Shown here in pieces: positions 1 to 64,000 of a stretch of DNA of 64,000 nucleotides. Every line of letters begins with the position of its first letter. The stretch's first letter is position 1. A program made the position numbers and the translations under genes. The notes beneath the pieces were generated by a model. It worked only from the letters and a program-made list of their open reading frames with translations. It was not told where the DNA came from and ran no database searches. Source of the DNA: Sabellastarte sp. h YS-2021 (taxonomy: Eukaryota; Annelida; Polychaeta; Sabellida; Sabellidae); the NCBI GenBank assembly GCA_964017235.1, contig OZ024933.1, positions 11,907,962 to 11,971,961 on the forward strand, given 5' to 3'.

Positions 1-1181
1 CTGAAACTGTCACTTTCACACCGATTATGACCTATGCTGTATTGACAGATGACTTCACGACATATGACCTCTTAAGGTATTGCTCTGACTGGATGATTAA
101 CTTGACCTTAACTTGACTCTTAGTATTAACTTTACACCTCACTGACCTCTGAAGTACAGATAATTGTCTTGCATGCATATACAATGGGGCCTGGCACTTT
201 TTCTGTTCACTATCTAGGCTATGATCTCTTTAAATCCATAGTTTATCTACAACATTTACCATCTTGTCCAAGAGCTGCTTTTCTGCCACTTCTAATAGAC
301 CCCCCATGCTGTTGGATGGTGACAAGGTGTTTTGGTCTTTTAATTCCCATCAGTCATCACTCAAGTCGAATAATTCACTGAAGTCTTAACTGATATTTAT
401 CTCACTCTTTGATTTTACTATGTTGGATACTACTTCTGTTCTTCTCAACCTAAAATTAATTAACATTCTGACAAATCTCATTTCAATAACCTATACATAT
501 GTTAAAACCTACTACTACTACTACTACTGCTGCTACTACTACTACTACTACTATTACTACTACTACTTGTAGTAATAATAGAAAAATTAGTATTATACAA
601 AATTGACAAAATATTAATTCAAGAGATATAGATGGCTATGGTGGTGAGTATGTCAATGTGAAGAGGTAAGGCTTAAGTTGGCCTCTGAAATCGGATATGG
701 TTTCTTGGGATCTGACAATTAATGGCAGACTGTTCCATTAGACAAAGCTGTAATAAAGATTCAACATATTGGTACTGCATGTAACAAGTATTTTGAGGAA
801 TGGTTGCTTAATTTAATTCAGCCTTGCAGAGATCTCAAACTATGAGTGTATAACCTACTTTTCATTTTAAAAGTCATTAAAAAGAATCTGTTTTCATCAT
901 TCCGAGCCTTTTTTCAATTTATTGAACATTTTTGATTGATATTCTGTGACCTATGTGTGAAATGATATTGAAATATAAGCTTTCTGAGAAAATATCTTGT
1001 GTAATCTCCATTTTAATGGGACCTGGAATCAACCAAAACTGACACATAACTTAAGGCTATGAGGCTGTAAATCAGAAAATTCTGTTCTATTTAAATTGCA
1101 CATGTCCATCTGCAACTTTTTGTACATTCTAATGAAAATTCTTTGACTCAAAATTGATTTACTTTGTGCTTTACATATATT
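1..1181. other. Gene-poor flank, no coding exon recognised
   Basis: AT-rich sequence with short chance ORFs only. It holds a trinucleotide microsatellite near 509-566. The start exon of the Ig receptor could lie here, but I could not identify an ATG exon ending in a phase-1 donor with confidence. Confidence 0.5.
509..566 (+). repeat. (TAC)n microsatellite
   Basis: Nearly pure ACT/TAC repeats with two TGC and one ATT interruptions. Confidence 0.95.
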
Positions 1182-1306
1182 CCATACTGTAAACCACTGA
1201 CGAATGGCAAGCAACTACCAGCTGTCCCACTTGAGGTCAGGCTGGGAATCGAACTCCGATATAAGAAGTGGGAGGCGGGTGTATTACCACTGCACTACCA
1301 TGGACT
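1182..1306 (-). mobile_element. tRNA-derived SINE, family A, partial copy
   Basis: The plus strand reads the family A signature in reverse: CTGTAAACCACTGACGAATG, then GCAAGCAACTACCAGCTGTC, then GGGAATCGAAC (reverse of the B box) and GGGAGGCGGGTGTATTACCA (reverse of the A-box region). The same order appears in the better copies at 27418, 50056 and 54875. The 3' body is missing. Confidence 0.8.
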
Positions 1307-1816
1307 CAAGATTACAGATATAGTGCCACTCTTTGGATAATGAATGTGCAAACATGTTTTATTAATTTCTAAGAAAAAATACTTCTCCTGAAATTATTTA
1401 TTATAATTATTATTATTATTCATGCATGCAAAGAACAGAGTCTATACAAACTGGTTAATTATAAAACACAGAAAGAACACTTAGTAATACAGATATATAA
1501 AGGAACAAATTATACATAAAAGGTATACATAAAAGTTGTAGAATGAACTACATAAACTGGTGACGTAGTGTCTCAGACGGTACAAACAGAATTTAGCATG
1601 GTATTTGTTTTTTTCCACAGCAAATCCATTATTAAAGACCCTCATATATAACCAGTCTTTAATATATTAATGTTTTAAACCTTCTTCATTAATTGTATCA
1701 ATAAAACTCGGTAAAACAGAAACAACAGAATTTCTGATCATCAATTATAGATAGGTATCATAAAAAATGATGAGGGCTTATTACTTGTGACGTGTAATGT
1801 CTCAATATTTTTGTAG
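1307..1816. other. AT-rich intergenic or intron sequence
   Basis: Short ATT-rich tract at about 1391-1418; otherwise nothing recognisable before the receptor exon. Confidence 0.5.
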
Positions 1817-2200
1817 TTGTAACTGCCCATTTGGCTCTGTGGTTGCTGCAGACAGCATCAGCTGTGGGTTTTCCTGGAGGGAACATAAACAGAACAGTTT
1901 ATGTAATGAATGGGACAGAGTCTGTTGATTTGCCATGTGATGAGGTTAAGAATGCATTTGCTGTAGAATGGAGAATTAAAAAACCTGATGGATGGACAAA
2001 AATACTGAAGATCTATAAATCCAGTGATCCAGAATATTATGCAGAATACAATACAGACAAGTATGGTATTGGCGAATCTGTGGACACAGCTATCAAGATC
2101 AAAAATATTGATGCCGCAACATTTGCTTCAGAATTGTTGAGATGTGACATTCTAGGGAGTTATCGTGACTATTTCTACACTACACTGTTAAAGGTTGTGG
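1817..2200 (+). CDS. Receptor exon: signal peptide end and N-terminal IgV-like domain
   Basis: Acceptor TTTTGTAG before 1817 and donor GTAAGTC at 2201 bound a 384-nt open exon (phase 1 in, phase 1 out). Its first residues (VVTAHLALWLLQTASA) are hydrophobic and look like the core and cleavage end of a signal peptide. An Ig V-type domain follows: first Cys in LPC near 1937, the core Trp in VEW near 1966, second Cys in LLRCDI near 2141, and strand-like segments ending KVVG. Asn-X-Ser/Thr sites occur at NRT and NGT soon after the signal. There is no ATG in frame upstream in this exon, so translation must begin in an earlier exon. Confidence 0.78.
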
Positions 2201-2714
2201 GTAAGTCAAAAGTCAAATTTCTAAATCAGTATAGTGCAACAATTATTTTCAAATAATTCGATTTGTCAAATTTTAAGGCTATCTTTAAATGGAAGCATAT
2301 GTCACCATAAATTTGACACACACTGCATATAACTGATATCATCTTCAGTGAACATTGGAAAGTTAATGTAAGACATATTTTAAAGACAAGGAAATAATGA
2401 AAGGTTTCTCCGAAAATATGGAATGAACTCCCTAATTAATTGGTATTAAAGACTGTGATTAAGTTCAGATCGGCCTCTGGAAGCCTGAGGAAGCCCCAGG
2501 CGGCCCGACACAGTCCCTGACTGGTCTGGGACTAAGAACCGACTAAGCACTATTTCTGGTCGGTTTGAACCACAATGTGGTCATACACATACCAACTGGG
2601 TCCCAGGAGGCCCCAGGCTCCACAAACCCCCCACTAAGTCCCGGCGTTCTCAGGCCTCCTCAGTCTTTCAAAGACCACTGTGGCCGATTCTTGTTTTACA
2701 GAGAAGCTGGATTT

Positions 2715-2742
2715 TCTGGGTATATATATATATATATATAAA
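2715..2742. repeat. (TA)n microsatellite
   Basis: TATATATA run inside the Harbinger element, upstream of the transposase. Confidence 0.9.
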
Positions 2743-2785
2743 TTCCGGGATCTTATCATCATTATTTTTCTATGAACACAGCAGG

Positions 2786-4006
2786 ATGCCACCTTTTAAT
2801 GGAAGACAGCTTCAGCAAAAACTTAGGGCTTTTTTATTTTTTTTTCAGTTACATATAATGATGTATTTGCTATTTCTATGTCCACCACAGCAACCACCAC
2901 CAGCAGCACCTCCACCACCACCACCAGCCAAACAGAGACCTAGAAGAAAGCACAACATGTGGATCAGGCCATGGCTACTACAGACAGAGGAGAGAGGGCC
3001 TACCACAACATTATGGCTGAACTGTGCCACATACATTCCTGGATTCACCAATTACATGAGGATGACCCCAGAATTTTTTGAAATGATAAAGACCAGACTG
3101 GAACCACATCTAGCCAGGCAGGCCACCAAGTACAGAGCTCCAATCAGTGTTGGGGAGAAGTTAGCCCTCACCATCAGATATCTGGCCACTGGAGAGTCCT
3201 ACATATAATTATCCTGTCAGTTCAGGGTTGACAGATCCACCATTTCCAAGTTTCTACCAGAGGTCTGCAGGGCCATCCAAGATGAGTTCACCAGAGTAGC
3301 TCAGATGTCCTACTACTCCAGATGAGTGGAAAGAACTGGAAAGGGAATTCAGGATAAGATGGAATGCTCCACATGCCCTGATGGCAAGCATGTGGCCCTG
3401 AACAAACCCAAGAACACTGGAGCCCTGAACCACAACTACAAGGGGTTCTTTTCCATAGTAATGTTGGCCTTGGTAGATGGGCAGTACAAGTTCTGATGGG
3501 TGGATGCTGGTACAGCTGGATCTTGCTCAGATGCCCATTTATTTAATGCCTGTCAGCTGAAGAGGAAGATTGATGATGGCAGGATAGGCTTCCCTGACCC
3601 AGCTCCTATAACCCAGGGTGGTAGAGATGTACCCTACTTCATTCTGGCAGATGATGCATTTGCCCTGAAGACCTGGCTGATGAAACCCTATCGCAGAAGG
3701 ATGTTAACCAGAGAGGAAAGGATTGCAAACTACAGAATATCAAGGGGCAGGAGGGTTGTTGAGAAGGCTTTTGACATCCTGGTCTTAAGATTCAGAGTGA
3801 TGTGGATCACTATTGAACTACCCCCAGCAGCAGTCAGGGAAGTGGTCTTTACCTGTGTGGTTCTGCACAATGCACTGAGAAGCCAGTATCAAGGTCAACA
3901 TGGTGGTCAAGAGCCTGAAGATGATGATGATGTGCCTGGTGATTATCGATTAATTGGTGGTGCTGCTGGTGGTGGTCCAGACAGAAACCCTGCTAGAGAA
4001 ACCTAA
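2786..4006 (+). pseudogene. HARBI1-like Harbinger transposase with in-frame stops
   Basis: One reading frame from ATG 2786 to TAA 4004-4006 encodes a DDE transposase of the PIF/Harbinger (HARBI1, DDE_Tnp_4) family. A Pro-rich N-terminus is followed by the helical region (YMRMTPEFFEMI, then RVDRSTISKFLPEV). Catalytic motifs: first Asp in CPDGKHVAL, second Asp in ILADDAFALKTWLMKPY, Glu in RRVVEKAFDIL, plus the usual CVVLHNALR near the end. Three in-frame stops break it: TAA 3206-3208, TGA 3323-3325 and TGA 3494-3496. No frameshift is needed to read across them, so decay has been by point mutation. It lies in sense orientation within intron 1 of the Ig receptor. Confidence 0.88.
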
Positions 4007-4683
4007 AGACAGAGGGATTACGTCGAGGACTACTTCAATAATGAGGGAGCAGTGGCCTGGCAAGATGGCAGAATATAACTACTGCTGCAGTAACCAGTCC
4101 TTTTCAGGACTAATAACCAGTCCTTTTCAGGGCTAATAACCAGTCCTTTTCAGCTCTACCAAATATTCAAGAAACAATTAATCAGCTGTGTTGTTCCAAG
4201 TATCATAACCATTTCCAAATATAAGTAACCCACCCAACAAACAGACAAACACAATGTCGTAAATAGGTCACCCAACTAATAAACAGACTCTTACCTCTCA
4301 TCCATCTTCTTCTTTCCTCTCTTTCCTCCTTTCTCTTTTCTCATATCTCCAGTCAATGTAAAAAAAGCTAAAAAAAATAAAATGTGTCGCCTAAAATTTG
4401 CCCTTAAGTTCAAGTATATTATATGATATTTATAAAAACTGAAAACCTCTACAAAACAATGACACACGTCTCTCAGTAGCCAACCAGTCAGTAACAACGA
4501 AAACATGTGTGCGGTCACTTATATAGCCTCAGACTCCCTCATTGCCTTGTTTTAATGTCCGACGTACGGAAAATAGTTGGTTCTTAATGGGTACTTAGTC
4601 CCAGGCCTCCTGGGGCGTCCTCAGACCGTCGCAGACTAAATTTGTGTTGTCCCAGGTGGCCTGAGGGCGCCATTTCGACATAA

Positions 4684-6930
4684 ATTTTATGATAATGACA
4701 ATTCTTCTTTATGAGTATGTAGTACTAATGATCTATGGCTAGGGCCGCCAGGCTAAAAATATATATTCACTTATAGTTCTTTATTTACCTATACTTAGGT
4801 TAAAAATGCCTCATGCTGGATACAAAATTAGTACCAGTTCTTTCTTTACGTAATCAGCAACCTATATGGATGGAAGACGAGACAATTTATTTCTACAGAA
4901 TATTGTTCTTGTATTAATGGCCTTAGTCTGCTTCAACTAAATGGAAAATAAAAAAACAACATATACTAATATGTATTTTTTTAAATGAAAGCAAAAGCTA
5001 TGCTGGCACATCATGCCAGAAAAGAACAATAAAATTCAAAATTAAACTGCGCCAATTGTGTAACAGAAGAAATTTACACCAAGTACTATTAACCACAAGT
5101 CATGTTAGTCTTTTAGGAGGCTCTATAGTTTTTAGTTTATCTGCAGTTTATGGATCTTTTTACGAATGTCCTTGAGAGAATAGCACAAAATACAAAATCA
5201 TGTGTCATTAAAAGTATTATATAGCCAGCTCATACATGGGGGTAAAAAGAAAACTTTAAATTCATTGTCATTGCATTTGTAAATCACCAGCGCAAAGAAA
5301 GAATAGGCCTGCCTGCATCACTTTTCACACGATGTATACTTAAAGCATTTTGTTTGTAAACATAATATTCTATTGTTTTTCTAAGTTGAATGTAAATGTA
5401 TTTATCCATTGTAAAAATTTGCTTTACCAGAAGAATCTGGGAAATTTCTCGCGTACATGTACTTCTTCCTGGTTGCACATTACAGAAATTGCTTCATACC
5501 GGAAAACTGGAATTTAAACAACACACATGTGGAGACTTAGTGGGATGTTTTTACATTTGTGCAAGAGTGTATTTTGTTTTTGTTGATATATTATCGGGAA
5601 CTGCCATTAAAATCATATTTATATTAATAAATTGAAAACCAAAACTACATGAAACCAAAACTGACCAAATCTTTGAATGAAGATGTATCGTCTCCAACCA
5701 TTAACTTTCAACCATCAACTGTGGTAAATTATGACCCAATAGTATCATGTTAGGTACATTTTTTTTGAATCCTTAATAAAAATTATCTGAGTTAATCTAA
5801 AACACCCCTTACCTTTCCCTAGGATTTCTAGCTGTTTATCTCCAGAATATAATTTGAAACTGAGTGCTCTCAGGTGTGATCCCAAACATTTGTTTAACAC
5901 ATTTGCACATATTTTACAACTGGTTAGTTTTCTGACCTGTGACCCCTCTAACTTTTGCATATATCTTGACCCCACTAACTGATCAGCCTCTAAATTGTCC
6001 CCAGTATGGATCTCTAAATCATCAATATATCTGACATAGTCAACACACCTGGTTTTCCACTATATGTGACATTTTTGTTGCAAATTAACTCCTGCTTGTG
6101 CATCTATAACTCCAGGAGTCCTTACAAAAATTATTCTCAGCGATTTGATGCCTTGCTTCCCTATACCTGTAATGTTTTGATGTAAAATGCACTCGTGTAT
6201 TGAATTACAATAATTTGGTATCCACAACGTCCTTATTCAAGATTTATCATTCATTTGAATTTTGCTAAAATGTATCAGCTATGTACTTCAAAATGAGCCT
6301 CATAAACATGCAATGTAGAATTTGGGAAAAGGATAGGACTCCACAGGGATATAGAGTTAGAGTCCTGTATGACAACAAGTGGTTAAGAAATAATGTTAAA
6401 AATGTATAACTCACCAGATACCAATGATAGTTTATGAGAGAAATGAGTGGTACATCTTAACAGTATATTGGCATTGAATTTCTTTCATAAATTGGTGGAA
6501 ATAGCTCTCTGAGGGCTCATTGAACTGGGACCCAAACACTAAGATGCAGGGCCATACAGTATCCCCTTAGCCCAAACTTAACATTAAAAGACAGTAATAA
6601 TAATTTTTGTCATTAATATTTCCATACAATCTTACTTTATATTTTGAATTTGCAAGAGGAGTGACGTGGACACTGTTAAAATTATTAATAAGAATTTATT
6701 ATTACTAAGCTACATGTCCTTGAAATTTTACATGAGAATTTACTAAGCACCTGGTAAGAGATTACTACTATTAATTCCCGATTAATTACAAAGCACTTCA
6801 ATGGTAAATCCTGATCAGTACCAATAACTATTATTACTTTAAAGTAATTGCTAAAGTAATTACTAAATATACAGCCAGCATGGCGCAGTTAATTACGTGT
6901 GATTTTACATTGCGGAACTGAACTAAGCAT
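4684..6930. other. Intron 1 sequence without recognised genes
   Basis: AT-rich; only short unconserved ORFs on both strands. No domain or clear repeat ends seen. Confidence 0.45.
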
Positions 6931-7062
6931 AGCCTATCTCCCCTTGAGGACGCTAATATGGAAACGGACCTCTGAAAATGGACTATACCTTTTTGCTCAT
7001 CAGTGCTTTAGAGGATGTCTACATCAAATTAGGCGCTATATAAGTGTTTCTTACTTACATAA
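6930..7062 (+). mobile_element. Probable LINE 3' tail fragment
   Basis: It ends in AGGCGCTATATAAGTGTTTC, the same kind of 3' end (GCGCTATATAA) as the LINE tail at 34310. No coding part is left. Confidence 0.4.
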
Positions 7063-7374
7063 CTAAAGGTTATTTAAAAGACTCTGTCCAGAACATAAAG
7101 TGACTTAAAAGCAACTGAAGAAAGTATAGGTCACCCCAGATAGTTTAAACCAAGTTTCAATCAAGCGATAAAACTAACAAACACAGTAGCATACATGACA
7201 AATACAAGCCCCAAATCAAAACTTGGGGTACGAAGATTTCTACAGTAATATTTTAAAAGAAATGGGGCTTCAAGAGGATCCTGCTTGATCATGTATGAGA
7301 TATCTCCAAACACAAACTGACGTTCAGGTGCGATGGGCTTAAATTTATTGTATCTTAACATTATTATTGAAAGC

Positions 7375-7960
7375 TAAGGGGACACCTGAATGTTAGAATG
7401 AGTGATAGGAGTAACTCTTAGCCCGACCCCTTACCATTTTCAAGACATCATTAAAGTCTTCTGGTACAAGATATTTTTGGTGCCAATTATGGTATAGGTC
7501 CATAATTATTTGCAATTTTTTAGAGGGAACGCCAAATGTGCCTTGGACAGTGTCAATTTAAACACCTAAAAACATACCACAAGAACTTGAGGGAACTACT
7601 TTTTAGCACTTAGGGTAAACCCAGTTCCTTCAGAGGTCTTGGAAAGATATTTGATTTTTATTAAGCCGACCAATCAGGTCATCTACATAATTTATGATGG
7701 TATGACCTTTCTGATGCAAAATCTAATGCTCATACGCTTCTCACACATTGAAAAATTGTACTATCATATCTGAATGAAAATTTCAGACATGTATAAAGAA
7801 ATATTAGTCCCATTTTAAACCTAGTTTATTGTATTCAGAAGGATCCAATTTTACAAGCTGAAAGGTCCACTTATATCCACCTTTTATATTATGCCGCCTT
7901 AATGTAACTTACTGATAAACTACAGAGCCCATCAAGTATACATCAAAGGCCACACCTGCA
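7375..7960 (-). pseudogene. DIRS-like reverse transcriptase fragment
   Basis: Read on the minus strand, segments around 7700-7930 give DPSEYNKLGLKW and then IINYVDDLIGR (the RT catalytic Y-x-D-D). Downstream, about 7480-7560, comes a stretch like FLGV-IDTVQGTFGVPSKKL, the pattern that follows the catalytic box in DIRS-type RTs. Several stops and frameshifts interrupt it. A second, longer DIRS copy on the plus strand at 50.4-52.9 kb has the equivalent motifs. Confidence 0.65.
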
Positions 7961-8713
7961 TTAACTGCATTTCAGGCCAGTGCATTTCAGGCCAGCTTAC
8001 TTCAACTAGAACTCTCATCTTTTCCGAATACAGGTTTCCTTCATAATAAAGGGCTAAAAACGTGTTTTCTAAAGATTTTAAAATGGCCATTAATAGCTTT
8101 TTGTTGACTCTCTTCCTGTAAATACTGATCCACATGATCAGGGAAACTCATAGAGGACTTATGGTTATTCTGATCCGTTTGCAAGTCACGTTATTGTTAA
8201 ATTCCAAAGGGAAATCAAATTTAAGGAAATATACAACCTGCCAATATCAATAATTATGTGAGTATATTTCCCAGGCAGGTACATGTATATTCAATTCTTG
8301 ATGTAATGTAATTCTAGATATTTGCTAGAATAATATCCATTGCTTAACTATATTGTGAGCTCATACTGGGGAAGTTACTTTATCATTTCCTTGAAAATTT
8401 GGTTCACCTAACAAGGTGCTCAGTGGGATGAAGACAAAGGCTGCATCAGTTTAGGACCTCCATTGGTTGAAAAAAGTAAGTGCTCAGTTGAAGTCAATAA
8501 ATCGTTGGTGTGTGTGTCGAGAATTCTCAATTTCTCCAGTCACTCATCCAACTGCTTCTGCATCTTCTCATTTCCCCTGATAGTCCTCATAGAAGGAAGA
8601 ATCAGTTCATCATCCTACAAATCCTCATCAGCAGTGTCAACAGCAGCAGGGGTTGATTGTCTGTTCTTTATTGGCGTAGGGCGGCACCCAACCTTATACA
8701 CTCTCCACCATGT
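7961..8713. other. Intron 1 sequence, unassigned
   Basis: It contains an immediate direct repeat (TGCATTTCAGGCCAG twice at about 7966-7994) and short ORFs without recognisable domains. Confidence 0.4.
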
Positions 8714-10030
8714 TTAACTCTTTCGGCGCGATTGTCGACTTCCGTGGACATATATAACAAGCGCGACCCTAATGTAAGTTTTGATTCATTCAGCGCGGAT
8801 TTGTTTTCATAAGTAGCAAATGAGAAACATGTTTTTTTTCATTGGCTGAGTCCTTGACCAATGAAAATATTATATTTTCTTTGCTTTCCCATTGGCCAAT
8901 GGCTGTCCAATAGAATTTGAGTATTTGTTAATTGACAGGCTCTCTGCTAGAGATATTGAATAATGAATGTGAGTATGTGTAGGTTCATTGGTGAATGAGA
9001 AAATAGGATTTTTTTCATTAGCTGAGCCTTTGTTCAATGAAATATCGGTAGGAAATAATATATTTTCTTTGAAAAGTATATTTTTGCATTGAAGAATTAA
9101 AGTTGTTATTGAACTGTGTTTTATTTTTTTCATGAAAAACTTTAGTTTTTGTGAACATATTGTGAACTTACATAACAACTTACATGACTTAACATTTTTA
9201 TCAGTCTCAAAATAGTGTTAATAATTTTGCTGTTTCCACTTGTTCCAAAACTTAATTAAGTGTTTATCAGTTTTAGTTTTAACATTGTTACTGTTTCTAC
9301 TCTCTCCAAAACATGCAACCTGCTGCTTGGCAATAATCAGAAACTGTATGTTCACGGCATCTTCCATCCAGTTTTCTTTCTATCACTGAACACAATACAA
9401 TCAGGTTAATATTTAGGGTTATTAAATTTTCCGACAAAGTGTCGTCCATTCAGCCTAAAAAGTACTTGTGGTGGATTAGGTCTGCCCCTCCTTGTGTCGG
9501 ATCTGTCATTTTTCTGAAGAAGATGTTAAATCACTTTCTCTCTGAATATCCTTTGGCTCATATTCTGTAGGCCTGCCTCTTTAGTCGCCTTTGTATAGAT
9601 GATGTAGCCATTTACCAGTGCAACTTCTCTAATCCTGTGATAAATGGTAAAATACCATTTTGAACTTTTGTGTGGAAAAGCTTGGGTTCCAAGCTTTTTG
9701 TCCATAATGTCCACCCCAGCCATATGTTGATTGTAAACTTCCACAATGGCAGGCTTTTCCACTGTCCTATATCCTTGCCATTAAGCCCTAGTCCTTTTGT
9801 CAACTGTGTCATTGGTGTGAATATTCGACAGAAAATGGACACGTTTGGTGTCCCGCCAACCACATGCAATGAGGTTGTGACATCTCATAAATTTCGGTTC
9901 ATCACCTTTATTCAGAGGGAGGGCAGCTGTGTGGAAATAGATTTTAAAGTGAAACTGTTTTATTCTTGTTAATACCTGAGCAGGCAGAGCCTTTATGTAT
10001 TGACAAAAATACTCACTAGGCAATCAATCA
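8714..10030 (-). mobile_element. piggyBac-like transposon remnant
   Basis: TTAA at 8714-8717, the piggyBac target site, is followed by CTCTTTCGGCGCGATTG, a likely element end. A minus-strand transposase fragment follows at 9526-10023. Between them, 8820-9075 shows two imperfect copies of a block with TTTTTTTTCATTGGCTGAG / TTTTTTTCATTAGCTGAG. The opposite end was not identified; the next element starts at 10040. Confidence 0.5.
9526..10023 (-). pseudogene. piggyBac transposase (PGBD-like) fragment
   Basis: The minus-strand frame 9781-10023 gives NLIACGWRDTKRVHFLSNIH, matching the conserved strand around the catalytic Asp of piggyBac transposases. The frame 9526-9762 continues with VEVYNQHMAGVDIMDKKLG, the M-x-G-V-D-x-x-D motif, then KSSKWYFTIYHRIREVALVN, the conserved C-terminal core. 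A stop separates the two parts (near 9781). Both ends of the protein are missing, so this is a broken fragment of a DDD transposase. Confidence 0.78.
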
Positions 10031-10039
10031 AAGAGTCAT

Positions 10040-10128
10040 TGTTAGGCGCCAACTCGCGGCAGGGAACAACTCGAGTTGTTCCTTGCGCCAACTCGCGGGA
10101 TTGAGTTGCTGCAAACATCTCGAGATGT
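10040..10128 (+). repeat. Left terminal inverted repeat
   Basis: Partner of 11175-11263. Palindromes at 10065-10080 and 10115-10128. Confidence 0.85.
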
Positions 10129-11174
10129 ACCGCCACATCTCGAGTTGGTGCTGCGCCAACTTTACCCTATAATTCAATCTAATCATACTTTTATAGAACT
10201 TAATCTCTGTGGAGAAGAATGTTATGTAGACTATCAAATGTGATGAAGTGCAATGATTATTTTATCATTCTATTCTGATTGATGTTTCTTAATTGCATTT
10301 AAGGATTTCTCAGGCTTATTTGACGTTGATATTTTATCTAAAAGGGAAGTTAAGGGGCCACTACCATGATTGGCTTATGCCTTGATTGCCATAAATAGGA
10401 ACACTTTTAGGTGACTGCCATAACTGACTTGTCTCTTAATTGCTATTAGAATTAATATTGTTTGCTGACACACTAATACATTAGTAATTAATATACAATA
10501 TATGAAATATAATGAATATTTCTTTTGCGTTTGCTTAACTCCTGTAAACAATTATATGTTGTTGCCTTTACACTGACTCTGAAGTTTATCCAGTTAAATA
10601 TTATTTAAAAACAATTTCATTTTACCTTTTCTTTTGTGTACATTGTATTCTATACTAGTAAATATCTGTATATCATTTTAGTAAAAGTTAAATTATTTCC
10701 TATCTCAATAAAGATGCACACACACTTACAAAATAACTGTGTTAAAGATATCTCCAGATTAACACTAGTTTACAGGTACTCACTTATTGAAAGACAATAA
10801 ATATTTTCTTTTGTTACAGATTTTTCTATATCTCTAATCGTTTATTTAGAATATATAAGCTTATCCTCTAGAAAGATACCAAAATCATGTTTTAAAAATT
10901 TTGAAATATAGTTAGTTAAGCAACTAAATTAGGACTATAGGGCTAGCAAATTAATTACAATTAGAAGTCTGCCTTGCATACTTTACAACTCCCACCCCAA
11001 GGTTGGTGTGAATATTTAGCCAATTATAGTAGAGGATTAAGTTGTCCCAGTCACAACTTAAAAAAGAAGCCACATTTGGGGACACTGATTAACCAATCAG
11101 AAGCCATGTAGTCACTAACCAATACTGTATATTAGGGGATTAAGTTGGGGTAGCCACAACTTAAGATAGCGTGC

Positions 11175-11263
11175 ACATCTCGAGATGTTTACCACAACTC
11201 GCCCCCGCGAGTTGGCGCAAGGAACAACTCGAGTTCTTCCCTGCCGCGACTTAGCGCCCAACA
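11175..11263 (-). repeat. Right terminal inverted repeat
   Basis: Partner of 10040-10128. Palindrome at 11175-11188. Confidence 0.85.
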
Positions 11264-11267
11264 TCAT

Positions 11268-12487
11268 CATTTCACTAGAGCTCAGATCTGAAAACACTCT
11301 CGCTTATGACATTGATTTTGACTTCTTGTTTGTTGAAATGTCTAAATCCACCATTAAGTGGAACTTGGGGACAAATATTGTATGCTTGATTAAATTTTAA
11401 ATTTGCATCAGATCATTTAACATCAGTATTTCACTCTACCACATTATACCAAGATGCTGGGAAATAATGCAACCTCCAGCCCTTGAGGAAAAAGTACAAT
11501 GAAGAATCTTTTGTGATGTTTTTCTTAGATATTTAAAGGTATTGATAAAACAATGTAACATGTGCTGTTGCTATAGATATTTCATATGGTTATAGGTCAT
11601 AAAGGGATGTAACCCCTGCCTCACATCTTGAGACCATCACATGATCCAAGATTCCTCTATACCAAGAAATTTAAGATGTTATAATTCATTGTGATAATAT
11701 GTTCATAACAATTATATGCTCCTTATCAATGATTGCATTATTAAGATCCAAACGTTAAGGGCGTGAATAAGTAATCAGAAATTGAAACCAATGATTATAA
11801 GAAATTAGCTGAAAGTGTGGAGCATCATCTATGAATCCTTTTTGACATAAAAATTCAAGGGATTGGTGATGCTATCTAACACATGCAGTTGCTATTGTTA
11901 CTGCATATTCCTGAAGTATATAAATGGATATAACACATGTCTCATATCTTGGAAACAGCACATTAATTTCAGATATTATAATTAATCAAATTTTAAATTA
12001 ACAAAGTATTACAATAATTGGAAATCAGAATCTACATTTCATAATCAAGTACATATATCAATAAACCTTACTCAGTAATGGTGGTATTATTAAGAACAAA
12101 GCAGTAGTGATTATTAAATGGAGAACATCGGTGAGTAACATTCAATTAAAATAATATTGGATTGAACTGTATCATGGAAGAGATATGAACATTTTTTGTG
12201 TATGCTGTTATAATGCAAATTGCTCTTCTTCACAACCTGTTGATTAAGAGCTATAGACACCTTTATGCAGTACCTACTTCTCAATATTAATCGAAATTTA
12301 ATGGAGACATAATATATAATACAAGTTTTCAATGACCGCATAGAGTGAATAGAATTTCATGTAATAGAAAAAGGAATTTAAATAGGCCACAAATATTTTT
12401 CTTTTGTTGGATATATCCAGTATTTTAGTACGTGGTATGTCTTGCTATTTGAAAATAAATGCTGGTGTTAGTATGTTGTAATTTTAG
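11268..12487. other. End of intron 1, unassigned
   Basis: AT-rich, no coding signal; leads to the acceptor of the second Ig exon. Confidence 0.5.
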
Positions 12488-12856
12488 TTCTGCCAAAACA
12501 TGACAACCAGCCATGTCTAAGACGTGACAACCTGCAACAATGCTTAGAAGGACCATATGAAGAATATGTAAATGAAAATTTCACTTGTTATATCAGAAAT
12601 ATTTTACCTGGGAACGAGAGTACTTCATTCAAGTTCTACTTTGATAGCATATTAAGATTGGAAAGTGGAAATGGCACAGGAAAGGTAACAGAAATTGACC
12701 AAAGTGATGGAACCAAGCTTGTAGAGTGGAAGTTTACCACCTCCTTTAACAGACGCGATAATGGAGGTAACTTCAGATGTACTGTGGATTGGAAGGCAGG
12801 GCAATATAACAGGAGTGTTCTTGAGAGTAATTTGACAGAAAATGTGAAAGTGACTT
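12488..12856 (+). CDS. Receptor exon: second Ig domain
   Basis: Acceptor GTAATTTTAG before 12488 and donor GTAAGTTT at 12857 bound a 369-nt exon, phase 1 on both sides, open across the whole length. The domain shows a first Cys in NFTCYI, a strand around KFYFDS, the core KLVEWKF, and a second Cys in GNFRCTVDW, ending VKVT. Several N-glycosylation sites are present (NFT, NES, NGT, NRS, NLT). Two further Cys (QPC and QQC) near the start could form an extra disulfide. The second-Cys segment resembles that of the next exon, suggesting the two arose by exon duplication. Confidence 0.82.
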
Positions 12857-13817
12857 GTAAGTTTCTACAGACACACCATATAACTTCTATCATCAAAGCA
12901 TCAGGAATTGTTCTAATAACAGTACATAAAATAGCAATATAAACATCGTTAGTAAGCTGATTGAATCGAAATAGTTCAAACAAAGAACATTTAGAAAGCA
13001 GAGGTTAGAATATTATAAGTGGTACCATGTTCCCAACTTTTAGTAAGAAATATTTGTTGCAGACTGCTGAAATGACTAATGTCTATCAAATTATTCTATT
13101 TTATTCTTATTGGTAAAGTGTTTTTGGTAAAGTATTATTCTTGTTGGTAGAGTGTTGTGTACATTAAACATATAAAAACAATCCTGGGTATAGTATAACA
13201 TGCATCCATCCTCACAAACCATGTTCACCCAGTCAAAACCCTATACTTGTCTCCAAGATTGTTAATGGCAGAGCATAGTGCCACTAAGAGAATATACTCG
13301 AAGATATTTACATAAATATTTAACCAAAATTATTTTGGCTAAAATAATTAAAAATAAGTATGTTTAATGAAACAGATGGTAAAATTAGTAAATTTTAATT
13401 GTGGTAATGGTACAACAGTACTGACTTTAAAATATTTACTACCATTTTCTGGAGTAATTCTGTTATGCTTTCAAATTTCTATAAAGTATGGTATGATTTA
13501 GTGTTGCCCAAACAAAATCAGAAGTAATTCTGACAATACTTTTATTTTTCACAAGAAATATATTTAGTTTTCTGTTATTCTTTAGCAAGTAGTTGAATTA
13601 GGTAATGACTGAGATAGTTTTTGAAAATTATATACTATATCTGTATATCTTGCATTACATCTTGTATCTATTATTTAATATGTTTGTTTAAGTTTTGAAA
13701 TTGGTCCAGATATGTTTTTATGAATTTAACGTCATATTGTTTTGGAACCAACTACAAGTACATATTCACTTGGTTAATTAATTAGACTTCATTAAGTTTT
13801 TTGTTTTGTTACACCAG
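12857..13817. other. Receptor intron 2
   Basis: GTAAGT start, CACCAG end; no element recognised. Confidence 0.7.
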
Positions 13818-14132
13818 TCAAACCCAATGGATTGAAAATGAATATCGGAAATCCAGTAAAAGAAAACACAAAGAAATCAGTTGAATGTATAGCAAGCAGT
13901 ACAAATCTTGCAAGTTCAGTGGACATGAAGTTTTATATTGATGGTATCAGGAAAACAGATCACATAATACTTCAAAGGACAGAGAGAAATGGTTCCCATA
14001 ATGGAACGGTTCATACTTTTGTGTTCACATTTACAAGTGAGAGAAGTATGAACGGAAAGATTGCAAAGTGCTCTCTGCACTGGAATGGGAAGCATATGCA
14101 AAAAGATGTGGAAGCCAAAATCAACATTACTT
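13818..14132 (+). CDS. Receptor exon: third Ig domain
   Basis: Acceptor TTACACCAG before 13818 and donor GTAAGTAA at 14133 bound 315 nt, phase 1 to phase 1. The first Cys is in SVECIAS and the second in IAKCSLHW, with a strand-rich stretch (TVHTFVFTFTSE) between. Length and layout match the preceding domain, and both exons end in a similar (V/I)T segment, consistent with tandem exon duplication. It is an extracellular domain of the receptor. Confidence 0.82.
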
Positions 14133-14434
14133 GTAAGTAACACATTTAATGGATGAGAAATAGCATTTTTAACCTCAATCAATATAGGGGGATTGCATAT
14201 CAAGTGCTTCAAAAATACTTTGCAAAGAACCTCAAAGTATGGTGCTATGCCACTCAAAATAAAACTAATTCCATCCGACAGAGCGACTTTGGATAATTTT
14301 AATAATTTTTACAAATTATTTGCTTGATTTCAATACCAATTTAGACAAACAATGTATACTTATATACACAGTGATGAAGTACTAAGCATATTGCTCATCT
14401 ACAGATTGAATATCATCATTAATATATTGCTCAG

Positions 14435-14608
14435 ATCCACCAGAAATTATTGTTGAAGGCACAACAACACCTGCTGTGGAGTACAAAGACAGAAATATAA
14501 CCTGCAGAACCATTGGTGGAAACCCATCAGATCCAAGGAGCTATAAATATGCTTGGACGTACAGGCTTAAATATGGTGTCTCAACTACACATATTCCTGT
14601 GCCATCTG
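14435..14608 (+). CDS. Receptor exon: first half of fourth Ig domain
   Basis: Acceptor ATTGCTCAG before 14435 and donor GTAAGTTT at 14609 bound 174 nt (phase 1 to 1). The sequence starts YPPEIIVEG, a usual A-strand opening of a C2/I-type Ig domain, then has the first Cys in NITCRT and the core Trp in YAWTYR. No second Cys is present; it is supplied by the next exon, so the intron splits the domain in the middle, as in many I-set Ig genes. Confidence 0.8.
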
Positions 14609-15160
14609 GTAAGTTTCAGTCAAAATGCCCACAGGTCCTCTTATAGATCTGTTTTTTAAGAAAATAAGTTTTGAAGGAAAAAGGTTATTTGCTTAAAATA
14701 TAAATGTGTCATATGCGTATACCTTTTTATCTCTGTGTGTTTAATATTGTGCTATTCTTGCATATATCAGTTCCATTAATACTTTAACTTCTGGGAATTT
14801 CCTTTTAGCTAGCTGGTTAAGGAGCTAGACTTGTGTTTAATCCGAAGGCCATAGGATCTACTCCCAGCACAACCAATGAATCATTTTCCATACAGCATAA
14901 TGTTGTGTAAATTTAATGTCACTTTTGTAATTGTGGTTTTGGCAACACATGTAATTACAAGCAAAAATTGTAACACAGAGTTTCTAAAATGAATTTCTAC
15001 TCCAATGTTGGAATGCGTCTTGCAGTTTGCATCTAAAATTTGGCTATATACAAACATAATATATCCACATTATTGGAAACAATCACGTTAAATAACATGG
15101 TGGAAGGTACAATAATGCATTTATATCATGTATTCATTGCCTATAATATCTATTTTTCAG
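14609..15160. other. Receptor intron inside the fourth Ig domain
   Basis: GTAAGT to TTTTTCAG; nothing else recognised. Confidence 0.7.
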
Positions 15161-15331
15161 ATAGATATACATTATATACAGTCATTATGGTTTCAGGCAG
15201 TGAGGTCATAAATAATGGTAAAACTCTGCACCTGAAAAATCTTAGCTATAAAGTGATGGCTGGTACTTACAAGTGTACTGTAACTGGTATTGGTGGACAA
15301 AACAGTGGAAATAATGTACTGGAAGTATACT
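15161..15331 (+). CDS. Receptor exon: second half of fourth Ig domain
   Basis: Acceptor ATTTTTCAG before 15161 and donor GTAAGTAT at 15332 bound 171 nt (phase 1 to 1). It carries the E-F-G strands of an Ig domain: LHLKNLSYKVMAGTYKC places the second Cys in the typical G-x-Y-x-C setting, followed by TVTG and NVLEVY. It pairs with the half-domain exon just upstream. Confidence 0.8.
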
Positions 15332-16067
15332 GTAAGTATTGTAGCGTAGTCCTACAGAAGAGAAAAAAACATTATTTTTTTGACAAACTAGCTTGAACTA
15401 GAATCACTGAGCAAAGGAAAAGCAGAAAATATTTATCAATGTTAATGAAATGAGATATTTCGGTCTTGAGGAATATCATTTATTTGTGAAATCTTATAGG
15501 GTGATGCCCTAGAAGGTTTTTAACATGTGAAATTTTCTTTCAATTTCATTCAGGTCATTGTTTCACAAAATATCGAAGTATGCTTTTGCATGTTCAGCTT
15601 ATTTTTTGAGTCAGTATCTCGATTTTCAAACTGATTCCTACTTTTACAAATTAAATCAATCATTGTCAGACAATTGTTCAGAGTCATGTTATACACCAGT
15701 TTTATACTGTGGATAGCATAATAAATATTTTATTACCCCCAAAAGTTTTGAAATACAAAAAGATTCTGCCTGGCAACCCATTCTTATGTGTATATAAGGG
15801 ATATTTAAGTTTTAGATAACTAACAAATACATGTGAATGCCATGCCATATTTTTACTGCTGGATAAAATATCATATAAGATAAAAATGTTATATCAGGGT
15901 ATTATTTTGATAGTTCTTCATATTCTCCATGTTTGCAGTAATAGCATTCACAGATGATTACCCGTAGAGCTGTACAAGTATCCCATTTGTCAGCCCCCCT
16001 CAAGGAGATTAAGTTAGCATTCTGAAAAGTGTGAAACTACCCTAAACTATTCCTGTGAACCGGGAGG
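15332..16067. other. Receptor intron 5, left part
   Basis: AT-rich sequence without features before the SINE at 16068. Confidence 0.6.
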
Positions 16068-16385
16068 TTCTTTGTGGCCTAGTGGCAATTCTGGCATCTA
16101 ATCACAGACTGTCACTCCATGTTGGTTCAACTTCCACAAGTGACAATGCTAATGACCTGTCCCAATATGACCCTGGCTATTGAATGGGACTTGAAACTCC
16201 AATCTTGAGACTTCTTGGAATTGGGTTTTCCCAGATATAGCCTATGGAATCCCAGTTGGCAGTTAATGTTTGATACACCTCGTCTAGTAGGCATATGATA
16301 CTGCAGTAAGGTAGGGGCTGCAATACTTGAGAAGACCAAAGTGAAAGTACTATTACACCAAAAACTTTTCAAATGGACCATCACT
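16068..16385 (+). mobile_element. tRNA-derived SINE, family B
   Basis: The head resembles a tRNA: TGGCCTAGTGGCAATTCTGG (A-box region) and TTGGTTCAACTTCC (B box) about 45 bases later. The body, GACAATGCTAATGACCTGTC through CCTGGCTATTG, recurs in reverse at 47.19 and 62.57 kb, which marks it as a dispersed family. It lies in intron 5 of the receptor. Confidence 0.6.
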
Positions 16386-16823
16386 CAACAGCCAACTAGG
16401 CTAAAGATTTTAGAACAGTGTAATACTAAAAGAATTACTACTTTCTGTTATGATTTAGCTGGTTAATTTGGAGACACTGTATTGTTTTTTATATTGCATT
16501 TGGACAGACTTCTTAACAGACTTTCCACAAGCGTGTTACAAGCTAATTTTACAGGCTAATGTGTAAGATACTAATGTGTCTCAGATTCCGTATCTGAAGA
16601 AGAGGCAGCCACAAACCTTCTAAACATGGGTACCAAATGAGAACAATATACATCACTCCGAGGTTTTCGACACTGATCAAGAGAGGTGATGGAATGCCTA
16701 GAGTACTGATTGGAAAATTGTGTGTTAGCTTCTTTTGTGGCTGCTTTGACCCATGCCACAATAAATTCTCTTTTGTATATCAACTGGAAAATACATTAAT
16801 AGATTGTGTGCTTATTATTACAG

Positions 16824-17138
16824 ATATAGCTAAATCAGAGAACACAAACGACTTGACTGTCTATACTTCCTTGGAATCTACAGCCATGTTGACTGTTAAA
16901 TTTGAAATGAATCCTGTCAATAACTATAGTGTTCAATGGTCCATGGGTGACTTATTGCTACAAAATATACATGTTAAGGATATAATTGATGGGGAACAAA
17001 TTCAAGCTTCGTGTGTTATCTCAGATGTGACAAACAAACAGCTTGGAAACTATACAGTGAGAGTAATCAACTGGGCCATTGAGAATGAGGAAAATGAAGT
17101 CACATTCAATGTGATACTGAAATTGGAAAACAAGAAAA
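16824..17138 (+). CDS. Receptor exon: membrane-proximal Ig-like domain lacking the canonical Cys pair
   Basis: Acceptor TTATTACAG before 16824 and donor GTAAGTCT at 17139 bound 315 nt, phase 1 to 1. The Ig fold is suggested by TAMLTVKFEM, the core Trp in YSVQW, and the late motif LGNYTVRVIN. At the two positions where Ig domains carry the disulfide cysteines there is a Val instead (LTVKF and YTVRV). One unrelated Cys is present in QASCVIS. The exon ends in a charged linker (LENKK) leading to the transmembrane exon. Confidence 0.78.
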
Positions 17139-18698
17139 GTAAGTCTATGTCATTTTCCCTTTGTAGCTCTTAAAAACATTTTAATGTATTGCCTGTTATT
17201 GAGATACTAGGATAAAAATGCCTTATTCTATTTTTTGAGTGAAGTAGTGTGAAAATTATTTGCACAGAAAAGTTTTACCAATTTGAATACAACTTGCATG
17301 ACTAAATATTTCCCATGATAATGTCTGTCATTTTGGAAATTCCTCCATAGTCTTATAATAGCATTAGATTTGGCTGAACAACACTTTACTATCCTGAATC
17401 AGGAAAAAATCAAGGAAAACTACTATGGAAGAAAATAGAGGGACTGCAGTAAAGTTATAGCGTACAAAGGCAGTGCTAACAGTCACAGCTAACAAATTCA
17501 GGATAAAATTTGAGTCCAAAGATGTTGTGTCATTTGTAATAACTGAAAATGGTTTTTTTTTTAAATTACACTGCCAGCTGTATTGATATAACTGTTGATC
17601 AGTCTGTTTCTACAAAACCTACACAACTAAAGAAATTTGTCAAGAAATTTGTCAAGAATACACCATAAATTACAAATTTATAAATACAAGTGTTTTGTGT
17701 GGTATTTTTTTGCTTTAGACTGTTGAAATATATTCAGATTCGACACAGTTCAGAGATTCTTGTTTCAAATATCATATCTTAGGTTGCTAAGAAATAAAAC
17801 AAAATCACCAATAAGAAAGATTTCTGTCAATCAATGTACAAATCAATGTTATAGGTCATTTTCATCTCATAAGCCATGGGTGTAATTGATTGTTGTCTCT
17901 GTTGATGTTGGATAAAACAGTGCCTACGGGATACTCTATTCTTTTGTCAGTATTTGGTCTTTCAATGTCCTTGGGGGCTAGAGAATAATAAAAATGTCAT
18001 TAAGTTACTGACTCTTACCAGTGGAACTGCAAAGGCCTAGTTACAATATGACCTTTTCTGCTGAATTGCGGTAGCTGTCCAAATGTTAGTTTAAGGGAGG
18101 TGTTTTGAAGTCGAACTCCCGCAGTGCCTTAAGGCAGCTGTGGATTACCAGATTTCCACTATGTCCACTTCTGTCTGTACTCGCTTGGCAGCAATTCTTG
18201 AGAGGTCTAGGATTGCCACAAAGACAGAAGCAAAACACTTAATTACTCTTTCACAGTTTATTCTAGTTCACTAAATACCAGTCACGATTACGATTCAACA
18301 CATGCTCACGAGTGAGAGAGCAAACTAAGCTCTCCCCCTCTTCATACTATTTCATGTTCTCTCGCTTGTTGCCTTTTTGTCATCTCCCTCCTCAGCTCAA
18401 TGCTGAGGCTCTTATACTATTCAGTGTACACTAACACATATTACTTGTCTCCAATTCTGGGTCTATTTCTACAAGGCCCATCTGAAAGAGGCAGGGTTTT
18501 GTTGGGGTTATTATTACAGACTGTGTTCTATATGATTATTAATCTATACTGTTATGTCCAATGAGAGCTAATTTGCTGAGGCACTTCGACTGCATGTTGT
18601 GGAATTTAAAGTTTATTAATAATTAAACAGTTTCTTTTAAATTCTTTGTCATTACAGTAGCTTAAAAATCATTACTTTAACCTTTATTTATTTTACAG
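17139..18698. other. Receptor intron 6
   Basis: Mostly AT-rich. A GC-richer block at about 18110-18530 (TATA-like when read on the minus strand) might be a solo LTR, but no target duplication is visible. Confidence 0.5.
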
Positions 18699-18809
18699 AC
18701 AATGGAACACTGAAGCCAACTGCCATCACTATTGGTGTATTTCTGGGTCTCATTCTGGGTATCATTACAACGATGATTGTCTGCTACAAGATGAGGAAGG
18801 ATAAGCAAG
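18699..18809 (+). CDS. Receptor exon: transmembrane helix
   Basis: Acceptor ATTTTACAG before 18699 and donor GTAAAATT at 18810 bound 111 nt, phase 1 to 1. After NGTLKPT come about 22 hydrophobic residues (AITIGVFLGLILGIITTMIV), then a Cys-Tyr and a basic stop-transfer segment (KMRKDKQ). This gives a type I single-pass topology, with the Ig domains outside the cell and the tail inside. Confidence 0.85.
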
Positions 18810-19831
18810 GTAAAATTTGAAGTAACACCACTTTGTCAGCTGTGTTGTAATCATTTCTCTTCTACTTAGAGATAATCAAATTATGATTCTACTTCTCTTA
18901 TTGCTCACAGGTGGCATACAATGATGAATATGGAATTCACAGGTTAAAAAAGCAGGAATTTGTTGGAATTACCATATAAAATATGAGTAGAATTTTTGAT
19001 TCTTCTCCAATATGGTCCATATAATGAAATTGTCAATCCTCATATTTTAAAATTGGTCAGGATTGTTAAAATGTAGGCTGCTGCACCTCTTTTAATGTAT
19101 CATTTAAAAAAGACTGTTCTCTGTAAGAGTTTTGTTAAAATCCAAAATTACATACATTCTGTTGATTATAAAACCAACCCCACAATGAAAACTATTTTAG
19201 GCTTGTGTGAGTCATATGTATTTTACAGCAGCATAGAATGTAACAAGTAACATGCTTGTAGCACTGGGGAGACATAATTAGAAACTGTTTATTATAAGTT
19301 ATTGATATTGTGTGTACCAAAGTTCCATTTTGTTTTGCCATGATTTAAGCTTAATCATATGAGAATATAACATATTTGGGTTATTTAAGACAACATGAAA
19401 AATGTACAACTGTTGTTAAATTTTAGGTTGGTTGGTCTTTTAAACCTGAAATTTTAAAACATGTTTCAAAAGGATATTTGTAAAATGTTAGCTGAAAAGA
19501 TTTACACCTAACATAACCTGACAAGATTTTGTTTATTTTAAGTAAATAAAAAGCCCCTAGCTCTGTGCCTAATAAAAACTTAAACTACAAGCAGTACAGA
19601 TGCCAGAGAAAAGGGCTCATTAAAACACAGATGAGGTGATGTGTGTTCTCATGACTAACCCCTAACCCTAACCCCAAAGGACGGACCATAGTCACTGTGA
19701 CAGACTCCAGAATGAAGATGTTGTGAGTGACAGAAATTCCATCATCATGGGTGCAGAGATGATTTGTGAGGTAGTTCTGAGAATGGCTGTACCTATAAAA
19801 AGGAAAGACACAAAAGCAGTCATCAACATTA
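18810..19831. other. Start of receptor intron 7
   Basis: No coding signal. A short CCCTAACCCTAACCCC run near 19655 is too small to be telomeric. Confidence 0.5.
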
Positions 19832-20636
19832 GGGTCATCGCAAGCAGAGCCTGACTTGCAAATCACAAATGTCAAACATAGGGGAAAACTTGCAGGAGTC
19901 TAGTGTATGTCTCCTCAGGCACCCGCAACATATTGAGGTTCATTAGGAATCCTGTGAAGCCATTGTGGCATAGGAAATCATGAATTGTGTCTGAGGATCC
20001 TCAACCAGTGAAATGGAGTAGCTGTCAAATTCTTTAGTTGGTGTGATTTGTTATCATGCTTCCATCGATGGCAAACATGTCAGAACTAGACAACCAAAAC
20101 TAAAGTTTATAATTATAAAAAAGTTTCTCCTTGACTTGGTATGGGTTGATGTGGATACCAATATTTACTGTTCTCATTTGTTTTACTTGTGAACTTGGCT
20201 GATCATCCACATACGTGTACTTTATTTTTTACTATGTTTTTATTTTTATATTATTATTTACAAATTTATTAAAGTGACATCGTATAAGGTAAATATATGA
20301 TTGAAAAATATTCATTGTGTAAACGTTATGCCGAGCCCCTGTGGACTTAATAGTCACTGCAAGTTATATATTATATGACAGTTAGGCAGGCAGGAGATTT
20401 ATGTAATTGTACTTAACAGTTGGCTATCCTCTACATCTGCCAATGTTTTGTCATATTCTTCAAATTCCCAACAAATATTTAAAATAACCTCTAAGCATTT
20501 ATAACTATATACTGATTTAATAACTTTGGGACCAATCCTAAATATGTGTTTTTACCTTGTCTTATATTTCTTGCTAAACTGTACAATGCTACTTTTGACA
20601 TCATATGTTGAAACACACCACTTGGTACACCAAGAA
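19832..20636. repeat. First copy of a recent tandem duplication (with internal deletion)
   Basis: 19832-20425 matches 20637-21230 and 20424-20636 matches 21691-21903. I noticed only about two base differences (AAGG versus ACGG; TTGC versus TTCC). About 460 bp (21231-21692) is absent from this copy, with a CT microhomology at the join. Confidence 0.9.
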
Positions 20637-21903
20637 GGGTCATCGCAAGCAGAGCCTGACTTGCAAATCACAAATGTCAAACATAGGGGAAAACTTGCAG
20701 GAGTCTAGTGTATGTCTCCTCAGGCACCCGCAACATATTGAGGTTCATTAGGAATCCTGTGAAGCCATTGTGGCATAGGAAATCATGAATTGTGTCTGAG
20801 GATCCTCAACCAGTGAAATGGAGTAGCTGTCAAATTCTTTAGTTGGTGTGATTTGTTATCATGCTTCCATCGATGGCAAACATGTCAGAACTAGACAACC
20901 AAAACTAAAGTTTATAATTATAAAAAAGTTTCTCCTTGACTTGGTATGGGTTGATGTGGATACCAATATTTACTGTTCTCATTTGTTTTACTTGTGAACT
21001 TGGCTGATCATCCACATACGTGTACTTTATTTTTTACTATGTTTTTATTTTTATATTATTATTTACAAATTTATTAAAGTGACATCGTATACGGTAAATA
21101 TATGATTGAAAAATATTCATTGTGTAAACGTTATGCCGAGCCCCTGTGGACTTAATAGTCACTGCAAGTTATATATTATATGACAGTTAGGCAGGCAGGA
21201 GATTTATGTAATTGTACTTAACAGTTGGCTTCTTTTCTCCCATATATCACATATAAAATCCATACTTACCACACACTTTGATTTTCTTACTATTCATTGC
21301 CTTAGTGACATCAGCAACAGATTTGTTACAATATTTATATCTAACATTTCATAGTAAGCAGGACGTATATTTTAGATTATGGCACATGCATAGGAAATGT
21401 TTTTCATCTTCAATAGATTATTTATATTTATTGCAGATTCTGTCTTCTACCTTCAGTCTGTAATGACGACCTGTTCTTATTTCTGAGGGCAAAATGATAT
21501 TTTATATTTTGATTGTAATGTTTTGGATTGCATGGTTTTGAATTTTCTCAGCTTTGTGATGATTGGGATGACCCCACACACTAGAACAATAGTCCAACAC
21601 AGGCAAAACATAGGAATTGTAAAGCTTGGCAAATGTGTTATAATTTACATCCGCAGAATTTCTAAATTTCCTATTATTTGGCTTAGTGCTCTATCCTCTA
21701 CATCTGCCAATGTTTTGTCATATTCTTCAAATTCCCAACAAATATTTAAAATAACCTCTAAGCATTTATAACTATATACTGATTTAATAACTTTGGGACC
21801 AATCCTAAATATGTGTTTTTACCTTGTCTTATATTTCTTCCTAAACTGTACAATGCTACTTTTGACATCATATGTTGAAACACACCACTTGGTACACCAA
21901 GAA
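20637..21903. repeat. Second, full copy of the tandem duplication
   Basis: Contains the complete LINE A 3' segment, including 21231-21692, which is lost from the first copy. Confidence 0.88.
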
Positions 21904-22558
21904 TGAAGATATCGTTAAGCATCTTTTGTAATTTTTCTTCTGAGTCAGATAGTGAAACCATATCATCTGCGTAGAGTAGAATGGATATATGATTATCACC
22001 TAGTTGTAGTCTAAGCTTCAAGTTATTAATAATAATTAATTAATTATTATGTGTCACCCTGTCCTACTTCACTTTGAAGATACTGTTAAATATTACTGTA
22101 TTATATGTGTTACTGTAAAGAGACTTAATCGCCTAGTGCATATTTCCATCAATATTGTATGTAAGAAGTTTCTAAAAAGTAAGTTTTGATAAAGATGGTC
22201 AAATGCTTTTTTCTAGATCTACAAAGGCAGCAAAAGTAGCATCACTTCTAAGAATTCACTGTGCTCAGGATAATGTTAATGTCGCACGCATATTCTGCAT
22301 GTAATTTCCTTCTTCTAAATCCATGTTGTTCCTCACAGGGATTCCTATCAGTCAACATAATTAACAATTCTCGTATTTAATACACCTGTGTACATCTGTT
22401 TTACAAGAACCTTATACCCTGATAAGAAGGTGGACAATATGGGTCTTTTTGTACTGCCTTTGGGATAGCGTTAATGATAGTCTTTAACCAAATATTTGGC
22501 AAACCAACGTGCTAAAACAACACTGACACAGTTTATAGGTTGTAAATACAACATCATA

Positions 22559-22562
22559 GTTC
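22559..22562. repeat. Target-site duplication GTTC (left) of the Ty3/gypsy element
   Basis: GTTC at 22559-22562 matches GTTC at 34909-34912, just outside the two LTRs. Confidence 0.85.
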
Positions 22563-22865
22563 TGTAGTGAATCGCGGGCGGAGACGATCTCGCCGTTAGA
22601 ATAGCCACTTGCAAACGGCAATATAAAAGGTGAAGGTCGTCGTGACAACGAGAGATCCAATACCAAGTGACGAGAGTAGAAGTTAAAAATGCCCCCATAT
22701 TTGAGATGAAGACGATGTAGTTAGGAAGAAATAGTACAGATAGTTGTGTAGAAGGACAATATATATATAGTGAATAGACATTAATAGAAGACGTTAGTAC
22801 ATTCAGTGATCCAGCAGTTAACCTGGAAGTGGGATGCTGCAAACAGTAACTGGTGAGTTACAACA
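22563..22865 (+). repeat. 5' LTR
   Basis: Starts TGTAGTGAATCG and ends GAGTTACAACA. It differs from the 3' LTR at three bases I could find (GTGACGAG/GTGATGAG, GCCCCC/GCCGCC, TTCAGTG/TTCATTG). A likely donor site CTG|GTGAGT lies at 22852/22853. Confidence 0.95.
22619..22630 (+). promoter_or_regulatory. TATA-like box in 5' LTR
   Basis: CAATATAAAAGG in the LTR; expected start of retroelement transcription shortly downstream. Confidence 0.6.
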
Positions 22866-22866
22866 C

Positions 22867-22884
22867 TGGTACCAGGGTGCCAGG
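22867..22884 (+). promoter_or_regulatory. Candidate primer-binding site
   Basis: TGGTACCAGGGTGCCAGG begins one base after the 5' LTR. A TGG start here is standard, since tRNAs end in CCA. The tRNA species was not determined; a Leu-type 3' end is possible. Confidence 0.55.
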
Positions 22885-24255
22885 TGATAGAATCCACGTG
22901 GTATATCACAGTGTGATTTAATTTGGTCCGTTAAATACAATTATTTTGTGGTTTAAGGTTGATGGGTAGTGAATATTGCATAAACCAATGTATTTTGTGT
23001 GTATTTTAATGTTCAGATTACCATCAGTTTGAACATTAAATTACCGTGAATGTGACAGCTTGTGACATGAAAGCTGGGTTTGTCAGTTTTAAGGCTGGTG
23101 TACAATAAAGCCAAATTACTTTTAGTGCAGTAATTAAATTGAATTTACCTCCAGAATTGTGAATTTTTGGTGGATTTCAATTTGATTGAATAAATTTGGT
23201 GTTGACCATTGGTGAACCGATTTGGTCTGAAATTTGAATTACGGTCACTGTGTTTATCAAATTCATTAGGCAAAATTGGGCAAATCCAAATAAAATTTGG
23301 GGTTATTTGAAATTGTTTATATATAATCCATAACTTAGGTTTATTTGGAAATTTATTTGCAATATTCATTGAATTTTTTTTTTTTTTTTTTTGCCATTCA
23401 GTAATTTCGAATTGTTATATAATTTTAAAATTATAATTTGATTATTGCAGTTACATAAATCTTAATTTATATCTAGAGTTTAAATTGTTACACTTTAATC
23501 TTGATTTAAGTAACAAATTTTTGAATAATTATCTTCTGGTAAAATTGTGTACAAGTGGTATTCGTTCAGTAAATTACTTCAATTTGACCATCAGTAAATT
23601 ATTATTCAGTAAATTATTTTGAAAATAGTTACAGTAATACTCAGTAAAATCTGTAAATTATCTTTTAATATCAATACAGTAATTTTCAATTTTTTCAAAT
23701 TTATAAATTAATTCTTTTAAAAATATTGTTTGCATTTAATGTACATGGTATATTATATTTAGGAATTAATTGTACTAATATCATAAATTGATTTGCCTGT
23801 TATGTATTGAAATTACAATTACAAAATCAAGTTTGACTCATTTATGTTTGGGTTGAGGATGTTTAATTTGGGATATTGATTATATTGATTTGATGATTGA
23901 TTGATTGTTGATTATACTTGCTTACAAAATCAAATAGTGCATGTTTTAGTATATCAAATCAATTTTGAATCATATAATAAATATTTATTTTTGGGAAATT
24001 ATTTTTGGCAGTATTGGTTTGCACAGGTTGACCAGTTTTGGAAATAAAGTGGTACTAAGAGTATCAAGTTTTCTGATTTGATTTCTTAGTCTGAAGTTGG
24101 GAAAAAAAAAAACATTGTCAAAATTTTTGCACTTTTTGACTGGTTATGTTTACTTTGTTAAATCATAGTTAAGTAACCTTTATTTTGCAACTTTACATTT
24201 TTTGTTACATTAACTTTGATAAACCATAGTTAAGTAACTTGTGTTAAAATTCAAG
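22885..24255 (+). other. Long AT-rich leader of the retrotransposon
   Basis: About 1.4 kb without ORFs between the primer site and gag, with many CAGTAAATTA-type repeats and a repeated CATAGTTAAGTAAC block (near 24166 and 24225). Unusually long for a gypsy leader. Confidence 0.6.
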
Positions 24256-25080
24256 ATGGCTACCAAACCATTGAACGTCAATGTTGCGTCAAAGAAGGAG
24301 TTGGAGGATCTGGTTGACATTGGATCAAAGTGTGCTGCATTGATCGTTGACATGAGGGAGGCAGTTGGGTCAATCAGTGAATGTGTATTCATGATGTTGG
24401 ACATCCCCAAGCATATCAAAGAGAGGATTGTCCAGCAAGGAGAACTTGTGTTTGATCCTGTTGGAAGCCCGATGAAGTCAGAAGTCATTGACTTGAAGCA
24501 GTTTTGTCAGACGATGACCGGGGCTTTTAACTCTGTCAGAGCTGAAAACCAACAACTTAGTGGGAAAGTTTCTGGTGAAATTCAATCCATTAAGGATGAT
24601 GTTTCCAGTATTCACGGCCGAATAGACCAAATAGCTGATGAATTTGATGACATCAAGAAGGACGTCGGTGATTGGAGAACGAAGGTCGAGCGAAGTTCGT
24701 CAGGCTCCAGTAGGTCAAGTAGTGGATCCGACAAAGAAAAACAACATGTTGTGAAGCCAAAGATAACAAGTACTGAACAAGAACATTTTCCAGATCGTAT
24801 GAAGCAGGAAGCTAGGAAACAAGCAGCATTGGATCAGCTTGAAGAATCCTATGAACAATCACGGCAAATGAAACAGGATAGATCGAATTTTGAGCGTGAA
24901 TATCTTGCAAAATCAGAAAGGTGCCGATCCGACATAGTGCAGACAGACATCGACAAACGCAACCTGATTTCACAAAACAAACGTTATCAGGGGGAAAGTA
25001 AAGTGAGAATGTTGTCACTCAATGAAAAGACAAATGCTGTGGTACGTAAGATCAACCAAGGTGCAACTGAACTCAAGTAG
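24256..25080 (+). CDS. gag: gag N-terminal part
   Basis: Open frame from ATG 24256 (MATKPLNVNVASKKELEDL) to a stop at 25078-25080. The first third is globular and matrix-like, then come a Ser-rich linker (SSGSSRSSSGSDKE) and a long charged, probably coiled-coil C-terminus. It precedes the capsid and nucleocapsid parts, which continue in other frames, so the original gag was probably one longer frame now broken near 25080. No family match is certain from sequence alone; position between leader and capsid supports the call. Confidence 0.65.
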   Translation: MATKPLNVNVASKKELEDLVDIGSKCAALIVDMREAVGSISECVFMMLDIPKHIKERIVQQGELVFDPVGSPMKSEVIDLKQFCQTMTGAFNSVRAENQQLSGKVSGEIQSIKDDVSSIHGRIDQIADEFDDIKKDVGDWRTKVERSSSGSSRSSSGSDKEKQHVVKPKITSTEQEHFPDRMKQEARKQAALDQLEESYEQSRQMKQDRSNFEREYLAKSERCRSDIVQTDIDKRNLISQNKRYQGESKVRMLSLNEKTNAVVRKINQGATELK

Positions 25081-25112
25081 AAGTTTGGCGTAATTTACCC
25101 GTTTGGACGGGA

Positions 25113-26627
25113 TTGGATTTGAGCTTGCGTCAGGCCCACAACCCTGATCGACATCTGTTAGATTCCCCTGTTCCACAGATACTCCCCAGGTATCACTACC
25201 TCCAGTCTACCCCTTTCCCTTCCAAGTTTGCGGAACAAAAACCACAGTCTCCCCCTTTCCCACCTAAGTCTGTGCATTATGGACAGCCGTCGCAGCTTAG
25301 AGGTGCGCCACAAGATCAACCTTGTGACCCTCAACCTAAGCCCATGACACAGTCAAGACCTCCACAGTCATACAGCAGAAAGTCACGGGAATTGTATCAT
25401 CCACCCGCCTTTTGCAACATTCCACAGCAGGAACACAGGGATAGAATTCAGCCACGACAATCAGTTGGTCATAATCAGCCTCAAGTTGTCATGCCCCAAC
25501 TCAGTCCAGTTAAAGGTGACTTTGAAACCATGATGAGAGAGGTGATAAAAGAGGAACTGAAGAAGACCATGGAGCCCTTGAGGAGTGCAAATCATTCATC
25601 AAGGAGTGCCCGAAGGAGAAGAAATAGGTCTTACAAATACAGCAATTCATCAAATTCAACAAACTCAGATGATGAAAATAGCCGAGCGAGAGAAATTGGA
25701 CAACTTCTCCATGTGTTTGAAGAAAGATGCGGCAGAGTATTACAGCGTCTTGCGGGAGCGGAACGAAATGAATTTCTTGGAAATAAAAAAGAGGTTCGAG
25801 GGGTTCTTTGACAAAACTGAACCTGCATTTGCCATTCGTTGGGACATACTCAACATTGAACAGAGAGAAGACGAACCACTTGAGAAGTATTTAGCCCGAC
25901 TTCAAGGAATGATCATGAGAGCATATCCAGGTTCCAGCCCAAGTGAACAAGATAACACTCTGTTCATTGAGGTCTTCCTGAAGGGATGCCGGGAGAAAGG
26001 AGCTGTACTTGCCATTTGTGACAAGAAGCCGACAAGCCTGGAGGAAGCCTACAAGTTTGTGCAATCAGCTTCACAGTACAGAAGAGCAGTGTTGGGCAAA
26101 AAGGTTAAAACAAGAAGGTGCATTTCATCCAAACTGCTGACAAGTCGAGTAACATCAACAGTGATGAGCTGGATACTACTACGGAGGAAAAACCTCTGGT
26201 GCGCAGTATTCAGAATAAATCGAGACCACCAACAACCAAACCACAGCAGGAGCACTCATCTGTTGAAACAGAAATGCGGGAGCTGAAAACCTTGTTTGGA
26301 AAAATGTTGAACTTGTTACAAAATCCACCAAATCAGGGTTATAGGTCGCCACCCAGAAACCAAGGTTGTTTTGAATGCGGATCTCCGAGTCATTTTGTTA
26401 AACAGTGTCCTAGACAGCGAGGATCCCCTAATTCAAGCCCTAGGAGGGGTGATGACCGCAATTGGAGATCGCGAGGCGACAGTCAAGGTGCGTCTAATCC
26501 AAACTGGAGGCAGAAAGATCAGGGGTCAAGGTCGCCACCATCCCAGTCCTGGAGGTCACGTGAGCGTGCTAATCAGGAGTGGAAGATTGGGACACCACTG
26601 CAGGGGCAGCCTGGAGAGTCAAGTTAA
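25113..26627 (+). pseudogene. gag: gag capsid and nucleocapsid region, frameshifted
   Basis: A Pro/Gln-rich stretch (25113-25560) leads to a capsid-like helical domain at about 25690-26110, in another frame (FLEIKKRFEGFF, RWDILNIEQREDEPLEKYLAR, FLKGC), typical of retrotransposon gag proteins. The frame changes again to 26118-26627, which holds a CCHC zinc knuckle (CFECGSPSHFVKQC at about 26370-26411) followed by an Arg/Ser-rich RNA-binding tail. At least two frameshifts break the region. The protein would form the virus-like particle core and bind element RNA. Confidence 0.8.
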
Positions 26628-26675
26628 GTTTAATTTAAACTATTAGACCAGGACGGGCGAATTCCCAATGATCTG

Positions 26676-27417
26676 GCCCAACATAATAGTTTAGATTCAT
26701 TAGTTAAGACAGTTACCAAGCATGTTCATAAATGTAGTAAAGGAGTCAGTTTTGCATGTCAACAATTGTGTCAAGAGAACCAAAATAATTTGAGTGCCTT
26801 AATTCCGTGTTCATTAAATGGAATACAGGTGAATGCCTTATTAGATACCGGTTCAGAAGTAACTGTAGTAAACTTTGATGTGTATAACAAATTGATTCCA
26901 AAACCTTGTTTGAAAGAAAAGGTGAGGTTAAATGGTATTTGTAGAGAAGTAGATGTTTACACTTGGTTACTTGAAGGAATTGAAATAACTTTTGGTCAAA
27001 CAAAAAACTTTTGGAATGTTTATGTAGCACAGATAGCTGAACCCTTTATAATTGGGATTGATTTTTTGTGCCATTTTGGAGCAAAATTAGATTTTCGAAA
27101 CTACATATTCACATTGAATGATGAGAAGAAAGGGATTCACTTGTTCAAAACAGAATCAGGAGATAGTTTTGAAGTTTGCCCTGTAACTATAGATAAGAAG
27201 ACTGTTATACCTCGTAATAGTGTAGTTAGAACTTTAGTTCAGTCTCTTTTACTAAATGAAACCTATGCTATACATTCAGTCAACAGTCAGCGGTTCCTGA
27301 TACCGAACACTGTGGTCACCGGTGGAGGCACACATGTTCCGGTACAACTGGTGAATGATCAGAACAGGTACATTAGATTGAAGAAAGGTCATGTCATTGG
27401 GCATGCTATTCAATGTG
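26676..27417 (+). CDS. pro: pol: aspartic protease domain
   Basis: The frame shows LLDTGSEVTVV at about 26849-26880, the catalytic D-T-G of a retropepsin, and FIIGIDFL near 27046, the conserved I-I-G-x-D-x-L element. After the domain the frame runs on as a linker until it is interrupted by a SINE at 27418. It would process gag and pol polyproteins. Confidence 0.85.
27404..27417. repeat. SINE target-site duplication, left copy
   Basis: TGCTATTCAATGTG repeats at 27656-27669 on the other side of the SINE. Confidence 0.93.
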
Positions 27418-27655
27418 TTTGTTTGTTTGTTTATTTGGGGTTTTACGTCGCTTTCAACACTGTACAGGTCATATCACGACGGGTAGTTGGAAGGGCAGAG
27501 GAAACCAGTACATATAGTTCGCTAGGGTTCTGTACTGTAAACTGCCGACCAACGGCAAGCAACTACCAGCTTTCCCACTTACGGCCATGATGGGGATCGA
27601 ACCCCGGCCGCAGAGGTGGGAGGCGAGAGTGTTACCACTCTGCCACCGTGGCCCC
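27418..27655 (-). mobile_element. tRNA-derived SINE, family A, inserted in pol
   Basis: It lies minus-strand between 14-bp duplications. On the minus strand the head reads GGGGCCACGGTGGCAGAGTG (A box) and GGGGTTCGATCCC (B box), clearly tRNA-like. The tail on the plus strand is TTTGTTTGTTTATTTGGGG. SINE plus one duplication is 252 bp, a multiple of three, and the pol frame resumes in the same phase at 27670, although the SINE itself contains stops. Confidence 0.93.
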
Positions 27656-27669
27656 TGCTATTCAATGTG

Positions 27670-28770
27670 ATGTGGTGCCAGAGGTCATAGACACCGATTC
27701 GTCATTCAAGGTGAGGTCAATAACAGATAAGCCACCATCCCAACAAGTAGATGAATTACCAGAACATCTGTCAGGTTTGTTCAGTCGTTCTGTTAACAAC
27801 TTAGACAGTTCAGAACAGAAACAGTTAAAGACAGTTTTGTTAGAATTTCAACATATTTTATCTAAAGGTAGTGGAGATTTGGGTTGTTTCTCTGAAATTA
27901 AACATAAAATTAATACCGGAGATGAAAGACCTGTAAAACAACCAATGCGTAGGACGCCAATCGGTTTTGAAAAGGAGGAGTTATTTCCGAATCATCCTCT
28001 GACTGGGCATCAGCTCCAGTGTTAGTGCGGAAAAAAGATGGGAGTGTGAGATATTGTGTTGATTTCCGATGTCTTAATGATAAAAAGGTTAAGGACTTAT
28101 TTCCATTGCCGTCAATATCTCAATGTTTAGACCGACTTTCTGGAAACATGTGTTTCTCCACATTAGACATGGCTCTCGGATACTGGCAGATAGAAATTGA
28201 TGAACAGGATAGGCATAAGACAGCATTTATTACCAAGTTTGGGTTGTTTGAACACCGAAGAATGGCCTTTGGTTTATGCAACGTCCCAGCTACTTTTCAA
28301 AGAGTAATCCAACTGGTCCTGAGGGGATTAACCTGGAATAAAATACTGGCCTATCTTGATGATGTAATTGTGCTGGGTAAAAACTTTCAAGACCATATAA
28401 AAAATCTCCGCACTACTTTTGAAAGATTTGCGAAATATAACCTTAAGCTTAAACCTAAGAAATGTGTCTTGTTCCAGACTGAAAACACGTTTCTGGGTAG
28501 GATAGTCAGCTCAGAGGGACTAGGTGTAAATCCAAACAACATTGAGAAAGTAAAAAACTGGCCTATTCCAAAATCAGTAAAAGATGTTGAGAAATTCTTG
28601 GGTTTTCTAAATTACCACAGGGAGCACATCAGGGATTATGCTAAGATAACGTTAGTGTTGTATGAGTTGACAGGTAGCAAAGCCATTTTCAACTGGCAGG
28701 GGAAGCATCAAGAAGCTTTCGAGGATTTGATTGGAAAGTTGACAACACCACCAGTTCTAGCTTATCTAAA
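27670..28770 (+). pseudogene. pol: pol: reverse transcriptase domain
   Basis: The frame to about 27978 contains the usual run-in (KHKINTGDERPVKQPMRRTP). A small deletion and frameshift follows, and the RT core continues in another frame: WASAPVLVRKKDGSVRYCVD, FSTLDMALGYWQIEI, FGLCNVPATFQRV and the catalytic box LAYLDDVIVLG near 28350, then FLGRIVSSEGL. All signature residues of a Ty3/gypsy RT are present. The lost segment lies just before the first catalytic motif. Confidence 0.92.
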
Positions 28771-29160
28771 TTCAGATGACATGTTTATTTTAGACACAGA
28801 TGCTTCGGACCATTCTATTGGAGGTGCACTTTCCCAATTTCAAGACGGTACAGAGCGAGTCATAAGCTATGGGAGTTTTGTGCTTACACCTGAGCAGTGG
28901 AAGTACTGTATAACTAGGAAGGAGTTGTTAGCTGTTGTGAGGTTTACTAGACAGTATAGACACTATCTGCTTGGTAGGAAATTCCTAGTAAGGACAGATC
29001 ACAATAGTTTAACTTGGCTCTTAAGATTCAAGTATATAGAAGGCCAACTGGCTAGGTGGCTAGAGGAACTAAGTCAATTTGATATGACTGTAATCCATCG
29101 TCCTGGAGTGAGGCATGGTAATGCAGATGCATTGTCACGTGTAACAGATGATATACCATT
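28771..29160 (+). CDS. pol: pol: RNase H domain
   Basis: Same frame as the RT. FILDTDASDHSIGGALSQ holds the first catalytic Asp; TRKELLAVVRF the Glu; VRTDHNSLTWL the next Asp; HRPGVRHGNADALSR the end of the domain. It degrades RNA in RNA-DNA hybrids during element replication. Intact in this copy. Confidence 0.9.
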
Positions 29161-30731
29161 TTGTGATTGTTACAGAGCTGGTTCCGATCCGAATTCACTA
29201 CCTTGTGCTGGTTGTAAGTATTGTCTCAGAGCACACAATCAGTGGTCCAGATTCAGTGAGGAAGTTGATGACGTTGTTCCTCTCGCGGTTATCACAGTAA
29301 ACTTAGTGAAACCGGTGAGTAGATCAGTACCTTGGATAACTGGTTACACTACAAGTGAAATGGGTGAGATTCAATCTTCTGATCCATGTTTAGGTAAACT
29401 AATTGCATGGATATCGAGCGAGAAGGAGCCTGAACAAAGGGAGTTATACCTGAGTAGTCCAGCCATTAAACATTTTTATATTTGTAGGAAGCAATTACTT
29501 TATAAAGATGGGCTGTTGTATTATAAGTGGAAAGAAGAAGCTGGTGACAGATTATTACTCATGGTTGCTGGTAAGCTTAAACAAGAGGTTATGTCCCTTA
29601 ATCCTGACATACCACTTTCTGGCCATATGGGAATAGCTAAAACCTTAGCTAGAGTGAATCAATCTGTTATGTGGTATAATCTGAGGAAGGATGTGGAACT
29701 GTTTGTGAAGTCTTGTTCTGAGTGTATAAGAATAAGAAAGCAAATGTTAAGGCAAAAGCTGTGTTAGGCCAATTTCATGCAGGTTCGCCATTGGAGAGGG
29801 TCCATATTGATATACTAGGACCGGTTACGCCAAGTTCCAAAGGTAATCAGTATGTACTTATGATCGTGGACCAGTTTACCAAGTGGTTGGAATGTTTTCC
29901 TCTTCCACATCAATCAGCAGAAGAAGTAGCCAGATGTGTAGTTGATGGTTTCATTTCCAGATTTGGATGTCCATTGGAGATACACACCGATCAAGGTAAA
30001 AACTTTGATGGTAACCTGTTTGCTTCTGTTTGTGAGTTATTGCATATTGTCAAGAAGAGGACGACACCATACAGACCTTGTTCAAACGGTCAAGTGGAAA
30101 GGTATGACCGAACGTTGCTCCTGCCGAGTATGTATTAAAGTTGAGAACTATTTTGAATAAAGTTCATACTTTAGCAAGGGAAAATCTAGTGTCAACACAA
30201 ATGAGACAGAAGAAAGACTATGACCTGAGGCTGAAGGAGAACACATATGAAGTAGGTGACTTGGTTTATTTATTAGATTCTGCCTGGAAGATTGGACAAA
30301 GTAGCAAATTGCAGCAGATATGGAAGGGCCCGATGCTGGTGACTAAAGTGGTAACACCAATCCTTTTTGAGGTTACGGGAAAGAAGAAGCCAGTCATCAT
30401 ACATCATGATAGGTTAAAACCCTGTTGTGATCGAAACATCCCCATATGGTTGCTTCGTAAGAGGAATCAGCTATTAGGTAATCAATCCGAACTTTGTGAG
30501 AACACTTCAATTTGCCAGGAAGATGATGATCTGAATCTTAGTCACTTATTTGAAGTGAACTGTCAGGATACAGCTGATTCAGGTATGGAAGCTAATGATT
30601 CTTTAGTTTTGGAAGAAGAGTTAAAAGTAAATACAACAGAAGAAGGTAACCAAGAAGTAAGCAAACCCTCAGTAACGAGAGCCGGCCGGGAAAGCAGGAG
30701 GCCCAGACACCTGGTAGATTACTATAGTTAA
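29160..30731 (+). pseudogene. int: pol: integrase, frameshifted and internally deleted
   Basis: Zinc-binding HHCC remains near 29610-29735 (HMGIAKTLARVN, FVKSCSECIR). After a frameshift near 29740 the catalytic core follows: Asp in HIDILGP, Asp in EIHTDQGKNFDG, Glu in GQVERYDRT near 30100. Directly after the Glu motif the sequence jumps to the region normally well downstream (EYVLKLRTILNKV), so roughly 60-70 codons of the core end are missing. The C-terminal domain with WKGPMLVTKV (GPY/F-type module) and HHDRLKPC is present to the stop at 30729-30731. Confidence 0.88.
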
Positions 30732-30842
30732 GGTAGTTAAGTGTCTTGTTACCAAAGTTGGCATGGCTTACCAGGTGAAGTTTACAAGTTACTAATCAAC
30801 TATAGCTCTCATGTTTTGGGGACTTACACGTTTGTTTCCTTC

Positions 30843-30849
30843 TTGTAGA
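30843..30849 (+). promoter_or_regulatory. Candidate splice acceptor directly before the third ORF
   Basis: A pyrimidine-rich run (TTTGTTTCCTTCTTGTAG) ends at 30848, immediately before ATG 30849. With the donor-like site at 22853 in the LTR it could give a subgenomic mRNA. Confidence 0.55.
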
Positions 30850-31612
30850 TGGATCGAGGTAGGTCATCCTACCGAGGGAGGAGGTCCCGAGACAGGGATC
30901 GGGAGAGGAGGCCAGAGTACCACCCACGCAGGAGTCCCGCCACCGATTTCTACGGGAGACCTGGTCATCAGGGAGGAGGGTTACGTCGTTACGATGATAG
31001 ACCTCGCTCTCAAAGGATGACAGAAATGGCAGAAGGCATGAACGCAGAAGTCATGACACTGATTTCGCTTCACATGACCGCTACAGACGTGATCCTTAAC
31101 AATGCACCACCAAGGAAGAGGATGAATCCGTCACAATTATACTGAGGGATTTATACAGTGAACTCAGGGTAGAAGTCATAAGGGCAAGTGTCAATCACCC
31201 TGAAAGCCGCAGGAGGCCTTTCGATAAGGGGATTCTACTCCAGCGATGTTTAGAGGATTTACGCGGTCTTTCTACATGGCGACGTACAAGCCGTCTGGAG
31301 CCATCTGCTGCATTAGGGGCACCCCCGCAGGAACCAAGTACCAGTGGAATCCCTACGGCAAGTACCGCAAGTGTGTCTGCTCCAAAGCCCTCTACGAGCG
31401 GAATCCAAAGGATTGACAAGTCGGGCACATCCTCCGGTGACAAACAAAGATCACGGGAAGAAACCTCTGCTGGATCTCAGTTGACTCTGCAGATACTGCA
31501 GGAAAGTACCTCTGGTGTGTCTGAATCAACTCCACAAAGACCACGGGAAAATATCCCCAGTGGTGCTCAGGAATTCAAGATAGATGCAGAAATCGTCGGG
31601 CGAGGCAACTGA
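30849..31612 (+). pseudogene. Third ORF, N-terminal Arg/Ser-rich part
   Basis: ATG 30849 opens a frame rich in Arg, Ser, Gly and Asp (MDRGRSSYRGRRSRDRDRER), similar in composition to RNA-binding RS/RGG segments, ending at TGA 31143-31145. The frame shifts and continues from about 31146 (DLYSELRVEVIRASVNHPES, then Ser/Thr/Pro-rich sequence) to a stop at 31610-31612, inside a 131-bp tandem duplication. Function inferred from composition only. It precedes the zinc-finger and TatD parts and probably belonged to one long protein. Confidence 0.55.
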
Positions 31613-31834
31613 GCAGAAGTCATCTTCAGTAAAAAGAAAACAGGAGTGGGTCAAAGTTACGTACAAAAAGCCTGTCAAGCAAGCAAAGTATGTAACCTAT
31701 CTCATTCAAGATAGATGCAGAAATCGTCGGGCGAGGCAACTGAGCAGAAGTCATCTTCAGTAAAAAGAAAACAGGAGTGGGTCAAAGTTACGTACAAAAA
31801 GCCTGTCAAGCAAGCAAAGTATGTAACCTCATAT
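31573..31834 (+). repeat. 131-bp direct tandem duplication
   Basis: ATTCAAGATAGATGCAG starts at 31573 and again at 31704. The two copies are identical as far as I can see, and the join contains ATCTC. Since 131 is not a multiple of three, it alters the reading frame of the third ORF. Confidence 0.92.
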
Positions 31835-32560
31835 GCTTACAGAAAAGATATAAAGAAGGATAGACCCAGCCGGGAAAGTGAGCCTGTCGAGTCATCCAAG
31901 AAACGAAGGAGGGTAACCCCTAAGATGAAGTGTTTCATGACTGGTTGCAACTCCATGAACAAGCATATGAAAAAGCATGTGATTGGTAAACATCTGCCCA
32001 CTGAGGCCTACAGTAAAACCGGGGATTTACCCCTGGGTTCTCGCATGCGAATCTTAGAAGACTTGCTGAACAAAATAGCTCACCACATTTCAATACCAGA
32101 GCCTGATATTGAAATGATGAACCAGTTCCACCATTGGTTGTATTCAGAAAACCTGCCAAGGACACCATCAATCAGTCCACCTAATCTTGTAGCCTCTCTG
32201 GTACAGTGGAGAGTCTTGGCTCATCTCATCAATTGTATAGGAGAGAGCAAGTTCAATATCAAACGTGTAAAGATAGACAAGGTGCGTGTTACAAGGGACA
32301 TTGTACCAGCCAGCGTAGACAATTCGGACGTTCAAGTGGAATTGACCAGTGACCAGACAGATCAGGCAAAATCAAAGGAGAAGTCAAGTGAAAAACAGAC
32401 CCACAAGAAGTCTGTTAAACAGAATCTGGACAAAGCGAACACAGCGGAGTCTGCACCAAGATTCAGGCCACTATCTGTTGTTATCGCTGAATCATTAGGA
32501 CAAGCTTCAGCAGGGAAGGTTCCACAGGGAAAAGCCTCATTGGAGAAGAAGGTAAAATAA
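31715..32560 (+). CDS. Third ORF, middle part: basic region with possible C2H2 finger
   Basis: Open frame of about 280 codons. It shows a basic nuclear-localisation-like run (SSKKRRRVTPK), then CFMTGCNSMNKHMKKHVIGKH, which fits a C-x4-C-x9-H-x4-H zinc finger, then a helical segment (LPLGSRMRILEDLLNKIAHH, FHHWLYSENL, LVQWRVLAHLINCIG), then a charged Lys/Ser-rich linker to TAA 32558-32560. The same frame continues past this stop towards the TatD domain, so the stop is probably a single mutation. Function is not known; nucleic-acid binding is an inference from the finger and charge. Confidence 0.6.
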   Translation: MQKSSGEATEQKSSSVKRKQEWVKVTYKKPVKQAKYVTSYAYRKDIKKDRPSRESEPVESSKKRRRVTPKMKCFMTGCNSMNKHMKKHVIGKHLPTEAYSKTGDLPLGSRMRILEDLLNKIAHHISIPEPDIEMMNQFHHWLYSENLPRTPSISPPNLVASLVQWRVLAHLINCIGESKFNIKRVKIDKVRVTRDIVPASVDNSDVQVELTSDQTDQAKSKEKSSEKQTHKKSVKQNLDKANTAESAPRFRPLSVVIAESLGQASAGKVPQGKASLEKKVK

Positions 32561-32584
32561 GTTGAACGTAGTGAGTTTGTAGTT

Positions 32585-34463
32585 GTGGACAGTCTATCTC
32601 CGGAAAGGGGGGACGAGATGGAAATAGATCGGCAAGAGGTCATGCCAGAAAGGAAGGAAAGGCAAGGAGAAATTGCAAGGTCTGTGGAGTCTGAAGCAAT
32701 GGAAACAAACAAACCAGTGGAGACAAAGGAGTCAACCTCTTCTGCCACTAGGAGTTATGCCGCAGTTGTACAATCGGGTCCAGCAGTGCCAGCAAAGGGG
32801 AAAAAGATGAAACCATCACCACTTGGTATTCCTTATCCCAAAGAGGAAAGGGAATTGAGGTTAGTGCGTTTGGTGAGAAATTCACAAAGGATACTGTTTG
32901 TGGATTCTCACTTCCACCTTGATCGGGTGCAGCAGGATCTAGAGGAGATACTGGCTAACGGGCCAATCCCACAAACCCCAATGAAATTGGAAGCTGCAAT
33001 AGCCAACTTTATTGATGGCGTACCATCAAGGAGTGAGACGCGGGATTTGTCCAAGGATCGACGGTTGTTTTTTACCTTCGAGGTGCATCCAAAGCGTGCT
33101 CACAAAGTAACCCCTGAAGAGATGAAAGCGGTGAAAGAAGTTGTTTTGAAGGAACCAAAGTGTGGGAATTGGTGAGATGGGTTACGACCTAACTGATGGT
33201 TGTAGCGTACATCTGGACAAGCAAATGAAGGTGTTCAAAGAGCAGCTGAGACATTACGCCAGCAAGGAGTTATGGTCAACTGTCATGGTTATTCACTGCC
33301 GAGACAGTGTGGACTCCAAGGAAGCCACAGAGTTATGCTTGGACACCATGGGAAGTCAGTTATTCTCTAAACACCGTGGTTCTTATAAAATTCATGTGCA
33401 TTGCTTCAATGGGGGAATGAAGGAAAAGGACGTCTGGTTGGCTCAATACCCAACAGCCATGTTTGGATTCACTGGACTGTTGCTAAGTAGTGAGCGTCAT
33501 CCCGAGCTAGAAGAAGTTGTACGATCTCTGGAGCCAACCAAGATTCTCCTGGAGTCAGATTCTCCCCATTTACTCCCCCCAGCATTTAAAACCGAGAAGT
33601 TCAACACTCCTTAACCTGGGTGTTATTTTCGACTCAGACAACTCCTTTGACAATCATGTTGCCAAGGTTTGCAGAGCATGTTACTATCATCTTCGTGATT
33701 TGCGACGAATTCGCAAATTCCTTGGAGTTGAGACAGCAATACTTCTGGCAAACGCTATGGTCAGTAGTCGTCTAGACTACTGTAACTCTTTACTCTATGG
33801 GGTAAGCAAGTCCAACATAGCCAAACTACAGATAGTCCAGAATGCTCTTTGTCGCATCATCTTCAGACTTAACAAAATGAGTCATGTTACACCGTTTTTG
33901 AAAAAAACTCCACTGGCTCCCAATTCAACATCGCATCCTGTTTAAGTACAACCTTTTGGTATTCAAGGCTATTAATCTTTCACAGCCCCCGTATCTTTCA
34001 GATTTAATAAGATCGGGCAGTCTCACTCGTGGCAACAGGCTATCTATCTCCTCAACCCGCCCTAATAAGCACATAGGAAGGCGTGGCTTTGCAGTGGCTG
34101 CACCAGCCGAATGGAACAAGCTGCCACAGACTGTCAGATCTCAGCAAACAATAGATGGTTTCAGAAGCCAGCTAAATACCTACTTGTTTATGCTGGCATA
34201 CCCCCCACCTTAGTTATACCCTGGCGGGCGCTTTTTATATGTCGACCCAAGCCTGTCCCTGGACTCTCCCTTCTTGGACTCAAGTGCATTAGAAGATTTG
34301 TATCAATTTTGCGCTATATAAATCCTACTATTATTATTATTATTATGGAATCGATGAAGTCGCTTGTAGGATAGCTTTTTTGCGTGGAAAAACTGTCAGG
34401 GAGATTTTAGATCTCAGCTCCTTCAACGCGAAAAGGCTCTACGGAAAAATACAGATTCTGTAG
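32585..34463 (+). pseudogene. Third ORF, C-terminal TatD-family nuclease domain (interrupted)
   Basis: The frame from 32585 has a Glu/Lys-rich linker (SYAAVVQSG near 32752) and then FVDSHFHLD near 32899, the H-x-H start of TatD hydrolases (metal-dependent deoxyribonucleases, TIM-barrel amidohydrolase fold). After a one-base frameshift near 33160 the other ligands follow in order: Glu in GIGEMGYD, His in VIHCRDS, His in HVHCFNGG, Asp in LLESDSPHL. A truncated LINE splits the domain at about 33612-34346. Downstream the final TatD helices resume (GIDEVACRIAFLRGKTVREI, SSFNAKRLYG) to TAG 34461-34463. The closest host family would be TATDN2-type proteins. The domain lies inside the LTR element, not in a separate host gene. 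Confidence 0.88.
33612..34346 (+). mobile_element. 5'-truncated LINE B copy inserted in the TatD domain
   Basis: It encodes the C-terminal end of a LINE polymerase (LGVIFDSDNSFDNHV, SRLDYCNSLLYGVSKSNIAK, then in another frame APAEWNKLPQTVRSQQTIDG) and a 3' UTR ending GCGCTATATAAATCC plus an ATT repeat. The same sequence is present on the minus strand at 35745-36450. Clear target duplications were not seen. Confidence 0.88.
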
Positions 34464-34605
34464 GAGAAAAATGTTCAGCAGGCGGTTTACCAATTGCTGA
34501 ATATGACTTAGAGGATGGGCCGGGAGGTGAAGACACTGCCATGAGCATGACAAGTGCCGTCAACTTGTTTGTCATGACACCAAGCTTCTCGTTGACTGAG
34601 GAGAG
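34464..34605 (+). other. Short 3' untranslated part and polypurine tract of the gypsy element
   Basis: Non-coding sequence between the third ORF and the 3' LTR. GAGGAGAG at 34598-34605 directly before the LTR is the likely polypurine primer. Confidence 0.55.
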
Positions 34606-34908
34606 TGTAGTGAATCGCGGGCGGAGACGATCTCGCCGTTAGAATAGCCACTTGCAAACGGCAATATAAAAGGTGAAGGTCGTCGTGACAACGAGAGATC
34701 CAATACCAAGTGATGAGAGTAGAAGTTAAAAATGCCGCCATATTTGAGATGAAGACGATGTAGTTAGGAAGAAATAGTACAGATAGTTGTGTAGAAGGAC
34801 AATATATATATAGTGAATAGACATTAATAGAAGACGTTAGTACATTCATTGATCCAGCAGTTAACCTGGAAGTGGGATGCTGCAAACAGTAACTGGTGAG
34901 TTACAACA
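34606..34908 (+). repeat. 3' LTR
   Basis: 303 bp, TG to CA, three substitutions from the 5' LTR; followed by GTTC, the target duplication. Confidence 0.95.
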
Positions 34909-35700
34909 GTTCTTCAGCACTTCATTTAGAATCTGGTCCGAACCTGGTGATTTATCTTTGCACAGTTGATATGGCTTTCTATTTTAGAATAATATTTATT
35001 TAAAATTGAATTAGATTACAGTGAGGTCATTTCATTTTCAATTTTTGCACCAGAAGACATGAGATAGCATAGAAGGTATAATCAAATTTATTATATTAAT
35101 TCTCACTTCTGTTATATATAGTGCTAAAATACCTTATCCGTTTACATAATACCGCATCAAAGTCAATTACCAAAGTTTCACCTTTTCGTATGCGCATAGG
35201 TATTTATTTTTATTTCTGTTTTGCCTAAGAGGCTTTATTTTGTGCCAAACTTTCTTTAGATTTGTTGAATTGAAGTGAATCAAAAAGACCTCCCTTTTCC
35301 TTTAAACGTTTATCAATTTTTTTTATGTATTCCAGAAATATATTTTATATTTGCTACTTCTTCTAGATTTTGGATCATGGTATTTAATAAATTGTTTTTC
35401 AGCATTAGAAATGTTTTTTTCCATGCAGTAGCCAATTCATTAAGGTTAGCTATTCTTATAGTATTTATGCGTTTTTCTATTCATTTATTGGATTTCAAAT
35501 AATTATTCATTTCGTGCAACATACATGTACACAATTTATTATAGAGCGTCTCAATAGCTTGTTGTGATAGTACACTGTTTTCAAGTGATATGTTATTTCT
35601 TGTTATTTAAGAAGTTATTTTGAAAGTTATATCATCTATAGTCTTCTTGATCACTCTTAAAAGAGTATATAATTTCATTGGAATTATCTACTTATTTCGA
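34909..35700 (-). mobile_element. LINE A, 5' side of the split element (minus strand)
   Basis: Directly right of the gypsy element the minus strand reads KSPGSDQILNEVLKN at about 34915-34960, the conserved N-terminal RT motif (K-S-P-G-x-D) of non-LTR elements. The matching downstream part of this RT, YADD, is at about 21970, left of the insertion. Further right, minus-strand traces such as KKIDKRLKEKGGLFDSL remain, with many stops. Confidence 0.65.
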
Positions 35701-35744
35701 GCAGTTTAACAATGTATCAATACTCAATGGTGAAAAGGTGATTG

Positions 35745-38605
35745 CTAGGATTGAGCTATCCCGAGGCTGACAGGTGATTGATATTTCACTATATAGGTTA
35801 TACTTAACTGGAAATATTTTAAACTAAAGGTAAAATTTTCTGTTGTGTTACAAAAAAACCCCACCAGGGTATAACTTAGGTGGGGGTATGCTAGTCTAAA
35901 CAAGTGAATCTTTAGCTGGCTTCTAAAATGATCTGTTGTTTGCTCAGATCTGACAGTTTGTGGCAGCTTGTTACATTCAGCTGGTGCAGCTACTGTAAAG
36001 CCTTGCATGCTTATTCGCTTCTTAGGGCAGGTTGAGGAGACAGATAGCCTGTTGCCACAAGTGAGACTGTTCAGTCTTATTAAAGCTGAGAGATTGAATA
36101 CCAGGAGATTGTACTTAAAAAGGATACAATGTTGAATTGGAAGCCAGTTTTTTCAAAAAGGGTGTAACATGACTCATTTTGTCAAATCTGAAGATGATGC
36201 AGAAAAGAGCATTCTGGACTCTTTGTAGTTTAGCTATGTTGGACTTGCTTACCCCATAAAGTAAAGAGTTACAGTAGTCCAGAGGACTACTGACCATAGT
36301 ATCTGCCAGAAGTATGGCAGTTTCATTATTAAGGAATTTGCGAATTCATCGCAAATCGCGAAGATGATAGTAACATGCTCGGCAAACCTTGGCAACATGA
36401 TTGTCAAAGGAGTTGTCTGAGTCAAAGATAACACCCAGATTCTTTACTTCCACTGACGGAGAGATATTGTTTTGGAGGTGTGGGACAGGGAAAATTTGGT
36501 GCAAGCAACTCTCTGATGGCGTTTTGACCTATGATGATAAATTCATATTTTTCTGAGTTTAGTTTTAGCTTAACACCATCCATCCACTCCTGTACTGACT
36601 TGAGACACTCGGACAGCTCTTCCATGCTAGAATCAAAGTTCCTGGAGTCAACTGCTAAGTAGATCTGGTTGTCATCAGCATATAGGTGATGAGTAACATT
36701 GAATTTAGAAAAAACTCAACTGAGGGGACTAGTGTAAAGGGTAAAAAGGAGAGGACCCAATACGGAGCCTTGGGGGCTCCGAAAGGGAGAATTACCTCAG
36801 AGTCTCAGAGAAACTATCACCTATTTTAATTTTTTGTTTTCGGTTTGAAAGGTACGATTTGATCCACAACAAGACAGTGCCATATAGATAAAACCAGTCA
36901 TGCAAGCAGTCATATAAAAGGGAATGATCAATAGTGTCAAACGCCTCTGACAGGTCCTATAATGTCAGGGCCACTGCCTTTTCTGAGTCCACTAAGAAAG
37001 CTATATCGTTTTGAATCTTCAACAATGCGGTTTCAGTGGAGTGGGAACTCTTATAAGCAGACTGTTTGACATTTAAGAGACCCTTGTGTGAAATGAATTC
37101 ATTTAGCTGGTTTGCCACAACTTTTTCGATAAGCTTTGATATAAAACTAAGGTTTGACACTGGCCTGTAGTTTTTGAGGCTATTTCTATCAAGGCTGGGC
37201 TTCTTATGGAGGAGGGTGACATGTGCCATCTTTAAACAGTTGGGAAAACTACCTTCTTTGAATAATTTACAATTTTAGTGATGGGAGTGATGAGAATATC
37301 AGCACACTCCTTGACCAGTGACATTGGGATTGGGTCGAGGCCACAAGATTTGGATGGTGAGGACTTTAGAATTTTCAGTAGGCTTTCCTTGGACACAGGT
37401 GTGAAAGAGGACAGTGTATTTTTAGTGGGGTTGGGTCTAGTGACTGAAGATGGTGTTGATGACTGCAGTGTGGATCTTATTTTAAGGATTTTATTAGAGA
37501 AAAACTTACAAAAGATGTTTGCAAGGTCGCTTTTATTTGCACAGTCTGGTAGAACAGTAACAGAGGACCTGTGTAAAATCTTTTTGAAACAGTTCCACAA
37601 AGCCTTAGGATTTCCTTGATTTTCAGCCACAATGTTGGAATAATGGCTATATTTTGACTTCTCAAGCAGGAAGTTATGGCAGGAGTTATGGCAGGAGTTT
37701 TCACGGCACCATGCCCTTTCATATTTCCGCTTGAGTCGTTTTGCCTTGAGGATGTTACAGTTCATGAAACCAGTCTCGGCATGTCTCAGAATATTTTTCT
37801 TCTTCATTGGGGCGTGTTTGTCAAGGAGGCTTCTCAAGGTATTAATGTATTGATGATTCAGAAGACTGGCAGTGTTATAGCTGCATCTAATGAGGTCAGA
37901 TTTAAGGACATATCTGCTCTGAAGTCTAGAATGCTTATCTTGTGAATTTTACAGATGAAAATATGTTGAAACTAACAGGACTCTCTGACGGGGATAATAA
38001 GGCTGAACACGATTGCCTGGTGGTCTGTTAGTCCTCCAATAACTTTGTGACTAATGGCCCAGGAGAAAGAATCCCTCACACATACAGCATCCAAAATGTG
38101 ACCCTGAATATGTGTGGGTGTATTAACAAGTTGTGTAAAACTAAATTGCTCAAGGAGGTCATAAAATTTCAGTGTCCAGGTGTCGTGTTGATCCAGATGA
38201 AAATTAAGATCACCAAGGAGAATGTTTTCACAGCCTGCCAAAGCAGCACCTTCAAGAAAAATGCCAAATTTGTCTAGGAATTGAGACTTTGACAGATTTG
38301 GGGGTCTGTAGAGCACATGAAATATAACATCTTTAACACCATTGTTTTTTGAAACTTACTCAAAACTCAGGTCCTCCTTGATGAAAAAGCTAACTCTGCC
38401 CCCTTTCTTGACATTTTGAGGAACATGAGTGAACTTATAACCAGGAGGGGTGATACTAGAGATAAAACCTTCAGTATCCTCTGGTCTAAGGCATGTCTCA
38501 GTAACAGCTATGAGATCAGCATTGTTATCTTTGACCAACTCTAAAAAGGAAGCTAATTTATTTCTGATAGATCTAATGTTGAGAAGACAACCATTATACT
38601 AACAT
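35745..38605 (-). pseudogene. LINE B: endonuclease and reverse transcriptase polyprotein, decayed
   Basis: Minus-strand pieces in order: apurinic endonuclease start (ADLIAVTETCL near 38510; KKGGRVSFFI), endonuclease core (ILLGDLNFHLDQHDT, LTDHQAIVFSL at 37990-38240), linker (37232-37837, with SKSCGLDPIPMSL), RT (NYRPVSNLSFISKLIEKVVA near 37170, KQSAYKSSHSTETALLKI), thumb (ECLKSVQEWMDGVKLKLNSE near 36590) and the C-terminal end (LDYCNSLLYGVSKSNIAKLQ near 36250; VAAPAECNKLPQTVRSEQTT near 35980). This is the layout of a CR1/L2/Jockey-type LINE ORF2. Frameshifts and stops occur between segments. The 5' end seems cut near the start of the endonuclease and the 3' UTR ends near 35860. Confidence 0.88.
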
Positions 38606-38918
38606 GTAAATAAAAATTCACAACATTCTTTCAAATTATTTCTCTTCTCTAATGTGACCTATGACATTTTAAAATATTTACTAAGCGAAGAATCATGTCT
38701 GGCTTTTGGGATCAACTAGGCAAAAGGCATTTCTTGGTTAACTCTGTCAACTACTAACCATTCATACAGTAAGTTCACATGTGAACTAGCTTTACTGCTT
38801 CATGTCAGTTGACAAAGACAGTGGTGACAGTCTAAATATATTTTATAAGTCTGTTATGGGACAAAACTGAGCAGGGATATATACTTTTTTCTAAAGGTGA
38901 AACAAATATATTTTCTAG

Positions 38919-39044
38919 GTAAACAAGTACAGCATGCTGTTTTAAGAGAATTTGATGGGCTTAATGTTGAAGAGAGAGACAACACTGTAAATGCTGCTGC
39001 TAGTGTCTACCATGACTTGCCATTGATCAAAGAGAAAGTTACAG
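38919..39044 (+). CDS. Receptor exon: cytoplasmic tail with ITIM-like SVYHDL
   Basis: Acceptor ATTTTCTAG before 38919 and donor GTAAACAT at 39045 bound 126 nt (phase 1 to 1), open throughout. The acidic-polar tail sequence includes SVYHDL, which fits the ITIM consensus (S/I/V/L)-x-Y-x-x-(I/V/L). It is separated from the transmembrane exon by a 20-kb transposon-filled intron. Phase agreement and the tail-like sequence support membership in this gene, but no transcript evidence is available. Confidence 0.65.
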
Positions 39045-39922
39045 GTAAACATATTGTGAATGTTATGGCCTTGCCCTAATGAGTTATTGGGTGAAGTTGT
39101 AATAGGCATAATGGTTACCTGATCTTATTTATGGACTTATACTACTACATAAAGCACTAATGATAACTTCCACTGCGTTTGATGATTTTCATTAACATGG
39201 TACAAACAATAACCCATGTCAGAGATTGTGCTCTGGCCTACACATACAGGACACTTCTGTGAAAAAACAGTGATATTACATACCAACTTAATATGATATT
39301 TACACACCATGCAATAAAAGAGCTTTTTGAGTGACAAAGAGATTACAGCAACACATTTTAATGTTTAAAACACACCTTATTCTGATAAATATGTCTACTG
39401 TGAGTGATTCATGATAATGCTATAAATGTCCCATTTGTCCCCGAATATGTCATATGAAAAATTATTTTTCTGTGCATGCACCATTTCCATTTATTGCAAG
39501 TTTAGATTATCAATTAACTAATACCTGGCTAAACATATAACTTGACATAATTAAAATTAACAAAAAAATGCTTTTACACCAGCTTTATTTTCGTATCTAA
39601 GGATGAAATTAGAATATGTGTCATAAAATAATGTTAGAAATGGGGATGAATATGTCTTTAGATGACAAGATATTTAAAGAGAAATATTGCGATTTGCAAT
39701 TGTGTATTTTAACACAAGCACTTTCCACTTTAACAATATATAACAACTGAAAACTAAATTGAACATATATCAGTGCCAACATAAATTCCAGTCACCAATG
39801 ATTTGATACAATAAAAGAAACAATTTGTAAGAATAGATAAAATACATTCATAGTTTGTAAACAAGAAGATTTCAAGGTAACAATTCCACTGTCATGATCA
39901 ATATTTTGCGATCTATTTACAG
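39045..39922. other. Receptor tail intron 8
   Basis: GTAAAC to TTTACAG, AT-rich, no features seen. Confidence 0.6.
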
Positions 39923-39985
39923 GTGATGGGGTATATCAAGCAATTCCTGAGACAGTTTTCTCTAATAAAGCAATGATTGATTCAG
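39923..39985 (+). CDS. Receptor exon: cytoplasmic tail with VYQAI motif
   Basis: Acceptor TATTTACAG before 39923 and donor GTTTGT at 39986 (weaker than the others) bound 63 nt, phase 1 to 1. It encodes GVYQAIPETVF, a Y-x-x-I motif. With YHDL of the previous exon it forms Y-x-x-L, 12 residues, Y-x-x-I, at the upper spacing limit of ITAM-like pairs. Confidence 0.62.
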
Positions 39986-40192
39986 GTTTGTCTTTTAACA
40001 TATCTTCTAACATTTTGTTTGGTGCAAGAGTGTAAAACATTTAACTTTTGATCTGGTTAATACAAAATTAGTAGTATATGATGAGTTACTGAAAGGGATT
40101 TTTTTTAAGGGTAAAATTGAGATTCACAAATTAAACCTAGTGCTGGAATACTTTCCTTCATAAATTATACCTATGCTAGAAAAATGTTTTTC

Positions 40193-40312
40193 TTTAAGTT
40201 GTAATTCCAATTGGACTTTTATGGTTCTTACTCTCCCTATAATGAAAGGGGACTCTAAATTGCAAGAGATTAAAGACAATCAAACAATTTTAATATACAG
40301 GGACAAACAAGA
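40193..40312 (-). mobile_element. LINE 3' end fragment, family C
   Basis: The plus strand AATTCCAATTGGACTTTTAT...AAAGGGGACTCTAAATTGCA is the reverse complement (with changes) of 54610-54710, where LINE C-terminal coding precedes it. Confidence 0.6.
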
Positions 40313-40344
40313 GCTAGACAATTACATAATTACATGTGCTAATC

Positions 40345-40516
40345 CATATATATGTCACTAGTGGAGACTCTGATCCATTACTTAAGGGCTGCAATCGCAG
40401 TTTCCACTAGGGGAATCTCTGATCAGAGTCTCCACCAGTGGAAACTCCAATCAGGATCCCCAGTAGGGGAATAGCCGATTCCCCTGAATCAGAGTCTCCA
40501 CTTTGACATATATATG
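40345..40516. mobile_element. Foldback element (about 170 bp)
   Basis: CATATATATGTCAC...GTGGAGACTCTGATC at the left end pairs with GATT...AGAGTCTCCAC...TGACATATATATG at the right end. Internal copies GATCAGAGTCTCCACCAGTG and repeated GGGGAAT/ATTCCCC blocks make it a compound hairpin. It lies in intron 9 of the receptor. Confidence 0.75.
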
Positions 40517-40598
40517 TTTTATCCACACAAAATTAAATTGAGGAACAATTATAAAGTTTAATGCAATTCATAATGATAAATCAGACTTATTTTTTCAG

Positions 40599-40631
40599 TT
40601 TATCTTCAGCCAGTAACCAGCAAGAAAACAG
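40599..40631 (+). CDS. Receptor micro-exon with VYLQP motif
   Basis: Acceptor ATTTTTTCAG before 40599 and donor GTGAGTCA at 40632 bound only 33 nt (11 codons, phase 1 to 1). It encodes VYLQPVTSKKT. Y-x-x-P is the known ligand form for Crk-type SH2 domains. The exon is short, so the call rests mainly on strong splice sites, the matching phase and the tyrosine motif. Confidence 0.55.
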
Positions 40632-43600
40632 GTGAGTCATGGTTTCATGACATCTTAGTCCGAAGCTAATGTATCATTAATAGCAATGAACATTTTACAG
40701 AAAAAACTTGATAACAATAGAATATAGATACAGTTAAAGTGCCATGCAACTTGATTTTTTTCACAATGTTTTACAGTTAGATCCTCTGCTTCAAACGTTG
40801 CATTATTTTCCCCAGTGCATTTTTCATCAATCTGATCCTCTAAATTACTTTTATTTCATAATGTCTAAACTTTTCCTGAGTATATTATTTCAATTTTTAT
40901 GCTGACTATGCATCTTTCAAATGTGATAATTACAGTTGGCCAGTACCATTGTTCTTGTTCCTCCCTCAGTGAAGTGAAGCTAATTTGGCCATAACCCAAG
41001 TAACTTAATTAACATAATTCATTGTCTTTTGTAGAATGAAGGTCAAATAAGGAGGTGCTGGATGGTCAGGAAGCATGCAATGATATGTGACATATGAATG
41101 TTTTACATTACATCTGGTACACAAAATGTGAAGAAACACTTTAGGAGAATGCAATTGATTCAAGGTTATTGAACGGTTACAAATATGTATTAAAAGGAAT
41201 TTATCCCTATCTAATGGTGTACCAAATCCAATATTAACTTTGTTTTTGACTCTATGCAATAACAAGATACTGTTATTATATTAAATATGCATGATTATTT
41301 CATAAACATTGCATACTATATATTCTAGCAGTTTTTATTTTTATCAGTTATGGTTTTGTTTCTACGAAAAATGTGTACACATGCTATGTATTACTGTGGG
41401 TGAAATCATTGTAGGACAAAATTATTGAGCAAGATTCCAACACTCAAAATCAGTAAACTGTTTTAAGAAAAGTCAAAACTTTCCCATTGGAACATTTGCA
41501 CAGGCTTATGTGTAAAAATTGGCGTGTATATGTGGGCTATTGAATGCTAACAAATGATACAAAGATATTAATTATATCTTATTATGATTTTTCCACGATT
41601 GTTACTTTAAAAATCCAATAAAATTACAGGCTAATGCTTTATCACAGGCTAGTATATAACATAACTAGTTGGTTTGTTTAACATAGTAGTAGTTCTTATA
41701 TGAAGCAAATTCTACTCCATATGTCCAATTTAATTTCCTCACGTTGTGTGGTTCTGGCATCTACTGTGTGCTGTTTTTCTAGACTGTCTTCGCAAATATA
41801 TACATATTTCTGTGTTATATTTTATTTTGATAGCGATGAGTAACATTTTATGTAGAACTGCAACAGAATTAAATTGAATGTATGTATCAAGACTAATTTT
41901 GTAACATGACTAATATGTAATTAAGCATTTTATAAAATAAACTATCAACATGAGATATATTTAGTCACATTCCCTGGTTTCTGCTTTCTTGTCCCCTCTC
42001 CACTGATTGGTGTTTGAGCCTCACACAGTGACACAAAAGTTAATTGATTCTGTAAGAATAACTAAACTGAAATCTTGCTTTGTTTATAAAATATAAAAAA
42101 TAAGCAAACTACAGTTTAAATTTATACACATGTCTATGTTCTCAATAATTAAAGATATAGACTAAAACCTTATAGGTTTAGAAGCATAAAACTCAGTGTC
42201 ATTGTTTTATACCTAACAAAATGTTACACATAATTTAGCCTCTCATTGTTTTGTGGAGTATTTATTGGTGGTTTTGGAAATAATTTTACAAAATTAAGAA
42301 AATGGATAAATATTGTCATTTTAGATATTTAACTTGATATGAGGATATAGATATTATTATTAATCAGTGTTATTTTAAATGCATAAAATATATGAATGAC
42401 CTACAATATTCAATTAATTTTAAGTAAATACTTCGATATTGGATGGTTAAAGGAAATGTTTATCACAGAAATGTTTTCTTAACATTTATTGTTCAATGGC
42501 CAGTTTGTAAATTGTAACAATATAAGCTAAATACATATTAGTGAAAACATTATGCATGTTATTGTATGGTTCAAACTTATGGACGTATAGTAGTAAATTT
42601 GGTAATACTTGTAAAATACTTGATCATTCTACCATGTTTATATAATGATCTCCCTAAGGAATTAACATAGTACTTGTTTTACTGGGATGATTCACAGATC
42701 AAAGTTATGTTGTGAATAAACATGAAAACGAAGTAAAAAATCTGCATGTAATACCCTAAATTTGTTGGTTAATAGATATACATGATAGACAAATATCATC
42801 TCATGTACAGTATATTTAGCCAGTCAGTAAGAAATAGGTTGTCAAATGTCTACAATGAAAATTTATACAAGTTATAATCCATTATAAAATTTCTATGATA
42901 TTACAGGATATATAGTTTATACTTTTCAAGAATGTTTTGTATAATATCACTGAATATAATGCATAACCTTGCATATATGTTACACTGTACTTTGAATATT
43001 GTAAACTATATACTGCAGAAAGTAATAATCAAATATAATCACTCAAACTCAAAATATTCTAGCCTTTGGATTAGAAATTATCCCCCAAACATTTTCCATG
43101 AGTGATGGAGCTTTCATGTTCTTTTCTTAAAGAGATTTTGGGCAATATTCATAAACAGTCGTATTTTTTGTATAAAACGTTTCACAAATAAAATTACAGG
43201 ATAACATTTAAATTCCTTAATTTTTTTTTAGAATTACAAAGCTAAGAATTTAACAGCAAGATATACAATAGCTGTGTACAAAGAAGGTAGTAATAACTTT
43301 ATTATTCTATTTGTTTCTTAATATGAGGATGTTATTTGTGAATGCAGTATACTCCAATCTTCCTTTTTTAGAATTTTTGGAAATGCATTTTAACCATCTT
43401 ACATATACAAGCGAAAAGCTGACTTCCATAGAAAACATTCAGAATGACATAAGTGATAATAACATGCGTGTAAAGATAAGCCATATTTTTAAAACATCCC
43501 CAGTAAAATGGGCCCTCTAGGCATAAAATAAAAAGTGTATACACTAGTGGATCTAGTGTAATGTAAAAGGGTTCAACCCAAAGTACAAAATTATTTCTTG

Positions 43601-46600
43601 AGAGTGGTGTTAAATTTACAGGAAATCCACTATATTTTTACCAATATGCCCCCCCCCTTGTGATTATATGTCTGATGCGAACCCTCACCTTACTTATAAG
43701 CTGGATCCACCCCTGGTATACATGTCTTTTCAAGCCTAGTTTAGGGTATGTTGTCACAGTGAATGAAGATTTTGTACCTTAACATGCCATACCCAGACAA
43801 CTCATTTTGTAAATTATGTTACACAAACAGGCATTTTATGTCTGGAGGATGATATTGTGTAATACACTTTAAAATGGTGTGAATACAGCCATCTAAGGCT
43901 TTACAACAGCGTGTTTCAGTTTCTGCTTTCAGTAATTGATAGTAATTTTCCAGAAATATATCTCAACAAATGAGTCAAACTTGAAAGCTACCCTACTTTA
44001 ATTTAAAAATTATTTGCTATTGCATTTCTTTTTTCCAATATTTTTCATTTAAATAGCATATTCTCTCATTGTGTTTTCATTAAAATGCATAATTAAAATC
44101 AGTTAATTGAATTGATTGATAGTGTCTGAGAATTAAAAATGTTTTACAATTTGTATAGCAAATATAGGTCTCGAGCCTGTTGTCTTGACCTGCAAATTCT
44201 TAGGTATACCAAACTTTAACTTAGTCTTACTAGGCAGTTATGTATTTAGGCTGGCCTGGACCTTGGTCTTGTTTCTTAAATGTGGACTATCCAGCCAGGC
44301 TTCATTTAGTGTCATTGAATAGGGTCTTACTTGTTTCTGAATTTAGACATATGATAAGGTACTTGGAAAAAGAAGCAATAACCCTACTCTGTAACTCAAG
44401 CTCACATTTATTTCTGTAGCTTCCCTGTACTACAGACAGTTAGACTACAGTCTTCCACACCCTACCCATTTTTACCTGCATAGCACCAGCTCGGTACTAG
44501 TTCAGCTTTGCTCTAGTTCAACTTCCTAACTTGGACCTTTTCCAAGTTTCTTAGACTTGGTTACTTTAAGAATGCCATGGTTGCCCCTTTGATCATCTTT
44601 TGGTTGGATTCCTTCTGACATATCCAGCTGGATTGATATGGATCTTCTCGTCTAGAAATTCTAGCCATGTATTTTATTTATTAGTCTAGTATATCTAGCA
44701 TTACTATTAATATAAACTAGTAGTAGTGTATATCCTTGGTTCTTGCCCTTGCCTGGCAAGCAGTAAATTTGAACAGCTGAGTACATTGTACATTGTAATT
44801 TTGGTTAACCACTCTTCTGGCATCAAATCTAAATTCCCACCGAAATTAGTATATATTCACTCTAGTCACATTATGTCTACATTTTTAAAATTTCCTCCCA
44901 CCAAAATCCTTGATATCATCATTCTATGGAATAAGTCCCATTGCACCTCGTGTGGGAACTTCTAATATGATTTGTTCTAACTTTATACTTTCAAATCAAA
45001 TTAAAGATTTAGCTTTTAAAACAACTCTTCCACCTAAAGTTACAGTTTAAAGCCACAGTTAAAGTTGCAGTTACACCATTAAAGTTGCAGTTTTAACTCT
45101 TTATTTCAACTAGTGTAAATACTTGGTATGTTTAACATAGAAGGAGTTGTTGCCATTTTTCCAGTCTGATGTTTCAATTATATACAGATTATTTTGTTAA
45201 AGCATATTACCATAGATGTTGATAACATATTTCATGAGGGAACTGTAACGGATTAATACTGAATGTATGTAGCAAGACTAAATGTGTTAATTAATATGTA
45301 ATTACGTACTTTATAAATTAAAATGAGACATGTGTATGTATATATGCTCAATCATTGGTTTCAATTTGTCTTCACCTAACTAAACTGTGAAGTTGTATGG
45401 TGGTTTTTTAAAAATTTGTACTCTCACAATAAAAAGTACTCAGCTTTTGGTATTTTCTTTTTATTTTTGTATTAACATCATTCTTGAGAACGTATATAAA
45501 ATATAAATCACAAATTTAAACACTTTTTGTTAATTTTTATTTAATTGATCACTATTTAAGTCATTACTTTACATCATAAATGTTTTTTTTTCTGCGAAAG
45601 CAGTCAGTTAGGCCAGGTATTTCCATCAGTAATAAAGATTTGTGGAAGCAGTGCCTTATTGTACATCAAAAGTCTAGTCATTATTTTGATTAATTGTTAT
45701 TGGTGAAAGAAAAAGAAAGCAAGGTCTCAGTGTACAACAAAATAAGTTCCATCAATTTAAGATACCAGTGTACAATTGTTGAAAAAAAATGAATTGGTAA
45801 TGTTAATAATAAATCGTTCCCCCGTTAGCTAGTTTCATCCAATAACTTGAAGGAAGTATTACTAATATATATACCACAATGCAAACCACGCATATTAAAT
45901 GAAGAATTACTTTCATATACAGTTTTCCACATGATTGAAACATTATTTATGATTTCATTTCTCAGTGACCATTTTTTAAAGAAATACACCTATCTAATAC
46001 CTATATTAAGTAAATAAATGGGTTATTTCTGTTAGGTCCCCAAGAATCTTCCCCAGGTGTAAGCTGTAGGGAGCCACTACAATCTATCCTGGGGTAGATT
46101 TGACGCTCCCAAGAATATAACCAGGTGCTAAATGAAGAGGGGTATACTTTTTGTTTACACTAGCAATGATATGTGCTCTGCACAAATAAACTTTACTTTA
46201 GCATTTCATGTCAATAACATCTGCAATGACTGTGGACAATTTGCACACTGACGACAGGAAGTAGGGTGTGACACAGCTTTCATACCAAACAATGTGGAAG
46301 TGGATGAAGCACAAGAAAAATTGTCAGTTTATTAAAATGTAATAACACTTACTGTATGATTAGTGGTTTGTGTATCTGCAACTCTGAGTTTGTCAATGAG
46401 TCAATGATTGTGCCTACTTTTGCACAGGTTACCACAAAATATGATAAAAGAGAGTTATGTAAAATAAAAGTGTATAACGCTAGTTATTGAAACGTAGAAG
46501 GTGCAGACATGGTTTGCTTAAAAAGAAGCAATGTAGAGGTGTACAGCATCTGATGATCAAGTACTATTGGTCTTGCTAGAATGAAAAGGGATGTTATTGT

Positions 46601-48089
46601 TGAAAGTAACGTGGCCTCAAAATGATGAAGCAGTGCAATGTGACTGTGGTATATTAAATGTTTGGAGAAGTCAAATGTGAGAGAGAGCCTTGGTATTTTC
46701 TTACTCTCTCTGATGGATGAGACATGAAAAGAGGAATATCAATCATAGAATGCTTGAAGGAAGCAGGAATAATGGAATTTAAGATCTTTGTAAAGTGAAT
46801 GATATATCAAGATCACACCATGACCTGACTACTTAAATCTGTAGATCTCCCATAACTGGGTAAAGAAAGCATGTTGTTTGAGTCCATAGTCCATGTTAGT
46901 GCCTTGTGTCACATTTTGTATTTATGACAGTAATCAGATTGATACCATCTTTTAGATGCGAGATGTTTGAGTGGGTGCCGATCTGAGTTGGAAATTACAA
47001 AATGTTATATCTATGATCATTCCTGTTTTCGGAGGGCCTAATACTGTCATAGTTGATCATCCTGCAATCCTGAATGGTTTTTGTTATGATACACTAGCTG
47101 GTCCACAATGGGTATCAGGGGTTTCATATGTAAAACGGTTTAAAAATGAACCCAAAGCAACAGCCACAGATTAAAACATTGATCATCCAACAGCCAGGGT
47201 CTTATTGGGCCTGCAGCGTTGTTACTTGTATGAGTCAAACCTATGCACAGGTGACAGCGTGTGCCAAACTTCCTAAAATCTAGGCTAGTGGGTACATTTG
47301 CATTTTACCTTGAAGTCAGTTTTTCCACTGGCCTAATATCATCATATTTCTTAGAAATAAACTCAAAGAAAGTTTATTATACTGACCTAAGGTAGATACC
47401 TAGGTCCACTGTACACCTCAACAGTTGGGTCTGTGGATCTCTCTCAACTGTCAGATATTCTATAATTAATCTTCAATACAGTAGTTGTGTTTCTTTTTAA
47501 ATATGGTGGTTCAACTGACAACTGCCCTTGCACTTCGTGAATATGCTTCCATTTTTTATTTCTCAGTGACAATGCTACCGTCCAAGTCTTTGTAGATTCA
47601 CAAAATTCCGTGAATTGTGATACCCCAAGAAATGCCGCGAATCACACCAATATTTGCATACATGTGTACTTTAATGCCACAATAAAACAGGTTACAACAG
47701 AGTACCATCTTAATCTAAGATAGCTGGCACATTTGACATTAAGGGTATCTCAATTCATCACTAAGCATGAGAAATTGACTTATATTTATGCTACACCAAC
47801 TCTAGATCTTCGTTTTATCATTAGTTTGAATCTGTTTTAGAATAAACTTGAAAGGATATGGTAAGATAATATATTTAGTGAACAATAGCTACCTTACTTT
47901 AATCGGGAAGATGGTTCAGCCACTGACCTTGAAGACTGTGGGTGTTTTAGTAATTCTTCAGGCACTATCTTCTGCTTATCCTTGCACCTTCCCTTTATAT
48001 TAAGGCTCCCACATTTCTTTCAGTTATATCTTTATAGTTTGATATATTTATCTCTTAGATGGGGGTTATTTGACAATTTGTTCTTTCAG
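40632..48089. other. Long receptor intron, mostly unassigned AT-rich DNA
   Basis: No domain-bearing ORF in 7.4 kb. Possible but unsupported extra exons follow acceptors at 40776, 40934 and 43230. A family-B SINE trace is at 47180-47260. Repeat-like GC-richer patches occur at 43.5-43.7, 44.2-45.0 and 46.03-46.14 kb, without recognised ends. Confidence 0.45.
47180..47265 (-). mobile_element. SINE family B fragment
   Basis: CCAACAGCCAGGGTCTTATTGGG followed by GTTGTTACTTGTATGAGTCAAA resembles the reverse of the body at 16140-16190 and the copy at 62568-62615. Confidence 0.5.
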
Positions 48090-48120
48090 TGGAAAACAAT
48101 TATGAGCAGTCTCTTTATTG
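48090..48120 (+). CDS. Candidate receptor micro-exon (NNYEQSLY)
   Basis: Acceptor GTTCTTTCAG before 48090 and a GTGTAC donor at 48121 bound 31 nt. Read in phase 1 it gives ENNYEQSLY and leaves two bases (phase 2), exactly the phase needed by the candidate last exon at 53696. The sequence has two tyrosines, like the rest of the tail. Evidence is limited to phase, splice signals and composition, and the donor is weak. Confidence 0.4.
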
Positions 48121-50045
48121 GTGTACTATTTGGAGTTTACAATATTGTACACTAAAGAAGGTACAATTTTCAGTAGGGGTGCATCATGTGCTCCCAGGTC
48201 AATTTTACAAATTTATTTAGTTATTGGTGTTTTGCCTACCGTTTAATAATGTTGTGCAAGCTCAATGAATTTTACATATAGTTATTTAATAATGTTGGAA
48301 ATAGTAACAATGACACATTTGATAAGTATTTTTTTGCAATTCTGGTTGTTGCAATTGCAACACAAGAAACTGAATACAGTTGCATTGTACACACAGCAGT
48401 AAACATGTATTTTAGTAACTTATAACATACGTATGTGTAAGCTGGCCACAAGTAAGTAATGTCACCATAGTATAACTATGTTGGTATGCAGCTGTAGATT
48501 TATAATTAACAACACGAACATACCAGTAAAGAAATTATTTTATTCACAGCAGAGTAGGCTTTTAGTTAACTTACTATCATCCCTAATCTCCTCTTTCTCT
48601 TGAGCCCTGACACTGCTTTCCATGCCTTCAACACAGTTAAAATATTTGCTTCCTAAAGCTCAAATCACACAAAAAAGACTACACTACAGAAAAGTTGGTG
48701 GTAGACAAAGAAATGACTATTTTTTAACAGTGATAGAACTTGGGCAGGAAAATGGGTCACATGGTCTGCCCTAAAGATTTGTCATATTAATGGTACAATT
48801 TAAGCTGAACGTCTGTATGATTTCATGTCAGTAACAGGAAGATTGTGAAGGTAATTGTAACAATGATCTATCCTAATGGTAAGGCTGTGGGTGGATGAGG
48901 AAGACTGTGATAAGACCGTTGACCACCTATGAAGACCAATTGAGAGTTATGCTGCCCCCCATGATGATTATATACCCTTTGTCACTAGCAAGTGTAACAT
49001 GATAGATCTTCAGAAATTGTTCTTCGAATTATGGCCACTGATATAAAGACAGATGACAACATCACTACAGATATGCTACAGACTTGGGTGATTCACTACA
49101 GAAGGGGGCAACAACAGAAATTAGAGTGGTGACTGACCACAAAAGTTTCAAATTTCAAAAAAAAAATTCACTCTGATAGGAACAGTGTCAATGGAAAACG
49201 GAGATGAAAGTAGGACTGACATGGACTTAAGCAGGTTAGAGTATAGGAGATAAAGACTTATAAGCCACTAGTAATTATGATCAAAAATGTTCCTGGTGGG
49301 ACTTCAGCATCCTCATGTATGATTAACTAGTCTTTTATGGCAAGGTAGATTGGACTGTCACAAGCAAGTAGAATAATTTTGTCTAGAATGTAAAATGAAA
49401 TATGACAATCCATTGTAGAGTAATGATTTTGTTATACTTGGCTTATAAATAATGTTAATAAAATGTTCCAGTTAAACAAAAAGAGACAAAAATTATAAAT
49501 AAAATTTCATAACTTCTGTATGTGTACAAGCTATGTAACGACGTAACATGATACAGAAATCAACTGTTGGTATGGTCATAGCTTGGTCTTAGCCAAGTTA
49601 CCCCTTGTGAAATCCATTTAAGGTCAAAAGGTTCCATCTTAAGCTTATGTCATAGCTAGTGGTACCATATTTCCGATTTTGACAGACTCTTGAAGATCGT
49701 CAAGGCCCCTCATTTGCCTGGCTGTTAGTGAGCTTGGCATCTGACACAAAAAATGGACTAAATGTCAATGCATCATTGTATATCCCCATAGCAAACATAA
49801 AAAATTGGAGAAAAGGGGCAAACAAAATTACGTCAACTCAAGTAACAAAGCCAGTGGTGTGAGAAAACAGACAAATGTGAAAGCACCTTTAGGTTACAAT
49901 GACATCACAAGCATAAACCATAGCCAAACGTCAGACAGTGCAGTAGTGTAGAGAACACTGGTCACGCAATGTAGCCCTTTTATTGCCAGTCAAAACATTG
50001 ATGCAGACAGTCTAAAAGTCAATAACCAGGACGACTCTGACACAG
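48121..50045. other. Receptor intron between the last two candidate exons, left part
   Basis: No clear genes. A patch at 49580-49740 with GCTTGGTCTTAGCCAAG and CCTTGTGAAATCCATTTAAG resembles the foldback family clustered at 57.7-62.0 kb. Confidence 0.45.
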
Positions 50046-50055
50046 AAGTAGTACA

Positions 50056-50293
50056 TTTATTTATTTATTTGGGGTTTTATATCACTTTCAACACTGCACA
50101 GGTCATATCATGACGGGTAGTTGGAAGGGCAGAGGAAACCAGTACATACAGTTCCTCAGGGTTCTGTTCTGTAAACTGCCGACCAACAGCAAACAACTAC
50201 CAGCTTTCCCACTTAAGGTTTTCCTAGAAACCGATCTACACCCTCAGAGGTGGGAGTCGAGAGTGTTACCACTTTGCCACTGTGGCCCCTCAC
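50056..50293 (-). mobile_element. tRNA-derived SINE, family A, full copy
   Basis: Same structure as 27418-27655. Flanked by AAGTAGTACA at 50046-50055 and 50294-50303, a 10-bp target duplication. It probably inserted into the upstream part of the DIRS element. Confidence 0.9.
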
Positions 50294-50689
50294 AAGTAGT
50301 ACAAGCCCCTCACTAGGCTAGCCATAAACTCCAACGCACGTCTACACAAGTCACTGAAATGTTGGGTCCCAAGGCGGGGAAGTCAGTCAGTGCATAACTG
50401 GGGACAGCTCAGATATTAAACTTCTTAAGATACCTGTCATACTAACCCGAATTGCCTCTTAACACAAGGGGTAGGAGATTAATGGCAAAATTCATTTGTT
50501 ACAACTTTCAGATGACAAATACAGCCTGGCTATTCATAACAAAACCCAGAAACAGGCATTATTGCGGCAAGCTAAAGATAGCACCACTTTTAAAAAATGG
50601 CAATACAGGGTCCTTTCAATTAGCCACCCATTAGTCCCCTTCATATTTCACCCTTTATGGAAAAACTGGGGTCTCAAAACAGATGTGTC

Positions 50690-51250
50690 ATAATTGATTA
50701 AAGCTTTCCTAAGGGTCATCCAGTCAACTTCAACATTTCAAAGGACATCTATCTGAGAACCCCATTTCTGTTAACTCTCCCTTATATTGATCATATTACG
50801 GCCAAAGTCATGCACGGTTTCACATTTATACAATGTCAACATCACTAGGGTTGTTTGGCATGTCAAAATTGACCCCAGGGACTATTATTTGCTAGGTCTA
50901 AAGTATCAAAATTACTTCATTGACACCTGCCTGTGGTTTAGATATCATTATGTAAGCACCATTTTTTAGCATATCAGCGATGCTGTGCATCACATGATGA
51001 CGCCACGCAACTATGACTTCATAAACTATGTAGATGATGTAAAAGGGTTCGAACTTCAATCAAAAAGCAATGCTGCATTTCAGTACATCCAGGAATACTC
51101 AAAAAGCTGAGTTTTTCTCTTAATGCAAAGAAAATTGTAAAGCCACAAACCAAGGCCTCCTGTTTGGGAGTTGAAGTTGTCACTGTTAACTTCACTGTTG
51201 CAGTTCCCCCAGGAAAATTGGAAAAGATCACAGAAATCTGTTACATCTGG
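50690..51250 (+). pseudogene. DIRS reverse transcriptase
   Basis: DPRDYYLLGLKYQNYFIDTC (50870-50930) matches the core segment before the catalytic box. FINYVDDVKGFE near 51025 is the Y-x-D-D box, and ASCLGVEVVTVNFTVAVPPG (51155-51215) is the following conserved strand, with KLEKITEI after it. Segments lie in more than one frame. Confidence 0.75.
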
Positions 51251-51599
51251 GTAGACAGAAAGAAATAAACTAAAATGAAGTACAATCACTATTGGGAGCA
51301 CTCCTGTACATTAGCAAATGTGTCAAACATGCAATAAGCTTTTCAATAGAATGTTAATTGTCCTGAGCGACAATTATAATAACACTATCATCATTCTCTC
51401 ATCTGTTTTTCACAAGACTTAAACTGATTTGTTAAATTTCTTCAAGCATTTAACGGGAAAGCCTTTTTTGTCCATACCCCCAATGCTGGTGAAATGCAGT
51501 TAGAAGTATGCCTGCAAGGCTTAGGTGCTTGCTTCTTTAATCACATCTATACAATGCAAATAGCATTAGGATACAATACAAATAGCATTACTCACCTAG

Positions 51600-51855
51600 T
51601 GGTCCAAAAATCTTGGTAGCATTGAGAGTGTGGGGACCAGCCTGGCAGGGCAAGAACTTGCTGGTCCACTGTGATAATCAGGCAGTGGTGGCCATTTTGT
51701 ATTCGGGTGCCACCAGGGATCTCGCATTGGCTGCCATAGCCAGAAATATATTTATGGAATCGGCAAAATGTGAAATCAACTTAAATGTTATCCACATTCT
51801 AGGAAAATACAAACCCCATAGCAGATCTGCTCTCACATTGGTACATAACAAATAA
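51600..51855 (+). pseudogene. DIRS RNase H
   Basis: VALRVWGPAWQGKNLLVHCD includes the catalytic Asp in the strand LLVHCDNQAVV. ARNIFMESAKCEINLNVIHI resembles the conserved late segment. The usual A-D-x-L-S-R end is degraded to SRSALT. Confidence 0.75.
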
Positions 51856-51934
51856 TGCAAACATTAAACTAGCCAAATTTCTGCCTCTTCCTAAATGGGT
51901 GAAGGTTCCCAGTAATATTCTCGATATTGATTGG

Positions 51935-52890
51935 TGTATATAAATTCAGGTGTTACTGGGGCCATCCACACATTCAATCGTCAACCCAAGCAGCTTATGC
52001 CAGACTTTTTAGGTCTTTCCTAGCTTATACCATTGTCATGAATTTCAATATCACATGTTCCCCTGTCTCTGTGGTGTTGTTGCTCTCATTTCTGGAATTT
52101 TGGGTTCAAAAACATACCTCTCATTCAGGAATAGCAAATTGCCTTCAGCAATCAAGGCACCACTATTCCTTTATGGCATATCAGTACAGGCCTTGAATGA
52201 CCATAAAACAACCTACTATCAGGAAGCCCTCATAATGGATAAACCTTTCAAAGTCAAAATTAATTCCATTATTGATTTTCCATTGCTTAGCTAAATGTGA
52301 CACCCTATACATGGGACAGGTGTGCCTACCTGCTCCCCTTTTTCTCATTTCTGTGCATCCCAAACTAGTTCCTAACCTAGCATCCTCATATTCACCTGTA
52401 AGATAATATGCAAGAGCAGATATAATTTGGGGGCCACCAGGGCTACATTTTTTTTAAGGTGGTCTAACACAATGCAGGCCTAAAATGAAGTTAGAATTAT
52501 TAAACTTCCTCAACTATCATTCTCCCCTTTATACCCAGTTAATGCTACAAGAAAATTGCTGAAATTTGCACCAAGCACATCAGATTCACCATTATTTCAA
52601 ATTAAATCCAAATCACAGTGGCTCCCTCTAACGGATACACAACTATGAAAACACCTAAAGTAGACCATGCTAAATTTAAATATGTCCCAAGCGGGGATTT
52701 CATAGTTTCAGAAGGTTAGGGGCCACTTTTTGATTCAATGAGAACATCCCCATGAAAAGTATAAAAAGTCATGGTGCTTGGACCTCCAATTCAGTCTGGT
52801 GGTATATCACTCAAGACCACAACACGTCAGAACTGGTAGCTAGGGCTTTTCAGGCGGCCCTTTCCCGCACTACCTTCTAGCTGGGGTTGG
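51935..52890 (+). pseudogene. DIRS tyrosine recombinase
   Basis: STQAAYARLFRSFLAYTIVM near 51975 is the core-binding (SAM-like) N-domain of phage-type recombinases. LNDHKTTYYQEALIMDKPFK follows in another frame, with a later trace PKLVPNLAS (near 52360), then GAWTSNSVWWYI at about 52775-52805. That last stretch corresponds to the C-terminal W-x-S...Y region carrying the catalytic Tyr. Stops and frame changes are numerous, so the call rests on these scattered motifs and the position after RNase H. Confidence 0.6.
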
Positions 52891-53695
52891 GTAGTACCAC
52901 CCAAATGGTGTAAACCGACTACTGCACAGATATACAGTCATCTGGGGTCACCTCCCCTTTTGTTAACATGATAAAAATATGTTTAAATGCACTTTTACAA
53001 AATCATTACAAATATTCCCAACTTGGGTATTCTTAATGTCTACACAAGGTCAAACTCAAACCAGGGCACTAACTACATAATTAACATAGTATCTAGAAGA
53101 TTTGGAAAGACTTGGTTGTGTGTTTGAAGATAAAATAAAAACTATGCAGTTTAATCAACTATGCTTTGAAGATAAATAGCGTAAAGCCATGAATAAGTGG
53201 TGTTATTAAATTTCACTACATGTGACATGTTGTTCTCGTGATTTTCTTTCACTAGTTAGAGGAATGGATTAGTTCAATAGTACAACACATCCTTCCTACT
53301 GATTTGAATGTTACAGAAAAGCTAGAGGCCAGCTTCAAATAAAGAGTTTGTCTTACAACTTTTGTCTTAAATATTTGGAAAAAATGGTCTCAGACTTTAT
53401 GAATTTCAACAATGGTCTAAGGGTCAGCTTTGGGCTTAGCCACTGGCTCAGATGTTGAGTCTGGTACCTAAGCTTGCTTCAGTTTTGTAAACAAGGGCTC
53501 ATTTATGGCTGCTGTAATTCTTTCACTATGTAGACATTTCATGTAGATGAAAATATGGTACGTATGTAAAAACCTCTCAAGTGCAGTTTGACTGAATGTT
53601 TGAATTGGTTTTGAAAATAAAATATTTTTATTCAATTTTTTGTAGTGTAAATAGTTTAGAAACAACAAAACATGGTCTTGCCTTGTTATTTACAG

Positions 53696-53762
53696 GAATG
53701 GGAGTGTAATACATCCTTTTGAAGATTATGAAAGACTCCATCCATCACTGCTGATCACTTGA
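53696..53762 (+). CDS. Candidate last coding exon of the receptor (DYERL, stop)
   Basis: Acceptor TTATTTACAG before 53696. Entered in phase 2, the exon reads NGSVIHPFEDYERLHPSLL and ends at TGA 53760-53762. The DYERL motif (Y-x-x-L, with acidic residues before it) is typical of immune-receptor tails. In phase 1 it would stop after four codons, so it depends on the 31-nt exon upstream. No canonical AATAAA lies close downstream, so the 3' UTR is not defined. Confidence 0.42.
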
Positions 53763-53978
53763 ATCACCACATCAATATAGCTCTGTTAACACTTTGATCA
53801 AAGTTTATATGTATAAAGTTGTAATATTGGTGGACAAAAATAATTTATTTTTGGAAAAGAAGAAATAATTTATTTGTGATTTATATTCATCAGAATAATT
53901 GCCACTTTAAGTGGCACACTTTTTATTGCTCCGTTCTAGTTTTATAGTGTATTCTTGTTTCAAGATATTCATGGTTAT

Positions 53979-54205
53979 TGGTTGACCATTGACCTGACTC
54001 TCATTGTCACACTCGCCTCCCACTTCCGAGTTCCGCGGTTCAAACCCTGAACCCTATGTGGGAAAGTTGGTAGTTGCTTACAGATGGTCTGCAGTTCACA
54101 GTACAGAACCTTGACCAACTATATGTACTGGTTTCCTCTGCCCATAAAACTACTCATAGAGGTATGACCTATACAGTGTTGACGTTAACATCCAAATAAA
54201 CTTAA
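53979..54205 (+). mobile_element. tRNA-derived SINE, family A, plus-strand copy
   Basis: ACACTCGCCTCCCACTTCCG and GCGGTTCAAACCC (B box) are followed by GTGGGAAAGTTGGTAGTTGC and CATCCAAATAAA, the reverse of the order in the other copies. The head is diverged and the body shortened. Confidence 0.8.
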
Positions 54206-54489
54206 ATGTAACTCTGCAGTTATTGACTTTTTAACTGGTGGTTCATGTGTATAGCCCGCTAAAAGATCACTGTGTAGACTTTTAATATGCCACTTTTTGA
54301 TTTGGAATCGGTATTGAACAATATTTATTGAACTATTGAATACTGACAATAATGACAAAGGTATTTAAGTGTACTGTCTTTGTGAGTCAACATAAGCCGC
54401 TAGTGGGAGCCAAATGTCAAGAGAAAGGTTTAAATTATTTTGTGAATAAAAATGTACTTATTTAGATAAAGGTAGCATCCTGATGAGAT

Positions 54490-54730
54490 TCGTGTGTCCC
54501 CCTCTCTTGTCTCCTTCAGAAAACGCCTCAAAACCTACCTTTACACCAAGACATACCCTCCTTGGTCTTACCGCTGACATTCTCTGTGGTGCTTGTCCTC
54601 TTTTCTGTCCCTAGATATTGAAATTGGTTGACTGTTTTTGTTCTGTTGCACCTTAGAGTCCCCTTTGAATAGGGGAGATTAAGTGCTATAACAGTCCAAT
54701 TAGAATTAGAATCAATAATTCTGTGAACAG
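54490..54730 (+). mobile_element. LINE 3' end fragment, family C
   Basis: SSFRKRLKTYLYTKTYPPWS is typical of the last residues of CR1/L2-type LINE ORF2. The 3' UTR follows, with AAGTGCTATAACAGTCCAAT at its end. It matches the minus-strand fragment at 40193-40312. Confidence 0.7.
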
Positions 54731-54874
54731 TGATATTTTTCTGCATTTAGTTCTGTAAATTCAAGTCTAACTGCAATTGAGGGATGTATTGAGCAGACTG
54801 AACATAAATTACACCAGGGCACAGCTTTGAGATCTTAAGGCATGGTCAGGTATGTTCAAGTTGCAATCAATGGT

Positions 54875-55104
54875 TTATTTATTTATTTGGGGCTTTACAT
54901 CGCTTTCAACACTGACCATATCATGATGGGTAGTTGGAAGTGGAGAGGAAACCAGTACATACAGTTGGTCAAGGTTCTGTACTGTAAACTGCCGACCAAT
55001 GGCAAGCAACTACCAGCTTTCCCACTTGAGGCCGGGTCGGGAACTGAACTGCAGCCTCAGAGGTGGGAGGCAAGAATGTTACCACTCTGCCACCGTGGCC
55101 CCTG
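54875..55104 (-). mobile_element. tRNA-derived SINE, family A
   Basis: TTTATTTATTTGGGGCTTTA start, GCAAGCAACTACCAGCTTTC middle and TTACCACTCTGCCACCGTGG end, as in the 27418 copy. CAATGG on both sides hints at a short target duplication. Confidence 0.88.
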
Positions 55105-57704
55105 CAAATGCAATGGTAGTGAACAAATCAGGGTTAAATGTAGATACCCTGGCCACAGAATTATCTTTTAGCATTGTCATCGAAAAACAGAGTAAGTAAT
55201 GATAATCTTAGTGCTTTTCAATGGATGGGAGGTTTTACTTTTCATAGAAGAACAAAGTACCAAAATAGAAAATACTATGTTAGACTATTTTGTAGATATA
55301 ATGAACGGCGCCCAAGATTCTGGGTGTACCTCTACACATGGTGTTCCTTTGTCATAGGGAGGAAATATAATGTTATCAATATAATTTATTGCATTGCTTA
55401 CTGTTATATTTCTCCTGTATAAGGTGACCTCTTCCTTGATCATGTGTATTTCAAATATCTTTAAATGTGTTGAAGCACACATAAAATCTAAATACGCAAT
55501 AGTGACTGTATACAAATATTAGAATAGCATAGTGTATGTAATGAAATATTATTCCCCAATTGGGTTTTCTTGTCTAAAAAGTGGCTCTTTTGACCCATTT
55601 TTACACTATTGCACATACAGCAAAATTATCGTATTATATGCCAAAAAAATGCTTTATTTGACATAATTATTCAACATATTTTTGTATGTTATCGATGTTT
55701 AACATTATAAGTCTTAAACAATCATTTAATAACAAGGAATTACTGTAATAGTTACTATCCGTAGATTTGTTTTAGTTTTCAGGAGTTTATTTAATGGGTG
55801 AACTGATTTCTTGCGACACAGTAAGTAAGTGTTACACAACAAACAAAGACTCTTCAGTTGAAAACCCGTGTGTGAAATCCGTTTGAGACTAAAGGCCCAG
55901 ATTTTTTACTGTGACTAGGAAATCTAAGACCCTTTATAAGACAGGTCCCTGATTATTCAATAAAAAATCTTAGTCTTGTCAAAAGGCTCAGATTTGAGAC
56001 TCTGGTCGGGAAAGTCTAAGACCCTAATTATTCAATTAAAAATCTACATGAATAAGTTGAGAAAGTTGCGCTGTTTCACGACTGTGTATTACAATCAAAA
56101 GCCAACTAAATGTACTAGCTTGAACAGATCCCATGACAAGGCTATTGTCAGTTAGTTGAATCTGGGTTTCCTGTCGGCTTTAACAGAAACTTTCCACATA
56201 AAAGTATTAAAATCACATATCAACAGTTGAATGTCCTCCAATTCCCTGAATTGTGTTTGTCTTTTTTTGCATTTTGTAGCATTAAATTCTGCACGTATTA
56301 TGATAATTATTATATAGACTTGTATTTCATATGTTGTATTTAGACACAGAGACAATCAAAGTACTTTCTGAAGGGGATGAGGGGGTGGGGGCATAGGTTG
56401 TTTGGGACAGGGGAGGTGTGCAAGGATCACTTTGTGCTGGGATATTTCGTAATGGGAAAGACCAGATAAATTCCCATAGTAGAAAAACTCCAACATGGTG
56501 TTGCACAATATATATATTACTCACATATTAAATTCATTGCATTCAAAGTATAAAATTTGATTTTGTGAAGTGGTGCACAACTTAAGTACCATATTGAATA
56601 CGCTTCATGTGCAATGAATTCATACAATGCTCTAGAATGTTTACGTGACCTCTGCTTGTCAGTAAAATGTAACCTGATTGTCTATAGCTTATAATAACAC
56701 TTTATGTCAACTTACAAGATTTCTTATGGTGTATAAATTCAGTATTGCCATTTTTTGTGAATGGATTTTGATATTAACTTTACTGTCCCATCAACTAGTA
56801 CTGTTATCTGTAGTAATTCAGCGTGTATTTTATTCAAAGATAAACCCTTTAATTATTATTTCCTCGGCTGGCGGATCTTGATGACTTGCATTAAAAAAGC
56901 GGGAAAAATCAATTTATAACTTTGGGAAATTTATTTTAAAAGCGGAAAAAAACAAGAAAAATAAATCCATGGACAGACATAAAATAGAAATGACATCATG
57001 TCGTGGTTTTTCAAATACTTCCTTGAACATATTACACTTTTCCCGGTTCTTTGAATGATATATACAGATATGTGGACAACATAATTCTTACTGAACGAAA
57101 GGATCCAAGGATAAACTTATGTAACAGGTAACTTATAATATTTTACATGAATTATACTATTTTAACAGCTATTAGTGATACAAACTCCTACTAAATAATG
57201 TTGTTTGTTGATGTTATTTTTATTCCTTGGGGAAAAAGTTTTGATGTCAGTATATACTTTAGAACTGGAAATTTATTCAAGGCTTAACTTCAGCTATTTT
57301 AGCAAATAAATTTGGAAAGTGAAGCATAATGCAAAATGAAATATGACATCTCTATATTTTTTTAAGTTCAAAGTAGCCAAGAGTCGAAATTAATTCTAGT
57401 TAATGTCTTAAAAATGGGAATTTGTGAGATTTTCTTCCAGCTAATATTTCTCCTATACAGTTTGTCTGCGAAAATTCTAGCCATATACGAGTTGACCGCT
57501 CATCTCAATGAAACAGCATCATTTAAATAACCTGGAATAAGCCTCTATCATATCTGTAAATTTATTTGCATGTCTAAAATATGTAAACTTTTCTACGTTG
57601 TTAATTAATCGTTAGTGAAAATAATTGAGTGTGTTTGAATATATAGGAAAAACACATTTTTTCTGACAAAAATATTTAGAGAATATATCTTGTGTAGGTC
57701 TTAT
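55105..57704. other. Intergenic, unassigned
   Basis: No coding signal. 55870-56040 has two partial blocks (GAGACTAAAGGCCCAGATTT, TTGTCAAAAGGCTCAGATTT) related to the foldback family of the next region. Confidence 0.45.
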
Positions 57705-57898
57705 CCTGGAGTTAAAGTTAAGTTTTTTGTCTTAAAATGAGGCTATGGTCTATTGTAGTCTATGGTCTTACAATAAGAGGCTTTTAAAAAGCCGCTAAGT
57801 CTAGGCATTGGCTAGGTCTACCCGAGAGTGGGCTTAACTTTTGCAAACAGAGACTTAAAAATATGACCGCTATATATTTTTCTCACTTCTCACTCCTA
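57705..57898. mobile_element. Foldback family fragment (left half)
   Basis: GTTAAAGTTAAG...CGCTAAGTCTAGG...GGCTTAACTTTTGCAAACAG parallels 61390-61560. It is truncated where the next hairpin element starts. Confidence 0.6.
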
Positions 57899-57909
57899 TA
57901 GGAATTTGG

Positions 57910-58267
57910 GGGAGCTGGTTTCATGAAGCCTCCTTAAATTGAAGGTTTTCCTTGAATTTCTCCCCGCTTTAAAAAATCTCAGTTTCACAAAGTCTCCTCC
58001 CTTCAAGGAGACATTGAAAACTCCCTTAAATATCAAGGAAGCTAAGGAGCTACCTTAATTTTTAAGGAAGTGTCCTTCAAAGAATCTTTAATAGCTTTAA
58101 TGAACATTTGCTCCCTGCTTAAGTTTCAAGGAAGACCTTTGTCAGGGAGAGTTAAAGGAGGCTTGGTTAATCTTAAATTTAAGGTGGCTTTCCCAGGGGA
58201 AAAATAATAACCTTCCATTACTAAAGTAAGTCCTTTCCAAAAAGGAGGCTTCATGAAACCGGTCCCA
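57910..58267. mobile_element. Foldback/MITE with CTGGTTTCATGAAGCCTCCTT ends
   Basis: GCTGGTTTCATGAAGCCTCC at 57915 is inverted as GGAGGCTTCATGAAACCGG at about 58244-58262. The interior consists of CTCCTTAA/TTAAGGAG blocks that can fold on each other. Confidence 0.82.
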
Positions 58268-59467
58268 GTACATGAGTGGGGCAATATTAAATATATATTG
58301 ATGTCCAGTAGCCTACCAGTGGAGTCTTTCTAACATATTATCAAGTTTAAAGAAATAGTTCCAATAAAATCAGTGAAAGGTAAGAAATCAGCCATTATCA
58401 GGTGTGAGTGATGTGCAGGTTTTTAGGATTTAAGAATAAAGTGCATATAACAGTCCAAATTTGACAGTAAGACAATGTTGTAAGAGCGAATTGTTGCATT
58501 GGATGGGCTTGTTATGCTCTACAAAAGAAAAACAAAATAGTGACCATTTTGTCTATAGTCTATTTCTAAAGTGAGCTTTTGTCAATACACATTTTTAAAA
58601 GACAAAAAAAAAATTCCAAATTAGGAAAATATGAGGGTAGATGTCTTGACAAACCAGGTATACTAGAAATGACGTATATCTGGATATATCTTTTACCACA
58701 ATTCAGCCAAAAGATATTTTAATAAATCAGTTGAACCACCCCATTAAGGAAGATTCATCAAGCCATTAATAAAAGCCTTCACATGACTTCTGCTTTTCTG
58801 GGAAATAACCACACAAAAGTCATTTTTCCACAATGCTAGAAAATAACCACGGCACACGCGAGAACAGGAACAGTCCATCGTGTAAAGTGAACAAATAGTG
58901 CAGTGATTAACTATTGCATCATGACCTAGGAGTGGAATTTCCCACATGGCTAAAAATAACACCTCTCTCTCTCTCTCTCTCTCTCTCTCGGGGTGCGTGC
59001 GTGTGTGTGTGTGTTTACCATATGGCATACAGCACTCTCAAAAAAAGACTGAAGAAGTTGTTTGAAAAGAACCAGTAAGCATGTTTTTAAATAGTTTTAA
59101 ATAGAAATAATGAGGAATAATATACATTTAAGGCAAAACAGTAAGTACAAACCTAAAACAGTTTTCCATGTGTTTGAAATTGGAAATACTCAATTTTCTG
59201 AAAACTAACATTTATGTTTCCCCAGTTGACATAATAAAATGCGGATACAGTAGATCTACGTGACTTGTAGTTAATATTGTCACTGCAGCAACAATAAACT
59301 TATAACTGGAAAGCTGTTTTGAAGATTGGAAATTTAACTAGTCTACTTAATAAAGATAACCTTTTAATAACGTACACTATACTCTAGAATCATAAACCAA
59401 ACCTCTTCTATTGCCTACAAAATATACACACAATATTTACTGATGACCTTGAATTTACAAGAAGTAT
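58268..59467. other. Intergenic with microsatellite, otherwise unassigned
   Basis: (CT)n at 58962-58989 followed by (GT)n at 58994-59014; no coding signal. Confidence 0.6.
58962..59014. repeat. Compound (CT)n-(GT)n microsatellite
   Basis: CT repeats, then GGGGTGCGTGC, then GT repeats. Confidence 0.95.
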
Positions 59468-59904
59468 GATTGTTCTGGGACCGGTTTCGGAAAGGCTCGA
59501 AGATTTAGCCAAGTTTTTGGTTTAGTCATAGACTTAAATATAAGACATCTGTCTTATAATATATAGCTAGGTCTGTGACCTAGCTGGGACCCAAATGGAT
59601 TTCACAAAGTGTGACTCAGTTAAGTTCAACCTTATCACATATCCACCATGGTTTTCTGCATCGTGTGACCTTTATTTCTATTAAAAATATTCTAATATTG
59701 ACATTTACCCATTGTTTGACACATTTTATCCCAGGAAAAATGTTGTTTTGCAATGGAAAGCCTTGTAACCACATAAAAACTTCCCCAATACTATTTTAGA
59801 AATGTGTCTTATATATTTATACTTTATTTAGAGCTCATTATAATTTTTGTAGTGGAGAAAAGTTTATGTTAGTCATATTTACATCTTTGTTCACAAAAGT
59901 TAAG
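59468..59904. mobile_element. Foldback family copy, right end replaced by a SINE
   Basis: Starts GGGACCGGTTTCGGAAAGGCTC. Interior blocks (TAGCTAGGTCTGTGACCTAG, TTTGTTCACAAAAGTTAAGC) resemble 60636-61229. The expected inverted right end is missing where SINE family C begins. Confidence 0.5.
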
Positions 59905-60065
59905 CCACTCTCAGGTGGTAACACACTTGCCTGGGAATATAGGGGACATGGGTTCAAACCCTGGTTCAAGCAGATATGTAGTAGCTCAGATGACCACTTA
60001 AAATAAATTATGGTTCTCTTTGGATCATATACCCCATAGACGACTATAGAACCTCAATAACATTG
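59905..60065 (+). mobile_element. tRNA-derived SINE, family C
   Basis: CTCTCAGGTGGTAACACACTTGCCTGGGAA (A-box region) and GGGTTCAAACCC (B box) lie about 33 bases apart, tRNA-like, followed by an unrelated body. Confidence 0.6.
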
Positions 60066-60635
60066 ATAGTCGTTCAAGGACCTCAGTCGTTTACTTAGGA
60101 ATGTTGCTAATACCCCATTCTCCCTACAGGTAGTATCACCCGCGGTAACCTGCATTTTGTTTCCCTGTCCTTGGATCACCACCTGACGTCTGTTTGCAAC
60201 CTTGCAAGTCATTGGCGAACTGTCCATTACCTTGCACATCCTACAGAACTTTTTAAAATTTCTGCCTCTGATTCTGGTACCTTGGCCATGCGCAGATGAT
60301 TTTGCACATATACATATAAATTTTGTACTATGGTAACCGAAGGTGTGGTCCACTGTGTACAAAAGGTTACGAGTAAAACTTATGACTGTGGGATGTACCG
60401 CCTATAGTGTAACAGAGGCATAAAATGAGCGATTTGGCTGTCCTTGTGCAGTCAGCTGGGTAAAATAGCACTTTCAGTCCAGTGGTACATAGAGATGTTG
60501 TGCCGAATATTAAAATACATCTTGACAACACCAAAGAAACTGAAAAATTCTCACCTATTTTCTATGATTGTCAACATAAACCAGTGGCATCCACGAAAAT
60601 GTTTCAAATTATCAGTTGATAGCATGACAAGAATC
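60066..60635. other. Intergenic, unassigned
   Basis: Short unconserved ORFs only. Confidence 0.5.
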
Positions 60636-61229
60636 TGGGGCGGATTTCATGAAAGGTCTCAGACTTAGCCCAGTCTCAGGCTGAGTCACTGGCTCAAATC
60701 TGAGCCTTTTGGCTCAGCCAAGTCTTTGTCTCAAATGGTTTTCACAGAAGGGGTCTCAGTTGAGACCAAGCTTATCAAATAACCACAGTGGTTTTCTGTG
60801 TCATGTGACCATTTTTTGGTAGTCAAAATATTCTACTGATGGCATATATGTTCCTTGTTTGACACATAATATCTCTGCTAAAATACCATTTTGCAATGGG
60901 AAGCCTTGTTAAACATGTAAAAACACCCAAGGACTACTTCAGGGGGTTGTTATATATACTTGTTCCCTATTTTCAGCCATTTCAAATTTTGAAGTGAAGA
61001 AAGAATTTTGGCGGCCATATTTGAGCCTTTGTTTACAAAACTTAATCCCACTTTTAACCAGTCTCAACATTTGAGCCAGTGGCTCAGCCAAAGCTGAGAC
61101 TGAGACCTTTTGTGAAATCCATTAAGGCTGAGACCATGGGCTCAAGTAAAATGTTCCAATAATTTGAGACCAAAGTCTTAAGTTTGAGCCTGAGACCGGG
61201 CTAAGACCTTTCGTGAAATCCGCCCCTGG
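60636..61229. mobile_element. Foldback/MITE with GGGGCGGATTTCATGAAAGG ends
   Basis: TGGGGCGGATTTCATGAAAG at 60637 is inverted as CTTTCGTGAAATCCGCCCC at about 61208-61226. The interior is rich in GGCTCAG/CTGAGCC and TGAGAC blocks on both strands. About 590 bp, no ORF. Confidence 0.88.
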
Positions 61230-61375
61230 GTTGATCGGCTACCATCAGAGATTATCAGTGACCCAAATCTGTAAAGGTTCTGTCTGAAAGGTTTTAATTC
61301 TAATTCTTTAGATGACATGATTTTTCTCTAAAACACCACAAAACCAATACAAACACAGAGTTTCTAAACTTCAGA

Positions 61376-61890
61376 GGTCAGTTTCATAAAAGAACTTAGA
61401 CTCAAAGTTAAGGCTTTTTTTTAAATGAAGCTATGTCTGTGGTCTCTGGGGGTTTCACAAACCTGCTAAGTCTAAGCTTTAGCTAAGTCTACCTGGGAAT
61501 GGGCTTAGCTTTAGTAAACAAAGACTTAAATATGGCCGCCATATATTTTCTTACTTCAAAATTTGAAATGCTTGAAAATAATAAATAAATAAAGAGAGCA
61601 CCTCCATAAATTAATCTTTAGACAAATTTTTGTGCTTACAAAGCTTTATATTGAAAAATAGTATTTTTCTAAGATAAAATGAGTTCAACATAGGATATGT
61701 GTCACCACTAAAATATTTTTATTAGATATAAAGGGGCGCATGCCATAATCACTGTGGTGATATGATAAACCTAGGCTAACCTTTGGAAAATCAATTTAAG
61801 TCCCAGACTTAGCACCAACAAAAGGCTCAGATTTAAATCTCTGACTTAGACTAAAAAGTCCGGTATTGTACCCTTTGTAAAACTAGCCCC
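61376..61890. mobile_element. Foldback/MITE, third copy
   Basis: GAGGTCAGTTTCATAAAAGA at 61373 is loosely inverted as CCTTTGTAAAACTAGCCCC at about 61871-61890. The interior has CTAAGTCTAAGC and GCTCAGATTTAAATCT blocks. Confidence 0.7.
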
Positions 61891-61891
61891 T

Positions 61892-62025
61892 AGGCCTGTA
61901 TTCACAAAAGGGATCAAGCTCAAGTTGAGCCAAAATTAGCTCAACTTTACAGCTTCTTAAAGAAAACTTGAGCTGATGTTTGGCTTAACTTGAGCTTGAT
62001 CCCTTTTGTAAATATGGCCACTGTA
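61892..62025. mobile_element. Short hairpin element
   Basis: GGCCTGTATTCACAAAAGGG and ATCAAGCTCAAGTTGAGCC at the left end are inverted at 61981-62022 (GGCTTAACTTGAGCTTGATC, CCCTTTTGTAAATATGGCC). A near-perfect 40-bp stem with a short loop. Confidence 0.88.
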
Positions 62026-62414
62026 ATTCTTATAACCTTCAAGTGTATATAATCCAGGTTTTTCACTCGATTATTAATAATGTGAAGCATTTCAAATTTT
62101 GGCGATTATAAACCACTGTGATATAAGTGAACATGTCACCCAATTAAACATAATGATGTTTCCAGAGTGAAATAAATTTAGATGATCCAAGCTACCCATT
62201 GGATCTGGTTTGTTGGTTTGACTCTTATAACATTTTCATTTATGGAGCGTTCACAGTTGTAATTATTGCTAGCATTATAGAAAAAAATCAAATCTGAGAC
62301 CAGATCTGTGGTCAAATGTTAAATGACCTTGTTGATCAATTCATACCTTAGCATCTTTGTCTAAATTATATATTTACTATGTAAATAAACTGAATAAATA
62401 TTGATTTATTGTAG
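62026..62414. other. Presumed upstream region of the second gene
   Basis: AT-rich; no core promoter motif that I would defend. Confidence 0.35.
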
Positions 62415-62494
62415 GTTCCCAGTGTGAGCGGTTGATGAAATAAAGAAAATGAATAATATGAATATGCATTTGATAATTCTGCTGCTTCATATTG
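62415..62494 (+). CDS. Candidate first coding exon of a second gene (signal peptide)
   Basis: Acceptor GATTTATTGTAG precedes 62415; a short 5' UTR leads to ATG 62449-62451. The exon encodes MNNMNMHLIILLLHIG and ends at a good donor GTGAGTAT (62495) in phase 1. A hydrophobic start followed by a phase-1 intron is the usual first coding exon of secreted or type I Ig proteins, so this may be the next member of a tandem receptor family. No following exon was found in the remaining 1.5 kb, which is repeats. Confidence 0.5.
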
Positions 62495-62514
62495 GTGAGT
62501 ATCCCTGTAGTGGT

Positions 62515-62700
62515 TGAAGTCGACTTTAAAGGTCAAAGGTCAAAGCTGGGATTTAATATATAATTCAACAGCTAGGGTCAAATTAGGACAGGTCCTCAGC
62601 ATTGTCACTTGTGGGAGTGACAAAATAGGCCATTTGGGGCCTCCAGATCTATTCAAACCCACCCATAACATCCTTACATGTTTATTAGTACCAGGCCATG
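62515..62700 (-). mobile_element. SINE family B copy
   Basis: CAACAGCTAGGGTCAAATTAGGACAGG and CAGCATTGTCACTTGTGGGA on the plus strand are the reverse of the body at 16130-16195. Confidence 0.6.
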
Positions 62701-62841
62701 ATAATACTTTTTAATGAACATTCATGTTATTTCAGTTGTAAATATAACGTGTAAAATGGAGCTTATTTGAGGCGGGTTGCGTGTAACCAACCCGTCTATT
62801 ACATTGATGTGTCTGACGTCTGTATGTCCAACCACATTTTT

Positions 62842-63450
62842 GTTTCCGGACTCTAACCCCAAAATGGTTTGTCCAATCAAATTCAATCTTAACAGGGAGA
62901 TAGATCACCATCATAGCTAGGTTGCTTTTAAAATTGGTGCAATTCCGTCTGCTTGTTTGTCCATTTTTTGTCAATTTGTCTGTCCGTCAACATCTCTGTT
63001 TCTGGACTCTAACTCAAAATCTGTCCAAATTTCCGTTTCCGGACTCTAACTCAAAAATGGTTTGTCCAATCCAATTCAAACTTGACAGTGAGGTAGATCA
63101 CCAACATAGCTAGGTTCCCTTCAAAATTGGTGTAATTCTGTTCGTTTGTGTGTCTGTTTTGTGTCCATTTATCTGTCGGTCAACATTTCTGTTTCTGGAC
63201 TCTAACTTGAAAATGCTTTGTCCAATCAAATTCAAACTTGACAGATAGATAGATCACCATCATAGCTAGGTTCCTTTCGAAATTGTTGTAATTCTGTTCA
63301 TTCGTTTGTCTGTCCATCAACATTTCTGTTTCAGGACTCTAACTCTAAAACGCTTTGTCCAATTGAATTCAAACCTGACAGGGAGATAGATCACCATCAT
63401 AGCTAAGTTGCTTTTGAAATTGGTGCAATTCCGTCCATTTGCTTGTCCAT
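62842..63450 (+). repeat. Tandem repeat array, units about 140-190 bp
   Basis: GGACTCTAAC starts near 62848, 63004, 63040, 63196 and 63334. Each full unit continues with TTTGTCCAAT...AATTCAA, AGATAGATCACCATCATAGC-like, then TGTCTGTCCATCAACATTTC-like sequence. Units differ by several bases and one is truncated. Confidence 0.88.
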
Positions 63451-63531
63451 TTATAACATAGATACAATTATGTAACTTAGATTAAAAGCTTTACATTTCT
63501 TAGCATGCCTAACAGATCCACCTTAATTTGG

Positions 63532-63824
63532 AAATTTTAATTACTTAAATGTAGCTTTTATAAGCTACAAGCTTACCATGTGGGACTGAATGCTTTACTG
63601 GTTGCCGCGAGGAACTACGACCAACGTCTAAGAAAAAAAGACATTTATTCTTGGCCTCAGGTTGTCGTCACGTGATCTGCCCTTTATGTTACAACTTTTC
63701 TCGTTGAGATTTAAACCCATATCCCACAGCTGTAATACAGCGGGGAGGCAGGGTGGGACTCTCCTCAGTCCCACATGGTAAGCTTGTAGCTTATAAAAGC
63801 TACATTTAAGTAATTAAAATTTTC
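63532..63824. mobile_element. MITE with about 57-bp perfect inverted ends
   Basis: Left end 63532-63588 (AAATTTTAATTACTTAAATG...CATGTGGGACTGA) is the exact reverse complement of about 63767-63822. Within each end GTAGCTTTTATAAGCTAC is itself nearly palindromic. The 180-bp centre has no ORF. The block AGCTTACCATGTGGGACTGA occurs once more, in direct orientation, at about 63846-63867. Confidence 0.88.
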
Positions 63825-64000
63825 AATTTTATTGCGCTACAATAGCTTACCATGTGGGACTGAATGCTGAATCCAACCGTCCGGAGGAGGGATTACAGCT
63901 GAGACTGGCAGATAAGTCTGTTTTTTCTTAGAATTTTGATAATAATAATAGAATGAAAGATCGAAAGTACCAGTCTGAGTCCCGTCTACAGGGCCCCAAT

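What the first reader, a model, noticed from the sequence alone, without database searches (positions are those of the whole stretch)
32585..34463. TatD-type nuclease domain encoded inside a Ty3/gypsy LTR retrotransposon
Downstream of integrase and upstream of the 3' LTR, where some gypsy elements have env, the element encodes a TatD hydrolase domain with all expected ligands in order (H-x-H, Glu, His, His, Asp) and the usual C-terminal helices. I do not know of a described gypsy lineage with such an ORF. A DNase carried by the element could act on cDNA, on host DNA at integration, or against competing elements; these roles are inference. Automatic annotations often list many TATDN2-like genes in marine invertebrates, and elements like this could be the cause.
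Basis: partly seen in the sequence, partly recalled or inferred. Interest (0 to 1): 0.88.

Follow-up and report, generated by a model that had tools for sequence, protein, structure and literature searches.

The report
Retrotransposon carrying a TatD nuclease gene
A family of virus-like jumping genes in this animal genome carries, where retroviruses keep their envelope gene, its own conserved enzyme of the DNA/RNA-cutting TatD type, a cargo that our literature searches did not find described for such elements.

Summary
Window 22563-34908 is a Ty3/gypsy LTR element (LTRs 300/303 identical, 4-bp target duplication) whose third ORF, downstream of integrase, ends in a TatD nuclease domain with all six metal ligands. 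In this copy ORF3 is broken (stop, frame change, LINE insert); elsewhere in the genome TatD matches lie in open frames of up to 1239 aa. TatD belongs to the element: 79 of 150 listed TatD matches have its integrase upstream on the same strand (1 of 150 on the other strand), and 17 lie between two LTRs of the window's family. Between two lineages TatD dN/dS is 0.06, so selection has kept it. An invariant splice-acceptor-like site precedes ORF3, so it is probably made from a spliced RNA. Architecture: RS-rich N-terminus, basic patch, CCHH-like zinc finger, HWR-type helical region, TatD. In the tree it lies outside the conserved animal TATDN2 clade, among other zinc-finger/HWR-TatD proteins, some annotated TATDN2 or tatD in mussels. 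Ten paper searches gave no TatD retroelement; nearest is the DEDDy-exonuclease ORF3 of bdelloid rotifers. Catalysis and role are untested; a nuclear role on the element's own RNA or cDNA is the leading guess.

The parts
22559..22562 (+). target-site duplication GTTC, 5' copy
22563..22865 (+). 5' LTR (303 bp, TG...CA)
   Evidence: 300/303 identical to 34606-34908
22853..22858 (+). putative 5' splice site GTGAGT near the LTR's 3' end (inference from recalled consensus, no transcript seen)
   Evidence: CTGGTGAGTTACAA in 16 of 16 LTR rows aligned to that point (L003 is the window's own 3' LTR again), also in LTRs only about 75% identical overall
22867..22880 (+). putative primer binding site (TGGTACCAG...); which tRNA was not tested
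24238..26624 (+). gag (broken frames; PNMA-like capsid match and CCHC knuckle, both below their Pfam cut-offs)
26634..27587 (+). aspartic protease region; a SINE-like repeat lies at about 27421-27667
   Evidence: gag-asp_proteas, RVP
27971..29764 (+). reverse transcriptase, RNase H, integrase H2C2
   Evidence: closest solved structures are Ty3
29722..30728 (+). integrase core (rve) and C-terminal region, in two frames
   Evidence: C-terminal match below its cut-off
30834..30848 (+). putative 3' splice site, pyrimidine tract + TAG directly before the ORF3 ATG (inference)
   Evidence: 0 of 15 columns vary in 11 copies, against 35 of 102 in the spacer before it and 12 of 60 in the ORF3 start
30849..32560 (+). 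ORF3, first part (broken here): RS-rich start, basic patch, CCHH-like zinc finger (CFMTGC...HMKKHVIGKHLP), helical region with HWR-type motif (QWR here); stop at 32558-32560
31573..31829 (+). tandem duplication of 126 bp inside ORF3 (damage of this copy)
32561..33612 (+). ORF3 linker and first part of the TatD domain (domain from about 32900), with a frame change near 33150-33175
33613..34345 (+). inserted LINE fragment interrupting TatD (ends approximate)
34346..34463 (+). C-terminal end of the TatD domain and ORF3 stop
   Evidence: uninterrupted in P0001 and L036
34598..34605 (+). polypurine tract GAGGAGAG before the 3' LTR
34606..34908 (+). 3' LTR
34909..34912 (+). target-site duplication GTTC, 3' copy

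Best explanation
This is a multi-lineage family of Ty3/gypsy LTR retrotransposons whose env-position ORF3 encodes a real, selected TatD-type protein fused behind an RS-rich region, a basic patch and a zinc finger. Shown here: TatD membership by profile, ligands and (on a relative) predicted fold; its linkage to gag-pol and LTRs in many copies; and purifying selection. Likely, by sequence: ORF3 is translated from a spliced RNA that joins the LTR leader to the ORF3 start, as env genes are. Inferred: the RS-rich region, basic patch and zinc finger bring the protein to nuclear RNA or RNA-DNA hybrid of the element, where the TatD domain trims 3' ends of RNA or single-stranded DNA (activities reported for E. 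coli TatD and human TATDN2), helping the element's transcription and export or the finishing of its cDNA. Likelihood by step: element-borne TatD 0.97; kept as an active enzyme 0.85; spliced expression 0.7; action on the element's own nucleic acids rather than on host defence or competitors 0.45.
For: Profile and ligands. Fold: the predicted structure of the relative P0010 matches 17 PDB chains at E <= 0.001, 14 titled TatD, TATDN or deoxyribonuclease, the other three an uncharacterised metalloprotein (3gg7) and an uncharacterised yeast amidohydrolase (3e2v, two chains; molecule name 3'-5'-exonuclease). Linkage: 79 of 150 TatD matches have integrase upstream on the same strand, 71 of these 2.8-3.8 kb away, against 1 of 150 on the opposite strand and 9 of 150 with integrase downstream on the same strand. 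Of 20 loci fetched out of the 71 unpaired, 15 have gag/pol pieces upstream, 15 an LTR match downstream (in L042 and L043 only 51 bp), 19 at least one of the two. 17 TatD matches lie between two LTRs of the window's family, the 3' LTR 262-281 bp after the match except in the window (995, LINE insert). Selection: L013 against L004, 56.5 synonymous changes on 186 sites and 15.5 replacement changes on 669, dN/dS 0.06; 0.06-0.14 against eleven copies of that lineage group. Splice-like sites kept. No transmembrane-like stretch and no N-glycosylation motif in ORF3 of L036, unlike env. Activities of E. coli TatD and TATDN2 as stated in the introduction of PMC12709183.
Against: No activity, transcript or localisation was measured. 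dN/dS is about 0.6 among nearly identical copies (which counts some loci twice), 0.19-0.33 against three decayed copies (L031, L032, L050) and 0.18-0.59 within the second lineage, and several copies carry stops: expected for dead insertions, but weak for present-day function. dS is saturated against the more distant lineages, so no ratio there. 51 of the 71 unpaired TatD matches were not looked at. L044 shows ZF-TatD without gag/pol or a matching LTR in the 9.7 kb seen. The zinc finger, basic patch and RS readings rest on motif and composition only. The structure model has mean pLDDT 48.6 and is confident only in the TatD core. The ZF region has a dS of only 0.04 in the pair L013/L004, so ORF3 is a mosaic. 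The LTR end may be conserved for integration rather than splicing.
Confidence: 0.6

Rival explanations
1. Counter-defence or exclusion: the ORF3 nuclease degrades host silencing RNAs, host nucleic acids or the cDNA/RNA of competing elements, so that the carrier wins inside the genome.
For: TatD nucleases occur in conflict systems: the NCBIfam QatD model of an anti-phage system matches ORF3 weakly (44.3 bits, cut-off 230). Two relatives join TatD to a NADAR domain (P0110, P0112). Several lineages coexist in one genome. Accessory domains of retrotransposons have been proposed to suppress silencing (PMC6338049, part 1 of 4 read).
Against: No direct evidence on substrate; the weak QatD match reflects TatD kinship only; an RS-rich N-terminus and zinc finger fit self-RNA targeting as well.
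Confidence: 0.25
2. Repair role: TatD acts as AP endonuclease or 3' end trimmer on the element's cDNA or on the gapped integration site.
For: TATDN1, TATDN3 and E. coli TatD have AP endonuclease activity (stated in the introduction of PMC12709183); LTR elements integrate a linear cDNA (established knowledge).
Against: ORF3 looks like a separate protein, not part of pol (117 nt between pol stop and ORF3 start in L036); no evidence for packaging.
Confidence: 0.2
3. Passenger: a host TATDN2-like gene copy trapped by chance in one element, without function.
For: This window copy is broken; several copies carry stops.
Against: Found between the LTRs in 17 copies and, with its ligands, in a lineage of 46% identity; open frames of 831-1239 aa at many places; dN/dS 0.06; not nested among the TATDN2 rows of the tree.
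Confidence: 0.03
4. Stand-alone multi-copy host gene family into or near which gypsy elements happen to insert.
For: Other members of the ZF/HWR-TatD family exist whose surroundings are unknown; L044 shows no element parts.
Against: Fixed order, strand and spacing to integrase and LTR; 4-bp duplications outside the LTR pairs (GTTC in the window; ATAT in L035); unspliced open frames.
Confidence: 0.01

Closest known systems
DEDDy-exonuclease ORF3 of bdelloid rotifer LTR retrotransposons (Juno, Vesta; PMC5408684: abstract, Results part 1 of 2 and Discussion read)
   Same: a nuclease in the env position of LTR retrotransposons, in more than one lineage, without membrane domain; substrates of both nuclease types include RNA 3' ends and single-stranded DNA
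   Different: a different enzyme (DEDD exonuclease against TatD with H/E/D metal ligands); that paper reports no significant departure from neutrality, here dN/dS is 0.06 between two lineages
CERV of Cer1, C. elegans LTR retrotransposon (PMC10309623, abstract read)
   Same: an accessory nuclear protein made from a spliced element RNA (splicing only inferred here)
   Different: CERV is described there as a novel protein needed for genomic RNA export; the abstract does not call it a nuclease
m6A RNA demethylase domain in orchid Ty3/gypsy elements (PMC9289625, search listing only)
   Same: enzyme domain fixed in a Ty3/gypsy lineage
   Different: different enzyme, plants
Animal TATDN2 (PMC12709183, abstract and introduction read)
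   Same: TatD domain at the C-terminus of a long protein; nearest host relatives among those found
   Different: the 14 conserved TATDN2-type rows form their own clade (100/92) and 13 of the 14 lack both the zinc-finger and the HWR motif; host gene, not in an LTR element (recalled for vertebrates)
Bacterial TatD/YcfH nucleases and QatD
   Same: fold and ligands
   Different: stand-alone bacterial proteins (recalled); 18-23% identity in the structural matches of P0010

Membership tests
Ty3/gypsy LTR retrotransposon (Metaviridae) | protease - RT - RNase H - integrase order | tested here: met
Ty3/gypsy LTR retrotransposon (Metaviridae) | RT closest to Ty3 | tested here: met
   Ty3 Gag-Pol 4.1e-74 and 4ol8 RT/RNase H 2.4e-69 (Ty3's by recall) ahead of 8r0s, 7.5e-38; only among solved structures, no clade tree made
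Ty3/gypsy LTR retrotransposon (Metaviridae) | LTR pair, target duplication, PBS, PPT | tested here: met
   (PBS by position and TGG start only); second copy L035 with ATAT duplication, LTRs 294/299
TatD nuclease family (PF01026) | profile match above curated cut-off | tested here: met
   window piece 71.7 bits, L036 ORF3 132.3 bits, cut-off 27
TatD nuclease family (PF01026) | metal ligands H-x-H, E, H, H, D | tested here: met
TatD nuclease family (PF01026) | TatD-type fold | tested here: met
   model of P0010, a relative, not of the window protein
TatD nuclease family (PF01026) | nuclease activity | not testable with these tools
   needs protein
TATDN2 orthologue | inside the conserved TATDN2 clade | tested here: not met
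   the 14 conserved rows are one side of a branch in all 200 bootstrap trees, elements outside; rows chosen by hand, no undoubted mollusc TATDN2 among them
TATDN2 orthologue | stand-alone spliced host gene | tested here: not met
retroviral env / env-like ORF3 | membrane anchor, glycosylation | tested here: not met
   highest 19-residue hydropathy 1.25, no N-x-S/T motif (L036)
retroviral env / env-like ORF3 | position after pol and spliced expression | tested here: inconclusive
   position met; splice sites only by sequence
bdelloid DEDDy ORF3 | DEDDy exonuclease fold | tested here: not met
   searches show TatD instead

The most novel reading that the evidence does not exclude
A large animal protein family with zinc finger, HWR-type helical region and TatD nuclease, now scattered in databases as TATDN2, TatD hydrolase or uncharacterised protein, is a mobile-element nuclease lineage: carried by Ty3/gypsy elements as a spliced, nuclear ORF3, swapped between element lineages by template switching, at times fused to NADAR domains as conflict enzymes, and the reason why marine invertebrate genomes seem full of TATDN2 genes.
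Probability: 0.45. Interest if true: 0.88.

Novelty: new variant of a known kind. Interest (0 to 1): 0.78.

Why it matters
It adds a new enzyme class to the accessory ORFs of LTR retrotransposons and a second, unrelated nuclease in the env position after the DEDDy ORF3 of rotifers, which makes the question why retroelements acquire such nucleases testable. It also warns that TATDN2 copy numbers in invertebrate annotations, and some bacterial bins, may count mobile elements. The family is abundant in this genome (151 matches from 150 scored of 617 first-look candidates), from nearly identical copies to about 45% identity, so its evolution can be followed closely.

Tried and rejected
Relatives in IMG/VR: three scans (P0001, P0010, P0011) found no confirmed relative. 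GTDB genomes: two bacterial TatD at 26% only. Viral structure library: no match at E <= 0.001. A spliced-copy reading of L035 was rejected: its junction is a short shared sequence, so I read it as a template-switch deletion. Which Ty3/gypsy clade it belongs to was not tested (no clade references at hand).

Papers: ten searches showed no report of TatD in a retroelement, judged by title and start of abstract; the one paper and the six that hold both words were not opened; PMC5408686 was (passage: a TATDN2 retrocopy, not an element). 'Find' for TatD in four TE papers of annelids and bivalves gave zero. This is absence in one open-access library, not in all print; repeat databases could not be searched.

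Counting limits: one search used all 150 listed TatD rows but 142 of the 150 integrase rows (8 of the 10 rows of a tandem array on C1 left out); both lists hold only the scored best of 617 and 4720 candidates. The 20 fetched loci are the 20 best-scoring of the 71 unpaired, not a random sample. L003-L032 and L033-L052 overlap, so one search's pair counts double some loci; one search is deduplicated. 'PR' hits at query 257-318 are the SINE-like repeat and were not counted. Of 122 proteins (P0010-P0131) 61 were picked by hand for the tree.

Full report
What is there. Between two direct repeats of 303 bp that match at 300 positions (22563-22865 and 34606-34908) lies an LTR retrotransposon of 12,346 bp. 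The repeats begin TG and end CA; GTTC stands directly outside both; a PBS-like TGGTACCAG follows the first and GAGGAGAG precedes the second. Pfam shows protease, RT, RNase H, integrase H2C2 and integrase core in that order, and the RT's best match among solved structures is the Ty3 polyprotein. Downstream of integrase are ORF pieces from 30849 on. The last of these match TatD_DNase: 33150-33611 with 71.7 bits against a cut-off of 27, and 32561-33172 with 16.4 bits, below the cut-off on its own but covering profile positions 1-86 where the other covers 85-219.

State of this copy. ORF3 is broken by a stop at 32558-32560, a frame change near 33150-33175, a 126-bp tandem duplication and a LINE fragment of about 0.73 kb inside TatD, of which 33613-34236 is 83% identical to 35853-36441 on the other strand. 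Uninterrupted stretches exist elsewhere: the 250-aa protein P0001 runs on to the ORF end, and L036 shows an open 965-aa ORF3 with TatD at residues 684-960, 132.3 bits.

Copies in the genome. A search with the 154-aa TatD piece gave 617 first-look candidates, 150 scored, 151 matches, 150 listed; the listed rows match at E <= 1.9e-29 with identities from 100 to 45%, many inside open frames of 831-1239 aa. A search with the integrase core gave 4720 candidates, 150 scored. Comparing the 150 TatD rows with 142 of the 150 integrase rows, 79 TatD matches have an integrase match upstream on the same strand within 10 kb, 71 of them at 2.8-3.8 kb. Controls: 1 of 150 has one upstream on the opposite strand, 9 of 150 have one downstream on the same strand (I did not trace these nine). 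Since both lists are truncated, unpaired does not mean absent. I fetched the 20 best-scoring of the 71 unpaired TatD matches: 15 have gag or pol pieces upstream, 15 have a match to the window's LTR downstream (51 bp only in the neighbouring L042 and L043), 19 have at least one, and L044 has neither. L047, without a match to the window LTR, has its own 300-bp direct repeats (95%) on both sides. In the other direction, the first integrase row without a listed TatD match (C1:94888321) was checked in L053: zinc-finger and TatD pieces lie downstream, part of TatD missing. The remaining 51 unpaired TatD matches and the other unpaired integrase rows (62 of the 63) were not examined; 142 minus 79 integrase rows had no listed TatD match.

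LTR evidence. A search with the 5' LTR gave 83 candidates, 40 scored. Of these 40, 34 form 17 pairs around a listed TatD match, 2 are 3' LTRs without a listed partner, one (C2:7373109) is an extra copy some 13 kb upstream of a TatD match, and 3 stand alone. C2:7373109 and C2:7378502 could be read as a pair without TatD; but gag pieces in L033 lie at the distance from C2:7378502 that the window shows for its own 5' LTR, so I take the latter as the 5' LTR of the TatD copy. Spans of the 17 pairs: ten between 11.6 and 12.3 kb, the rest 4.6, 8.9, 9.1, 9.8, 10.9, 14.9 and 18.5 kb. The 3' LTR lies 262-294 bp past the TatD match in 18 of 19 cases and 995 bp in the window, because of the LINE insert. 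The 4.6-kb copy L035 has LTRs identical at 294 of 299 positions and an ATAT duplication; it keeps the leader, the start of gag and the zinc finger-TatD end of ORF3, joined at a short shared sequence. L034, L037, L040 and L047 have also lost parts of pol and kept ORF3's end; whether these losses came before or after insertion was not tested.

ORF3 anatomy. In L036 ORF3 starts 117 nt after the pol stop. Its first 110 residues are 35% Arg+Ser; a KKRRR patch lies at 326; then CFMTGC...HMKKHVIGKHLP, a CCHH-like zinc-finger motif; a helical region with an HWR-type motif (QWR in L036, HWR in P0010 and others); a linker; and TatD. There is no strongly hydrophobic stretch and no N-glycosylation motif, so it does not look like env. 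Directly before the ATG stands GTTTCCTTCTTGTAG, with 0 of 15 columns varying in 11 copies while 35 of 102 columns of the spacer before it and 12 of 60 of the ORF3 start vary. CTGGTGAGTTACAA at the LTR's 3' end is kept in 16 of 16 LTR rows aligned to that point. These fit a splice acceptor and donor by recalled consensus; no transcript was seen, and the LTR end may be conserved for integration too.

Selection and mosaic. Between L013 and L004 the TatD domain has 56.5 synonymous changes on 186 sites and 15.5 replacement changes on 669 (dS 0.39, dN 0.024, ratio 0.06; Fisher p about 1e-26). Against eleven copies of L004's kind the ratio is 0.06-0.14, against the decayed L031, L032 and L050 0.19-0.33; dS is saturated for the more distant lineages. 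Within the second lineage (L025, L028-L030, L047, L049) ratios run from 0.18 to 0.59, and among near-identical copies about 0.6, as expected when most insertions are dead. The pair L013/L004 has a dS of only 0.04 in the zinc-finger region, and identity drops from about 98% to about 90% within ORF3: the TatD-3' part and the rest have different histories, so modules recombine.

Relatives elsewhere. P0010 (68%), P0011 (42%) and P0013 (33%) are long relatives from ENA contigs of 2.8, 2.9 and 10.3 kb. A search with P0011's TatD part gave 218 proteins, 120 listed, some as clusters of 42-115 member sequences (P0014, P0015, P0016, P0018). By regular expression 62 of 122 proteins have the zinc finger (27) and/or HWR/HWK (58), including records named TATDN2 or tatD from Mytilus, an uncharacterised Mya protein, a Pinctada TatD (HWR only), and four of five 'TatD family hydrolase' records of Sedimenticola MAGs, which I take as host DNA in a symbiont bin (inference). 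In a tree of 68 rows (61 of the 122 proteins, chosen by hand, 5 element rows, 2 bacterial) the 14 rows of conserved TATDN2 type (vertebrates, crustaceans, nematodes, tardigrade; some named uncharacterised) form one clade, 100/92; everything else but the bacteria is on the other side, 99/82, with the 13-row element clade at 100/100. By the looser pattern, 40 of the 47 database rows on that side and 1 of the 14 conserved rows (P0048, to my eye a chance HWK) have the zinc finger or HWR/HWK; the seven without include P0015, P0017 and P0019 of the element clade. So the element's TatD is a sister line of TATDN2, not a recent copy of a vertebrate- or arthropod-type gene; an undoubted mollusc TATDN2 was missing from the tree, and long branches call for care.

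Structure. The model of P0010 (11-row alignment) is confident only in the TatD core (mean pLDDT 48.6). Of its 17 PDB matches at E <= 0.001, 14 are titled TatD, TATDN or deoxyribonuclease and three belong to two uncharacterised entries, 3gg7 and 3e2v. BFVD gave none at that level.

How it may work. E. [quoted passage not shown] With an RS-rich, basic, zinc-finger protein from a spliced RNA the simplest picture is a nuclear accessory nuclease acting on the element's own RNA, hybrids or cDNA 3' ends. Counter-defence and repair at integration are real rivals. CERV of Cer1 (PMC10309623, abstract) shows that a spliced accessory protein can serve export of element RNA; the bdelloid ORF3s (PMC5408684) show that nucleases do reach this position and that their authors also thought of RNA 3'-end processing.

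Known or new. Ten searches of one open-access library gave no TatD retroelement (calls and limits in Tried and rejected). I judge it a new variant of a known kind: an LTR retrotransposon with an enzymatic ORF3, but a new enzyme class, in a large and selected family.

Noticed in passing
P0110 (830 aa) and P0112 (666 aa), relatives from ENA contigs: TatD fused to a NADAR domain, at the N-terminus in one and the C-terminus in the other; P0112 also has the zinc finger and HWR. NADAR-TatD pairs may be conflict enzymes.
   Followed up: partly
P0099 (800 aa): TatD protein with a CCHC zinc knuckle at 151-166, perhaps a gag-TatD fusion of another retroelement.
   Followed up: no
G000 C11:99804093-99831447 and C1:160162926-160185102: Tandem arrays: six TatD matches about 5.4 kb apart, and ten integrase matches about 2.03 kb apart followed by a TatD match; element pieces turned into repeat arrays.
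   Followed up: no
P0034, P0043, P0064, P0066, P0131: 'TatD family hydrolase' records of Sedimenticola MAGs fall on the animal element's side of the tree; probably host DNA in a symbiont bin.
   Followed up: partly
window 35745-38355, - strand: Non-LTR retrotransposon by the look of its ORF pieces (no profile search made); its part 35853-36441 is 83% identical to the LINE fragment inside TatD.
   Followed up: no
window 27421-27667, 50056-50290, 54873-55115, 54008-54201: SINE-like repeat of about 240 bp, 77-86% alike, one copy inside the element's protease-RT region.
   Followed up: no
window 19831-21903: Near-identical direct repeats of 595 and 213 bp (99.8 and 99.5%) just upstream of the element.
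   Followed up: no
PMC6962438 (giant squid genome), passage seen: A putative TATDN2 is drawn among the genes beside squid Hox genes together with a pogo-type element; worth checking whether it is element-borne.
   Followed up: no
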